Shown one piece after another: positions 1 to 64,000 of a stretch of DNA of 64,000 nt. Made by a program: the position numbers and the translations under genes. Under the pieces are notes generated by a model. That model was given only the letters and a program-made list of their open reading frames with translations. It was not told the origin of the DNA and searched no databases. The number at the start of each line of letters is the position of its first letter. Within the stretch, counting starts at the first letter, position 1. The stretch comes from Polytrichum commune (taxonomy: Eukaryota; Streptophyta; Polytrichopsida; Polytrichales; Polytrichaceae), in NCBI GenBank assembly GCA_950295325.1, contig OX485806.1:44077169-44141168 (forward strand). Direction: 5' to 3'.

Positions 1-843
1 TACTCTTTGAGGTTTGCGGGAGCCCTTTCAAAGCACTCCTTCATTTTCCTTACCGAATCCACCCTCATGCCCACCATTGTCATTAGAACCAATGGTATGG
101 TCAAACTCCACTTGCACATGATCCTTATTCCAATTTGAGCCTCACAACCTTTTGGAATCCCCGGGGTCACCATCATAACCCGCATTTTTTTATAGCCATG
201 TCTCCCTCAAAGTGTTAGCTCAAACATTGGAACCCTGCTCTGATACCACATGTCGCAACCCTTGCTAGCTTCCTTAACAATCTTGCCAAATTTTGTTTCT
301 AGCAAAGGTTACGAGCGCTAACCCTTCGCATTCCGCCATGCTAATGGTTAGCTCCTCCTACCCCGGACCATATATTTCAAAGGAAGGAACCAACCCTCTT
401 ACTTTGGTTTTGGGACTCACCCCTTAATCAATAACTCATTTCTTCGATGTGGACTTCCATCCATGGAACTCCAATCCTATGTTGATCATCATATTGTCGG
501 AGCAATACTATAACAACCCGAATCGTACTAGGCAACTATGGCCTCACATTGGGCCAATGCCCATGGAGGCCGTGCCGTTGGGCCTCGGGTGGGTGAGGCC
601 ACACCACCTCACCCCTATAAGCCTCTAGGACTCTACGCGGGGCCCCTACCCCACCGTCAAGAAACCTCTTGTCTCTCTACCAAGAGGTGGGGCCAAGTAG
701 ACATTTTCCCTTAGCTGTTGGGCCTAGAAGCCCCAGCAGCTTCAGACCATCATAACTTCCTTGTATGATGTCTAATGCCAACAGCCAACCACTCCATCTT
801 CATCTACGCTTCACGTAGATGCCGATGGACTCCTCACTTGCCT
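1..843 (-). mobile_element. Truncated Ty3/Gypsy element, family A (leader, PBS and part of 5' LTR)
   Basis: The segment is collinear with 28,797-29,640 of the whole element at 23,768-30,024, but more diverged, so it is an older copy. Positions 1-250 are internal leader. A primer-binding site reading TGGTATCAGAGC on the minus strand (initiator tRNA-Met type) ends at about 248, and the LTR starts at 251 with TGTCGCAACCC. Similarity stops abruptly at about 843, where a different Gypsy element begins. The copy is clearly incomplete: only the 5' end of the element is in the window, and the LTR is cut short. Confidence 0.85.
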
Positions 844-997
844 CCTTCTCTTTGCCGCTCTTGTTTTTAGCCTTTGTCGGCTCTCTTTTATCCTTAGTCT
901 TCTTCTCAGCTGGTTGATGGTATAAAGGTACGAACTCCTCTGGCGTTGGGAGAGCTTCGCCCTCTTCCCTTTGCGTCTCTCGGACGGCTTGGCTCAC
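800..997 (-). pseudogene. Charged C-terminal gag-region fragment
   Basis: A short open stretch rich in Lys and Glu (for example KKTKDKREPTKAKNKSGKEK). It lies in the same orientation as, and just downstream of, the zinc-knuckle stretches of the Gypsy element at 844-4,515. Its last residues run over the junction with the family A LTR, so the true product ended elsewhere. No domain is recognisable. It is assigned only by position and composition. Confidence 0.35.
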
Positions 998-1081
998 CTC
1001 CCGGTGTATTTGCCTTTCTCTTTGCCACTCACTCTCGTTGATAAGGCCTTTGCCTAGTTGTCTATCATTTTTCCTTGCTTC

Positions 1082-1504
1082 TTAATTTCCTCCTTCACTC
1101 GGGAGTTTTTCATCACTACCTTCATCACTACTACCTTCATCTTTGCTCTTGGAATCCGTATCACTATCACTACTATCGGACGTGCTATCACCCTCCGAAT
1201 CATCTTTATCATCATTCTTCTCTTCTTGTTCTTTTGCCGCCCTTTGGGCTCTAGTCACTTCACACACATTGGGGGTGACCACATTTGCTCCTACGATGGA
1301 CTTTGTGTTGTTGTTGGGATATCTTCCCATTTCTTGTTGATGTCTTATAAAGAGTTGGCATTCTGGCTTCCTGTGCCTTTTTTGATTACAATAGTAACAC
1401 TCATCGGTGTTGCCTTCCCGCCGTGGTAACCCAGAATACCCGGTTGTCAGCACTGCCTTGGTATTAGTATTATCCATCATATGTCGGGGATATTCAGGTT
1501 GCAT
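1082..1504 (-). pseudogene. Gag nucleocapsid stretch with one zinc knuckle
   Basis: An open stretch of about 140 codons with a CCHC knuckle (CYYCNQKRHRKPEC, CX2CX4HX4C) near residue 37. A VTRAQRAAKEQEEK stretch follows, then a long acidic Ser/Asp/Glu tail. The same VTRAQ motif ahead of an acidic tail is seen in the gag region of the second Gypsy-type fragment (43,370-44,398), so the two elements are related. RNA-binding nucleocapsid is the family role. Part of a broken element. Confidence 0.7.
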
Positions 1505-1512
1505 GTGGTTAT

Positions 1513-1537
1513 GGGGTTTAGGGTTTAGGGTTTAGGG
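1513..1537 (+). repeat. Short TTTAGGG run (plant telomere-type motif)
   Basis: About three and a half copies of GGGTTTA lie between two coding stretches of the Gypsy element. It is too short to be a telomere, but it is consistent with a plant-type telomere repeat in this genome. Confidence 0.8.
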
Positions 1538-1652
1538 TGGAGGTCCCTTAGGTCCTCTTCGGTAGAGGTATCCATCTTCTCTCCGGTAATCTTGGCCGCG
1601 GTAGGGGTATGGCGCATCCCTCCTAAAATCATTTCTATAGCCTTCATTGGTC

Positions 1653-2108
1653 CTATAGTATTGGCCGTTGTAAGGTCTTTCTTCCCCGAAAGGGGCCTAC
1701 CGCCTCCCGTCGGTAATCGCTTTCTCGGTATGGGGGTCTTTCTTCCCTCCTATACTCTAATGCCGGAGGGGGTCTCGGACGCACATCCTCCAATTCTCTC
1801 CTCTTAAGGGATTCTCTCTTCCTATTGTTGTTCAGTTGAGGTTGTATTTGGTTCACTCCATATTTTATTTCTCTTGGTCGTTGAGCTTCATGCCTCTCAT
1901 ACACAAATTCATTGGTGTTGTGGGTGAGGCTATTGCAATTAGTACATTGCTTCATTTGACACTCTTGCACATAGTGTCCGGGGTTTCGGCATCTTCGGCA
2001 CACTACCCCCGTTCTATATCGCCGATCTCTTAGGGCGATTCCTTCTAGTTCTTCTCTTAGAGCCTTAACCTCCTCCTTAGTATCAATTTTTTTTTCCCTT
2101 TGTATCAA
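1653..2108 (-). pseudogene. Gag nucleocapsid stretch with paired zinc knuckles
   Basis: An open stretch of about 150 codons. It has a CCHC knuckle CRRCRNPGHYVQEC (CX2CX4HX4C) at about residue 37 and a second, degenerate cluster CTNCNSLTHNTNEF directly after it. The tail is Arg/Pro-rich. The first residues overlap the end of the capsid ORF at 2,105-3,001. The order capsid then knuckles is the usual Gypsy gag order. Part of a broken element. Confidence 0.75.
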
Positions 2109-3001
2109 TTCATTATCTCTTTCTTGAGTACGCCTATCTCCACATCACGAGCTGATGTTTTTGCCGTGGCTAGGTCGTCACTGGGTAGTAGGGCCACATA
2201 TTTGGCTAGTAATTTTCTAAGCCCATTTAAGAACCAAGTTCTCTTGAATTGTTCATCCGGATCCGGGTCGATCTTCGAAGCCGCGATCATGACTCTTTCA
2301 AAGAACTCTTCCGCAGTTTCATCCTTCTTTTGTTTTACGTGTGATAAACTTTCAATTATCTCTCCTTCCGATTTCTTGGTTCGGAATCGTTGAACAAATG
2401 CCACTCTCATTTCATCCCATGCTGCAAAATGTCCGGGTGGAAATTGAGTGTACCACTCTAGAGCTTTCTTCTTGAGCGTCACCGGAAATAATTGAACTTT
2501 GATTGGGTCGGCCGCCTCTTGGTTTGCCGTGCAAACATTGTTGAACTCTTGTAAATAAATATCAGGGTCGTTTTTCCCTTTGTAACTCGGGAGTGGCACT
2601 TTACTTCTACGAGCCATTGCTCCTATTCCTCCTCCCCCCGACATCATTATAACTCCGGGGTTTGCGTGTGGACTTAGTCCGAATATATCTTGTAAGTTTT
2701 TTTTAGTGTCTTTAATGCTCTCGTCCTTTTCTTTTGTTCGATTGTTACTATCTTCGGTGGAAATTTCTTGACTTGTTTCTCCAATTAGTATTTCTTCATC
2801 CGTCGTATAAGTTGTCCTTTTGGTTTTCTTCAACTTGTAAGATCCCAACGGCGTATCTTGTACTAAATATTCATCCTCCGAACCATCTAAGTTCTTTTTC
2901 CGGAATCTTTCTTGTTCTTCATTTAATTGCTCAAGGAAGATCCCCTCCACTACGCCTTCTTCTCCCTCACTCCTACTTCTAGTATGATGGTCTCTTTCCA
3001 T
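2105..3001 (-). CDS. Gag capsid region (Retrotrans_gag type)
   Basis: 298 codons, ATG at 2,999-3,001. The N-terminal 120 residues are charged and low in order. From about residue 135 the sequence has the Retrotrans_gag pattern: KVPLPSYKGKNDPDIYLQEF, then ALEWYTQFPPGHFAAWDEM, then AFVQRFRTKKSEGE and DETAEEFFERVMIAASKIDP. In LTR retrotransposons this domain forms the capsid of the virus-like particle. It is the best preserved part of the 844-4,515 element. The family is secure from the pattern; the exact clade is not. Confidence 0.8.
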   Translation of the reverse strand: MERDHHTRSRSEGEEGVVEGIFLEQLNEEQERFRKKNLDGSEDEYLVQDTPLGSYKLKKTKRTTYTTDEEILIGETSQEISTEDSNNRTKEKDESIKDTKKNLQDIFGLSPHANPGVIMMSGGGGIGAMARRSKVPLPSYKGKNDPDIYLQEFNNVCTANQEAADPIKVQLFPVTLKKKALEWYTQFPPGHFAAWDEMRVAFVQRFRTKKSEGEIIESLSHVKQKKDETAEEFFERVMIAASKIDPDPDEQFKRTWFLNGLRKLLAKYVALLPSDDLATAKTSARDVEIGVLKKEIMN

Positions 3002-3414
3002 TATGGTTGGAGGTGATGTTGTTCTCCCTCGTGACGGGTTTGTCGTCCTTTGACTAGCTCGTCTTCGATACCTCTCATCTCTTTATTTTCTTAGTCTTTC
3101 AATTCTTTCTTCATCGGTTTCGGAATTCACGCCATGTTGCATTTGTTGTACGTGCCTTCTCTCGCCTTCTTCTTCCCTCTTTGTGGGTGGTGATCTACTT
3201 CCTTTCTCGGAGTCTTCTTCTTCCTTGTACATTAACACTACTAGATTTGATAGTATAGATGGTTCTTAGGCCGGCTTCCCCGCACTGTCACCTTGACGCA
3301 CCTTACTCATCATTCATTCGCTGTATACTTGGAATAATTAATCTAATCTAACTTGAGTCTTCAACATGCGTTACCATGGCCGATGAATAATTTTTTTCTT
3401 CTTATATTACTCTT

Positions 3415-4400
3415 ATACCTCCATATCGTGGCACCATGATTTTTTCGAAATACAAGTTGTAAAGTAGGCTCTCTTGTTCGTAGTGGAATCCTCAGTGTTG
3501 AGTTGCTCCTTGATCTAATACTCCTATTCCATTTCGTCCGCTATTCCAAAGCTTTGAAACTATCTTGATTTGTAATTCTTCCAGTAATTCTAAAATTCTC
3601 TTTTCCAATACCGATCTATATCTAAATCCTATGGCTCTTTCCTTGAATTGTCGCCATGTTCGTTCTTCATAAACTTTGTTCATAAACACCATCAACTCTA
3701 AGAATCTATAGATGCTTCGCCATGTCCTTTCGGTGTGGGTTTCCTTGTTGTACTTAGGATATTCCCATGGCCAATGATCCGCCTCCTCGGTGATCACAAT
3801 CTCGTCTTCATAATCTACTTGTACGAATAAACCCTTCAAGTTTAATTCTTCAACCGTCCATTGGATCTATTGATCTTGCCGAGACATATTCCTCGGTCCT
3901 ATGAAACACCTTCCGTCTATTGATTCCCTATTTGTTACTCGTAGTGTTTTTTCCACAGTCATTCTAGACTAATCTTCATCACTTCCTTCGTACATAGGTA
4001 TCACGATTTTTTCGTAGTATAGGTCGTAAAGGAACCCTTCTTGATTGTAGTGATATCCGGTTTGTTTTGTCGTTCCGGGCATGCACTCCCACAAAGTGTA
4101 TTTTCCTTCATTCCACACCTTAGCAAATATAATTGCTTGTAACCCTTCCGGTAGTTCTTTGAGTCTCCGTTCAAACTCCGACCTATAAGTAAAACTAATA
4201 TTCTTTTCTTCAAACTCTTTCCAAGCTCGTTCACTACATACTCTATTCATATTCTTCACTAGAGTTTGGAACTTGCTCGCACTTGCCCATGTTCAATAAT
4301 TGTTGTTGTTGTCATTGCTATATGCTGGATGTTCCCACGGCCAAAACGGATTTAATGTGATTTCCTTTTCTTCTCTTTCAATCTCTTGTTGGAGTTGTCC
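3415..4400 (-). repeat. Tandemly duplicated small ORF in the leader of the Gypsy element
   Basis: Two open stretches, 3,492-3,839 (115 codons) and 3,969-4,259 (96 codons), are paralogous. Shared pattern: M-N-[KR]-V at the start, then ER-[TA]-W-[RK]-x-F, then YRS and E-[KR]-R-x-x-E-L. The similarity continues into flanking DNA at about 3,420-3,490 and 3,985-4,065. I do not recognise the protein. It lies between the primer-binding site and gag, an unusual place for an extra ORF; it may be a captured host fragment or an element-specific accessory ORF. Both copies look incomplete. Confidence 0.55.
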
Positions 4401-4515
4401 ATAAGTTACGTCTAGCTTGTTCAATCATGGTTGAAACTTCTCTTCATTTTTTTTAATCACCATAATTTTTTCTTCCCTCTTAGTCACGTTGAGATCCCCA
4501 GCATGGTCGCCAAAA

Positions 4516-5216
4516 TGTAGAGCTCAACTACATCTACTTGTTCTAGGGTTGACCGTATCGTATTGACTAAGAGTCGTCCAGACTAAAATGATTTAGACTA
4601 CCTATCCTATTTGTTGATTGCTATCTTTCTTCTTCAAGTTGTCGTTGATGACGTCGTCTTGTTGATGAACTAGAATTCTTTTATAAACTCTTCTACCTTG
4701 TAATTCTAATGTTGGATCCTCCCGTCCTTTTCAATGGATCCCTTTGTTGATATGTATTCTTTCTTTCGTGATATCTCTTCAAGTAGTTTCTATCAACTCG
4801 ATTTTTACTCAATCTTTAGCTTAGTTGTATCAACTTCCTTCGTGTGTCGTGGATCTTCATGTGCCGCAATTGTCTCTTTAGCTCCAAAACTACTACCTAG
4901 TGTTGATTGAAGCCACATCTACTTCTTCGAGTGTATCGTATTTCTTCATGTTCCGCAGTTGTCTTCTTTTCTTTTCTTTTAGCTTATTCTATTTGTAGTG
5001 ATAAAAGTCTTCTCTACTTGCTTGCATGAACTTCTCTTAACCTGTATTGGAGATCCTTCCTTTTAAAGCTCAAGTGTTACTACTTCAATCGCTTTGTTAT
5101 AGGTACCGAATTCTATTTAACTTCAAACAACCTCGGTCGTCGTTGTGGTCTTAAGTAACTTTAGTAGACTAACACCTCTTGTCGTTGTATTCGGTAACTC
5201 TAGTAGACTAAGTGTC
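4516..5216 (-). repeat. 5' LTR of the 844-4,515 element (far edge not found)
   Basis: Starts TGTAGAGCTCAACTACATC directly right of the primer-binding site, so on the minus strand the LTR ends in CA. I could not find the other edge or a target duplication. The LTR may end near the AAGTA-rich stretch at 5,217 or extend into the palindrome array. No coding potential is seen. Confidence 0.5.
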
Positions 5217-5400
5217 TTTGTAGTCAAGTAGCAAGTAATCCAAGTACCCAAGTATCAAGTATCCTAGTAATCAAGTTACCCATAATCTTCTTTAAGTAAT
5301 CTAGTAACCTTCTTCAAACACCCAAGTATCCTCTTTTCAAGTCTATAAGTAACCTTCTTAAAAGTAGCTGAGTATCCTTCTTTGAGTATCCAAGTCACTC
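5217..5400. repeat. Degenerate AAGTA(A/T)CC short tandem repeat
   Basis: About 180 bp built from variants of CAAGTAxCC at roughly 10-25 bp intervals. It leads directly into the palindrome array. No gene is visible. Confidence 0.6.
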
Positions 5401-8400
5401 GGATCCGAGAGGGTCCAAGTCTAGCCCATTAACAACTAAGCCGAATTAATCTTAACAAGTAAACTCTATCTACACATACATGCCTCTCAATATTCCACTC
5501 AAAATCTAGTCCTTATGATCCTACTCCATGACCCTCTTGGATCCGAGAGGGTCCCATGCTAGCCCATACATAACTAAGCCGAACCAGTACACACAAGAAA
5601 TATCTACTTAAACATACATACCTTACAACATTCCAATCAAAATCAGGTCCTTATGATCCTACCCCATGACCCTCTCGGATCCGAGAGGGTCCAAGTCTAG
5701 CCCATTTCCAAGTAGGCCGAACTAGACTAAACAAGTCAACTCAATGTACACATATGCCTCACAACAATCCAATCAAAATCTGGTCCTTACAATCCTACCC
5801 CATGACCCTTTTGGATCCGAGAGGCTGCACTCTAGCCCAGTAACAACTAGGCCAAACTAATCTAAACAAGTCAACTTTATCGACACAAAGATGACTCACA
5901 AACATTAAGCTCCAAATCTGGTCCCTTGCCCGACTCAAAACAATCAACCTAAACTAGTCCACACAAGAAATATCTACCTACACATACATACCTCACAATA
6001 TTCCACTCCAAATCTGGTCCTTAGGAACCTACTCCATGACCCTCTCGAATCCGAGAAGGTCCTATTCCACCCCATACATAACTAATTTGAACCAGTACAC
6101 ACAAGAAATATCTACTTAAACATACATGCCTCACAACATTCCAATCAAAATCTGGTCCTTATGATCCTACACCATGACCCTCTCGGATCCGAGAGGGTCT
6201 AAGTCTAGCCCATTAACAACTAGGCCGAACTAGTCTACACAAGTCAACCCTATCTACACATACATGCCTCACAACATTGAGCCCAAAATTTGGTCCTTAT
6301 GGCTGACTCGAAACAACTAACCCGAACAAGTCCACACAAGAAATGTCTACCTACACATACATACCTCACAATATTCCACTCCAAATCTGGTCCTTATGAG
6401 CCTACTCCATGACCCTCTCGGATCCGAGAGGGTCCTATTCCAACCCATACATAAGTAATTTGATACAGTACACACAAGAAGTATCTACTTAAACATACAT
6501 GCCTCACAACATTCCAATCAAAATCTGGTCCTTATGATCCTACCCCATGACCCTCTCGGATCCGAGAGGGTCCAAGTCTAGCCCATTAACAACTAGGCCG
6601 AACTACTCTAAACAAGAATTCTATGTACACATACATGACTCTCAACATTCCACTCAAAATCTGGTCCTTATGATCCTACCTCATGACCCTCTCCGATCCG
6701 AGAGGGTCCAATACTAGCCCATTTCCAAATAGGCCAAACTAGTCTAAACAAGTCAACTCTATGTACACATACATGCCTCTCAACATTCCACTCAAAATTT
6801 GGTCCTTATGATCCTACTCCATGACCCTCTCGGATCCGAGAGGATCCTATTCTAGCCCATTTGCAACTACGCCGAACTAGTCTAAACTAATCAACTCTAT
6901 CTACACAAAGATGACTCACAACATTAAGCTCCAAATCTGGTCCCTTGGCCGACTCAAAACAATCAACCCAAACTAGTCCACACAAGAAATATGTACCAAT
7001 ACATACATACCTGACAATATTCCACTCAAAATCTGGTGCTTATGAGCCTACTCCATGACCCTCTCGGATCCGAGAGGGTCCTATTCCTGCCCATACATAA
7101 CTAATTTGAACCACTACACATAAGAAATGTCTACTTAAACATACATGCCTTACAACATTCCAATCAAAATGTGGTCTTATGATCCTACCCCATGACCCTC
7201 TCGGATCCGAGAGGGTCCAAGTCTAGCCCATTAACAATTAGGGCGAACTAGTGTAAACAAGTCAACTCTATCTACACAAAGATGACTCACAACATTAAGC
7301 TCCTAATCAGGTCCCTTGGCCGACTCGAAACAATCAACCTAAACTAGTCCACACAAGAAATATCTACCTACACATACATACCTCACAATATTCCACTCAA
7401 AATCAGGTCCTTATGAGCCTACTCCATTACCCTCTTGGATCCGAGAGGGTTCTACTCTAGCCCATACATAACTAATTTGAACCAGTACACACAAGAAATA
7501 TCTACTTTAACATACATGCCTCACAATATTCCAATCAAAATCTGGTCATTATGATCCTACCCCATGACCTTCTCGGATCCGAGAGGGTCCAAGTCTAGCC
7601 CATTTCCAACTAGGCCGAACTAGTCTAAACAAGTCAACTCTATGTACACATACATGCCTCTCGACATTCCACTCGAAATCTGGTCATTATGATCCTACTC
7701 CATGACCCTCTCGGATCCGAGAGGATCCTATTCTAGCCCATACGCAACTAAGTCGAACTAGTCTATACAAGTCAACCGTATCTACACATACGTGCCTCAC
7801 AACACTGAGCTCAAATACTGGTCCTTATGGCCGATTCCCAACAACTAAGCCGAACCAGTCCACACAAGAAATATCTACTTTCACATACATACCTCACAAC
7901 ATTCCACTCAAAATCTAGTCCTCATGGCCGACTCGAAACTATAAGCCAAACTAGCCTACACAAGTCAACCGTATCTACACATACATCTCTCACAACATTG
8001 AGCTCAAAATATAGTCCCTTGGCCGACTCGAAACAAATAAGCTAAACTAGTCCACACATGTGATATCTACCTACACATACATGCCTCACAACATTGAGCT
8101 CAAAATCTGGTCATAATGGCCCACCCGAAACCATTAACCGAAATAGTCCGAGAGGGCCCAATTCCAGGCTATACCTAACAATTTGAACATACCAAAAAAT
8201 TCACGTGATTCAAGTTGAACCTATGAGCACACACAATCTTCACAACCCGAACTCAAAATCTAGTCCTTATGCCCAACCAACACACAATTAACGGAAGTAG
8301 TCCACATAAATTGAGTCTATGTACCCATACAAGTTTCACAACCTCAATTCAAAATCTGGTCCTTATGGCCTACCCTAACACTATCAACCGAACTAGTCCA

Positions 8401-8530
8401 GACCTAATGGTCTTCATGTACTACCTTGGGACCCACTCGGATCCGAGAGGGTCCCATTCCAGCCGTACCCAACAATTCGAACGTACCATAAAATATACTT
8501 GATACAAGTTGAACCTATCTACACCCATAA
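5390..8530. repeat. Satellite-like array with 16 phased GGATCC-centred palindromes
   Basis: About 3.1 kb of diverged tandem units with shared phrases such as CAAAATCTGGTCCTTATG, CTACACATACATGCC and CCGAACTAGTC. Sixteen units carry a palindrome with core CCTCTCGGATCCGAGAGG (or a 1-2 base variant). The GGATCC centres start at 5401, 5539, 5677, 5813, 6047, 6185, 6420, 6558, 6694, 6832, 7067, 7203, 7437, 7575, 7713 and 8439. The first fifteen are spaced 136-138 or 234-235 bp. The long spacing equals one 138-bp unit plus a ~97-bp unit without the palindrome. From about 7,720 to 8,430 the units continue but lack the full palindrome. Small ORFs inside it are chance. Confidence 0.9.
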
Positions 8531-8839
8531 TTTTTACAACCATTAATGATATTGAAGCTATACGCACATACAAGCTTTACAAGCGTTAATGCGTCCTTCT
8601 TGATTATGTAACCTATGTGGGTATTTTTAGGTGGGTTTTTTCCTTGTGTCCTTACAAGGTCCGTGGCTGAGTAGTGGGTGTCAAACTCATTGATGTACAA
8701 GGAGCCCAGTGAATGTTCCTTCTTGTTGCTATTTCCCGATTGTGAGGCGAGGTGTCTTCCATATTTAGAGAATTGATTTTCCAATGTCATATTTTCATTA
8801 ACCTAAATCTTGACGTCCCCTTTGTGCATATAACCTCAA
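8531..8839. other. No gene seen
   Basis: Transition from the satellite array. A 91-codon minus-strand open stretch (8,515-8,790) has no recognisable motif and overlaps the last array units. I see nothing else that can be supported. Confidence 0.4.
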
Positions 8840-9250
8840 CTATATACTTACTATAATATTCGTATTATTTTTTGTCTCCTCAAGAGACCCGCTTTGGGTA
8901 GAACTGTTGCGATGCTCGCTCTCTGCCATAGATGGTGTGTGTGAATCATTGTCCTCTCGTTCTTCCTCTATTGCCTGCAGATTCACGTATCTTTTGCCCT
9001 CTCTACACGTACTCTGCAAGTCTGATGGAGTACCTCTTCTTTCTATGTACGATTCCTCCTTCTTCCTGAGTTCTCTCCGTCTCCTCTGTTTCAAATTGCT
9101 GAAACTTGTGCCTTCCTTTCTCTTCTTCTGCTTCTTTCCTGGATCGATTGTGGAGACTGTAATGTGCTCTGTTTCCTTCATGTGTGCGTCCCAATTCCCC
9201 TCTGATTCTGTTCTCGTACTCTTTACTCTCTCAACATCCTTGTGTTTCAC
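8840..9250 (-). CDS. Unrecognised basic/acidic ORF, upstream of SWIM gene copy 1
   Basis: 136 codons on the minus strand, unusually rich in Lys, Arg, Glu and Ser, with basic clusters (KKQKKRKEG, KQRRRRELRKKEE) that could act as nuclear localisation signals. I do not recognise a domain. Its start faces the start of the plus-strand SWIM gene at 9,386, leaving about 135 bp between them. A similarly charged minus-strand ORF lies on the other side of that gene (12,236-12,778), so both may be exons of one gene into which the MULE gene was inserted. That is inference only. It may also be chance. Confidence 0.3.
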   Translation of the reverse strand: MKHKDVERVKSTRTESEGNWDAHMKETEHITVSTIDPGKKQKKRKEGTSFSNLKQRRRRELRKKEESYIERRGTPSDLQSTCREGKRYVNLQAIEEEREDNDSHTPSMAESEHRNSSTQSGSLEETKNNTNIIVSI

Positions 9251-9385
9251 TCACAAAAAGGACCCTTCCCTAATCCTCTCTTACCTATATAGTACCAGTG
9301 TTCAAAGTTTGGGGTTTACAATTATCTGGTAGTTGTGCATTGTTTACCGTTTTTGGCATTTTTTATAATCCCCCCTTGTTTATCC

Positions 9386-12018
9386 ATGGCTTCCTCTTCC
9401 ACTGTGTCCTCTGTGTTAGAAATGGTTGAGCTCCGTGCCAATGGCCTCGGAATCCCTACTTTTTTCCCGTGGATGCGAACGGTTTTGCACATGTCTCTTC
9501 CCTTTACCTTAGTATCAGGTTTTTGTTGCAAGATAGTACAATATGGGTCGAACGCGAGATTTATGATACTGCTACTTCTTTGTTGTCATTGACCATCCGA
9601 GAGAATCCTTGGGTTGCCAACAATGGATCTTCCATGTGGGAACTTTGCGCTGGTAAATACAGGGTGTACGGACTCCCAGATTCTTCCACGAATGTATCCA
9701 CGGAAATCCGTACCCCTCCCCATTCCTCCATTTCCACTTTAAACACTCCTCCCGTGGTCAACGTTTAGATTGAACCCGGAATACACACTGTCATACAATA
9801 TCCACTCCCATCTACAAGCCATTACCATCCTCCTTCCGTTCCACCTTTGTTACCCTGCCTCTTGTGTCTCCTCGTCCTCCATCCCCAGCCAAACCCCTGA
9901 ATTCCATTCTTCAATGTCTACGTACTCTTGCTTCGATGCCCAGTAGGAAAAACATCCTCAAGAAGCTAGATTATGACGCCTTGCAAATCGAAGAGGTCAA
10001 TTTCCTGCCGCCTCGCTTTTATGTGAAACAGATGATTGTCCTCCCCCCAATAGGCGTCTCGTCCTCTCATACGAAGGCCAAATCCATGGACGGCATGGAC
10101 AAACGCTACGACGGCCATGTCTGGACCAAAACCCAAAGCACCAACATTAACAATGACTTAGGCCTTGATTTTTGATCGTCCACCTGCGTTGGCCACCTCG
10201 AGTGCCATAATCCTAATTGCGACTACCTCCAACGTCCTCATCGCACCTCCACTGTCAATGATACTAATTTCGACGGCTTCACAAAGGAGCCCTTCCCCGT
10301 TGGTGGTCCCTTGCCTTTGGGCTCCACTCTAATGTGCAGAATCTGTAAAGAGCCTCCCAATTGCATTGCACCATGCCACGCCAAAATCTTCTACGTCCAC
10401 GGCAATGACACCACTCAACGTGCTTGCATTCATATGGGCAACCACCCCCACCCCGTCAAGGTCGGCAATTGCAGAGATAGCTGCAAGCGCATCGATGCCC
10501 TCATCGAGGAGCACGTCGAGCAAACGCCCCAAGCCACTCATACCAATATTGTTCTTGAAGCCAGCAAGGACCTTGTCGGTGACTTCCTCCTCCGCAATGA
10601 TAGTGATCCTCATCAACTCCTTTCGTTGGAAGAACTTGAGCCCATTTTTTATCGTTGCAAAGAGTTGAATTCCCCCCACCTCAGAAACAAGGTTACCACT
10701 TTCAAATACTTATGTAGGTTAGGGGTTTTGGATGGCATTGCCAAGCTTAGAGGTGTTAGCACCTGGGCCTATGTCCAGGGTAATCAATTCCCAGGCCAGA
10801 GTGACAAGACAAACAAAGTTTTTGTTTTCAATATGTCTGAGGTCGGCCCTGGTAGTGGGGTCGAGTTGGTTAAGCGCATGCAACCTGGCAGGGATCTCGA
10901 GCATGCTTGGATCATGTCCGACCATGTCAAACGCGTCGCCAAGTGGACCACCATGGCCTGCCACGTATATGACCGAACCTACCAGCGCGTCATGACCATC
11001 GCTTGTTGCGACTTCCAATCCGAGGACAAGGATGCTCAAGTTTTTTTTTGGCATAACCTCAACCACGTCATGGCCTGCCATGGAATCCCCAAGCCTCACT
11101 TCAAAGGCTTCATGGTGGACAGTGCGCAAGCCAATTGGAATGCCGTCAGGATTGTCTACGGGTCCGGAGATCCAAAGGTTCCCATGGATGGGCGTGAGAG
11201 AACCTGCTACTTCCATTGGACCAGGTCTTTGGAGAAACACACCAAATTCTATATCAAGCACGACTTGCAAGACCAACACAAACGTCTATGCCTCCAGTAT
11301 CGCGACGTATCCTCTATGCTCGCGGAGACGAGGTACCTCGCCATCAAGGCCTGGTGGGCTTCGTCTAAGTGCAACTCCGAGGAGGGGCTGAAACACCTTC
11401 AACTTTGGCTGGCCTTTAGGCACTTTCAATATCGACAATGGGGTGGTTTCATGGAATTGGTGCGTCTTTACTGTTATTATTCTTTGTTTTTTGTTTTATC
11501 TTCTTCTTCAAGCTTTGTTTATTTCTTGCACTGCCATTCCATTTCGCAGGAGAAAATCATGACCGCGAGTAGACGTTCCAGCCAACCCAGACTCTTATCT
11601 TCCTTCCAGGCAGTCTAAGTCTACCAGACGGTCTGCCACCGCACCATCAACAAAACAAATGGAGATGGTGGCGTCTGCACGAGCTATGGACGGGACCATC
11701 TTGAAGGTCACCATGATTCTACCTCCTAGATTTGGTTGTGTGATCATGTTGCAGTCCAAGCATGTACCTACACAATCCATTTACCAACTCACCGTGAGTT
11801 CTCTGCCCGAGTGTAATTGTCCGGCCTTCAAGGATATGATATCAAAATTTGGCCGCAAACAAAATTCGTTCTTGCATTGTAAGCACCTTTACTTCATCTT
11901 TGTGAAGGTCTCTAATGTAGACCCGGACGTTGACTTGTTCATTCACGCCCTGACATTTAGCTCCAATGAGGTCAAACTCATCCTCGAAGGGGGCCTCTTG
12001 ACACAATTTACTTCCTAG
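9386..12018 (+). pseudogene. MULE-type transposase with SWIM zinc finger, copy 1 (decayed)
   Basis: Paralogue of the gene at 42,612-50,461. In order: an N-terminal module (9,386-9,768) with GFAHVSSLYLSIRFLLQ and GKYRVYGL; a LPPRF...VLPPIGV segment (9,864-10,175); a Cys/His-rich zinc-binding segment (~10,176-10,440, STCVGH, CRICKEPPNC, RACIHMGNHPHPV); and a MULE catalytic core with ACCDFQSED and FKGFMVDSAQANWNAVR, the likely first two catalytic Asp. RQWGGFMEL follows at a 90-bp GT-AG intron (11,460-11,549), then a SWIM finger (CNCPAF...HCKHLYFIF, ~11,810-11,910). Compared with the paralogue, roughly 250 residues between intron and SWIM are missing. There are also frame breaks near 9,440 and 9,770 and an in-frame stop at 10,173-10,175, so it is a pseudogene. 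Such proteins cut and paste MULEs; domesticated ones are transcription factors. Confidence 0.75.
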
Positions 12019-12235
12019 AATTCCTCTCAGCCTAGCACTACATTGTGCCCTAATAGATGTGGCCATTTGTGGACCTCATGTGAACTCATAATTATTTGCT
12101 ATAATAAATATGATCTCATGGATTATTTTTGTTCCTTTCAAAATGTTGTATTCCAATACTCAATTGTGCCATGTGTCACTCTCCCGGTTGAACACTATAT
12201 ATTCAATTTGGAGGTGTTTCCTATGTCTATCAACT

Positions 12236-12778
12236 CTACTTCCGTGTTGCCAACCTCCTAGATGATTCGGACTTCATTTCATCGTCCTTTCTTGATGGAG
12301 GTGGACCCGGTCGAAGCAAATCAACGTACGAAATTGTTTTATCCTTCATTCGATCCTTCAATGGATGACGATGCGGCGATAGTCCTTTCATCCTCTCGCG
12401 AAACGACAAAGACCTCAAAGATTTGCCTAACACCTTGACTTCATACTCCGTGTCGATTGACTTATCTCCATTCAAATTAGTTGCCTCACTATTCATCCAC
12501 CTTGTTTCGTCCTTCTCCTGCACATCAGCTCGTCTTTTATCATTTCTTGCATATCGTTTCTGCTCCTTGTGCATCGTCCACCTCCAGGCTTGTGTAGACT
12601 GCGAAAATGGAGTCAGCTTATAGTCATCACTATATCGATTTGCAGCACCTATGTCATGTTCCGGAGATGGATTAAAAGGAACATGCGGATCTCCTAGACT
12701 TCTAATCTCCTTCTCCCATCCTAGGCCAGCAACATGTCTCTCTCCTCTCCCATTGTATGCATGTGTCTCTACATTCAT
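12236..12778 (-). CDS. Unrecognised 180-codon charged ORF
   Basis: An open frame on the minus strand directly downstream of SWIM gene copy 1, tail to tail. It is hydrophilic, with mixed Lys/Arg/Asp/Glu, no membrane segment or signal peptide, and stretches such as HKEQKRYARNDKRRADVQEK and SLSFRERMKGLSPHRH. No family is recognised. The open length is above what chance gives in DNA of this composition. The final codons contain an AGGTTGGC context that could be a splice donor, so it may continue. See the ORF at 8,840-9,250 for a possible partner. Confidence 0.35.
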   Translation of the reverse strand: MNVETHAYNGRGERHVAGLGWEKEIRSLGDPHVPFNPSPEHDIGAANRYSDDYKLTPFSQSTQAWRWTMHKEQKRYARNDKRRADVQEKDETRWMNSEATNLNGDKSIDTEYEVKVLGKSLRSLSFRERMKGLSPHRHPLKDRMKDKTISYVDLLRPGPPPSRKDDEMKSESSRRLATRK

Positions 12779-13260
12779 ATTGGGTATGAGTCTAAATTAT
12801 GTTCTCATATATGTTCAGCTCAATATAATTTTTTTGACCACAAACAATAATTGTTGCAGTCCAAGCTCTAGAGTTGACTTACACATAGGATAAAGACAAA
12901 AGTGATGGAATAAAAACGAGGCAAGTTGGTCGCCCTTTGTATTTTGATGGACTCATTCTTCAATTATACCAATCTCAAATAAAAAAAATTTATTTGTTCT
13001 TTCTTGGGATCATCCTTGGTTTTCATCATTTATTTATCTATTATATCACAATTTTCCTATGATTTTAGCACTTCACAGTTTCCAAACTCAATGAGACCAT
13101 TTCAAATTGAGGGCCTTTTTATTTAATTTATGACCTATACAATCCACGGAAATAGGTCACATTTTTAATTATTTTGGGGAATCTAGAATATTCTAGGTAT
13201 ACTCGAATCTTTTTTTTAATAAATCTAAATTTAGTCTAGGAAGTTTATTATTTTTACTTC
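12779..13260. other. AT-rich spacer, no gene seen
   Basis: About 480 bp of AT-rich DNA between an unrecognised ORF and a MULE-type terminal sequence. No ORF, repeat or RNA gene can be supported. Confidence 0.5.
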
Positions 13261-13302
13261 CTCTCCGCTCTCCGCTCACCGCTCACATAGGAGTGTCGTC
13301 CT
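13260..13302 (-). repeat. Probable right terminal inverted repeat of the copy 1 MULE
   Basis: On the minus strand it contains TGTGAGCGGTGAGCGGAGAG. This matches the repeated GAGCGGTGA pattern of both ends of the large MULE (33,427 and 53,238). It lies about 1.3 kb downstream of SWIM gene copy 1, as expected for the end of its element. No matching left end was found. The match is short. Confidence 0.4.
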
Positions 13303-13306
13303 CGTT

Positions 13307-13783
13307 TTAAGTTAATATTGGAAATTGTTTTGTTTTGAATGTGATTTTTTGTGCTTGTATAAATGCTTTGAATACGGAAGGTTTAAGTTTGGTTTTGTTT
13401 GGGCTTCCTATGATTGCGCATTTTGTTAGGTTTAGATCCGTGTGTGCCCATTCTGCAAATTTTTGGAGTTTGTTGATTTGGGGTTGGAGGTGGTTTATGT
13501 TATCTATGAGGATGGCCAAGTCGTTTACATATGCTATAGTTGTGCATGTGGTTTTGGAGGTGTTGAAGTGGCAACCAAGTGAACCGACTTCTAACCACCT
13601 CAATAGAGGTTCAAGAAATATGATGAATATATATGGATTTAGTGTGTCTCTTTGGATTGTACCTATACTAATGTATATGGGTGGAGTGGTGCTGAAATAA
13701 CTTCCATGGAATGATGTTGTGGAGTTTGCATAGATGTCTCCTACCAATTCGATTGCATCATTTGGGAAGCCAAGATCGGCCAT
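13307..13783 (-). pseudogene. LINE reverse transcriptase, catalytic part
   Basis: 158 open codons. It opens with MADLGFPNDAIELVGDIY, typical of the block just before the LINE RT palm (a 'gfp..i..li..ly' pattern). Then come GTIQRDTLNP and LEPLLRWL, and the catalytic box written AYVNDLAIL, in which the second Asp pair of A-Y-A-D-D is reduced to N-D. One catalytic Asp is therefore missing. The 3' end of the ORF, where a thumb or endonuclease extension would follow, is not recognisable. Confidence 0.7.
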
Positions 13784-15570
13784 GATAGTGAGGAGTCATG
13801 CGTGGTCTATTGACCCAAATGCATTACGGAAATCTATGTAGGTGATGTATATATCTTGTGATGTTTATTTTGCATCTTATAGGGCGGCCATTACCATTTG
13901 TATTTGTTGGGCAATATTTCTTTGTGGGCGGAATCTCTCTTGGCTATAGTGAGTATTTTATGTTGTTCTCCATAGTTGGTTAAGATGGTGGTCAATTCGC
14001 TTATATAGAATTTGTATGTAGTGTTAGCTAGGGCAGTGGGTCTATAGTTTGAGATTAATAATGGGTTTTTTTTTCTATAGTAAGATGGTTTTACTATGTT
14101 TCCAAGTTGTTGGTATTTGTTTGTGTTTGCAGTATTGTTGGAAAATTTGGTAGAGGAATTCATGAAATGTGTTATGGAGAGCTTTAATTATCTCATTTAG
14201 AATATTGTATGGGCTTGGTGTTTTTCATTTGGCTAGGTTTTTGAGGCTTAGGTCCAAGACTTCTCTAGTGAATTGGGATTTTTTTTATTTTTTTTCCCCC
14301 AAGAATGAAGTTGTTTGTGTGATGCCAAGGGTGTTTTCGGATGGCACACAACCATTTAAGTGGATGGTCAATGGGGTCATCACAAATGGGTGCATTTCTT
14401 TGGAAGGATGTATGTTGGGTGTGGTATATTGTGTGGGAAACGTCTCGTGGGTTTGTGAGTATGTTGCCTAGTTCATCCTTTATGCAATATGTAACTTGGT
14501 TCATGTCTTTGAAGATTATTTTGTGTGTGATTATTGGTTTTGTATTGAATAAAAATTTGTATTTGTTGACAATTTTGCTTACAATTTGTGGCGGTTTGCT
14601 TGGTTGTGATTTTGCAAGCTTCCATTTTTGTCGTTTTTGCAATCTTTACTATGACGTTTATCCATGGTCCTATTTCTTCATTATGTATGGGGGGGTTGGA
14701 AATTGTGATAGGGAGAGTTGCAAGTTGCTTAATATCAGGGTGGTTTTGTCATTGTGGGCCAGGGTTTGGGGGGATGAATCTTATTGTTTTGTGGATGCTA
14801 TGGAATATGTTCAATTTTTTTTTCCATTATTTTTGTTGCTTTTGAGGTAGGAATCCTCCTTGCAGCCTAGTGCAATGGGTGAGGTCAATTGGCGGTGGTG
14901 CCATGCATGTTTGGTCTATGCAAGTGCTAAAGTTGTTTAAGATGTTTTGGAGGTCATCCTGGGCTTGTTCTCATTGGTTTGAGGTGAGAGGGGTATTCGG
15001 TTTTGTTGCGAGGTTTTTTATTTTTATTAAGTTTGTTTCTTGGAATATGGTAGTGAGGTTTTGGAGTTTTTTTGAGGGTATGGGGTATGAGATTCAAGGG
15101 TTGGTGTGATGTGGTGGTGGATATTTTGTGATGATGGAGTTGGTTACCCAGTCAAGGTTGATTAGGTAGTGGTCGGAATTTTGGTTAAGGTTGAATTCTG
15201 ATTTGCAGGTTATTAAGGTGTGTTGGTTGGTGTAGAAGACATCTATGTCGTTTGTTGAGGTGTAGTTTTGTCCACTTAGTCTACTGACTTCTTTGAGGTT
15301 GCTTATGGGATGGAGGCCTATGTTATTTGTGAATGTGTGCTAATGAAGATTGTCCGTGGTGGGGGGGGGGTGTATGAGGCCATTTAGGGTTCTTATTGTT
15401 AAAAATATATCCTTGTTAAATCGCCATTTAGAAATATGGTGTTTGATGGGTATTTTTTCTGTGATTTCCTGAATGTGATTTTTGATGTCTTGTATGAGCT
15501 GTAGGTCATCAGGATGGGTGGGCATATAGAGGTGGATTAATGGTATGGTTGGATGCTTTGGATATATAGG
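13307..15570 (-). mobile_element. Non-LTR retrotransposon (LINE), decayed; endonuclease plus reverse transcriptase
   Basis: Minus strand. At the right, remnants of an APE-type endonuclease: PTHPDDLQLIQDIKNHIQ at ~15,470-15,525, a GDFN-like motif near 15,420, and NSDHYLIN near 15,170, the C-terminal SDH motif of this nuclease family. At the left, a reverse transcriptase: SNYRPTALANTTYK at ~14,030-14,060, GTIQRDTLNPYIFIIFLEPLLRWL at ~13,590-13,660, and the active-site motif in the altered form AYVNDLAIL (family AYADD) near 13,530. The frame is interrupted several times between these blocks, for instance between 13,783 and 13,891 and between 14,642 and 15,340, so it is dead. No second ORF or poly-A tail was found. 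It ends next to the MULE-type terminal sequence at 13,302. Confidence 0.75.
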
Positions 15571-15723
15571 GTTAGTTTTAGTGGAGTAGTGGAGTAGCGT
15601 TCACAAGTTGTGTCCTCATCTGATGCAACTCGGCTAAGATTCGGGTTGAATTTGGACAAAGACACTCCTTCCGTATCCTCTCCTGGTTCGGGTCCTCGAA
15701 GTTGCGACTCCCTTGTTTAAGAG

Positions 15724-15870
15724 TAATTGCTACACGATTTGTGACTCTAGTGTGTTGTGAGGTGCAATCGTTTTAAGCGATCAGAAGCTCAAGGGTTCGA
15801 AAGAGAGTCGCGGAGGGTTTCTGAGAATGCTTCCGCTTTTTTTGGAGCTCACATCATCCCTCCCGAGTTC
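15724..15870 (+). repeat. 147-bp direct repeat, left copy
   Basis: Begins AATTGCTACACGATTTGTGA and includes GTGAGGTGCAATCG, GCGATCAGAAGCTCAAGGGT and GCTTCCGCTTTTTT. A second copy of the same length lies at 17,017-17,163 in the same orientation. The ends do not have obvious TG/CA LTR signatures. Confidence 0.75.
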
Positions 15871-16029
15871 ATTCTAGTCATGTTTGGTGATGTAGAGCAG
15901 GCTTGAAACAACTATGACTCTTCGACATATACTCCAAATGTAGATAATGCAAATTTTTCTTCCAGCCATTGCCACTGGCTCCTCTGGGAGCAAATTCTTC
16001 AAAGAAAGACTCTGAGTACCAAGAGTGCG

Positions 16030-16290
16030 GTTTGTTTGTCCAAAATTTTCCAGACTCCTCTACATGCAACTTCTTTGAAAAACGACTTGCTAAATGCACA
16101 TGGTGCTGATTTGTCGTCCAAAGTTTTCCACAGACTCCTCTAGATGCAACTTCTTTGTAAATAATTCTTCAAATGCACATGGTGCAGGTTTTTCATCCAA
16201 AGTTTTCCACAAACTCCTCTAGATGTAACTTCTTTAGAAATGACTTTTCAAATGCTCAGGGTGCAGATTTTTTGTCTAAACTCTTCCACC
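16030..16290 (+). repeat. ~78-bp tandem repeat, about 3.3 copies
   Basis: The unit contains TCCAAAGTTTTCCACAGACT, then CCTCTAGATGCAACTTCTTT and AAATGCACATGGTGCAG. Copies start near 16,038, 16,112, 16,190 and 16,266 (partial). It lies between the two 147-bp direct repeats. Confidence 0.75.
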
Positions 16291-16709
16291 GATATCACCG
16301 GATGCCATTGTATTTTTTTTAAAGTTGGTAGTGAGTGAAATATCGTACACAACCTCCTTGATAACTGCTATATCAGCTTTTGATCTAAGTCGCAGATCGC
16401 AGCTGGGGATTTGTAGAGCTCACGGAGAATTGAAATCAACTTCGTAGCTCTAAGATTCGTTCTTCTCTCAACTTCGCAGCTCCTTGAACTTCGTGGGGTT
16501 ATGATGGTACCTTTATTTCCTAAATCTGAACTACTATCGCAAGTTTTGCACTCTTTTGGTAAGATCTACTCTTTAATTATGATCTGCTAGGAACTTCCCG
16601 GTGGATCTATTGCGGTCTGGTGTAGATCTCGCCTAGCTTAGCCACTTTGTTTTGGTGCAGATCCCAAGTAAGTTCGCAGCGCCATTGGGTGTATTGCCAA
16701 CTTACTTCG

Positions 16710-16925
16710 ATCCGCTCTAGATACAACTCACTACACGTATCAAACCTCTCATACAACACTTTACAAAAAGCTCCTAGCTAAATTGCAGCCCCCCTACACA
16801 TATTTTTCGTCAACTATCTCTGCTCTAGATTTAACTTATTACACGTATCAAACCTCTCATACAACACTTTACCAAGAAATCCTAACTATATCGCAATTGC
16901 CCCCTACACTTATTATGCCTCAACG
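16710..16925 (+). repeat. ~107-bp tandem duplication
   Basis: Two adjacent copies share GCTCTAGATxxAACTxATTA, then CACGTATCAAACCTCTCATA and CAACACTTTAC. They lie inside the region bounded by the 147-bp direct repeats. Confidence 0.7.
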
Positions 16926-17016
16926 ATCTCCCAATTGGACCATCGGCCAAAGTTTCCACTCCACACTTGTAAGAGGTTTACTCACTCTAAGAGATGTCTG
17001 ATGATAATTAGAGAGG

Positions 17017-17163
17017 AATTGCTACAATATTTGTGATTCCGGTGTGATGTGAGGTGCAATCGCCTAAGCGATCAGAAGCTCAAGGGTGAGAGGGAGAGAG
17101 TCTCAGGGGGTTTCCGAGAGTGCTTCCGCTTTTTTCAAAGCTCACAACATCCCTCGTGAGTTC
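17017..17163 (+). repeat. 147-bp direct repeat, right copy
   Basis: Second copy of the 15,724-15,870 repeat, 1,293 bp downstream. It keeps GTGATGTGAGGTGCAATCGC and GCGATCAGAAGCTCAAGGGT. Confidence 0.75.
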
Positions 17164-20070
17164 CTCCGTGTAAAATTCCACGACTCCATATACAAAAGGA
17201 ACTCCACTAAGTGATATGATGGATGCGCTCTCGATTGTATAAAATATTATTATATATTCGAAGAAGTTCCCTCTTGATTTGCTTCAGTGGTGGGTTTTTA
17301 ATATGTTTGGGCCACTGAGGATCATCAAAAAATATGTTTATATGATCACTCATAGTGTTGGGCTCCGACACAACCTCCATGTACACCACCAACACAAATA
17401 ACACACAGGTGACACCCTAACACTAGAATAAAATTCAGTGAACAAGTTGCGCTCAACTTAAATTAGTTAGATATTTAGTTAACTAGATATATTTCTTTAA
17501 CTAAATTTATTGGCATATTGAATTTAGGACAACTATAGTTAAGTACATTTTTTGGCAGGTCAAATTGCGAACAACCATAGTTACGAAAGGCAACTGGTTA
17601 ACTAATAGTTGAAGTAGTTGGTTAGTTCTCCAAGGTTAGCAGTACTTGGACCAGAAGATTTACATAAGCCAAACATTCAAGGAGGACTACCCCAAAAACA
17701 ATAGAAACACAAGTGCAGATGCCATTGTATGTGAAAACGTGCTCAACATTACTACAACTTGGTTATGTACCAGAAGTCAATTCACAAACCACAACACCAA
17801 CAAGGGTTGGAAACCTAGAGTACAATGATTATCTGATTAGTATTCAAGGATATCTGCTTACAATTTCAGTTAACCTTTAGCTCAAGTGGACTTTTCATCG
17901 GGAGTTGGTCTTTTGTGATTTCCAATTGTGGTATATCCTCAAAGGTTGTGTTTGAATTTGAATGAAAAACAATCTCTTCGGCTCATTGAGGGCCAAACTT
18001 CTTTTTAGCACCTCTTGGCATTCCTAGGTGAATTTGACATGCATGAACATAAATATATTGTTCTTTGTTCAAACCACCACAATACCTCCAAGTAAGCATC
18101 GCAACTTACTAGACATGGAAGGTGTTGTATGCAGAACAACCAACTTATGACAAAAAAATTCCCCTTGAGAATAACTTTATCATCACGTTTTAGAATAATT
18201 CCCAATATGACATTCAATGAAGATTTTTTTTTTTAAATAATGAGAGATCAGATTGCAAGTATGATCAAGAAAACAAGGGACTACAATAACACTAGGGCCA
18301 CTGGAGCCTGCAAAGACACCAACCACTAGTTGGGTGTGATATGACCATCCATACATTGGTGACACTTGTCCATCTACATCAATTCCAGCTTCTCATGTTT
18401 CCAACACCATGGTACCTGGAGCTCTCATGGTTAGGTAGTGTTTTTTAAGACTATATAGTCCAACTGAGATTTTGCCACATGCATTCTTACATTGGTAGAC
18501 CCGCTCAAATATTGCATGGATACTACATTCCAACACTAGTAAAGATAAACTAAAGCATTATTTATGGTAGAATTGACCAAGAAAATATAACTTTATTTAG
18601 CAAAGGAGGGTTGTCCCCCCCCCCATGTCCGCCTATGTTAGGGTGAGTTTCACCCATGTTGGCACCCAACATTGGGTGGGTTGTTGGCATGCAAGTTACT
18701 AGAATGGGACTCCCTCTGTAGCCAATTGTTATTCGTTATTGATGCCCTTAAATGCTTGGGCATGTAGTGACCACATCGGGACAAGTCTATGGGGCCATTG
18801 CATGAACGGTCACGCCCATGAAGGACATATGGCTCACCATCAACAACTTTACTATAGACTACTATACGACCATAAGTCCTCAAAGACGGACCTTAAGTCC
18901 CTCCATACAAACTTCAAGGGTTTCAAATTTGACAGTATCAGACTCTACCCAAGATCCAAAATGTGGAATTGCCGGATGATGATGTCATCTTGGCTGACAA
19001 ATGGAAAACGCTTCCATCTACATCATTGTACCATTTGAATTCGTCCATTGGATGACGTTTCTTTGTGCCTACGTCATGCAATACATCTCAATTTGTTTTG
19101 TGTACCATATTATTTAGTCTTAATTGTACATGACATGTCATGCAACTTTTTTTCCTAAGAGCATGTTCTACATGTCCTACAAATTTTTTCTTTCAGATGT
19201 ATTTTCCCAAAATTGCGGATCCATACTATAGTCTACCCCACTGAGTTTCAATGTCATTTTTCCATTATTTTGTGTGTTCTACAGAGTGGTATTGTGTTTG
19301 CATTGTTCTTTGTTTTTTCAATGTTCTTTCATCATTGTTGTCCTTTGGTTTTTGATTCACATGAAATGTGTACTTGTTAGAGACATTTTATTGATTGGTT
19401 GTTGCTACAATTTGCAGAGGACGAACTTCATATCATCTCGGTTGGTTTAAAGTTAGAGTTTATTTCTATCATTCTTTCCATGTCTATGAATTCATTTGAT
19501 CATCATTTAATGAGCACCTATCATCCATGTCCCATATCCCATGAAGGCTAGGGCTTCAATCAACATCTATTTCAAATGATGAACTTGCACAAATCTACCC
19601 TACATTGTTTTGAGCAAAGCAAACTTATTGATGTAACTATTGTTTTCCATGTTTTTTTGTCTAAATCTATGCCAAATAACCAAAGAATTCATTGTATGTG
19701 ACAATTAAACAATCAATACTAACAATATAGAGTGAACAAATAGTATAAACATGACAAAATTTATGTCATTTGTATATTTTCTAAGTCCTTTCCAGAGATA
19801 TATAGTCCGCAAACTGTTTTTCATATGTCATGCACAAAATGTATGCATTGTTGATGCACCCTCACCTTCATCTCATGTTCATCATAGTACTTCACATGTA
19901 AAATAATTTATAGATATAATAACTCATCATTTGTCACCAATGCAACAAAAATATCAATAATAACCTTTTTCTTTTGGCATATCAAATTCAGGTGTGATTT
20001 TGGAATGGAGGATAAATCTACAATAATGCCCCATGATATGCAAACCATATTATTAAGGCCAACCCCCCAA
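17164..20070. other. AT-rich region with little recognisable content
   Basis: About 2.9 kb without a convincing gene. One short plus-strand stretch at about 18,957-19,050 reads like old coding sequence (VELPDDDVILADKWKTLPST) before a stop. It lies upstream of, and in the same orientation as, the MULE family 2 fragment at 20,100, so it may be an N-terminal exon relic of that gene. Otherwise only short chance ORFs and AT-rich DNA are seen. Confidence 0.4.
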
Positions 20071-20089
20071 AAAATAAGAACAAGGTAGA

Positions 20090-21345
20090 GAAAAAATGTA
20101 AGAAGGTTGTATTTGACTATGACGCATTCCCGACCAACAAATATGTCCGTCGAAAGGTCGCACACATTAGCAAAACTCAAGTTGAAGATTTTGTTAAGCA
20201 ATGGTGCCATCATTGTTTTGTAGCAAGGAAGCCATATCTAGACCACTCTTCGTGTTTGTTGATATATGAAAACACCAAACACTTGAATGCAGGAGAAAAA
20301 CATTGTCATAGCTCCATGGTTAGTGGCTTTCATTATGCATTCATGTCTGGATTGCCCGAGGTCTTGAAATTGATAATTATTCAACTACATGCATTTGGTA
20401 TGTCACCAACACAAATTATGCAACAACACACCAAGGAAGTACAAGAGTTGGCAATGTCTAATGGTATTGTCACTCGAAACATTTTTGTTGCCTTCCAAAG
20501 TAAAAAAACAATTTTCATATAAAAGCCAAAGATCTACGGAAAAATCATCCCTCCATTCCCATGAATGTTTGGATGTGGACATTGGAAAATCTAGAGAATA
20601 TATTATACTACAAATATCATTCCTTAATGGACCTTAATTCACGAATACAAGAAGACTCACCTTTCACCTTGGGCATCCAAACAAAATAATAATTACAAAT
20701 GATGCCTAAGTTTGATCACAACAACGCTCTATTGGTTGATGTCACATTTGGGATTTCACAAACATAGGTAAACCATAGTTTTTTGTCTTTCAATATCTTG
20801 CATGTCCTTCAATGCCCTTCACATCTGCTTATGTATGCAAAATAATACTTATGTAAATCACATCGATTTCATATTTGCAATCACTCTTGTTTTAATCCAT
20901 GCACGATGTGGTCTTTATAATGTTCATTATATACAATTATGGTTTTTGACGATTGGAGAAATAAAATACATGTTGTTTTTTTCATCATTTTGCGAACACA
21001 CGAACAAGATCTCTACCATGTTCTACAAATTTTATATTGTAGATTTCAAACATTTATGGGCAATTGGAACCCCGCTGCCATTATTGTTCACAATGTCCAA
21101 GCTGAGATTAACACCTTAAGGTTAGTAAGAGAGTCACCCTTAAAATCAGAAGTCACGCATAAGAGAATTAAGGTTGAGAAATTACTACATGTATTATTCA
21201 TTTGTGCTCTATTGTTTTTATGTCCTTCATCTTCATCATCTCCCCTTATGATTATTCCTTCACTTGTGCAATCTGGTATAGCCTAATGCCATAATATTTT
21301 TGTGCCTTTGGCATGTCCGCAAGGCTTGGGCTAAGAATGCGGTGA
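20090..21345 (+). pseudogene. MULE family 2 transposase, N-terminal and catalytic part (decayed)
   Basis: Plus-strand coding blocks of a SWIM-type MULE transposase, different from the family at 9.4 and 42.6 kb. In order: KKVVFDYDAFPTNKYVRRKV with a Cys/His cluster WCHHCF...SSCLL...HCHSS (20,115-20,320); LPEVLKLIIIQLHAFGMSP; NVWMWTLENLENILYY and DSPFTLGIQTK (20,550-20,690); MMPKFDHNNALLVDVTFG with the first catalytic Asp (~20,700-20,765). An intron starting at about 20,769 (GTAAAC) follows, then VFDDWRNKIHVVFFIILRTH and GNWNPAAIIVHNVQAEINTL (20,940-21,120), where the second catalytic Asp appears replaced (VHN), an intron starting GTTAGT, and WHVRKAWAKNAVKKI (21,300-21,345). Frame breaks occur near 20,520. 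The gene continues at 33,312 and 53,239, beyond the nested insertions. Confidence 0.75.
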
Positions 21346-21405
21346 AAAAAATCAATGTTACTGCAAATTGCAACATTTTTTTTCAATTTCTTGGAAATGC
21401 AATGT

Positions 21406-23762
21406 TGTGAGCCCAAGATTAAGCCCACATGCGTAATTAATGATAGAGCAATGTAATCTTAGTGTCAAAAGCAATTTAAGAGCTTAAGTAACACTCAAAA
21501 AATAAGGGCGACCAAAATCAAAAATAAGTTGGAGTTAAGTTAAGTGAAAGGCAAGGAGAAAAATGATAAAGAGAAGAAAAAAATTCAAGTGGAGAGTTCA
21601 TTTTTTTGCGGGGGTTGCCCGAAAAATGCCGGATAGTGCGGAAAAAAAGGAGAGAGTTGGAGGGGTCTTGTGAGCTTGGGGAAGAGAAGCTCATTAGGGG
21701 AGAAAAAGGAGAAAAAGAGAGCAAAAACATTGTTGCGGCAAGTTGATGCAACCATGTTGTGAATCTAGTGGATGTTGAGGGTAGAGCTACAAGGTAGAAG
21801 CAAGAGAGTGAAGTAATAATAGCAGGAACTTGGAAGGGCTACCGCGGGATAAAATTTTGTGCGGTGTCTTAGCGTAGGGAGAGTGGACCTCTGGAGTGGC
21901 TTGAGTGGGTAAAGGTAGATTAACAACAACAACAAAATGTTGGGAGGTCAGTGTGGTAGTGTTAGGCGTTAAGAAAAGAGGTTGTGGTTTGCCTTGGGCA
22001 TTGCAGCGATAAGGGGAAAAGAACAATTCCGAGATACCCTAGTTTTGTGCCTTTGCAAAGTGCAGGGCCAATGTACCTTGCCCTAGAAGATGGTGGTTTT
22101 TGTGTAAAATGGGGTGTGAGAGGCATAAGGATCAAAATCCATCCTTTGGTGGGCAACCGGAGCGATCCCATCTGGAACATTTGGGACAAATCAACCGCGA
22201 CTGCATATGGATTTGGGCAGCCGGGAAGTGGAACCTAGTTTTGCTAGAAGTTTTGGTGTGGTTTGAGGCTTAGGAAGCAAAGGAATTGACAATAAACTGA
22301 GCACATTGCAAAATGCTTGGGAGAACAACGGGAAGACGGAGGGGATCGAGTAACGTGTGCAGGGTCGGCATGGGAGATTCGTCATGGTTGACACAAGGAT
22401 GTTTGCAACAACAAAGGTTCCTCATTGCTAGATCGCATTATTTTGCACTCCTCTTAAGCTAAGAATGCACTTCACCTTGGAACCCTGCTATGCATGTCGA
22501 GGAGCTTCAATTCGAGTTGATTGTTGTGTTTGACCAAGATGTTGGTGTGGCATACGTATGTCTGTCACGGACGTCTTTAGCTTTGGGAGAGGCATGCATT
22601 ATAAGTGGATGAGTGGAACTAACTCAAGAGATAGTGGAATTAAGAACCCATGTTTTGTGAGTTGATGAAAGGTGTGTGCGGATCTTAACGTCATTGGATT
22701 TGCGATTACGAGCAACAGGGTGGTCGGCACACTATGTTTGGTTCTTGATCATTATTTTTTATTACTGCCTTCCAAAAAGTTAAAAAGATGATTGAATGTG
22801 AGTTATACATCTAGAGATTCTAGTTGATGGTGAGGCTGGCTAACTCAAGTGGGCGAGAGCAACACGACTAACAACATACTCTCCTTATTTAATTAGGGGC
22901 AGTGGGAGGTCATTGCCTCTCGCTCACTCTTGCAAGGCTTTCAGATGCATTCTCTTTCGGCTTTACTTAGGTAGAACCTAGAGTGTTTCTAGTCGTATTT
23001 TTTCCCATATTGTGTAGGGTTTGTCGATTATGCATAGGAAGGTCCTTATCACTAGAATATGGTTTTAGCACGCTCAGTTGAGTGGTGGAGTTTGCTCTTT
23101 TTTTGCATCTATAACTTAGGGAGTCATGAGGTTGAGACTAGAAGGGGGCGCTGCATTAGTTCACATCCGACCCTGCATTAGCTCACGCTGGCAGTAATGG
23201 CCAGAGAATTTTGCATGGCGGATTTCAATCCTCTTCAACTATCACGGAGAGTAGATAAGGCTAGGGTCATCTGAACAATCATACTTGACCTCCCAATTTT
23301 CATGGGTTTTTTTTTTCAACCATGCTTCTAGTGTTGCTCCAAATCAATCTTGAATCACAAAAACTTGGTTGGTTGTCTCGACAACAGCACGTCAAGGTTG
23401 GTATCATGATTTGTGTTAAACTGATTGTGTATTTTTTTGGATACAAGAGAAATGGATGAGCCACAATGCTTTCATTGAGAAACAAATCTTAGCCTCAACA
23501 ACAAACGTTCTTTAGGGTTGTCCTGGACTATCATTTGGTAATGTTGTGACATGTTTTGGTGCACAAAGGTATGAATCTCGTGTGAGAGGGTGCGTTACTC
23601 GTAGGAATGTGGTTCCCTCTTCTTCTTCTGGTTGGTAATTTTTTCCTATGGGAAGTCAATGATGTGAGATTGAATGCATTATCGGGGTGAGAACTTCACT
23701 AAGACATTCAGTAACATGGTAATACTTAGTGATGCTAGGACAATGAGGTCAATTCAAGGAAG
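21406..23762 (+). repeat. LTR-like repeat starting TGTGAGCCC (left part; target of the chromodomain element)
   Basis: Starts TGTGAGCCCAAGATT right after the MULE family 2 coding block. Similar starts occur at 50,622 and 60,707. The copy at 60.7 kb also shares a downstream stretch (GCCCGAAAxATGCCGGxxA, ~21,617 and ~60,923) and a GGAGxGTTGGAGGG-rich style. The young element at 23,768 inserted into it, and the rest probably continues from 30,030. The right end was not found. It could be a long LTR. The ORFs in it are not supported. Confidence 0.4.
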
Positions 23763-23767
23763 GATCC
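23763..23767. repeat. 5-bp target-site duplication GATCC (left)
   Basis: Matches GATCC at 30,025-30,029, directly outside the other LTR. Confidence 0.9.
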
Positions 23768-24746
23768 TGTCGCAACCCTTGCTAGCCCCCCCCCTTGACC
23801 ATCTTGCCAATTTTCAATTCTAGCAAAGGTTACGAGTGGCTAACCCTTCGCATACCGCCATGCTAATGGTTAGCTCCTCTAACCCCGGACCATTAGTTCA
23901 TAGGAGGGGAACCAACCCTCCTACTTTGATTTCGGGACTCACCCCTTTAATCGGTAACCACTCCTTAGATGTGGACTTCCATCCATGGAAGTCCAATCTT
24001 ATGTTGATCATCGCGTTGCCGGAGCAACACTACAACAACCCGAAGCATACTAGGCAACTATGGCCTCACAATGGGCCAAAGCCCATGGAGGCCGTGCCGT
24101 TCGGCCTCGGGTGGGTGAGGCCACACCACCTCACCCATATAAGCCTCTAGGACTCTACACGGAGCCCCTACCCCACCATCAACCAACCTCTTGTCTCTCT
24201 ACCAAGAGTTGGGGCCAAGTGGACATTTTCCCTTAGCTGCTGGGCCTAGAACCCCCCCAGCAGCTTCAGACCATCATAACTTCCTTGTATGATGTCTGAT
24301 CATAACAACCAACCACTTCATCCTCATCTACGCTTCACGTAGATGCCGATGGACTCCTCGCTTGCCCCATTCGGGCAAGAATTGAGGAAGTTATGCCTGT
24401 TTGAACCTTGGCAGTCCCGGGAATCACTCCCAGGCACTGCTGTACCAGGGCGCTGTCCCGGGACAGCACCCCACTCAAATGGCCATAACTCCTAGCTCAC
24501 ACCTCGGATTGAGGTGTTCTTGAGCATTCTAGAATCACCACGCCATGAGCTACGCATAGCTCATGGCCTCACCCTCATGCCTCCTAGTCTTTGTGGGTGG
24601 GAGGCGTTCCCAACGCCCAGGGCCCTCACCCACACTAGGATCACTTGGGCCCTCTCACCAACGGCGCCACAAGTCCCGGGTGTCACTCCGGGGTCCCCCT
24701 TGTGCCCATGGTGTTTTGGGCACTCCTCATGGAGAGGTGCGCGACA
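23768..24746 (-). repeat. 3' LTR of the chromodomain Gypsy element
   Basis: 979 bp, TGTCGCAACCC...GAGGTGCGCGACA. It is virtually identical to 29,046-30,024. Directly to its right, the minus strand reads a purine-rich GGTGGGGGTGAG, a good polypurine tract. A TATA-like TTATATGGG on the minus strand (~24,133-24,141) may be the LTR promoter. Confidence 0.92.
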
Positions 24747-25599
24747 CTCACCCCCACCAAACGGAGTCGATGCCCTCATCGACTATACTCATAGTCGGCA
24801 CACCAATTCTCAAGTTGCCATCCTCTATGGTGCGGCATTGTGTTTACCTTAGGGCGCGACCCCCACAATGCATTTTCAAATTTGGCATAGTCCCAAAGGT
24901 GTCGTTCCTAGGTGGTCCGTTAGCGACCTTGGATCTCTCCTCCAAGGACCCAACCTACACTAGACCCACCTACTTTAGGACTCACTTGGGTTGCCCCTCT
25001 TTTGGGGCCTCCCCCGTTAGGCTCCACTAGCCTAACATGACACATCTAGGCGAGACCTCAACGCTTCCACTAAGTTGTCTCGGTTGCAACTCCGAGATGG
25101 CTTTCCATTGTTAAGCCACGCCTTGATCGCACGGGGGTGATGCCAAGTCCCGCCCGACTCGGTTCCCACTTTGCTCTTTCGAGACATGGGTTCATGACTC
25201 CCATGCGCCAACTTTCGTTAGCTCGCGGGTAGCACTTTTATGAGCACGCGTCATCACCTTGTCCCCGCCCGGACAAGCCCACAACTAAGAAGTTTCTTGG
25301 TTTTATCCAAGGCCCCTCCAAGCCATGGCCCCCAATTACTCGGCTTACCCAACCTAGTTTGGCATATCTATTCCCCCTCTTCCACTAACCAAGCACAAGT
25401 ACAAGACTAGGACCTCATCTCATACTTTTCTCTTTGCACCACTAAAGTTTGGACTTTATTCCCTCAAGCCAAAGAACAAGTTAATGTTGTGGAGCAATTA
25501 GCCTTGAAGCTAAGTGTGCTACTAGCGTCTCTCCCCCACTAAAGGAGATTGATGTCCTCATCAATGCCTACGCTTCATTTTATTGGAATGTCTAGCCTT

Positions 25600-26020
25600 A
25601 GTTTCTTCAAAGTGCTTTACCAATTCCTTGGCGTTCATCATGTCTCTTGTCACTACCCAAACGGCTTCTTTCTCATGGTATCCTCCCCATTTCACCAAGT
25701 ACTCCTTTGTACATTTTCTTTCCTCTTTACTTGGGCTTCCTACACTTGACGATGCCCTCCTACCTCATTTTCCAAATGATCTCCACATAGTCGGGAGGTG
25801 GCTAAATCACTTGCTTGTGATCGGGCCACAAGGTGTTGTCCTTAAATGGCTTTAGGAATGAGACATGAAATGTTAGATGCACTTTGATCTCGGCGGTAAT
25901 TCCAACTTATATATGTCCTTGAACACTTGTTCCACAATGCGAAACGGAGCTCCAATTTTGGACATGAACTTTGGAGTAAGGCTTTCCCCAAGGTGAAGTT
26001 GTCCACATTCAACAACACCT
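25600..26020 (-). pseudogene. Integrase C-terminal and chromodomain-type region
   Basis: Follows the integrase core. Short recognisable pieces such as NKVLLNVDNFTLGK belong to the region between integrase and chromodomain in plant chromodomain Gypsy elements. The chromodomain of such elements helps target insertion to particular chromatin. Broken. Confidence 0.55.
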
Positions 26021-26517
26021 TATTGGCCCACCTCATACTCCACTTCGCGTCTTCCGGCATTGACTTGCACTTCGTAGCACCTTCGGGTTTTCTCCACCAA
26101 CAACTTGGTCATCTCTAAGACTTGTTTACCATCCTTGGCCAAGTCCTCACCATCTTGGTTGAACTCTAGTGTTGAATGTGCCCCCTCAAGAGCTAGGTTA
26201 GTAGGTTGGAGCGCATCCACTCCATAAGCCACCATGAAAGACAACCCCTTGGTCGCCAAGTGGGTGGCTACATTACAACTAAACTCCGCTCGACCCACAT
26301 AGTCCGCCCAATCTCCTTGGTCCGCCCCCACCAAGTTCCTCAAGTATTGTTTCAAGACTCCATTCACACGCTTTGTTTTCCCATCCATTTGGGAATGTAA
26401 GGCCGTGCTAAGCCTTAAATTCAATACAACCTCCTTAGAGAAATGCATTGGAAATGCACTTGTGAACTTTGGATCTTGATCCGACACAATCACTCTTGGC
26501 AACTCGTGGTGCCTCAA
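26020..26517 (-). pseudogene. Gypsy integrase core (second half)
   Basis: 165 open codons. PRVIVSDQDPKFTSAF contains the second catalytic Asp of the DDE integrase (family VSDRDxRFTS). TALHSQMDGKTKRVNGVL is the STAYHPQTDGQTERVN block; downstream come WADYVGRAEFSCNVATHLAT and FMVAYGVDALQP. Strong family match; part of a broken element. Confidence 0.88.
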
Positions 26518-26535
26518 CCATCCTATGAGAAAAGG

Positions 26536-26745
26536 CTATGCGGTCTCCAACGCGGTTGCGGTTCCCACAATCGGCACCATTTGTGCCAACTTGGCAAACC
26601 ACTCGACCATCAATAAGATGGCATCATACCCATGTGACTCCGGCACACTTGTGATCAAATCCATGCACATACTATGCCATGGCGCCGACGAGATAGGCAA
26701 CGGTTGCAAGAAACCGCCTTGCTTTTGGTAAGAGGCTCGGTTCAC
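26536..26745 (-). pseudogene. Gypsy integrase core (first half)
   Basis: WHSMCMDLITSVPESHGYDA corresponds to the W-x-x-I-S-M-D-F-I-x-x-L-P block with the first catalytic Asp, and ILLMVEWFAKLAQMVP to the following VVDRFSKMAHFIP block. Confidence 0.82.
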
Positions 26746-26753
26746 TTGGCACT

Positions 26754-26963
26754 TTAATTCAAGCCTTCACAAAGTGGGCTATATCTTCCTTTTATGCACC
26801 GCCAATGGTACCTCGATGACACCATTCTATGGCGGTTTTTTTTTTTTTTTCCTCTATGGCCGGAAATAGGACTATCACATTCTTCCTTCAAAACGGATAG
26901 CCTGAACTTGCCTTGTGGCACACACACCCAACTTTGCTTACACTTGAACAATCCGTCCACCAA
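26754..26963 (-). pseudogene. Gypsy integrase zinc-binding (H2C2) region
   Basis: VCVPQGKFRLSVLKEECDSP and ISGHRGKKKKNRHRMVSSRY match the upstream zinc-binding block of Gypsy integrases (VP...R..LL.E.HD.P.GH.G...T...V.R.YYWP). Broken. Confidence 0.7.
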
Positions 26964-27099
26964 CTAAACCTCTTTGAGCACCTTGCTCTTGCAAAGCTCA
27001 CCTAAAAGCTTTTGTGCCTCGGGGTAGTTAATTTACCCCTCCCGTATCTTGCATCACAAGTTTCCTTCGCCGGCACACATTAGCCACAAGGTTTGCATG

Positions 27100-27350
27100 G
27101 TTCTCATTGCTTGGAACTCTTCCTGTCTACTTAGCGCATCCGGCACCACATTTCCACGGTCCGGTTTGTGGATCAAATCCACCTTTATAAGCGCCAAACT
27201 ATCATGCCACCGTAATGACTTGGCGCTCACTTGCGCTTGTATGTCAAAATTCTTTTAGGACACATTGTCCATGTTGACCTTTGCTTTGTGGGATCCCAAA
27301 TAATGTCGCCACATCTTCAAGCAATGCACTACGGCAAAGAAGTTCTTTGT
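27100..27350 (-). pseudogene. RNase H C-terminal region
   Basis: Minus-strand coding around 27,110-27,240 includes a PDALSR motif near a HKPDRGNVV stretch, which marks the end of RNase H in Gypsy pol. It lies between the reverse transcriptase segment and the integrase, as expected. Confidence 0.6.
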
Positions 27351-27369
27351 CATGAGTTGGTTGTCTTCT

Positions 27370-28075
27370 TTGACAACCATCGAGCCTCAAGCCCCCATAT
27401 GCAATGGCCATCCATCTTACATTAACAATCCACCATTGGTAAAATTACTCGCCCCCGTATGCACCTCAAAAGGTTTGTCAAACTCCACGAATTTGAGCAC
27501 GGGCGGCGAAGAGAACTTGCTCTTAAGCTCCCTAAAGACTTGGTGACAAGGTTAGTCCCACTCTTGGGATAGCCATTTCTTTCACAAGTCGGACAAGGTC
27601 GGACAACCATCGAGCTTCATGCTCCCATATGCAATGGCCATCTTTTTTTACATCAACATCCGCCAATGGTAAAGTCACTCGCCCCCGTATGCACCTCAAA
27701 AGGTATGTCAAACTCCGCGAACTTGAGCACGGGCGGCAAAGAGAACTTCGTCTTAAGCTCCTCAAGGACTTAGTCGCACGGTTCATCCCACTCTTGGGAT
27801 AGCCATGTCTTGCACAAGCCGGACAAGGTTTAACTACCATTGAGCTTATTGCTCTCATATGCAATGGTCCTCCATCTTGGATCAACATCCGCCCATGGCA
27901 AAGTGACTCGCCCCCGTATGCACCTCAAAAGGTTTGGCAAACTCCGCAAGCTTGAGCACGGGCGGCAAAGACAACTTGCTCTTAAGCTCCCCAATGGCTT
28001 GGTAGCACGGCTCATCCCACTCTTGGGATAGCCATTTCTTGCACAAGCCGGACAAGGTTCGACAACCATGGAGCT
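27370..28075 (-). repeat. Three tandem ~230-bp copies of a reverse transcriptase/RNase H segment
   Basis: The phrase CGCCCCCGTATGCACCTCAA starts at 27,450, 27,680 and 27,909 (spacing 230 and 229 bp), each within a similar ~230-bp unit. On the minus strand the units encode variants of LSLPPVLKLAEF and KPFEVHTGASHFA, the RT/RNase H junction block of Gypsy pol. Confidence 0.82.
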
Positions 28076-28119
28076 AATTCTCGGTCCACCGCAACAATAT
28101 GTTTTGGCTCGGTCCGCAA

Positions 28120-28390
28120 AGCCAACTTTTAACATTTCGTCCGTGGGACGAATTGGTTTAGTGCCACAAAAGCAATTTCCAATAATTTGTCCACAAAACA
28201 AACATGTTTTCCCTTGATAGCACAAAGCCACCTTCCCACACTCAGTATGCGGCACGAACATGAATTGCCTTGGTAGGACAAACCCACCTTCCAACATTCC
28301 GTCCGCGGCATGAGTATGATTTGCCTTGGAAGCATAAAGCCACCTTTCAACATTCCGTTAGCGGCACCAACATATTTTGCCTAAGTAAAA
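28120..28390 (-). repeat. ~60-bp degenerate tandem repeat inside the Gypsy element
   Basis: About four copies of a unit with AACATTCCGTCCGCGGCA, ATGATTTGCCTTGGTAGCA and AAAGCCACCTT. Noncoding in appearance; it lies in the 5' internal region. Confidence 0.7.
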
Positions 28391-29023
28391 TGAACCAAAC
28401 AATTTGCACTCATTTCTTTGGGACCAACTTTGGCTAAAGCCACTTGTGGTGATGCGCCGCCAAACTTTTCTTCGGGACCATCGGATTCAATGATCTTGCA
28501 AACTTGATGATCCCCACCATGTCCTCAAGAAGCCTTGGGGACTTAAACAAGGCATCCACCACCCGCTTTTAAAACCCCACCTAAAACGATGCATTTCTTA
28601 GAAAGCTTGTCCGTTTTAGGTGTATCCTTCATTTGTGCGTTTGAATAGCGCACATAGGCCTTAAGAGGCCCTGGGTGCCTCATTAGCACCAAGTTCATTT
28701 CAACATCCGAACCTTCGAAGCATTTCGAATTGAAATTTCAATCCAACATTAACACCCTCCAAGGTTTTGGGTGCATTCGGTATTCTAGGCCCCAAATACT
28801 ATTTGAGGTTTGCGGGAGCCCTTTCAAAGGACACCTCCATTTTCCTCACCGAATCCACCCTCATGCCCACCATTACCATTAAAATCAATGGTATGGTCAA
28901 ACTCCATTTGCACATGATCCTTGTTCCAATTTGAGCCTCACAACCTTTTGGAAACCCCGGGCTCACCATCATAACCCGCATTTTTGATACCCATGTTTCC
29001 CTCAAAGTGCGAGCTCAAAACTT

Positions 29024-29043
29024 GGAACCCTGCTCTGATACCA
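29024..29043 (-). other. Primer-binding site (initiator tRNA-Met type)
   Basis: The minus strand reads TGGTATCAGAGCAGGGTTCC, with a 2-nt gap to the LTR edge at 29,046. TGGTATCAGAGC is the standard complement to the 3' end of plant initiator tRNA-Met. Confidence 0.9.
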
Positions 29044-29045
29044 AG

Positions 29046-30024
29046 TGTCGCAACCCTTGCTAGCCCCCCCCCTTGACCATCTTGCCAATTTTCAATTCTA
29101 GCAAAGGTTACGAGTGGCTAACCCTTCGCATACCGCCATGCTAATGGTTAGCTCCTCTAACCCCGGACCATTAGTTCATAGGAGGGGAACCAACCCTCCT
29201 ACTTTGATTTCGGGACTCACCCCTTTAATCGGTAACCACTCCTTAGATGTGGACTTCCATCCATGGAAGTCCAATCTTATGTTGATCATCGCGTTGCCGG
29301 AGCAACACTACAACAACCCGAAGCATACTAGGCAACTATGGCCTCACAATGGGCCAAAGCCCATGGAGGCCGTGCCGTTCGGCCTCGGGTGGGTGAGGCC
29401 ACACCACCTCACCCATATAAGCCTCTAGGACTCTACACGGAGCCCCTACCCCACCGCCAACCAACCTCTTGTCTCTCTACCAAGAGTTGGGGCCAAGTGG
29501 ACATTTTCCCTTAGCTGCTGGGCCTAGAACCCCCCCAGCAGCTTCAGACCATCATAACTTCCTTGTATGATGTCTGATCATAACAACCAACCACTTCATC
29601 CTCATCTACGCTTCACGTAGATGCCGATGGACTCCTCGCTTGCCCCATTCGGGCAAGAATTGAGGAAGTTATGCCTGTTTGAACCTTGGCAGTCCCGGGA
29701 ATCACTCCCAGGCACTGCTGTACCAGGGCGCTGTCCCGGGACAGCACCCCACTCAAATGGCCATAACTCCTAGCTCACACCTCGGATTGAGGTGTTCTTG
29801 AGCATTCTAGAATCACCACGCCATGAGCTACGCATAGCTCATGGCCTCACCCTCATGCCTCCTAGTCTTTGTGGGTGGGAGGCGTTCCCAACGCCCAGGG
29901 CCCTCACCCACACTAGGATCACTTGGGCCCTCTCACCAACGGCGCCACAAGTCCCGGGTGTCACTCCGGGGTCCCCCTTGTGCCCATGGTGTTTTGGGCA
30001 CTCCTCATGGAGAGGTGCGCGACA
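29046..30024 (-). repeat. 5' LTR of the chromodomain Gypsy element
   Basis: 979 bp, with the same ends and length as 23,768-24,746. Followed by the GATCC target duplication at 30,025-30,029. Confidence 0.92.
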
Positions 30025-30029
30025 GATCC

Positions 30030-30756
30030 ATGGCAAATAACATGTTTGCCTATGCCCCAACCGGGTTTTGTTACCACCCAGTTCTCCCTTTATCGCACCG
30101 GTTAACTTAGAGGTGCGTGCCATCTAACCTTAAGTCTATCTACTATATGAATGAATTTTTCGCTACAAAATAAAGCACTACTTGGGATACATGGTCCAGG
30201 AAGAATTTTTTTTTTCTTCAGGTTTACTTAGTGCTCTTCCAAGGTCGGTGGCTGTGTAGTTTGCATTGCAGTTGCTATATTTTTGTTGTTTTTTTTCTTA
30301 CTGTGAGCTATCCAATTCCTTGGTGCATGGGAACTTGGGGAAACATGTGAAGGGTTTGTACTACTGAGATGGAACAGAGTCAGCAAGGTCCAAGAGGGAG
30401 GTGACTTGGCGTTTGTGAGGGCGGTTGCTACTGCGGCCTTCAATGCTAGAAGTAAGATTGCACGGAATTGAGCGGATTTTTGGATGATAGGGACAAGGCT
30501 ATGGTGAGGAGAAGACAAGGGCTAAAAACTGATTATGTAAGCATGAGATCAAAAGATGTGAGAAGGATAAGGGTACCGCAGTTAGATGTAGTATGGGATT
30601 GAGGTAACCAGGTCTTGGGTTTCATTGAACATTGTGGGTGACTTACTTATCATTTTTACATGACTCAAGTATTTGTAAATGCTTGTATGTCTTAATAAAA
30701 GGGTGTCATGGGCACCACCCAACTCTCAAATAAATGGAATAAAAATACATGTGTAT
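30030..30756. other. Continuation of the LTR-like repeat interrupted at 23,767; no gene seen
   Basis: About 730 bp between the young Gypsy element and the solo LTR. A poly-T stretch, short ORFs (e.g. 96 codons at 30,228-30,518 minus) and AATAAA-like sequences near 30,700 are present, but nothing codes convincingly. By position it should be the rest of the repeat that starts at 21,406. Confidence 0.35.
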
Positions 30757-30761
30757 GTGGT
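30757..30761. repeat. 5-bp target-site duplication GTGGT (left)
   Basis: Matches GTGGT at 33,185-33,189 outside the other end of the solo LTR. Confidence 0.85.
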
Positions 30762-33184
30762 TGTGAACCCTTAGAGTGGTCCACCACTCCGCGGGACCAT
30801 TTCTAGTTAGAATGTTAGCATTAAAAATTAGAATTGATAGGGAATTTAGAGAAAATTAGTTCATTTAGTGTTTAGCCTAGAAGAAAGAAGGTCAAAATGA
30901 AACTAAATAGTCCTAGAAGATAGTGAAGTAGAGAAAATATGCTAGCTAGTAAAAATAACTAGCTAAACAAATGTTAGTAGAAGCTAGCTAAGAAAATGTT
31001 AGTTTATTAGTTAGTGTGGAGCCACACAAAACTATTGGACATGTTCGGCGTAAGAAGACGATATCGGCTTGAAGACTTTTGAAAAAAAATAGGATGAGAG
31101 TAAGGGGGCTACTTGCCCACTTGCCCCCTTGCCAACTCGATGGCAGAAAAATTAGAAAGATTTCTAAGGTTTCCCGTCGGAGCCACCTCGGCGAGAGGGT
31201 GGCAACCTCAACCGGAAAAACCCCCGAGCAAAAATTTGGGGAAAGGGTTTGAAAAATGGAGCCGGTGGAGGAGGGGTCCAACCCTTTTGTGAGAGGGTTT
31301 AAAAACCCCTCTTCCACCTTTGTAGGAACTCTCTCTTCCTCTAATGCTTGGGCGAAGCCCTGCTTCAATGTAGTTAGAAAAAAATCCTTTAGTATGCATT
31401 TTCAATGGCCTAAAATAAAGGCTCGAGAAACTCCTCTACTTTCTCTCCTAGTTAGAATGTGTGTTTAATAACACAAAAACAAAATTATTCCTTTCTTTTG
31501 TAAAGGTAGGTTGGATTGTAGACTTTTGAGTGGAGGCATTGTAGACCCCATCTGCCAATGCCCTGAAGGCTTAGTTTAAAAACTAGAAAAAAATACATTT
31601 TATTTTTCTCTTAGAGAGATTTCATATAGCTATCCATAGCCGTTTCCCATTTGTGATTTGGTTAAGATGACAATTAGTTATGGATTTTCAAATATGGAGT
31701 AAAAACAACTGGGTGGTTTTTTGGGTAGCGGCTGTTGGTTCAGACTTGCGAGCTCAATAGGAATTTTAATTCTAAGAAGTTATATTTTTCCCAAGTAGAA
31801 ATTTTGTCTAGCTTTCCAAAATTACTTAGAACATTTGGTTTGAGCATGATTTGAATTAGATATGAATTGTGTAAGACGGGACACATAGTTTGAGAACTTT
31901 TGGTTGACTGCTGTATTACAGAGGATCTGTTGGGTTCACTTCGGCTTAACTTTCTAATCACATATTTTTATCAATTACATATTTTTAATATGTCTCCTAC
32001 ATCGAGCCCAAATCAACCAAAGAGAATTGAGGTAAATTAACTAACCTTAAGCCTTCCATTTAGGGTTGGAGGGAGCGCGGCTAAGGTACGCATCTCTAAA
32101 CCCACTCACCTATCTTCTAAGGTCAAGTGGCTTGACCACTTGACTGGCAAGGGAATACCCAACTCCATTGTTTTCGGGGCCCTTGGTATGTTTTGTGACA
32201 GTAGTTTTATTTATTAGCAAGTTTCGTGTGTGATAAGTCGGATTAATCACCGACACGACCACTCTGAATGTTGTTGGTGGAAAGGTGGGGTTAATGACCC
32301 GTGAATCAACTATTATGTTGTTGGCCACATAGATTGGGAGTAATGGCCCCAAGTTATGAAGATTGTGTAACAGGTTGAACCTACAGGTTGCCCGTCACTC
32401 TAGTCCCATTAAGTTGTAATTTTGTGGTCTATCCAATGTAAACACACTTAACAATTAAAACATACAAAATAAATCGTAAACCCTTGTTGGCAAGAGATCC
32501 GAATTGGAAACTTAACTCGGTAGGGTGATACCACCTGTCGGACCGTTGAAGTCCGAAGGGTTTGAGATGTTACTCGACCTTCAAAGGACCTGCACGAGGC
32601 CTTAGAAGGTTCCGAAGTAAGAGGTGCACCAACTAGGTAACGGGTGATGCCTAATATGTGAATGTAGTGAAGTAGGAGGTGCAACCGAAATCAAGTAATT
32701 AAGAAAGAATTTGTATAAAGGGTGGGATTTAGGCCAAGTTCCTCCGCTTAGAAAACTAAATAAAACTAAGTAAAGAAATAGCAATAATTGAATGATCCAT
32801 GAAATTGTCGTTAGTCCGTTCATTGAACTAGGGTGGTATGAGTCACACCGGGTTGGTGTGTACCAGAACCATCCCAATTCACAAATTAGGATTGCCTTGG
32901 TTTCAAGGCTGGTGCGTCTACGCGTAGAATAGGTTGTATGTTAAGGTTAAAACTAAATATGAAATCGGTTAGTGGAATTTAGAGCCACAATAATAAAAAA
33001 CTAAGGCCCAACCTCCGGAGGTACTACGACGCATATTTAATTTCCCTTAAAAATCTAACTACTCACATTATACACCTATCATCCGGGTTCGGCTTGGGCA
33101 CCTGCAAGTGCAGGCCACCTTCACCGAAGGGCTTGTGTGATACTTTTAGGCTCCCTCGAAAGGCGGTGGCCCAAAAGTACCACA
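30762..33184 (+). repeat. Solo LTR, 2.4 kb (family B)
   Basis: TGTGAACCC...GTACCACA, flanked on both sides by GTGGT. There is no primer-binding site to its right and no polypurine tract or coding region to its left, so it is a solo LTR left by recombination between two LTRs. It is similar over its length, in opposite orientation, to the LTR at 45,864-48,757. The ORFs inside it (e.g. 30,988-31,368) are chance. Confidence 0.88.
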
Positions 33185-33311
33185 GTGGTTAGCTATGATT
33201 TGTGGAAAGCAAATTGCCCACCCAGACTAGGACGCACTCAAAGGTGGGGAGGTTTGTTGCTGACAAATGTGTAGTGAAAGGTGCGGTGTTGATGATCACG
33301 TTGTTGATTGG

Positions 33312-33426
33312 GCCTTCATGCAGCTCGACATAATTGTCAATTCGTGTCCTCGGGCAATCGCATTTATTAGGCACATCAAGGATGCATGGAGACCAAAAAT
33401 ATCAATGTGATATGATGGGGCCTAAC
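33312..33426 (+). pseudogene. MULE family 2 transposase, middle exon fragment
   Basis: Plus-strand coding: FMQLDIIVNSCPRAIAFIRH, then IKDAWRPKISM and YDG up to the edge of the large MULE, with one in-frame stop. In SWIM-type MULE proteins this part lies between the catalytic core and the SWIM finger. Reading across the 9-bp target duplication, the frame continues into 53,239 with RIPHASQNTNAAIESYDSN. It is one gene, interrupted. Confidence 0.65.
33418..33426. repeat. 9-bp target-site duplication (left), GGGCCTAAC
   Basis: Pairs with GGACCCAAC at 53,239-53,247: 7 of 9 identical, both differences transitions. Nine bp is the MULE target duplication length. Confidence 0.65.
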
Positions 33427-33492
33427 GGGGGAGTGCTATCTTGTGAGCGGTGAACAATGAGCGGTGAGCAATGAGTGGTAACTTGTGAGCGG
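33427..33492 (+). repeat. Left terminal inverted repeat of the large MULE
   Basis: GGGGGAGTGCTATCTTGTGA followed by three GAGCGGTGA-like repeats. It pairs with the inverted copy at ~53,170-53,238. Iterated short motifs in TIRs are usual binding sites of MULE transposases (inference here). Confidence 0.7.
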
Positions 33493-34098
33493 TGAGGAAT
33501 GTGAAATATTTGGTAATAGGGCCACTAGTATCCTATAACCGTGGAATTTTGGCATAAAAGTTTTTGATTTTAGGGTTTAATAGGGAGAGGTGTGGGGATG
33601 ATAAGCAACATTGTGAGAAGTGAGCAATGAGAAAAAAAAACCCACATGACTATGGGCATATATACATTTATCATATATAAATACATCTTTATTTCAACTA
33701 TAGATAAATTATTGCATCCACATGTTTTATTTTGCGGTTCAATAATATCATCAATTGTAGCAAAATAATCAACAATGAATTTAACAATGAATTGGTGCAT
33801 GGGTGCATGGATTTGGGTGCATTCTTGTGTGCACTCAAATATAGTGGGTGCATAATATGCAACTTGTACAAAATACCACAAAGAATTTCATCACAACCAA
33901 ACCTAATTACAGGTGCATGTTCATGACCGTGGTATTGAATATATATATATTTGTGGAAAATTGAAGACTATATGTACAACAACAAACATTGAAGAGTCAA
34001 AACATTAGATATATGATGATTTTAATTATTAGAACCCAATTGAAAACTTGGCATTGGAGAACTCTCAACATACATCTTCAAAATATATATGTAAAGTT
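33493..34098. other. Subterminal AT-rich region, no gene seen
   Basis: About 600 bp between the left TIR and the last exon of the methyltransferase gene. A further GTGAGAAGTGAGCAATGAG at about 33,613 resembles the TIR repeats. It is otherwise AT-rich. Confidence 0.45.
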
Positions 34099-34297
34099 TC
34101 ATTCTTCATGGGCCTCTATGGCCATGAACATTTCTACTAATCGTCTAGGATGAAGATCCGTTGATTGGCTTGATGACTCTAGTGAAACTTCTTGTTGTTG
34201 TGCCACGTGTTGTGCCATTGACTTTGCATATATTGGTAGGTCTTGTACAAAATTTGGAGTTGCTGGTACTTTTGCAAACCAATCTTTCAATCCAATG
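34099..34297 (-). CDS. Last exon of the methyltransferase gene
   Basis: Encodes about 66 residues: IGLKDWFAKVPATPNFVQ ... RRLVEMFMAIEAHEE and stop. A 113-bp intron (34,298-34,410; donor GTGAGT, acceptor TTAG) joins it to the long exon; splicing removes the TAG that would end the long exon. No domain is recognised. Confidence 0.55.
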
Positions 34298-34410
34298 CTA
34301 ATCATGGCAAAAAAAAAATATTAATATGAGTTTAAGTAATATATTGAAAAATAAATATATACATGCAAATTCATTGTATGAAATTTGCAATAGCTTGAAG
34401 ACTTACTCAC

Positions 34411-36098
34411 TATTCAGAATCAGATACATTGATGGCCACAAATTTGCGCCCTTGCTTTGGAGCTACATCCTCAAAATTTGGACCAATACTTGAGGAAGGT
34501 TCTGAGGGTGCTTGAAATACATTGGATGCTTCAACATTCAAACTCTGGATTAAAGCATCCAATAACCCCATGTGTATTTCTTTGTCTGCTTCAAAACCAA
34601 AAATATGTCTTTCACTTTCTTTTGCAGCGTGAAAACTTGCACCTGTCCCCACAAACAAATCCAATATACGACCATGTAATGGAGAACATGCTTCAATGAG
34701 TTGTTGCATTACCAAAGGGTTTTTTTCTTTAGCTCCCCTCCAAGGTTGTCCACATTGGTTCAAACACATGTTTGTGTTCGTTATTTGATTGAACAGAACA
34801 TCCAATTGTTTGATGTCCACAAATGGATCTATGTAGCTAGCAGCATCCGAGAGGGCAAATGAACTAGATGGTTTCTTCAAGAGAAGAATGTTGGAAAGAG
34901 CAGTTTGGATATCGTTAGGAGCATTTTGTGGTAAACAGTTCACAATTGTGAATGTTTTGACATGCTCCCTTAAACAAAAATGTTTTGGACGATCTCTGGT
35001 CCCTAGTGCATAACTCACAATTTTTTCTTGCAGTCTTGGCATCTTGGCATTGCACATGATAAGCGTGCAACCATTGTCTGAAAGTATTGATTCCAAAAAA
35101 TCAAACAATGTCTCCCACCATTCATCTGTCTTCAATTGCATCCAAGAAAGAATAGTACGCCCTTCGTCAATACCATGGATTGGCATCCCATCTGGAATAT
35201 CAACGATAATTAGGTCCACACATGCTTTGGTAACAATTCCATTCACGTTGTTTACTTTACCCAAAGAAACATCTTTCATCCATGACATCAATTTTTTGAA
35301 ATCAGGAGATGTTTTTTTGTGTTTTTCATAAAAAACATGACAATCATACCAATCACCTTTAACAAGGCCTACCTTGGGAATAAAATCAAGATTTCTTCCC
35401 GGTTTTGGTACAGTTGCAATTTGTGATCTTGACGACACTCGACCACTTGGTGGCTTTGGATTTGGGACAATATCTTGTTCGTCATTTTTTGTATCGATTA
35501 TTTTTCTTTTTTTCCTCAATTGAATATGTGGTCTGGAAGACTGCGATGGTTGTTTGGAGGACTCCGATGGTTGTTCAGTTTCAAATGTTGGCATTTCACC
35601 CACATTAATACCAACACTTCTTTGTTCTTCAACTCTTGCATTGCAATCTTGAAACAATTGTGTTTCTTCTTCTGGTAAAGAACCATTGGTAAGGTCCAAA
35701 TACCAACCTCCCCCTTCGCGATGTGCAGATGGCCATTTTCTTTGTTCAATATTCCAAAGCATTCCTTCTGCAAGTGTCCAAGAAGACCACCATGATGGAC
35801 GACCTCGAAGTTTTCCATTTGCAATCAAAATGAATTTAATGTATCGATAAATTATACGACACATGATTGCAGCAGAACCTGGTTGATCTTTCCATATATT
35901 GTTCCTCCACACAGTCTTTGCATTCACCTTAGTGGGTATTTCCACTAAAAAGGCCATGTTCCCAATTTTTTCCTCCCATGTTCTAATATATGAGACAACA
36001 TCCGGAACATCCGAAGTCATATTGTCCAACACCAATCGTTGTGTTGCATCATCATGATTGATGTAGTAGTCAATTTTTTTGTATGCCTCCTCTTTGAG
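34411..36098 (-). CDS. N6/N4-type (beta-class) DNA methyltransferase domain, long open exon
   Basis: About 562 codons, open throughout. The start is set by a splice acceptor (TTATACAG, ending at 36,099), giving LKEEAYKKIDYY; the upstream ATG lies in the intron. Residues ~1-180: WW-rich segment (RGRPSWWSSWTLAEGMLWN). ~185-240: Ser/Gln/Arg linker. ~270-400: DLIIVDIPDGMPIHG at the place of motif IV (DPPY in active enzymes), then WMQLKTDEWWETLFDF and DNGCTLIMC. ~485-540: NPLVMQQLIEACSPLHGRIL, then DLFVGTGASFHAAKESERHI with the FxGxG SAM-binding motif I, then FGFEADKEI. Motif IV before motif I is the beta-class order of N6-adenine/N4-cytosine methyltransferases. The DPPY replacement by DIPD may mean altered or lost catalysis. 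These enzymes act on DNA; a nuclear place is inferred. Confidence 0.72.
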
Positions 36099-36240
36099 CT
36101 GTATAACATACATAAAAATAATTAATATACAATATACAAATAGTTATGTATCATAATACATATATCAAACATACATATATATTATATATCTGATACATAA
36201 ATATACCACATATCAAATAGTAAACTTCATATATAAATAC

Positions 36241-36645
36241 CTGCCACCAACATGTTTTTCTTGTCAGCCATGGATCCAATGCATCATTTCCTCCAATTTC
36301 TAAAGGAAACGATGCAGCATGTTTTGTGTCATCATTAGCATTCCAGAGCTTTAGCCAATTCGTTTTCTCTTTGGAATCAACCTGAGATTGACAAAGACGA
36401 CGGAGACGATCAAGGGTCATTTGCACATTGTCTCCATTTTTGTCATAGTGTTCTTTGATTTCATCAAAAAACTCTGTGCCATTTTCGGGATCAGCGATGG
36501 CCAAAATTTTACCCAGTGTTGACTGTTTTTTAGTTTTGATGGATTGTGACGCTGTTGCAATTATTTGTTGCAATCCGATGTGATCTGCAACCTCCAAGTT
36601 GATATAGTTTTCAGTTGCTTTTGCAACCTCGTCCTCAATTTCACT
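36241..36645 (-). CDS. Helical exon of the methyltransferase gene
   Basis: 135 open codons: SEIEDEVAKATENYINLEVA ... FDEIKEHYDKNGDNVQMTLD ... WLKLWNANDDTKHAASFPLE ... TRKTCWWQ. Flanked by acceptor GTACAG at 36,646 and donor GTATTT at 36,240 (142-bp intron to the next exon). Predicted mostly helical. No family is recognised. Confidence 0.55.
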
Positions 36646-36737
36646 CTGTACAATACAAAGTATTGATGAGCATAAAGAAAGAAAATCTAGAAATCCATAA
36701 ATATGAATTGACATAGTTAAAGAAATACAAAATTTAC

Positions 36738-36936
36738 CTTGTAAATATGTTCAACCAGGATCTTTTGTGTGACATTATACCATTTTTTGGAATTTACTGA
36801 TTTTTTCTTTTTGCACAAAGCCATTTGCTCAGGACTAATCCTTCCTTCCCACCATTCCAGCGGTTGACTTCCATATTTTGTCACTTTGAAGAGTGTGTGA
36901 ATGAATCGAGGTTTGACAACATTTTTCTCTGTTGAT
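36738..36936 (-). CDS. Small exon of the methyltransferase gene
   Basis: STEKNVVKPRFIHTLFKVTK ... LEWWEGRISPEQMAL ... VEHIYK. Acceptor ATTCAG at 36,937, donor GTAAAT at 36,737. The frame joins the previous block (phase 2) and the next (phase 0) without a stop. Confidence 0.5.
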
Positions 36937-37052
36937 CTGAATCATTTCAAAATATAAACATAAATATAAAAATATGAAAAACTTAAAGATGAAACATGTA
37001 AAGAAAATTAACAATATAAGGTAATCAAAATACAAATGAATAAAATACTTAC

Positions 37053-37645
37053 ATGTTGATATCATCGCAGAGACATGTGTTAACAGAGTGATTTTCTTTT
37101 CATCCATCAAGGATTATCGATGTAGGGCTTATATGATATTCAACACCACCCAACTTCATCTCTTTGGTATTGTACCACGCTTTAAAGCGATGATTTCCAT
37201 CCCAAATGTGAAACATTTTATTTTTGAATGCATGCAAACCATGCTCTGTCAGATAGGCTTCAAATTCTTCATTTTATTGTTTCCAAATTTCATCCCATTC
37301 ATTCACAATGTCATCATTGACATCAATCGTGTATCCCTCTTCATGCTTTACCGAGACATAAAATCATGCAGATCCAAGAATATAACCATTGAGAAACGAA
37401 CGTGACAAAATTGATACATCATCGTCCAATGCGGGCCTAACCACCTCCATGCCAATCATTCGACACAAAGGGATAGGCACATGATATTTCATGACACATA
37501 TATCACTCAATGTCGAGTTGATTTTTTGTTTTCGCTCCAAGAGTTTCATTCTCGTGTACTTGATGGATTTCCCTTCATGTTCAGCTGGGTTCTCCAATGT
37601 AGGCAGAGGTGTCCATAATCCTTCATGAATATCATTTTTTCCACT
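37053..37645 (-). pseudogene. ParB/sulfiredoxin-like domain exon
   Basis: Acceptor GTGCAG at 37,646, donor GTAAGT at 37,052. The pattern fits the ParB/Srx nuclease-like fold: GMEVVRPALDDDVSILSRSF early, then FYVSVKHEEGYTIDVNDD, and late HIWDGNHRFKAWYN, the DGNHR signature. In bacteria and phages this domain binds or cuts DNA, or hydrolyses nucleotides, and is often joined to N6/N4 methyltransferases, which supports the reading with exon 34,411-36,098. A few in-frame stops are present while the frame itself is kept. Confidence 0.55.
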
Positions 37646-37744
37646 CTGCACAATATTCATGTATGTAAAAGAATATAAACCTAATAATAATAGAGAATAT
37701 ATATAAATTAAAAAATTCAAACCATTTAATACAAATGAAAATAA

Positions 37745-38431
37745 AATTTATCTTCTTTTTTTTGCGTCGATTAGTTACACCTTTAGAAGGTCCACCAATA
37801 AATTGAGATGTAGATATTGTCCCTTGAGACAATGTCAAAGAATGCTATTTATGCTGTGATCGTTGATTCACAAGAGAAAGTTGTTGTTCTAAGAATTGTT
37901 CAGTATGTTGAGAATCTGGTGTCTCTTGAAAGTGTTGATTTCCTGGAGAAGTTTGTGTATCCTGAAAGTGTTGATTCTCTTGAGAGTCTTGTGTATCATC
38001 ATATTGCAGATTGTCTTGATTTTCTTGATGCGATTTCTCTAAAGTGGATTCCTCAATAACTTGTTCTGCAACTAAATCCACAATATTATCCACAATTTTT
38101 GTTGCAACATCTTCAGTGATATTTTGATGTTGTCCCAAAAGTGGCTCCAATCTTTGCGACAATGTCATTGTATTTTGTTTAGAATGGACTTGTGCTTGCT
38201 CGTTTGAATGCATGGAAGATGCACAATCTTCTTCCACTGTTTCAAGAACAACATCAGGTTGAAGTCCCTTGTTGCGATGAGACCTTCGCGTAGGGGTGGA
38301 GTTTTCACCTTGTCTTCTTTTCCTAGTTGTTGATTTAACGCCTTGTTGATGAATATTTTGTATTCTTGGCGAGAGAGGTTGTAACGCATTGGAGGATGGG
38401 TCTTTTTGTTTTCCTTTAGAAAATATATTTT
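37745..38431 (-). pseudogene. Ser/Gln/Glu-rich linker exon
   Basis: After acceptor TTGCAG at 38,432: ENIFSKGKQKDPSSNALQPL, then the basic TTRKRRQGENSTPTRRSHRN (candidate nuclear localisation signal), then EDVATKIVDNIVDLVAEQVI and repeated (D/E)-x-Q-x-x-Q-x-x-Q units (ENQHFQDTQTSPGNQHFQET). Low-complexity linker between the kinase-like and ParB-like parts. It ends in RRKKKK near 37,745. Confidence 0.45.
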
Positions 38432-38500
38432 CTGCAAACAAAAAACATAAATGAAAATGCAAACAAAAAATGATAGAAATAACTTCATCGTATATATATT

Positions 38501-40068
38501 TCAAAATAATACATAATGGATTTTACAAATCTTATACTTTATTAATATAAAAATGTATAATTTCTTCCGACGTTTGGAAGGGATTTCATCATCACAATCA
38601 ATTTGACGACTATGAACTCTATTCCATTCTGGTAGAGTAAGATAACGTTGCCGGATGTGTTTGTTGAAGGGAAAAATATGAAAATATGGTTCGTGAGACA
38701 ATCGATTCATGACATTAGTAGGGGTCATGCGAAGCTCAGTGGTTGAAGTGCATGACATTCGACGAATACAATGTAGCAAAAGATTATAAGAACGAGAGTG
38801 AATGACTTTGAGATATATTGGATCGACATATAAATCCCAAATAGCCTCTGCAATCTTTGATACAGAATATGACTCTGTCTTTTCGGTGTGGCACGGACGA
38901 ACATTGTGGTATTTGGTGAAGAACAACTCAGGATATACCTACCAACGTTTTTGGAGCCTAGAATGTCTCAAAGATTCAGACTGCAATAAATGATTTGAAT
39001 GTCGTCTATCCGACGATATTGTTGCCGATCCCCAATCACCAATGCCTATGTAAATTTCATCTTTATCATCCATCTCACCAAAATGGAATAAGATGTTTGT
39101 AAAGGATAAATCACAATGAAAAACATTGTGAATGGTGAGTACATCGGCCATTATTTGAATGAAGGTGATCGCAAGGGTACAACGGTTTAACAAGAAAAGC
39201 CTTAACCGCTCCAATTCTTGAATCTTAGAAATTTGTTCTGGATGATTTTTCTTGAGTATTGTGAGACGTTAAAAAACATCATACTCATTAGTTCCATGGT
39301 CTTTCACACTTTTGAAAATATCTCCCAATGTCCCATCATTCTAATAAGGCAAAAAGATGGCAGGTGCGAGTGTCGTTTGGAAAAAAAACGGTTTGATAAC
39401 ACCACCATGATCTATGGATGCCACTGAATAGAACTCCTTCATGCTTACATGATGAGGATTTCTATTATGATCCAAAAAAAAATTAATGGCATATGGTACG
39501 AATGGATCAATATCTGGATTGTCCTTAATGAAACATTTCCAACCACTCCATATGAACCACGGCCTAGTCGTTCATGCTTCTCAATAACAACATCTCTCCA
39601 AGCAAAAAGAAAAGCACCACCTTCAGGAATGACGTGTCGATCGACACGGTTTAAATTTTTGACATGAGTTTTTCTACGTCTTGAGAGTTGTGGAATCTCC
39701 ACTCGCCACCGATCGGAGATAAATTTTTGCGCTTCTAACTTTTCCAATGTCCAACCATGCGTAATTTTCTGATGCACCTTTGAAACCACATCGGGCATTT
39801 GTCCAACAAAATTAGAAGAGACGTTGTCTTTCCAAGTATTATAATTGGACATTTTTTTGCATGATGGAAAACGTATCGAGATGCAATCATCAATCATGAT
39901 CTTCAGACGTTCACGTAAAAGGATAGGGCCGAACATACCCATCGATACAAAATTTTGATGGATTGAATCCCAAGACATATCACCCCACCATTCTACAAGG
40001 AAGCTTTGCACACTTAAAGTAACCATTTGATTAGGCTTATTGAGAAGAGGTTCCACAGTTGTAAGCAA
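38501..40068 (-). pseudogene. Protein kinase-like domain of the fusion gene
   Basis: N-terminal ~150 residues: SVQSFLVEWWGDMSWDSIHQ, then WRDVVIEKHERLGRGSYGVV with the glycine-rich loop GRGSYGVV. Further on, coding at ~39,260-39,540 shows VASIDHGGVIKPFFFQTT and DGTLGDIFKSVKDHG (hinge and helix D), and 38,939-39,214 shows the catalytic loop VFHCDLSFTNILF (H-x-D-x4-N) and IGDWGSAT in the DFG position. The VAIK lysine is not evident (AINFF at that place). A C-terminal block follows: YHNVRPCHTEKTESYSVSKI ... WNRVHSRQIDCDDEIPSKRR. Several in-frame stops and one frame slip make it non-functional in this copy. A serine/threonine-type kinase fold is likely; substrate unknown. Confidence 0.6.
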
Positions 40069-40279
40069 TAATCACCTTGAATAGTTTGTTGAGGATAACA
40101 TCAACGAAAAATGAATACCTGCATATAAGTGTCAATAAAACCACATGAAATTACCATATAGTATGGGTTGTATACTTAATGTTGAAGAAATGAAATATAG
40201 GATTTAGATACACATCTTAAAAGTAAGTGAAAAAATCGATTGGTAGACGGATAGAAGAAAAATATATTATAGAAATACA

Positions 40280-40490
40280 TATATGAACACCTAGGACGTG
40301 AGAATGCATGAAACATCCATCCACGTCTGCTAGGGCCATTTGAAGTTGAATGTAAAAAATCAAATCCAAGATATGTACATGAAAATTATAATCATGTGAA
40401 CCATATCAGCTGGAAATGATAGGTACGATGTAATTACACGTCCTAACACCCAGGACGTGAGGAAGCATAAAGCATCCATCCACGCCAGCT
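40280..40490. repeat. Duplicated ~45-bp unit with CACGTCCT/AGGACGTG arms
   Basis: Two copies (near 40,288 and 40,452) share CAGGACGTGAGxAxGCAT and CATCCATCCACG. In the right copy CACGTCCT (40,438) and AGGACGTG (40,453) form an inverted repeat. They lie in the 5' region of the kinase-like gene, next to the hairpin array. Confidence 0.6.
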
Positions 40491-40841
40491 GAGATGATTC
40501 GGAATTTAAAAGAAAAACAAAGCAAGACAAAATAAAACAAATAAAAATAGAACAAGGCAAAAAAAAATAAGACAAAACAAAACAAAACATAATGGAGTGA
40601 AAAAATACCTGGAATGAATGTTGATGCCTTGGAACTTGACACACAACCAGATCGGAGGTGTAGTGCTACACATGAAGTTCAGAACATCAATTAAAACAAA
40701 ATCCAATTATAAATAACAATTATAAATAACAAAACAAAACAGAAGTTGTGAAAATTTTAAAAGCAATTAAGAACAAGATTCAATACATAATACATACATT
40801 AAGAACCCTAATACATAAATCGAATTAGTCCTCATTGATGG

Positions 40842-41408
40842 TTGTGCGTTGGCGCACAACCAGAAAGCAGAGGCATGCCATAACAAATTTAAAAGCATTA
40901 ATAGAAGTACAAAAAAAATAAATGGAAAAATACTTGAATAATGGTTGTGCACCAGCGCACAAGCAGAATGCAACACGAAGGCAGATGAAGTGCAAACTAG
41001 AGAAAATAAAATGAAGCCTAAACTAAATGTAAGAACTAAAGCAAAAAATAAATTGAAGCACTAAGAAAGGATTGTGCGCCAGCGCACAAACAACTTCTAG
41101 TAGAAGGGCGCAACAAATCGTATGCAAATGATAGATCTAAAGAACAAAGTAAACATAAATTGTCCTAAAGGATGTTCGTGCGTTGGCGCACAAATAACTT
41201 TCAGCAGAAGGGTGCAACAAATCGTATGCAAATGATAGATCTAAAGAACAAAGTAAACAAAAAGAGTCCTAAGATGTTTGTGCGCCAGCGCACAAACAAC
41301 TCTCAGCAGCAGGGCTAAACAAATCTTATGTAAATGAAAGGATTGAAAGGATTGAAAGGAAAAATAAACAGAAGTCGTCCTTATGCAGGCTTGTGCGCTA
41401 GCGCACAA
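40842..41408. repeat. Array of six 18-bp hairpins (TTGTGCGCCAGCGCACAA type)
   Basis: Palindromes with 8-bp arms TTGTGCGC/GCGCACAA (0-2 mismatches) start at 40,842, 40,945, 41,072, 41,176, 41,278 and 41,391, spaced 102-127 bp. The DNA between them is partly similar (e.g. CAAATCGTATGCAAATGATA repeated near 41,115 and 41,219). The array sits between the divergent kinase/methyltransferase gene and the SWIM transposase gene. It could be a bidirectional regulatory region, protein-binding array or transcribed hairpins. Confidence 0.85.
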
Positions 41409-42000
41409 GCAGGTCCAACCAGCAACTTCTCTACAAATTTGCTCTCATACGCAGTGCTAAACAGAAGCTCGTTCATGTAAGTTTGTTGTAAAAATGCCTT
41501 CTCATCCTTATTTATACGCCTTAGCCGTGGCAGCCGTGAGCGCGAAGGGGTTTAGGTTTAGGTCTAGGTTAAGAGGGGAATGAAAGGTTGGTGGAAAAAA
41601 AAAAAATACAAATCCCATTGATTTTAGAAAACTTTAGATAGGTATATCTCCTACATATTAAAATTAATTAGATTGAAATTTTTTTTCTCATAGTTACACC
41701 CATCATATGTAGTGATATACAAAAAATTAGATTTTTTTCATTAAATTTCAAATTCTTATGAATTTCTAAAAACTCTGAAATTGATGACATTTTGGAAATT
41801 TTCCGAAATCATTTTTTTGCACATGATTGGAGAACATTCTATGAAGGTTATAGGGTTTAAATCCTTCATTTCCCCAACATCATATAAAAAGTAAAATTAT
41901 TCGCCAAATTGTTATTATCGATTCATATGTATTTGTTCATTATATAACACATTTTTCAATGATGTCCGTGCCCGTTTTTCTTCCGTTTTCATTTAGGAAT
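41409..42000. other. AT-rich intergenic DNA
   Basis: About 590 bp between the hairpin array and a microsatellite. No ORF. GTTTAGGTTTAGG occurs near 41,550. Nothing else can be supported. Confidence 0.5.
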
Positions 42001-42245
42001 TCATACATATATAGATATATAGATATATAGACATATAGATATAGATATAGACATATAAACATATAAACATATAAACATATAGACATATAGATATAGATAT
42101 AGACATATAGATATAGATATAAACATATAGATATAGACATATAGATATATAGATATAGACATATAGACATATAGATATATAGATATAGACATATAGACAT
42201 ATAGATATATAGATATAGACATATAGACATAGATATATAGATCTA
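42001..42245. repeat. ATAGAC/ATAGAT microsatellite
   Basis: About 240 bp of (ATAGAT/ATAGAC/ATATAG) repeats upstream of the SWIM transposase gene. The two minus-strand Tyr/Ile/Ser ORFs through it are translations of the repeat, not genes. Confidence 0.95.
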
Positions 42246-42611
42246 TATTCTAAATTTTTAATATTTTTATTAAGTTATATACATTAGTTAAATCTCTTCA
42301 TATATTCTTCCCAATGTTATAATGGACATGACTTATGGTGTCATGGACTTAAGATCCACATCTCACATGTGCATTTGGGTTCGCTATGGTTTTGTTTCCA
42401 AATGAGATAGTTTATAGGGTTTGGTTTAGGGTTCTATGTTTGGCCTAATCTATTCTTTGACTGTCAGTGTAAGTTGTCTACTTGTGTATTATTGGATGCT
42501 ATAGTATTCAAAGTTTTGATCTACACCCCATTTTTTAGTACATACCATTCAGTATAATAATCTCCGCCCATCCAATATTATTGTGACGTGCATCTATTGC
42601 TTTCTTTCTTC

Positions 42612-43365
42612 ATGGCTACCATTAGAGCTCCCGGATCCTTTGTTCCTTTCCTGCTACCACTTCAGGATGATGGTTTTGTGTGTGTCTCGGAAGATTTGCT
42701 TAGTTTGAGATTCAATCTCCAACTAAGAACCATGTATTTAGAACAAGAGATGTACTCTATGGATGGAGAGGTGTATGAAACGATTTTGGTTCCAAAGACC
42801 AGAACTGAAGATGGATTTGTGTGGATTTTAGGGTCTGGTTCATTTAGGGTCATAGGTCTTTCTGAATCGCAGATGCAAGCTCCAACTGTCTTATTGACCA
42901 ATGAATCCGGTACATCCACAGTTCAAATGCCCACTGTTGCAACTGTTAAGTTGGAGCCCAATGATGATAGTGTATTGGTGCTGTCTGATTCAGAAGATGA
43001 TATTTGTGTTGTTGTTGATCTTTCAGACTTATCGTCATTTCCATTTGAAAGTAAAAACTCCACTCCTTCACAACTTCCCAAATCCCCATTCAGTCTTATG
43101 TGCAACACTTTGGTTCACCGTATGACACCTTCTCAGCGCCCTCCATTGCACCTTTCACCGTCATCTACAGGGTTGACTATCGTTGATGCCTTGAAGTTCA
43201 CAAAGTCTAGGAAAAGGTCAAAGTCTGATCTTGCATTCATTGATTTTGACAATATAGATGTCCGTGATGTCAAATACTTGCCATCTTCTTTTGACGCCGA
43301 CGTTTTATTTGTCTTGCCCCCTGTGGCATTGCCCCATGTGCCATTGCCCCATGTGTCTCGTCTAT
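42612..43365 (+). pseudogene. SWIM-type MULE transposase of the large element, N-terminal part
   Basis: ATG at 42,612. About 250 residues: DDGFVCVSEDLLSLRFNLQL and GSGSFRVIGLSES match the N-terminal module of copy 1 (9,386-9,768); then an acidic DDSVLVLSDSEDDICVV, a Ser/Pro stretch and DVKYLPSSFDADVLFVLPPV, matching LPPRF...VLPPIGV of copy 1. The frame is open, but the coding similarity ends at about 43,365, where an LTR retrotransposon fragment begins; the last ~70 codons of the open frame belong to that fragment. The rest of the gene resumes at 48,758. The zinc-binding segment and the first catalytic part are missing between the two pieces. Confidence 0.7.
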
Positions 43366-43369
43366 CCAC

Positions 43370-44398
43370 AAATCGGAAGAGGTCTTCCTCTTCCTCCAGT
43401 AATGGTTCCTCTACCGGTTCGTCATCAGGGTTAGGCTCTAGGGAAGTTGTGGGAACCTTAGCCTTAAGGGCTGCGTTCTGCAAGAACTCTGGAAGTTCTG
43501 CGAATTTTGGTGACTTTTCAGACTCATTCGACTTCTCGGAACCTTCACCCATCACGGTTTGTGCCCTCTTCTGAGCCCTAGTGACCACTGCCACGTCTAT
43601 TTTCTGCTTTAGTTTTTTAGGGGGAACCAGGATAGCCCGTAAAGAAGAATCGGCTAGCTCGTGAGAGATGAAGTTGCTATGACTATCATTTGGGATAGGA
43701 AGGAATGGAGCTGAACAACTTGTGCTCGCCCTATTGTTATCAATGAACCTCGCGTCTTGGGTTTGTGCATGACCAAGGTTAAGGGGACCTTGGGATGTTG
43801 GAGGCCCATTCATGTTTTGCGCCCATTGTTGGTTAGTATCCTGTCCACTCCCCATAAGATGTTGAGGAGGGTTGTCGGTATACTGACCGTTAAGACCATA
43901 AGCCTGACCTTGGTTCATTTGGTACCCATAGAATGGGTTGCCTTCATTAGGGGAGTTATTGAAGGTATTACCTTGTTGTGCAACTTGGGGTCCATTGTTG
44001 AACCTATTTGGTTGGTTCCGGCCCATCTGAGGGACATACTGTTGGCTTACCATTCCTACCAAGTTCGAGTCGGCTTGCCTACCACCGGCTGGGGGGTTTT
44101 GAGGGTACAAATTTTGTGGACCTTGATAGTTGTTCCCCCTATTACCTTGGTTTTGGTGGTTGGGTGGACCGTAGTTTTGTTGGCCATTGCTTTGTGGGTT
44201 ACCTTGGTGATAATTAACCGACATTCCTCCTTGGTTCTGTTGATTCCTATCATAGAAGAATGCCGGAAGTTGTTGATTCAGCTGAGAGTAATGGGAGGGT
44301 CGCTCCGCGAGAATCCTACGACAATTATCGACCGGGTGATTACCCCCACAATGGTTGCAGACCACCCCCGTCTCGATCCAACACTTACCTGGCCCCAA
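43370..44398 (-). pseudogene. Gag C-terminal region: zinc knuckle, Gln/Asn-rich tract, acidic tail
   Basis: GVVCNHCGGNHPVDNC is a CCHC-like cluster near the start. It is followed by ~170 residues very rich in Gln, Asn, Gly and Pro, then VAVVTRAQKRAQTVMGEGSE and the acidic EEPLLEEEEDLFRFVDR. The VTRAQ block is shared with the element at 844-4,515. Broken element. Confidence 0.7.
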
Positions 44399-44432
44399 AA
44401 TGTGAACCTTGCCGCAAGTGGGACAAACTCCT

Positions 44433-44990
44433 TTACCGTTGTTCCGGGCTTGAGTCTGGGAGTGGCCTTGTTGTGGACGGGGGGGGTGGGGCTACTAGGT
44501 TACCTGTCAACCTAGGCTCCGTGCAAAATTGATTACTGTGGCCAGGTTTGTTGCAATTACGACACCAAATGTTGGTGCCATAATTACCCGCCTCCGAGGC
44601 CGGCGGAACTGGTTGTGCTAAGGGCCTAGACGTGATTGCCATTGTTAGCTGCTCTGTGAGGGTCTTGAGCGACTGCATGACATCGCTCCTCAACTCGTCG
44701 TTGGCCTTCTTAACTCTAAGTTCTAGCTCCTCGATCGTGGTGTGGCTCGGAGGGCTAGGGAGTGCTAAGAGCTCAGGGGGTGGCCTCGTAGCCAAAGGAA
44801 CCGGGGCCGCTCGGTGGACTGCGTATGCATCCGGTCGGGATGGCTCCAGCTGAGGAGGCTTACTCTGCTCGGGAGGAATGTAGGTTGTGGGTAGGAAGGC
44901 TGGCACAGGTGCAATAGTGCAATTCCACATCCGCTCATTTTGTTTGTCTACACCTTCGATCCTCCTAGCCTCGGCTTTAGCTTCTTCCAA
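44433..44990 (-). pseudogene. Gag middle region with CCHC zinc knuckle
   Basis: A Pro-rich N-terminal half, then LELRVKKANDELRSDVMQSL (likely coiled coil), then IWCRNCNKPGHSNQFC, a CX2CX4HX4C nucleocapsid knuckle. It lies directly downstream of the capsid stretch. Confidence 0.72.
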
Positions 44991-45017
44991 ATCCTGAGGG
45001 TTGGAGTTAAGAATTTC

Positions 45018-45725
45018 TCAGATTGTACCTTGTTTGTTGAACCCTTGTATGAAGTAGAATTTAATCGTGTCATTTGTGAGAAGGGTTCCTACATAACGAG
45101 TTACCACCGTCTCGAACCGTCGGATGTATGATGTAATACCCTCGGATGGGCCTTGCCGCATGTTCGTTAACGCCACGAGTGCGCTTTGTTGGCCCATTTC
45201 CGGTCTAAATTGTCTAAGGAATGCCGTCTGCAATGCTTGCCAGTCCCTAAATGTCCCCTCATCGTGGGATCGGTACCACTCATACGCTATACCCTCTAGC
45301 GTAGTAGAAAACCAAACGAGTTTGTACGTGTCTTCGGCTATCATGTTGGCCAACATTACCTCAATATATCGTTCAATGTGGGTTGAAGGATCCTCATGCG
45401 GGAGGCCACCGAACTTCGGAAAATAACTCGGCATCGCCCTTGGCGCTAATGCTTGTGGCATTACAATGGGAGGCCCTCTAGGAGCCATCATTGCATCCAA
45501 AGGATTCGCCATGAGTTGGGGTCGTGCCACCCTAACCGGACTTTGTGGGGTGGGGGATTTCTCCCTCTCGCGCTCGGACTCTGGACCTAGACCTTGATAT
45601 TTATTTTCCTTAGTCTTTCCGGGTTTTGGTGATTCGTTCTTCGACCTCTTACCTGGTGTTGCCTCCGATGCAAATACGGTTGTTGTTGTTGGGGTGTCGT
45701 ACGATCGTCCCCTAGTACTAACCAT
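45018..45725 (-). CDS. Gag capsid region (Retrotrans_gag type), family B
   Basis: A likely ATG at 45,723-45,725 (MVSTRGRSYDTPTTTT), about 140 nt after the PBS. The basic N-terminal region is KRSKNESPKPGKTKENKYQG. From residue ~110: PSYFPKFGGLPHEDPSTHIE, then WFSTTLEGIAYEWYRSHDEG and FRDWQALQTAFLRQFRPEMG, then EGITSYIRRFETVVTRY, the Retrotrans_gag pattern. It forms the particle capsid in this family. Part of an incomplete element. Confidence 0.8.
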   Translation of the reverse strand: MVSTRGRSYDTPTTTTVFASEATPGKRSKNESPKPGKTKENKYQGLGPESEREREKSPTPQSPVRVARPQLMANPLDAMMAPRGPPIVMPQALAPRAMPSYFPKFGGLPHEDPSTHIERYIEVMLANMIAEDTYKLVWFSTTLEGIAYEWYRSHDEGTFRDWQALQTAFLRQFRPEMGQQSALVALTNMRQGPSEGITSYIRRFETVVTRYVGTLLTNDTIKFYFIQGFNKQGTI

Positions 45726-45840
45726 AGCACAAGTGGCCCATGACGTATGACTAATTTCTATTGGACTAAACTCTTCTTCTCTTAGTCTAAACGTATAAGT
45801 ACTCAAAGAGATATCATTCGAGCATGGCAGGGGCATCCAC

Positions 45841-45860
45841 CCTCCCGGCGGACGCACCAA
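45841..45860 (-). other. Primer-binding site of the family B element
   Basis: The minus strand reads TTGGTGCGTCCGCCGGGAGG, separated by 3 nt from the LTR edge at 45,864. It resembles the TGGTGCC...CCGGG class of plant PBS, but the exact tRNA cannot be named from the sequence alone. Confidence 0.6.
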
Positions 45861-45863
45861 TTA

Positions 45864-48757
45864 TGTGGTACTTTTGGGCCACCCCCTTTCGAGGGAGCCT
45901 AAAAGTATCACACAAGCCCTTCGGTGAAGGTGGCCTGCATTTGCAGGCGCCCAAGCCGAACCCGGATGATAGGTGTATAATGTGAGTAGTTAGATTTTTA
46001 AGGGAGATTAAATATGCGTCGTAGTACCTCCGGAGGTTAGGCCTTAGTTTTTTACTAGTGTGGCTTTAAACTCCACTAACCAATTTCATATCTAGTTCTA
46101 ACCTTAACCTACAACCTATTCTACGCGCAGACGCACCAGCCTTGAAACCAAGGCAATCCTAATTTGTGAATTGGGATGGTTCTGATACACCCAACCGGGT
46201 GTGACTCATACCACCCTAACTCAACGAACGGAATAACGGCAATTTGATGGACCATTCAATTCTTCCTATTTCTTTATTTAGTTCTATTTAGTTTTCTAAG
46301 CGGGGGAACTTGGCCTAAGTCCCACCCTTCACACAAATTCCTTCTTAATTACTTACTTTTGTTTGCACGTCCTAACTTACTACATTAACATATTAGGCAT
46401 CACCCCTTACCTCGGGTCTCTTGCCAACAAGGGTTTACGATTTATTTTGTATGTTTTGATTGTTAAATGTGTTTACACTGGATAGACCACGAAATGCAAC
46501 TCAATGGGACCAGGGTGACGGGCGACCTGTAGGTTCAACCTGTTGCGCAATCTTCATAAATTGGGGCCATTACTCCCAATCTATAGGGCCAACAACATAA
46601 TAGTGGATTCGCGGGTCATTAACCCCACCTTTCCACCAACAACATTCAGAGTGGTCGTGTCGGTGATTAATCCGACTTACCACACACGAAACTTGCTAAT
46701 AAATGAAGCTACTACCACAAAACATACCAAGGGCCCCGAAAACAATGGAATTGGGTACTCCCTTGGCGGTCAAGTGGTCAAGCCACTTGACCTTACGAGA
46801 TAGGTGAGTGGGTTTAGAGATGCGTACCTTAGCCGTGCTCCCTCCGATCCTAAATGGAAGGCTTAAGGTTAGTTAATTTACCTCAATTTTCCTCGGTTGA
46901 TTTGGGCTTGATGTAGGCCGAGCCGCTACCTCCTTCCTTGCTCCACTTTCCGAGCGTCGACCTTGCCTCCTTCTTTGTAACTAGTTTGGTAGTAAGCGTA
47001 CCTTAGTTAACAATTAAAATATAAAGTGTTATTCTGCCCTGTAATTTAATCCTAAGCATAATATTTATACTTAGTGCACCAAATTATCTTTCCAATGATC
47101 TAAAAATCACTCTAATCGGATAAGAAATGCAAAAGTTATGAGGGTTGGAAGTGTGAGGTCGATTCAACCGACCCTTCCAACCCACCTATCTACCTTCTAA
47201 CTTCAAAAATTCATAGCACATTCCTTACTACTTGGATCTAGGCTTTCCTTATACCATTGGAAAGCTATGAACAAGCTCTAACTAGAAACATTATGACATC
47301 AGCAGGTTAAGCTAATAGAAATTCAGCGGACTCCTTGTAACACAGCAGTCAATCAAGAAGGCTTAAACTATGTATCTCGCCTTCAACAATTCATATCTAA
47401 TTCAAATCTTAGTCAAATCAAACGTTCTATATGACCCTGGAGAGATATTAAAAAGATGTATTTGATAAAAATATGTGATTAGAAAGGTAAGCCGAAGTGA
47501 ACCCAACAGGTCCTCTGTAATGCAGCAGTCAACCAAAAGTTCTCAAACTATGTGTCCCATCTTGCACAATTCATATCTAATTCAAATCATGCTCAAATCA
47601 AATGTTCTAAGCCATTTTGGAAAGCTACACAAAATTTCTACTTGGAAAAAATATAATTTCTTGGAACTTAAATTCCTCTTGGGCTCGCAGGTCTGATCCA
47701 GCAGCCGCTACCCACAAGACCACCCAGTTTTTCTACTCCATCTTTGAAAATCCATAACTAATTGTCATCTCAACCAAATCACAAATGGGAAACGGCTATG
47801 GATAGCTATATGAAATCTCTCTAAGAGAAAAATGATAAGTATCTTGTTCTAGCTTTTGAACTAAGCCTTCAGGGCATTGGCAGATGAGGTCTATAATGCC
47901 TCTACTCAAAACTCTACCATCCAACCTACCTCTACAAAAGAAGGAATAATTTTATTGGTGTGTTAATAAACACACAACCTAACTAGGAGAGAGAGAGTAG
48001 AGGAGGTTCTCAAGCCTTTCTTTTAGACCATTGAGAATACATGCTAAAGGATTTTTTCCTAACTACATTGAAGCAGGGCTTCGCCCAAAAACTAGAGAAA
48101 GAGAGAGAGCTACAAGGTGGAAGGAGGGGTTTTTAAACCCTCTCACAAAAGGGTTGGACCCCTCCTCCACCGGATCCATTTTTCAAACCCTTTCCCGAAA
48201 TTTTGGCTCGGGGGTTTTCCCGGTTGAGGTTGCCACCCTCTCGCCGAGGTGGCTCCGACAAAAAACCTTTAGAAATCTTTCTAATTTTTCCGCCATCGAG
48301 TTGGCAAGGGGGCAAGTGGGCAACTATCCCCCTTGCTCTCTTTCTTTTTTTCTTCAAAAGTCTTCAAGCCGATTTTATCTTCTTACCTAAAACACCTCCA
48401 ATAGTCTTGTGTGCCTCACACTAACTAATAAACTAACACTTGCTTAGCTAGCATTTACTAACATTTGCTTAATAGCTAGCATCTACTAACATTTGCTTAA
48501 TAACTAGCACCTACTAATATTTGCTTAATAACTAGCATCTACTAATATTTGCTTAGCTAGTTGTTTTTACTAGCTAGCACATTTTTTCTAGTTTGCTATC
48601 TTCTAGCACTACTTAGTTTCATTTTGACCTTCCTTCTTCTAGGCTAAATGCTAAATGAACTAATTTTTCCTAAATTCCCTATCAATTCTAACTTTTAATG
48701 CTAACATTCTAACTAAAAGTGATCCCGCAGAGTGGTGGACCACTCAAAGGGTTCACA
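45864..48757 (-). repeat. 5' LTR of the family B element, 2.9 kb
   Basis: Plus-strand ends TGTGGTACTTTTGG...GGGTTCACA, matching in reverse the ends of the solo LTR. It is ~470 bp longer than the solo copy. An internal duplication at ~47,340-47,660, where a phrase AATTCATATCTAATTCAAAT recurs ~190 bp apart, accounts for part of this. Its right edge abuts SWIM transposase coding sequence exactly. ORFs inside are chance. Confidence 0.85.
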
Positions 48758-50461
48758 GACACAAAAATATATCAAACCATCCTTGCAGTTTCAACACAAG
48801 CAAATATGCAAGGATTACAAGGACGCGGTAACAATGGACGATGCCGAGACTAAGTATCACGTGATTCGTTCTTGGTGGTTGTCATCTGGAGCTGCCACAG
48901 AAGAAGGCATCCTTGGCCTTTCGGAGTGGTTGGGATTTTGGCACTTCTGTTATAGACAATGGGGTGGTCATATGCTACTTGTAAGTGCATACCACACTAC
49001 ATTATTTAATGTCATTGAACTTCCCCGTATTTTTTCCATTTTTATAAATTTGTGTCTTGTTTTTCTTAACCCCGTATTTGTATGTTGTTCGTAGGATATG
49101 ACAATAGATGAGCGTGCAGAAATGCCAACATGCAACCTTGCCGAGACTGTTCATAACAAATGGCTCCAACAATCCGGCAACAAGATGACTTGCCTGTATG
49201 AAGCTACTGTTGATGACATGATCCGTGCCTTCATGCAAATCGCGAATTACCGTGCATGGTTGAAAGGGGGTTCTCATGGTAAAGGTCCTGATTCGGCATC
49301 CTTAAAACTTAAGGCGGCTGCCAGGTGTGGAGATCCAAAAATTTTGGCTGATGCCATGAAGTCTTTCCCGGGGGCAGAAGACGTCAATACTAGAGATTGT
49401 ACATTGGAAGGGTTCGAGCTATTTGGGTCCACCAAACGAAAACTCAACATGCCCCCTGGTGCTGATTGTGATTCTCATCGACCCGACAAAGTGAATTTTT
49501 CAATTTCTCGCCCTAACACTCGTGCAACTTGTCAACGCATAGAGGAATCGTTGAATTATGCACAACAAGGTGTGACTCATACTACATCCGTGTTAGAGAT
49601 TGATTGTCTTGCTTCCAATTGGCACATTGCAAGATTGCCACCCAACTCAGCTAGACGATGTTGGGCATTACAGGCCATTACAGGGACGATGTGCAATGCC
49701 AAAGTCGGTACTGGAAAACATGGCACACCTGCTCCAACATACAAAGGGTTCAAAAAAGAATTTCGCTCTCCCAACAATGTGGAGTATGAATTTTGGTTTT
49801 GCCCTGACGACATCAAGCGTTGTGTGAGTGGTAGTAAGAAGAAATATGTGTTGGATTGGCCTATAGTGCCTAACACTTGGCCGGTGAAGATAGGCACCAA
49901 TCTATCAAGAGAGGAGGTGTTGGCGCTTGAGGACGCCGGATTTCAACTACAACAAAGGGAAGCATTATCCCCCCGTCGTAGGCTTTCTACAATTGCAACC
50001 CTTCCCATCCCTCGCTCGCATTTTCGTATGCCACCCAACCCGGACGCCCACCCTACATTCAGGTTTGGAAAGACAGTTTGTCGCAATCCGACCGCACCGA
50101 CAGCGGATCACAAAAACAAATGGGAGAGCGCCGGACTCATGGATGGTTATTTTGTGGTTGGGGTGACTGCCATTCCATATCCAGGTTTTGGAGTGATAAT
50201 CAACATTGTCTCCAAAGAGGATATTACACACCGTGTCACAATTGGTGACATCCCGCATTGCACATGCCCGGACTTCACGAAAATGTCCTCTCATGCATTG
50301 GGAAAGAAAGGAAAATGGGTGTATTGTAAACATCTTTATTATGTGTTTAGATTTTTGTGCAAGGTGGATTACGAGAGTGACAAATTCATTCATGCACCTA
50401 CATGTACCTATAATGAGGTCATGTGACTACTTGAACTTGCTGGTATTCTAGAATGTGAGTA
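48758..50461 (+). pseudogene. SWIM-type MULE transposase of the large element, C-terminal part
   Basis: Resumes at TQKYIKPSLQFQHKQICKDY, matching copy 1 after its second catalytic Asp. Then ETKYHVIRSWWLSSGAATEE and FWHFCYRQWGGHMLL, a 114-bp phase-0 GT-AG intron (48,981-49,094), then DMTIDERAEMPTCNLAETVH and NKWLQQSGNKMTCLYEATVD, a long middle region, and the SWIM finger CTCPDF...YCKHLYYVF (~50,258-50,350; CxC...CxH). An in-frame TGA at 50,424-50,426 is followed by codons LLELAGILECE ending at 50,459-50,461. A second copy of this tail at 52,864 has no TGA there, so the ancestral protein probably ended at 50,461. SWIM fingers in MULE proteins bind DNA or protein. The gene is inactive because the N-terminal catalytic part is missing. 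Confidence 0.78.
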
Positions 50462-50585
50462 GTATTGCAAGTGTTCTATTAAGCAACATATATTTGAATG
50501 TCAATAAATGACATGTTTTGGTTTGGATTATTATAATAAAAATTAGCAATGGATTGAAAGTATTTCAAATGATTCACTAACTTCA
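50393..50585 (+). repeat. SWIM gene 3' end, first copy of a ~190-bp duplication
   Basis: GCACCTACATGTACCTATAA through GGTTTGGATTATTATAATAA and AGCAATGGATTGAAAGT. A similar copy lies at 52,866-53,050 on the far side of the LTR-like repeat. Confidence 0.8.
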
Positions 50586-50621
50586 TTTCTATTTAGACTA
50601 CGACCCAACCGTGAGCGGTTT

Positions 50622-52861
50622 TGTGAGCCCAAACTCTGTGGCCACATGTGTTCTCAAGCTGAAAAACACATTAAAACTTAGGTTTGGAGTTTTCATCAAT
50701 TAATTAAAACATAAAAAATGTGGAAGATTGGAGTTGTGTTAAAATTAACGCTAGGGATAGGAGGTTAGTACTCAGTGTTTGAATAATGAGAGCAGGTGTA
50801 AGGGAATTGACTAAGAGGTGATTAAGGTGGTTCTTAGGCTTAGACCTTAGGCCTTGTAAGCCTGGGGTTTATGTGACTTGAAAATGCTTGGGAACTGTTC
50901 GAATTAGGCAGGTGCCACTGCACCCTAGTAAAGTGCGGATCCAGGGACTCGGACAGGCGCAATTGAGGCTGCCGCTCTCACAACTGAGCTCTCTCTCAAA
51001 CAAGCAAGCTAGCAGGGGGAGGGGGACGCTGCCACCGAGGAGTAAGGCGCTGCCGAATGCGAGGCTGGTAATGGATGTTGGAGGAGTTAATAGGGAGCAC
51101 ATGTAGATCACTTAGTGCATTTTAAAAACGACGTGCGGCATAATATAGAGAGGATTAAAATCATTTGAAATAAAAATTATAAAGGAATTCCAAATAATGA
51201 AGGGGCCATTAAATGTAGACAATCCCATTATAAGTAAGTTAGATGGACATAAAACGTGGGCCATTATTTTTTTGTAAAATTAATATAAGGGTTAAAGATA
51301 AGGATCCTAGAAGGTATGTTTAGTATGGTATGTACATGGGTTTAAGAATCACGAGGATGGATGATAATTGGGATTTCCGTCTGTCCAAAATTACTTAAAA
51401 AAAATATAGAGTACAAAAAATTGCAGTGACTTGGACAATATAAGTAATGGAAGGGTGCAAACAAATGGGCCATTTTTGAAATTTAAGTAATTATAGGGAG
51501 GCTTTAATTCAGCCCTTGAAGGTAAATAGCCCCAAAACAAAAAACCCCCAGCCGCACATGGTGCACAAAAATGCCTTAGAGTGATCTACCCGTGGTAGGG
51601 AGCTAGGTGGGTGCCGCCGAGAATGAGGAGGAAGTGCTTTGCCAAGGAGGGGAAGGAGGCTGGAGGCTAAGCTGGAGCAAATGATAGAGGTTGCCGAGGG
51701 CGCAGCTGGGATAGGCATTGTTTGAATTCGAATGCCTGGAGGCCTCGGCCTTCCAAAAAGAACTTGGCACAATGCCGCAATGCAGGGGTGAGCTAGAAAG
51801 GAGAAGGTGAATTCCACAAGATGCGACCAACATTGTTTGAACCAAATGGTTCGGAGGGCACTACAACATGACTAATGTGAAGAATGATCAAAATTGAGCG
51901 GGGAAGAGCCCAGGCCACAAGCCTCATTTAAATGGTGAATCAGCACACAGAGGAGGTTGCACAAATGCGAGGGGGTCGTAGTGTGAACAAATGCGAATTG
52001 ATGGCTGCATGGCCGAGAGTTGTGGCTGGGGTCTCAACAGTTGTGAGCGCAAGGGAAGGGTGCTCAGACCAGATAGGTGAGAGCCGTGTGTGGTAGGAAG
52101 GGTGCAAGGGATCAGCCTAGCCATGGCCGGTAACAGGGCCGGTAACGGGGTTGGTCTAAGAGGCCAGGAGCTGGTTGTGATTAGGCCCAAGGGCATGAAA
52201 GGACAACGGCCAACTTTGAACTAAGCTGGATTAACCGAGTTAAGCTAAGGCAGTAATATTAGTGAAGTAGTGAAGGGTGATAGTTAAACTAGGAATTTAG
52301 GTGAAAAACTAATGTGTGTCTTAATGTGTTGATTCTCACGTTCGTGTTATGACACGCATGAGTATTAGTAATAAAGTAAACGGTTATTCATTATTAAGGG
52401 TCACCTAGAGGTAGAAAGGACCACCATTGGAGGTGGGCATGTTACAAACTGTGAAAAGGTGATCCCCCACCTGCATTACGACGCAGTTAAGGGTGGGGGT
52501 GATCCTAGCTCACATGTTTGATTGATTCACATGGATAAATAATAATAAAATTCTAAAAATAAAATATAATTGAGAAGATTCTACGCACATCCGCGTAGTA
52601 ACGTCTTCTTGGTATCCGCCTATAAATTATTCCTGCATTATCACTAGCTCAATTTGGGATAGCACCAGTCAATGTAACCAACCGGATTCGAACCCGGGTT
52701 GATCCAAACCTAATACCAGTCTCTTACACAACTCGCATCCACAGGCGGATGTTTCAAAACCTAGTAGTTACCTACATATTGACTATTTCTAATATCTAAT
52801 TTCTTTTTTTTTGTAGATTCTGGGCCTTAACTCAACCCGTGAGCAGTTTGAGTGGCTCACA
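50622..52861 (+). repeat. LTR-like repeat with TGTGAGCC...GGCTCACA ends
   Basis: 2,240 bp with perfect 8-bp inverted ends TGTGAGCC/GGCTCACA. The start resembles 21,406 and 60,707. No 5-bp target duplication is seen; instead the flanks share CCGTGAGC(G/A)GTTT, and the outer flanks are the duplicated SWIM gene tail. A solo LTR or another inserted repeat is likely. It carries a SINE at its right. ORFs in it (50,888-51,106; 51,509-51,845; 51,924-52,196) have no recognisable motif. Confidence 0.45.
52520..52745 (-). mobile_element. tRNA-derived SINE-like sequence (Pol III boxes)
   Basis: On the minus strand, a box A-like TGTGTAAGAGACTGG (complement of 52,716-52,730) is followed after ~21 nt by a perfect box B GGTTCGAATCC (complement of 52,684-52,694). 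The arms do not fold into a full tRNA, so it is better read as a tRNA-related SINE head than a tRNA gene. The body is ~150 bp to the left; ends are not precisely defined. No other copy was noticed in the window. Confidence 0.5.
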
Positions 52862-52865
52862 ATTA

Positions 52866-53050
52866 TGGCACCTACATGTACGTATAATGAGGTTATGCAC
52901 CTACTTGAACTTGCTGGTGTTGTGGAATGTGAGTAGTTGTGCAAGTGTTGGTTGTAACTACATGTATAAGGATGTTAATAAATAACATGTATTGGTTTGG
53001 ATTATTATAATAAATACCAGCAATGGATTGAAAGTGTTTTAAATGATCCA
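52866..53050 (+). repeat. SWIM gene 3' end, second copy of a ~190-bp duplication
   Basis: Repeats the last codons (APTCTYNEVMHLLELAGVVECE, then stop) and the 3' flank of the gene ending at 50,461. It leads straight on toward the right TIR, so it is probably the original 3' end. Confidence 0.78.
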
Positions 53051-53169
53051 TGGAAATAGGGCCCTTTGACTTCTGCTTCATTTAAAATATTGGCAATTTA
53101 CAATTGAAAATATGCAATTAATTTGTCAAAAACTTGGTTGTGTACCCTAAACCCGTGTGTCTTTACTAA

Positions 53170-53238
53170 ATTTGGATTCATTGCTCATATGTTACTGCTC
53201 ACCACTCACTGCTCATCGCTCATAAGATAGCTTCCCTC
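53170..53238 (-). repeat. Right terminal inverted repeat of the large MULE
   Basis: The minus strand reads GAGGGAAGCTATCTTATGAG, then GAGCAGTGAGTGGTGAGCAG. It pairs with 33,427-33,492. Confidence 0.7.
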
Positions 53239-53247
53239 GGACCCAAC
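53239..53247. repeat. 9-bp target-site duplication (right), GGACCCAAC
   Basis: Partner of 33,418-33,426. This copy keeps the reading frame of the interrupted gene open (D-G-T-Q-R). Confidence 0.65.
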
Positions 53248-53726
53248 GGATACCCCATGCAAGTCAAAATACAAATGCGGCCATTGAATCCTATGACTCC
53301 AACCTGAAAAACATTTTACACTCAAAAAAGAAAAATTTGTGGGTAGACGAATGGACTGGCTAGTTTGTCGTTACATACTATTGGTACATTTTACAATGAA
53401 AAAACATTGATCTCATTTGCATTAGGAAACCAAAGGGTATTGTCGTATCAACAACTATAATGGCTAATGCTATACCTCATACAAATGTTTTAGTTTGCAT
53501 AGATAAAGGTGTTGTGCATGTTGGATATGTGAATAACATGCTGAAGGTGTGGACCATCCATGCTCCAGATTTCAAATGGGCACAATGCAATTGCTTAGTC
53601 GCAAAGGAAGGTATGATATGCAAACACACTGTCAAAGTCTTCAAGATGCTCCACCCCCACATTGACGATGATATCATTGTTTGCAAAGTAGGTACAAAAT
53701 ACGATGTGAATTGTGCAGCTCCATAG
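53239..53726 (+). pseudogene. MULE family 2 transposase, C-terminal part with SWIM finger
   Basis: Begins in the right copy of the target duplication (GGACCCAAC) and reads on with RIPHASQNTNAAIESYDSN and LKNILHSKKKNLW; this 'NTNAAIESYHSNLK' block lies before the SWIM finger in these transposases. After an in-frame stop near 53,360 and frame damage, 53,460-53,726 is open: NVLVCIDKGVVHVGYVNN, then WAQCNCLVAKEGMICKHTVK, a SWIM finger of CxC...CKH form, and VFKMLHPHIDDDIIV. It is the 3' end of the gene whose other pieces lie at 20,090-21,345 and 33,312-33,426. Inactive. Confidence 0.75.
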
Positions 53727-54909
53727 ATTCCTCATGAACATTTTCCAACAATCCACTCAAATTTGGACTACCCCGGATGCTACCACAACCGCCAACATGA
53801 ACGATATTGTGCAAGCTTGGGGGGGGTTGTCATTGGTTGGAGTAGCAATATACGTGCGAAAAAATGATAGGGTATTTTAAAAACATGGGGGCAAAAATTT
53901 ATAAATGGACTTAAAAGTAATATAGGTTATCAAAAATGGCACTGGACATCTTTAAAGTACTATAGGGTATGGAATAATAGGTAATTTGGAATTATAAGTA
54001 ATGCAAGCCATTTTTCTATCAACCCAAAGTAAAAAATTACACAATGATAGCATGTGAAAAAAAAAATTGAAAGTATACCCCCCTATAAAATAGTGGTTGT
54101 TCGCACCTATATCCTTAACTTTTAAACACACTGCCCCCCCCCCCCCCCCGAGTGTGCAAGACAATATTTTCCATGTTGGTGTTGACTCAATACATGGAAT
54201 AAATGGCCCTACAAATATAAACCAAACATAAAAAACCAACCCTGTACATTTTTCAAATTTCATTTAGTGATGCCTTGAATCCTATAATCCTTTTTCAAAA
54301 TAGCTCTTCTCAAACTGCAATTTCCGTGACATTGAATTATATATAAATATTTTGCTAAGAAGGTTGTAGAATATCATGTTTTGCACAATGATTTATTCGC
54401 AAACTTGAAGTACATCAGAGAGAAGAAATAACAACAAATAGCACATGTTGTTACAATGATACAAATAAATTCTACAAGGTTTTATTTTCCACAAATGATT
54501 GGGAATAATTATGTGAAGGGGCATTGCAGTTTCTTGGAGTGTTTATTGTCCAAAAACAAGACACCCAAAAACATATATTATATCTATCCCAAACTACATA
54601 CTATGTCCTTTAAGAAATACAATGGTTATCTTTTACATGTAATGTTCACATTACTTACCAATTTTAGGGGTGCCTTTCACTTGTTTGATATTGTACATAT
54701 ATTATGTTTTTATATCTTCTCAACATGAGTCTAGGACCCCCAAACACTTGAAACTTTGTATGGGAGAATTAGTGTTTCATGTCATATCATGTGTAGCAAT
54801 ACCTAACCATTTGTATGCATTTATTATAGTATTAATAGAGTTTACATGTCATATCATTGTTTCCCTTAATGATTACTTATTTTTATATCATTTCTTATAA
54901 TTAATTAGC
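53727..54909. other. AT-rich region, no gene seen
   Basis: About 1.2 kb with homopolymers (a C run at ~54,132-54,149) and short ORFs (e.g. 90 codons at 54,456-54,728 plus) that carry no motif. Nothing else can be supported. Confidence 0.45.
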
Positions 54910-54914
54910 CATGC
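54910..54914. repeat. 5-bp target-site duplication CATGC (left)
   Basis: Matches CATGC at 58,858-58,862. Confidence 0.8.
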
Positions 54915-55602
54915 TGTGGGAGTCCAAATTTGACGGAAATACGGAAATACGGATCCATTTTCCGTATTTTTGCTTACCTTAGTAAAGACAATAGGGTCTC
55001 TTAGGTTAAAATTTAGGGTACTGGGAATTAGGGCGATCTAAATCCGTCTTACACGATGAAAAGAAAAAAAAATGGTGTGATTACCGGTCCGGTAAATTGG
55101 ATTAGGGGGACCGTTTGATCATGGTCCGGACCGCTAGGCCGGACCAAGTAACGGTTATGCCACGTTCAACTAACGGCCCGGAAGAGGAGAGACAGTTACA
55201 ACGGACTTATGATGATAAGGGGGGGGGGGGGAAAGAACGTCGTTGGTTAAACTGTTAATTATGCCGTTGGTAACAACCGCCGGAAAACGGTTGGCAACCG
55301 TTTTCCGTTAAACCGAACGGTAACAGGGGAAAGAAGAGGAAGGAAGGATACTTAAGGGTCCCTTCCTTCTCCTCCCCACTTTTTTTTTTTCTCTGATCAC
55401 AAAAGGCAGGTTGTTGAGAGAACGAGTGGTGAGCTTGCCGTCATTTTGAGCCGCCAGCAGTTGGATTGTTGGGACTCCGCACTTTCCAGTCACCGGCAGT
55501 AGGCTTGCCGGGACTCTGTAGCCATTAGCCGGAACAGAGGGCACCTGGAGGGGAGAGAGAAAGTTTCCGTAGTCGAGCGGGAAAGTTAGAAAGGAGAGGA
55601 AA

Positions 55603-56742
55603 ATGTCGGAAGCACGGGAAGATGATCAGAGGGAACCCGTCCCGATTCCGCTCAAAGCCCTCATCCCTGCAATCCCAAGGGAGGATAAGGAGCTGCAGGA
55701 GCTCGCGGAAGATCTCCGGGTGATGGGCTGCGCAGGATTGCTCTCCAAACCCTGGAACCTCCGAGCAGAAGATACCCTCCGGGAGTTCAAATTTGAGAGG
55801 GGAAATCAGTGGCTAGGAACAAAGAGGAGGGATCTGGAACACCGGACTCCGGACACCTGGAATAGGGTCTACGGGTTTCCTAGGGGGATTGCAAAGGGGT
55901 GGGCCGGCCGCCACGACGGCCTGTTCGCCGAGAAATTCAGAGGGGACGCGGATCCGAAGGACGGCTTCCACCCCGGGAACTGCCAGAACATGAGGGAGCG
56001 AAGGGTGTTAGAGTTCCTCCTGCCTATCCTTAACCCGGACAAACCAAAGCGGATTAGCCTTACCATGGCTAACACCCTATTCGGTGCTATGTCCGGAATC
56101 TGGTCGGTGAATTGGGGGCTAATTATCCAGGAAATAGTAGGGCGGGCCATCCCCCATATTGGCCGGAAACCCTCCTTCCTCTCTCCCTTCATTCTGCATC
56201 TCTACCAGCATTTCGACTGCATATTGGCAGAGGAGGAGGACCTGCTAACGATAGCGGCGGACGAGGTCACCTATAAGCTCCTTCCGGAAGCCGGAGACCT
56301 CGAGACGGAGACTTCCAGCGACCCAATCATTCCGGAAGCGCCTCCCTCCTCACCCGGGAGCCCGCCGCCCATCATCTCGAGGCCACTTTCTCCCCCTCTT
56401 CCTCATCATCATCCGGAATCCGGACCCAGCCGGGAGACCACTTGGCGGAATGTGGACCTCGCCGCTTGGGACTTTCCGGAAAATCCCTTCAAACGGGTCC
56501 AGGAGGGGATGGAGGATCTTCAAAACCAGTACTACCGGTTGGAGCACATCATTCAAGGAGCAAACCAGGCCCTGGACGACTACGGACTCGGAAATATTCT
56601 CCGGGAGTTGGCCAAGAGAGCGGACCGGAAGGAGCTCGAGCAGGCCAAGACGGAGAATGCTCACCTCACCGCGCAGGTGGCAGCCATGACTCAGGAACTG
56701 AGTCAGAAGAGCGAGGAGATCCGGAAGTACCACGCGGAGTAG
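55603..56742 (+). CDS. Plant retroelement-type ORF with C-terminal coiled coil
   Basis: 379 codons, ATG at 55,603 in context AAAATGTCG. Residues ~25-90: KELQELAEDLRVMGCAGLLS. ~85-235: a globular domain with TWNRVYGFPRGIAKGWAGRH, ERRVLEFLLPILNPDKPKRI, TLFGAMSGIWSVNWGLIIQE and FILHLYQHFDCILAEEEDLL. ~245-300: an acidic, Pro/Ser-rich linker. ~300-379: a likely coiled coil (LEQAKTENAHLTAQVAAMTQ). Similar 'plant-specific hypothetical' ORFs are, in my recollection, common in repeats of seed-free plants; I cannot give a family name. The layout (globular, linker, coiled coil, basic tail in the next stretch) would suit a gag-like structural protein, but no zinc knuckle is present. Confidence 0.55.
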   Translation: MSEAREDDQREPVPIPLKALIPAIPREDKELQELAEDLRVMGCAGLLSKPWNLRAEDTLREFKFERGNQWLGTKRRDLEHRTPDTWNRVYGFPRGIAKGWAGRHDGLFAEKFRGDADPKDGFHPGNCQNMRERRVLEFLLPILNPDKPKRISLTMANTLFGAMSGIWSVNWGLIIQEIVGRAIPHIGRKPSFLSPFILHLYQHFDCILAEEEDLLTIAADEVTYKLLPEAGDLETETSSDPIIPEAPPSSPGSPPPIISRPLSPPLPHHHPESGPSRETTWRNVDLAAWDFPENPFKRVQEGMEDLQNQYYRLEHIIQGANQALDDYGLGNILRELAKRADRKELEQAKTENAHLTAQVAAMTQELSQKSEEIRKYHAE

Positions 56743-56745
56743 GCA

Positions 56746-57513
56746 GTGGTCTTCAGTCGGATCCGGGAGTTGGTGGGGCATCTGGCGGAGATCGTCAATA
56801 AAGCGCATCTCTACGACCGGATGATGGAGTCCGGAGAACCCGCTTCCACCAGGCAGACCCTCCCCATCCTCGTGAAATATTCACGGACGATGAAGGATCT
56901 CCTGGCGGAAATCCAGAAAGTGGTTCCGCCGAGCGGAACGCCCCGGCGGGTACTCTATCCGGGTCCGCCTGGGTCACCAACCAGAACCCTCTACGAGGTA
57001 GTTGGTGAAGTGGCCCTGGTTCAAAATCCGCCGACGTCTGCAGGACCCAGCTAGCAGGGAGGCGGCTCTCGGCCTGGTAGATCCGGAGGGGCTCCGGACA
57101 AGGTCCGCTCTCCACAAGTGAGGAGGAAGAGCATTGGGTCCGTCCGATCCGGACGAGGCCAATCCCCTGTTCCGCGGACCTCGGATCGGTCCCGAACTCC
57201 GGATAGGGCTAGGACACCAATTCGGCACCAAACTTCGGATAGGGAGGCAACTCCGAGCAGGGGGAAGACCCCTATGACTCAAGCCTCCCCGTCTTCTCCT
57301 CCGGACTGCCAAATGGTTAGTCCATTCCGTCCGCCACCGTCAAGAGCGGCCTCCAACAGGGATCCACGGATTGCTTCGATCTCGGGAGGACAGAATCCGG
57401 AAGCGACCCTTCTCCGGTCCGGAGCATTCGGAAGGGGAGTACCGTTTCTAGAACCCCAGGGACTGAGAGAACCGCGGACTCAGAGGATGAGATTGCCCCT
57501 TGTCCAAACATGA
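56746..57513 (+). pseudogene. Downstream coding stretches of the same ORF, with SR/TP-rich tail
   Basis: 56,746-57,054: VFSRIRELVGHLAEIVNKAH, YDRMMESGEPASTRQTLPIL, a helical segment. 57,118-57,513: a strongly basic Ser/Arg/Thr/Pro-rich segment (RTSDRSRTPDRARTPIRHQT) that could bind nucleic acid. It is assigned to the same element by orientation and composition. Broken. Confidence 0.45.
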
Positions 57514-57916
57514 GGAGGATGCTCACACGGTTGCAGAAGGTGTCTCCGGGAGGCGGCTCATCCGCTGTCAGCGGACTAGGGAGCCATTCGAAGGAGGGAT
57601 CGGCTTCAAAGAAGCCCCGCTCTTCTTAAGCTTAGAATGGAAGATTAGTTAGGTAGAATAGAGGTAGGAGGGAAGGACTTAGGAGTTTTTGAAGAGGAGG
57701 GATGGAATTCTCCCTTGAGTTTGTCAGCGGAAAACCCGGATCTTGATCCGGGAAATCCGGAAGAACGGATACAATTAGGGTTTTCCTTGATTGATGTTTG
57801 CGTGAATGATCCGGAGATCGTTAGCGGAGGAGAGAGAGTATGAGGAATAGGAGTTCCGGATAAGACATGGGAGAGGAGACCCGGATCTGATCCCGTTATT
57901 GCCTTGTAGATCCTCT

Positions 57917-58420
57917 CTGCGTATAGTGGGAGGGAAACCTCACTAACCCGGATTGGTTGAGTAACATCTAGGTGGGATAGCCGCTGGGAGGATTGGGCGA
58001 GATCCGGAAGGGATCCGGACTCACGCCAATCTGATCTTCTGAAGAGGTCCCACCGCCCTTAGACGAACCAATCCGGAAGGTGGTACGGATCGCCCAGTTA
58101 GCTCAGATTGAGTAGAATCCAAGGTAGAGGTAGTCGGATAGATCTGTCGAAAGGAAGAAGGGAAGGACCGGATCAGTTAGGGTTCTGGGTTGGAGGCCAC
58201 CTCCGGAGTGTAGTGGGAAGAGATCCTCAGTGTTCCGGATGTCTGGGTAACGTCCCGGTGAGATAGCCGGAAGGGAAAGGTTGGGCACAGGTCCGGAAGA
58301 GATCCGGAATGGCGCCAATTTGATCCTCCGAAGAGGTCTCATCGCCGGAGTACGGGACAATCCGGAAAGTGGTACGGGTCACCCACTTAACCCGTCGAGT
58401 CAGATCTCTGGTTGGAATCC
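57917..58420 (+). repeat. ~292-bp diverged tandem duplication in the element
   Basis: Two copies (~57,917-58,105 and ~58,209-58,400) share AGTGGGA(G/A)xG, CGCCAATxTGATC, GAAGAGGTC(C/T)CA and AATCCGGAAxGTGGTACGG. Confidence 0.72.
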
Positions 58421-58914
58421 GGACTCTTCTAGTCCCTGTGGTCCTAAGAAATAATCCGGATCTATCTGCGTGACCTGCCAGGACGGATCTGATCAATCCG
58501 GCTTGATTGTGAGGGAGTTTCCGGATTCTAAACTTATAAAGGACGTCTTCGCCGGAAGGAACCACCTATTCTAGAGGGTAGACGTAGGATGGTGAGTTAG
58601 CGTTATAATTAGGACTTAGGGGTACAATCCGGAAAGGCACCCTCCGGAAGAAGGCAAAGAGTGTCCCAAAGACCAAAAGTTCGGAAATTAGGGTTTCCGG
58701 AAATTTGGCTAAGGAAGAGGAGATAAGCAGGAACGGAGGGTTCTCAACCTCCTACACTTCACAGAATCCCTGGACGATACTAGGGTCATCCGGACAAAAC
58801 CGGATTAGGCACTTAAAAACGCCAATCCGGATATGTTGGTGTTTGCGTGTTCCCACACATGCATTGATCCTCATTGATGAAAACTCAACCCTCCATGTGT
58901 GTGTGCAATAAACA

Positions 58915-59480
58915 ATTAAAGGACTACGAAAATTCATTGTATAGGACTAACACCTTGAAAGGAAAACCCAACACTAAAGAAAAATAAATGTGTAAGATTG
59001 TAGTTTTGGAAGACAATCCAACACTGAAGAAGATTAAAAGTACAAAACTAAAAGTTTTGCAAGAAAACACAAGACTAAAAAGAATTGATTGTATAGGAAT
59101 GGAACCTCTCAAGGACAACCCAACATTAAAAAATATTAACTATGTATAACAATAACCTTTAAAGAACAACACAACACCCAAAAAAAATAAAGTGTAATGT
59201 TGAAAGCTTTGAAAGACAATCCAACACTTAAGAAAATTGATTGTATAGGACTAGAAACTCTCAGAGACAATCCAAAACTGAAAAAAATGAATGTGCATGA
59301 CTTACACTTATGAAAGACAACCCAACACTAAAGTTGATTGACTCTATAGGATCTACACCTTTGAAAGGCAATCCAACACTATAAATTATTGACTTTTTAG
59401 GATTCATACCTTTTAAAGACAATCCAACACAAAAGATGATTGCCTCTATAAAACTTACACCTTTGAAAAATATATTTAAT
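58915..59480 (+). repeat. ~57-60-bp minisatellite with leucine-rich translation
   Basis: About ten diverged copies of a unit containing GACAATCCAACACTAAAG and ATTGATTGTATAGGACT. In stretches without frame loss it translates as a 19-residue repeat (for example LKALKDNPTLKKIDCIGL followed by ETLRDNPKLKKMNVHDL), with regularly spaced Leu and Asn-Pro. This is either a noncoding minisatellite or the relic of a leucine-rich-repeat coding array. No open frame remains over the whole array. Confidence 0.7.
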
Positions 59481-60706
59481 ATAAAAGAATTATTTGTGTA
59501 TGACTTGGACCATTAAAATAAATCACTTAAAATTCTTATCATTAGTGTATATAAAATTGAGCATATGCTTCCGATGTTTATATCAAATTAATTCTTTATA
59601 AAAATGTGACTATATAAATGCATTACATGAATGATCATCGTTAGTCATTTAATCTATGATGAGCGTGAAGCACATTTAAATTTTGTATTTGTATATTCAC
59701 AACATTAAGATTTTGAATTTGTACCATATTACGAATATTTATTAGCCAATTTCTAGATTCAAATATTTTCATAGCTTTATGACTTTATTCGGCCTGAGTT
59801 GGTATATTGATTGTACGTTGTCTAGGCTCCTTTATCACTACCTTCAAATTCCCCTCTGTTTTATTTTGTATCTTTGATTGACATATTTTGATCAACGCAT
59901 TTCTAATAATTGTTTTTGTTGGTATTGCCTCATTCCTATTGTAGTTCAATGGAAATCTTGAAGGAATTTTTTTTATTAAATCACATTGTATATAACACGA
60001 TAAAATTCTAAAAATATAGGTTCCTCATGTTGTTTTATTATTTTACTTATTTGATTATGGTCTATCTTAAAATGAAATTTGGTTTATATCTAGTGTACAT
60101 GACACAGGACATAGTGTTTATATCTCAATGCGTTTATCAATTCCATTATGTTCTTCAATGTATAAAGTGTGCATGCCCAATCTAAATTTTGTTGGGGTTT
60201 ATATATTTGTATCAACATGTATAGAGACCATACATTTGTTTATTTTTTGAATTGCTTGTTGTATCATTTTTTTGAGGTAGACACATTTTTAAGAGCCTGA
60301 ATGAAGGCCAATAGTGATCATGATCCCATAATACGTACACATTTTAATATTTTTTGCAAAATGAAAGAATTATATGAGTGATGGTATCCAAATGTGGTAG
60401 CTCATTGTATTTGTTATGCACAGAATTTACGAACACTTCTAGACCATTACGCTCAACATAATTTATGGACTATATTTATATGGTATATATATATATAGGA
60501 CACAGACATATAAATCTTGGCATTTTATAATTGTGACTTGAACCACGTCCTAATCCATTTTATCATGAATGATGTCAATTGTCTGTATCTATGCACCAAT
60601 GATAAAATTAATGTCTTTTATTGTACACATATATTGACACTATGATACACATAATAAATGCATAACAAAAAAAAATTCATCTGCACAAGCAACGACGATG
60701 TCCACT
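59481..60706. other. AT-rich region, no gene seen
   Basis: Very AT-rich. A short plus-strand stretch near 60,340-60,470 reads like decayed coding (WYPNVVAHCICYAQNLRTLL), with a His/Cys pattern reminiscent of hAT-type transposases, but it is too short to call. Nothing else can be supported. Confidence 0.35.
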
Positions 60707-62590
60707 TGTGAGCCCAAAAAGTTGTGCTCACATGGTTGTTAATTTCACCATAAAGGTAAGAGATGGAAAACAATTTTAATAAGGTCAACCTTACCTTTGG
60801 GAAGTGGTAAGGCAAATTAAATAAAAATAAAAGAGTTAAGTACACTTGAAGGGTGTGGGCAAGTGGGGTATTGGAAGGAAAGGGCAAGGAAGGAGTCCAA
60901 ACCCGTTTTTCTTTCCAGGCGGCCCGAAAGATGCCGGGCAATGCGAGAAAAAAGGAGGAGCTTGGAGGGTCTCAGGAGGTAGGAGGTTGAAGCCTCATTA
61001 TGCATGTAGTAGAGGAGAGAGAAGGTGAGAGAGGGCGAAGCCCTGCTCCGTTGGGGATTGATGCATGAAGGGGGAGAGAGAAGGAAAGGGCAAGGGGATG
61101 CGGAAGCTCTGCGTCAACGCGGATGGAGCGTGAATGATCAGTGCGACCAAGAGGGCTGAGTTAGTTGGAACCGAGGGATGCAGCTACTTAGCCTAGACGG
61201 AATTGCCAAGCCAGGGGCAACCACAGAAGATCTCATGTTTCTGAGGTGCGGTAGTCTTGGAGTCGACACTCTTACACTCGCACCGGTGGCTTACTCGGAT
61301 TGGAGCTTCGGTTCAGGGCCACTGCCGCCAGCGGAAGCAACAGAGAGGAGGATCGATGAGGCAATGCTAGGAGGAGGTCAGTGGGGGGCAAGGCGCCCGA
61401 TGCTCTGATTAGGCATCACCGACAAGGAGGGGAAGGAACGCTTATGGAAGCAAGTTCTTCTGTGAACGGATACGGCCATTATGTTATCTAAACTCATTGT
61501 AGCTTTGAAGGTAGGGTACAACAAGGTCATGCGAATACTCGGTATCAATAAGAGCGCTATAACTACCACACCCTCACCGTGCACAACTTGTGTGGATGCG
61601 AGTGGGCAGATCCTGTAGGAGGGAGTGACCGCGCACATTCATTTGTAGGGTCATTATAGGATGGAGATGGCCGGATTAGCTGCATTTGAATTGGGTGTAG
61701 GGTGTGAGCTTTGGAATCTCCCTGGGATCCTCGGGGAGGGAGACGAAGTTACGGGTGGGGTGACATCGGCGGAGTAGTGATGCATTCATGTTGTTGATGG
61801 GCCTGGCCATGCTCAACCATCCTAGCAGTTCGGTAGTAATGGAATCCGGCAGATCACGGACACCACGTAGGAGGTCCGGAGCAAGCAGATGTGAGAGCCG
61901 AGACATCGCCAGGTAACAAAATCTACAAGAATGGGGCGACGTGTGTGTTCTGGATAAGGGGGCATGAGGTAAGGTGGCACAAAAGAGCAGGTAGGCTCTT
62001 GGATCATGGTTCGATGAGGAAATGTGTTGGTCCAATCAGTCGTCTTTGGTTCGCCGACGCAGAGTCTTGGGTGCCACAAAATCAGGAGATGAGTATCTTG
62101 TCCTACTGCCCTATAGCAAAGGGTAAGCTGACGCAGGTGCATTAATGACCAAGATAGCTTACAGCGACAAATTGCACTAAGGATGGTGTTCAGAGTGAGT
62201 TGGGAAATCCCGGGTCAGGGGATTGTCCGGGAATTGGGAAGTCTTCTTCCCCGCATCATTTGGTGAATTCGTGGATGGGTGTGAGTATGGTTTTGCCACC
62301 AAGTGGCCAAGTTACACACTCAAGCATGAGGTTAACCCAATTTGATTAGGAGTGAGAGCTGGCAGAGCGGTACGCACATCTCGTCCTCCTGCGTGCTTCC
62401 TTCACTGAAATTGCCCTTGTAGGCATAAAGAGTGGTGGTGTGGTAGATGCAGAAGGGTGTTATGTTTGTTGCAGATAAGGAGGAGGATCTCTTGGGTGAT
62501 CCAAGGGAGCTGGTAAGTGGGGGCCTCGCCCTCGGCCGACAGTCATGGGGTTCCCTCGTCTACCTGAGAGTTGCTGATGGAGGTCCCTGG
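60707..62590 (+). repeat. LTR-like repeat starting TGTGAGCCC (third copy)
   Basis: Starts TGTGAGCCCAAAAAGTTGTG. It shares with the 21.4-kb copy a stretch around 60,920-60,980 (GCCCGAAAGATGCCGGGCA, then GGAGGAGCTTGGAGGGTCTC). The right end is not defined. The many ORFs on both strands (61,178-62,145) have no recognisable motif and are likely chance in GC-richer DNA. Confidence 0.4.
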
Positions 62591-62599
62591 TGTTAAGTG

Positions 62600-63010
62600 C
62601 ACATTTAAGACCAATTCATAGAGCACTTCAAGTAAGAAGAGGTAATTGAGCAAAGCAAGGTTAGCAGTTGAAGCAAGTACAAGGGAACTGTGCAAAGGAA
62701 AATTAAAGCAAACAGGTTAGTAGTTAAAAACAAACACAAGGGAACTAAGCGAGCATGTTAGCAATTGAAGCAAGCAAGCAGGTTAATGGAACTGTGCAAC
62801 AAGGAAGAGCAGCTTGTGCAACAAAGGAGAGCAGCCTCTGCAACAAAGGGATAGCAGAGTATGCGTTAAAGGGGCAGCCGGTACAACACAGAGCGAGAGC
62901 AACAAAGTAACTGTGCGAGAAAAGATGCCAGCATGGGCGATAAAGGAGAGAGCCGGCGCGGCAGAAGAGACAGTCTAAGGGAACTGGTAGCCACGCAGAA
63001 GAAAGAGAGA
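62600..63010 (+). repeat. Degenerate purine-rich repeat (GCAACAAAGGAGAGCAGC type)
   Basis: Low-complexity stretch with irregular repeats of AAGCAAGCxxGGTTAGCAxT and GCAACAAAGGxxAGCAG. No gene. Confidence 0.55.
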
Positions 63011-63174
63011 AGTCCTTACCACAGAGCTAAGACCCTCGGCCACGGGCTTAGGGTTTAGGCCACGGGATTAGGCTTACGCGTGGGATTAGGTGACTTACGC
63101 GCGGCTAAGGGGTTCCTTTTAACCGCGGCTTTAGGACCGCCAGGGAGTATTGGAGGAGGATTAGGATTTTGGAT

Positions 63175-63345
63175 AAAGGAGACATTATGAATATAGGATT
63201 TTGGAGACATTTGATTAATATACAAGGAGGCATTATGAACATATAGGCAAGAATGTAGGATTTTGATCAAGGATGATTTTGATTAATATACGAAGAGGCA
63301 TTATGAAGTTATTATATAGATAGAATGTAGGATTTTGAGGAAGCA
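63175..63345 (+). repeat. ~70-bp degenerate tandem repeat
   Basis: Three copies of GGxGGCATTATGAAxATATA followed by GAATGTAGGATTTTG and a GATTAATATAC-like phrase. Confidence 0.6.
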
Positions 63346-63647
63346 TGATTATGATAAGAATTTTAGATTCTTAAGCTACAAAAACATTAAGAAGAATATA
63401 GGACTAGAGTACATTCTACGAGTATTTTCTAAATACCAAGTATCGGAATTGAATCAATCAAGCACAAAGATTTGATTGACTCTCAAGGAGAAATATAGTG
63501 AAATCTTGGTATTAAGAACATTAGAGTAGTGAAACGGTTATAACCGTTTATGATAGATATCATCTACATATGTCGGAGATAGTTAGTTATCTAGGAAAGT
63601 GGAGTTAACAACCACTCTTTATATAGATTTTTAGATAGATAGAAAAG

Positions 63648-63720
63648 ACTATATAAGGGAAGTGATTTAGGAGACTTATACCTCATTTTCTACACAACGA
63701 AGTTATCTTAAATTTGAATG
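63648..63720 (+). promoter_or_regulatory. TATA-box-like core promoter
   Basis: GACTATATAAGGGAAGTGAT at ~63,648 is a strong plant-type TATA box. About 30 bp on lies ACCTCATTTTCTACACAAC, a plausible start region, followed by a pyrimidine-rich leader. It could be an LTR or gene promoter whose product lies beyond 64,000. Not confirmed. Confidence 0.35.
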
Positions 63721-64000
63721 TCAAAAACACTTGAGTTTCCTTTGTATCTCTCCTCTTGGAGCACCTTTGCAATACACTATCTTTTTCACAAATGTGTGTG
63801 TGACCTTTCTCTCTCTCTTTCTCAAATTGAATTACGAGTTGTCAATTGGTACTTGTGACTTAAGAAGAGAGTAGGTGTTTTGAGAAAGAAATCAAAGCAT
63901 TAGTGCGAGGGTGAGAACAAAGCGCTCAAGAATAGTTGGAGTATCAATGGAACTTTGAGAGAAGTTATTACGAGAAAGCAAATTGATTGAAGGAAACAAG

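What the first reader, a model, noticed from the sequence alone, without database searches (positions are those of the whole stretch)
34099..40068. Kinase-like / ParB-like / N6-N4 DNA methyltransferase fusion gene as transposon cargo
Seven same-strand coding blocks carry, in order, a glycine loop GRGSYGVV and HCDLSFTN catalytic loop, a basic linker, a DGNHR ParB/Srx signature, and a beta-class methyltransferase (motif I FVGTGASF). Phase-compatible introns link the last five. ParB-methyltransferase pairs are known from phages and bacteria; adding a kinase, in an intron-bearing gene inside a MULE, would be new to me. It could modify, recognise or protect element DNA, for instance to mark new copies or escape silencing (speculation).
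Basis: partly seen in the sequence, partly recalled or inferred. Interest (0 to 1): 0.9.

Follow-up and report, generated by a model that had tools for sequence, protein, structure and literature searches.

The report
Jumping gene carrying bacterial-style DNA-marking gene
An old, partly broken jumping gene of about 20 kb carries, beside its own cut-and-paste enzyme, a second gene that appears to join a kinase-like part, a short bacterial-style ParB signature and a DNA-methylating enzyme, which suggests that some jumping genes may chemically mark their own DNA.

Summary
The methyltransferase exon is sound (Pfam N6_N4_Mtase, E 1.5e-8) and the kinase is weakly supported (Pkinase, E 8.5e-4, below cut-off). 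The ParB assignment rests on one box (DGNHRFKA); its three profile or sequence tests failed. Five introns can be joined in phase, so one ~1,670-aa gene is possible, but this copy is a pseudogene in its front half: seven stops, one frameshift, one lost donor. The methyltransferase half is open. They enclose this gene and a divergent SWIM transposase gene. The termini carry tandem TGAGCRR heptamers. Between the genes lie six 18-bp palindromes, conserved above their flanks and without another site within three substitutions in the window: candidate binding sites. ParB-plus-methyltransferase genes opposite the transposase are already published for an algal Sola1 transposon (PMC12477816 passages). 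This is a new variant of a known kind; the kinase part and MULE-like host are what differ. No homologue could be reached.

The parts
33418..33426 (.). left target-site duplication GGGCCTAAC
   Evidence: 7 of 9 identical to 53239-53247, in the register that the terminus alignment predicts
33427..33495 (+). left terminal inverted repeat, with tandem TGAGCRR heptamers (33444-33478 as an unbroken chain)
   Evidence: 73% over 70 columns to 53239-53178 inverted, raw score 28 vs maximum 19 in 150 simulations; heptamer chain
33614..33634 (+). subterminal TGAGCRR heptamer chain (3 units)
34410..36098 (-). exon 6: amino-methyltransferase exon, open to the TAG at 34412-34410; motif IV position reads DIPDG (35201-35187), motif I DLFVGTG (34661-34641)
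   Evidence: Pfam N6_N4_Mtase 1.5e-8; phage profile 20.3 bits vs 4.3 for the best of 880 decoys; positions
36241..36645 (-). exon 5, open frame, no family match
   Evidence: phase and splice sites; no Pfam match at or above cut-off
36738..36936 (-). exon 4, open frame, no family match
37053..37645 (-). exon 3: ParB/Srx-type box DGNHRFKA (DGNHR 37201-37187); three in-frame stops
   Evidence: profile and sequence tests negative
37752..38431 (-). exon 2: basic and Q-rich linker; one stop (37847); following donor reads AT instead of GT
38572..40026 (-). exon 1: N-terminal region and kinase-like domain; frameshift near 39540, stops at 39343, 39271, 38941
   Evidence: Pfam Pkinase 19.2 bits, E 8.5e-4 on the joined read-through; motifs and positions; stops
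40842..41408 (.). six 18-bp palindromes TTGTGCGCNNGCGCACAA at 102-127 bp spacing, between the two divergent genes; candidate binding array
   Evidence: 0-2 mismatches; no other site of the window within three substitutions; arms 96% vs flanks 66% majority identity
42612..43571 (+). SWIM transposase gene, first part (ATG 42612); homology to the second copy reaches 43331
   Evidence: 34% and 31% identity to second copy at 9454-9795 and 9867-10058; ATG
43572..48757 (-). gypsy-like fragment (gag-like ORFs from 45860 leftward; LTR 48757-45864) that interrupts the transposase gene; left limit not determined (about 43330-43700)
   Evidence: zinc-knuckle pattern in ORFs by eye, no Pfam match of 43136-44491; LTR match to 30762-33184
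48800..50423 (+). SWIM transposase gene, last part with the SWIM zinc finger
   Evidence: 52% and 38% identity to 11238-11471 and 11575-11973; Pfam SWIM E 0.11, below cut-off
53178..53238 (-). right terminal inverted repeat with TGAGCRR heptamers (53195-53222)
53239..53247 (.). right target-site duplication GGACCCAAC

Best explanation
An old MULE-type transposon (33427-53238) that carries two divergent genes: a SWIM transposase and an accessory gene coding for a kinase-like, ParB-like, amino-methyltransferase protein. Most likely the accessory protein recognised DNA arrays of its own element (the palindromes between the genes and/or the heptamers in the termini) and methylated adenine N6 or cytosine N4 there, so tuning transcription, transposase access or silencing; the kinase-like part would switch this. 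Shown: termini, gene order, methyltransferase homology, arrays. Inferred: single polypeptide, ParB function, activity, target and effect. This copy can no longer make the full protein.
For: Methyltransferase. Kinase: motifs in order. ParB-type box. In-phase introns. Termini with near-duplicated target site. Transposase relationship to the second copy. Heptamer chains of 3 or more units: 4 in the window, 3 at this element's ends and 1 beyond the second SWIM transposase, 0 in 40 simulations. Palindrome arms more conserved than flanks. The same layout, ParB plus methyltransferase gene opposite the transposase, is published for a Sola1 transposon, whose authors suggest binding and marking of the element's own sequence.
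Against: ParB not recovered by Pfam, PDB or a 16-sequence phage ParB-methyltransferase profile. The catalytic motif is DIPD, not DPPY, so activity is doubtful (motif meaning recalled). The kinase copy reads YAIN where the catalytic lysine is expected (recalled). Front half disabled. Pfam MULE domain not found in the transposase pieces. Both structure models were too poor to use (pLDDT 37 and 30). A single copy, no homologue. Palindrome arrays also occur upstream of the second transposase, where I saw no methyltransferase gene, so they may serve the transposase.
Confidence: 0.45

Rival explanations
1. Two neighbouring accessory genes, not one: a kinase-like gene (exon 1) and a ParB-like/methyltransferase gene (exons 2-6) that starts in the linker. 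The element carries both, and no fusion protein exists.
For: The kinase-linker donor is weak (GTCGGAAG). Exons 2-6 alone would code for about 1,190 residues, near the 1,104 aa reported for the Ectocarpus protein, for which no kinase is mentioned.
Against: The junction can be made in phase; exon 2 has its first ATG only at codon 73 of 226. Promoters and terminators between the two were not examined.
Confidence: 0.3
2. A host gene captured by chance (Pack-MULE style), with no role for the element.
For: MULEs are known to capture host genes (general knowledge; PMC6431247 passage).
Against: A complete-looking multi-exon gene rather than a fragment; bacterial-type methyltransferase; the same pairing is known from a transposon of another superfamily.
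Confidence: 0.1
3. A DNA-binding protein whose methyltransferase fold no longer methylates: it reads or coats element DNA, or competes with host silencing factors.
For: Motif IV reads DIPDG in an otherwise open 562-codon exon, so the change is unlikely to be recent decay; motif I is kept.
Against: The same position could be a family variant that still works; no relative to compare.
Confidence: 0.15

Closest known systems
ParB-like plus N4/N6-methyltransferase accessory gene of Sola1-1_Ec32, Ectocarpus (PMC12477816, passages)
   Same: ParB-like and amino-methyltransferase parts in one gene; opposite strand to the transposase; 21.5-kb DNA transposon
   Different: Sola1 transposase, not SWIM/MULE type; no kinase mentioned (1104 aa); brown alga; sequence homology not testable here
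Phage and haloviral ParB-methyltransferase fusions (e.g. HSTV-1 gp52: ParB_N E 1.3e-5, just below its cut-off; N6_N4_Mtase E 1.2e-35)
   Same: Domain order ParB then beta-class methyltransferase
   Different: About 400 aa, no kinase, phage genes; only the methyltransferase end is alike in sequence
Mutator-like elements (MULEs)
   Same: Terminal inverted repeats, about 9-bp target duplication, SWIM zinc finger
   Different: Short degenerate termini made of heptamers; Pfam MULE domain not found; an accessory gene of this kind did not turn up in my paper searches
N4CMT of bdelloid rotifers (PMC8885841, passages)
   Same: Bacterial-type amino-methyltransferase in a eukaryote
   Different: Host gene with a chromodomain that helps silence transposons, not carried by one

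Membership tests
Mutator-like element | terminal inverted repeats | tested here: met
   33427 and 53238, score 28 vs 19 maximum in 150 simulations
Mutator-like element | 8-11 bp target-site duplication | tested here: inconclusive
   7 of 9 identical at the predicted place; three shifted pairs also reach 7
Mutator-like element | MULE/DDE transposase domain with SWIM finger | tested here: inconclusive
   SWIM E 0.11 below cut-off; no Pfam MULE match; the middle of this element's gene is missing, so the catalytic part was tested only in the second copy; homologous genes
beta-class N4/N6 amino-methyltransferase | family profile and S-adenosylmethionine motif I | tested here: met
   PF01555 35.3 bits, cut-off 26.7; DLFVGTG
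beta-class N4/N6 amino-methyltransferase | catalytic motif IV (D/N/S)PP(Y/F/W) | tested here: not met
   reads DIPD at 35201-35190; the motif definition is recalled
ParB-CTPase fold | box II DG-H-R type signature | tested here: met
   DGNHRFKA, only hit of DG[HNC]HR..A in six frames, 0 in 40 simulations; a stricter pattern had no hit
ParB-CTPase fold | family profile or fold | tested here: not met
   no Pfam match up to E 5, no PDB match up to E 10, phage profile: exon not among the eight best, shuffles on top; model unusable
eukaryotic-type protein kinase | family profile | tested here: inconclusive
   PF00069 19.2 bits, E 8.5e-4, cut-off 31.7
eukaryotic-type protein kinase | ordered P-loop, HxD...N, DxG-like, PE motifs | tested here: met
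   GRGSYGVV, HCDLSFTN, GDWGSA, YPEL in order; labels recalled; catalytic lysine position reads YAIN
transposon ParB-methyltransferase accessory proteins (Sola1 type) | sequence homology to the algal proteins | not testable with these tools
   no eukaryotic sequence collection held

The most novel reading that the evidence does not exclude
A MULE that marks itself: a kinase-regulated, ParB-like clamp loads at the palindrome array between its two genes and methylates the heptamer arrays of its termini with a bacterial-type mark (6mA or 4mC), which identifies or times its own copies independently of host 5mC silencing. It would be the first kinase-ParB-methyltransferase fusion that I know of.
Probability: 0.2. 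Interest if true: 0.88.

Novelty: new variant of a known kind. Interest (0 to 1): 0.62.

Why it matters
If eukaryotic transposons of different superfamilies repeatedly carry a bacterial-type DNA-methylating protein beside their transposase, self-marking may be a general transposon strategy. It would also give a directly testable source of 6mA or 4mC in eukaryotic genomes, where the presence of such marks has been controversial (so stated in the abstract of PMC8885841). The termini and arrays defined here say where to look for the mark.

Tried and rejected
Rejected: the 2.4-kb inverted repeats 30756-33184 / 45864-48763 as giant MULE termini. They are LTRs of one family: the left is a solo LTR (30762-33184) with the 5-bp duplication GTGGT, the right one (45864-48757) is followed by gag-like ORFs.

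Rejected: recoding of stops. All three stop codons occur among the seven.

Led nowhere: viral contigs with the methyltransferase, transposase and ParB sequences; phages (none at E 0.1; a 146-aa piece at E up to 10 matched 217 records weakly, best listed E 0.09, 15 of the 20 listed rows annotated as methyltransferases); plasmids (one Lactococcus methyltransferase at E 0.05); one genome-contig scan; Rfam; NCBIfam (three methyltransferase models and one kinase model, each far below its cut-off); two single-sequence structure models, too poor for a fold search, so none was run. A lesion-clustering estimate (all seven stops in the first 910 of 1,674 codons, p about 0.014-0.016) is post hoc and weak.

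Papers: PMC12477816 passages and section 5 part 1 of 2 (which does not hold the Sola1 passage); PMC12704722 passages; PMC8885841 passages; PMC6431247 passages; the others only as search listings. Iyer 2011 (PubMed 21507349) and the paper asked for as PubMed 26660621 (recalled as Iyer 2016) are not held. Petroll 2025 is known to me only as a citation.
Full report
What is there. The window comes from a genome not held here; its intron-like gaps and nested LTR elements point to a eukaryote, probably a land plant (my judgement, not tested). On the minus strand between 40026 and 34410 lie six exon-like blocks. The last exon (36098-34410) is open for 562 codons (577 from stop to stop); the longest stop-free run in 300 simulated sequences of the same 9-kb region was 274. 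Pfam assigns its end to N6_N4_Mtase (E 1.5e-8, 35.3 bits, cut-off 26.7). PHROGs gives DNA methyltransferase families (best E 3e-5). A profile of 16 phage and viral ParB-methyltransferase relatives, cut to the methyltransferase part, scores it at 20.3 bits, against 4.3 for the best of 880 decoys (280 window ORFs of 60 aa or more outside the gene and 600 shuffles). The order, a motif-IV-like DLIIVDIPDG before motif I DLFVGTG, is that of the beta class (class order recalled). The catalytic tetrapeptide reads DIPD rather than DPPY, so activity cannot be assumed.

The kinase part. A joined read-through matches Pkinase with 19.2 bits (E 8.5e-4; cut-off 31.7) over residues 149-342; the unjoined middle fragment alone gave E 0.016. 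Motifs come in the usual order: GRGSYGVV, HCDLSFTN, GDWGSA, YPEL (labels recalled). In the PDB only two ribosomal S4 chains came up, at E 1.4 and 2.2. This copy has a frameshift near 39540 and stops at 39343, 39271 and 38941, and YAIN (39493-39482) where the catalytic lysine would be expected.

The ParB part. The box DGNHRFKA is the only DG[HNC]HR..A hit in the six frames and none appeared in 40 simulations; a stricter pattern that I also tried had no hit. But Pfam up to E 5, PDB up to E 10 and the phage ParB profile (the exon is not among the eight best, shuffles lead) did not find it, and the AlphaFold2 model was unusable (mean pLDDT 30; the methyltransferase model 37). ParB-like is therefore a motif-level statement, made more likely by the known pairing with this type of methyltransferase.

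One gene? The exon model 40026-38572, 38431-37752, 37645-37053, 36936-36738, 36645-36241, 36098-34410 gives five introns of 92-142 nt, all phase compatible once the kinase frame after the frameshift is used. Introns 3-5 are clean GT-AG. Intron 2 begins AT where a GT may have stood (compare AAG|ATAAAT with AAG|GTAAAT of intron 4). Intron 1 has a weak donor, chosen because it is the in-phase one of the two that I looked at. So the fusion is plausible, not proven. All seven stops, the frameshift and the lost donor fall in exons 1-3; exons 4-6 have none before the terminal stop (p about 0.014-0.016 for the stops, post hoc).

The element. A comparison of the flanks gave one clear inverted match, 33426-33495 with 53239-53178 (73%). 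Its raw score is 28, against a maximum of 19 in 150 simulations and at most 20 against the other real stretches of the window, apart from the two overlapping stretches that score 28. Right outside stand GGGCCTAAC and GGACCCAAC, 7 of 9 alike; three shifted pairs also reach 7 of 9, so the duplication is good but not conclusive. The element would be 19,812 bp. It encloses the accessory gene (minus) and a SWIM-type transposase gene (plus, 42612-43571 and 48800-50423) split by a gypsy-like fragment. That fragment is named by eye: LTR, putative primer site and zinc-knuckle pattern; its ORF 43136-44491 has no Pfam match. The transposase is homologous to a second, more complete copy at about 9.4-12.0 kb, which is itself split over several frames (34%, 31%, 52% and 38% identity over four stretches, E 2.8e-11, 1.3e-5, 6e-19 and 4e-21). 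Pfam's MULE domain is not found, and SWIM only at E 0.11, so MULE is a provisional class.

Candidate binding arrays. Both termini contain tandem 7-bp units TGAGCRR. Chains of three or more units (one mismatch allowed per unit) occur four times in the window: left terminus, left subterminal, right terminus, and at 13285-13265 downstream of the second SWIM transposase; 40 simulated windows had none. Between the divergent genes lie six 18-bp palindromes TTGTGCGCNNGCGCACAA (40842, 40945, 41072, 41176, 41278, 41391; 0-2 mismatches). The next best sites in the window differ by four or five bases. Their arms keep 96% majority identity against 66% in the flanks, and 6 to 8 of 8 arm pairs remain: the palindrome was kept while the surrounding repeat decayed. 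Upstream of the second SWIM transposase there is likewise an array, 16 copies of another palindrome (CCTCTCGGATCCGAGAGGG, up to 4 mismatches), core 95% against 83% near flanks. This cuts both ways: it suggests a general design of these elements, but also that the arrays may serve the transposase rather than the accessory protein, or be ordinary repeats of this genome.

How it probably works. For bacteria and phages: ParB-fold proteins bind nucleotides, the studied clamp members load on DNA, and the fold is often fused to N6_N4 methyltransferases in phages (PMC12704722 passages). For transposons: the Ectocarpus authors propose that such a ParB-methyltransferase protein may bind and epigenetically modify its own transposon sequence (PMC12477816 passage). 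By analogy I infer binding to the palindromes and/or heptamers and methylation of nearby adenine or cytosine amino groups, with the kinase-like part as a switch. Nothing in these steps beyond the sequence features is shown here.

Novelty. The pairing and its place opposite a transposase are published. I did not find a kinase in such a protein, nor such a gene in a SWIM/MULE element, in ten searches of the held open-access library. Searches returned no paper; some searches listed only 15 of 394, 8 of 157, 10 of 12 and 12 of 33. Subscription papers, including the two cited for algae, were not seen. Beyond weak hits to the methyltransferase end, no relative was found in viral, phage, plasmid or prokaryotic collections, and no eukaryotic collection exists here, so copy number, intact relatives and selection remain open.

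Noticed in passing
5395-8451: Sixteen copies of a 19-bp palindrome CCTCTCGGATCCGAGAGGG (up to 4 mismatches), spaced mostly about 137 or 235 bp, upstream of the second SWIM transposase gene; core more conserved than flanks.
   Followed up: partly
9386-13298: Second SWIM transposase copy, more complete but split over several frames, with a TGAGCRR heptamer chain at its presumed right end (13285-13265); no convincing left terminus found in 2000-9400.
   Followed up: partly
30762-33184 and 45864-48757: Two inverted LTRs of one gypsy-like family; the left is a solo LTR with 5-bp duplication GTGGT, the right is followed by gag-like ORFs and interrupts the transposase.
   Followed up: yes
50394-50576 and 52868-53050: 183-bp direct repeat (84%) of the transposase 3' end, 2.5 kb apart, inside the element's right part; origin unclear.
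   Followed up: no
53400-53723: A further SWIM-like open frame just outside the right terminus (CxC...CxH pattern by eye; no Pfam SWIM match).
   Followed up: no
23768-30024: Recent LTR element: repeats 23768-24746 and 29046-30024 are 99.8% identical; a related sequence lies at 1-848 (89.5%).
   Followed up: no
12239-12796: 186-residue minus-strand open frame between the second transposase and its presumed right terminus; possible further cargo.
   Followed up: no
55573-56739: 389-residue open frame, gag-like by my judgement, without a Pfam match.
   Followed up: no
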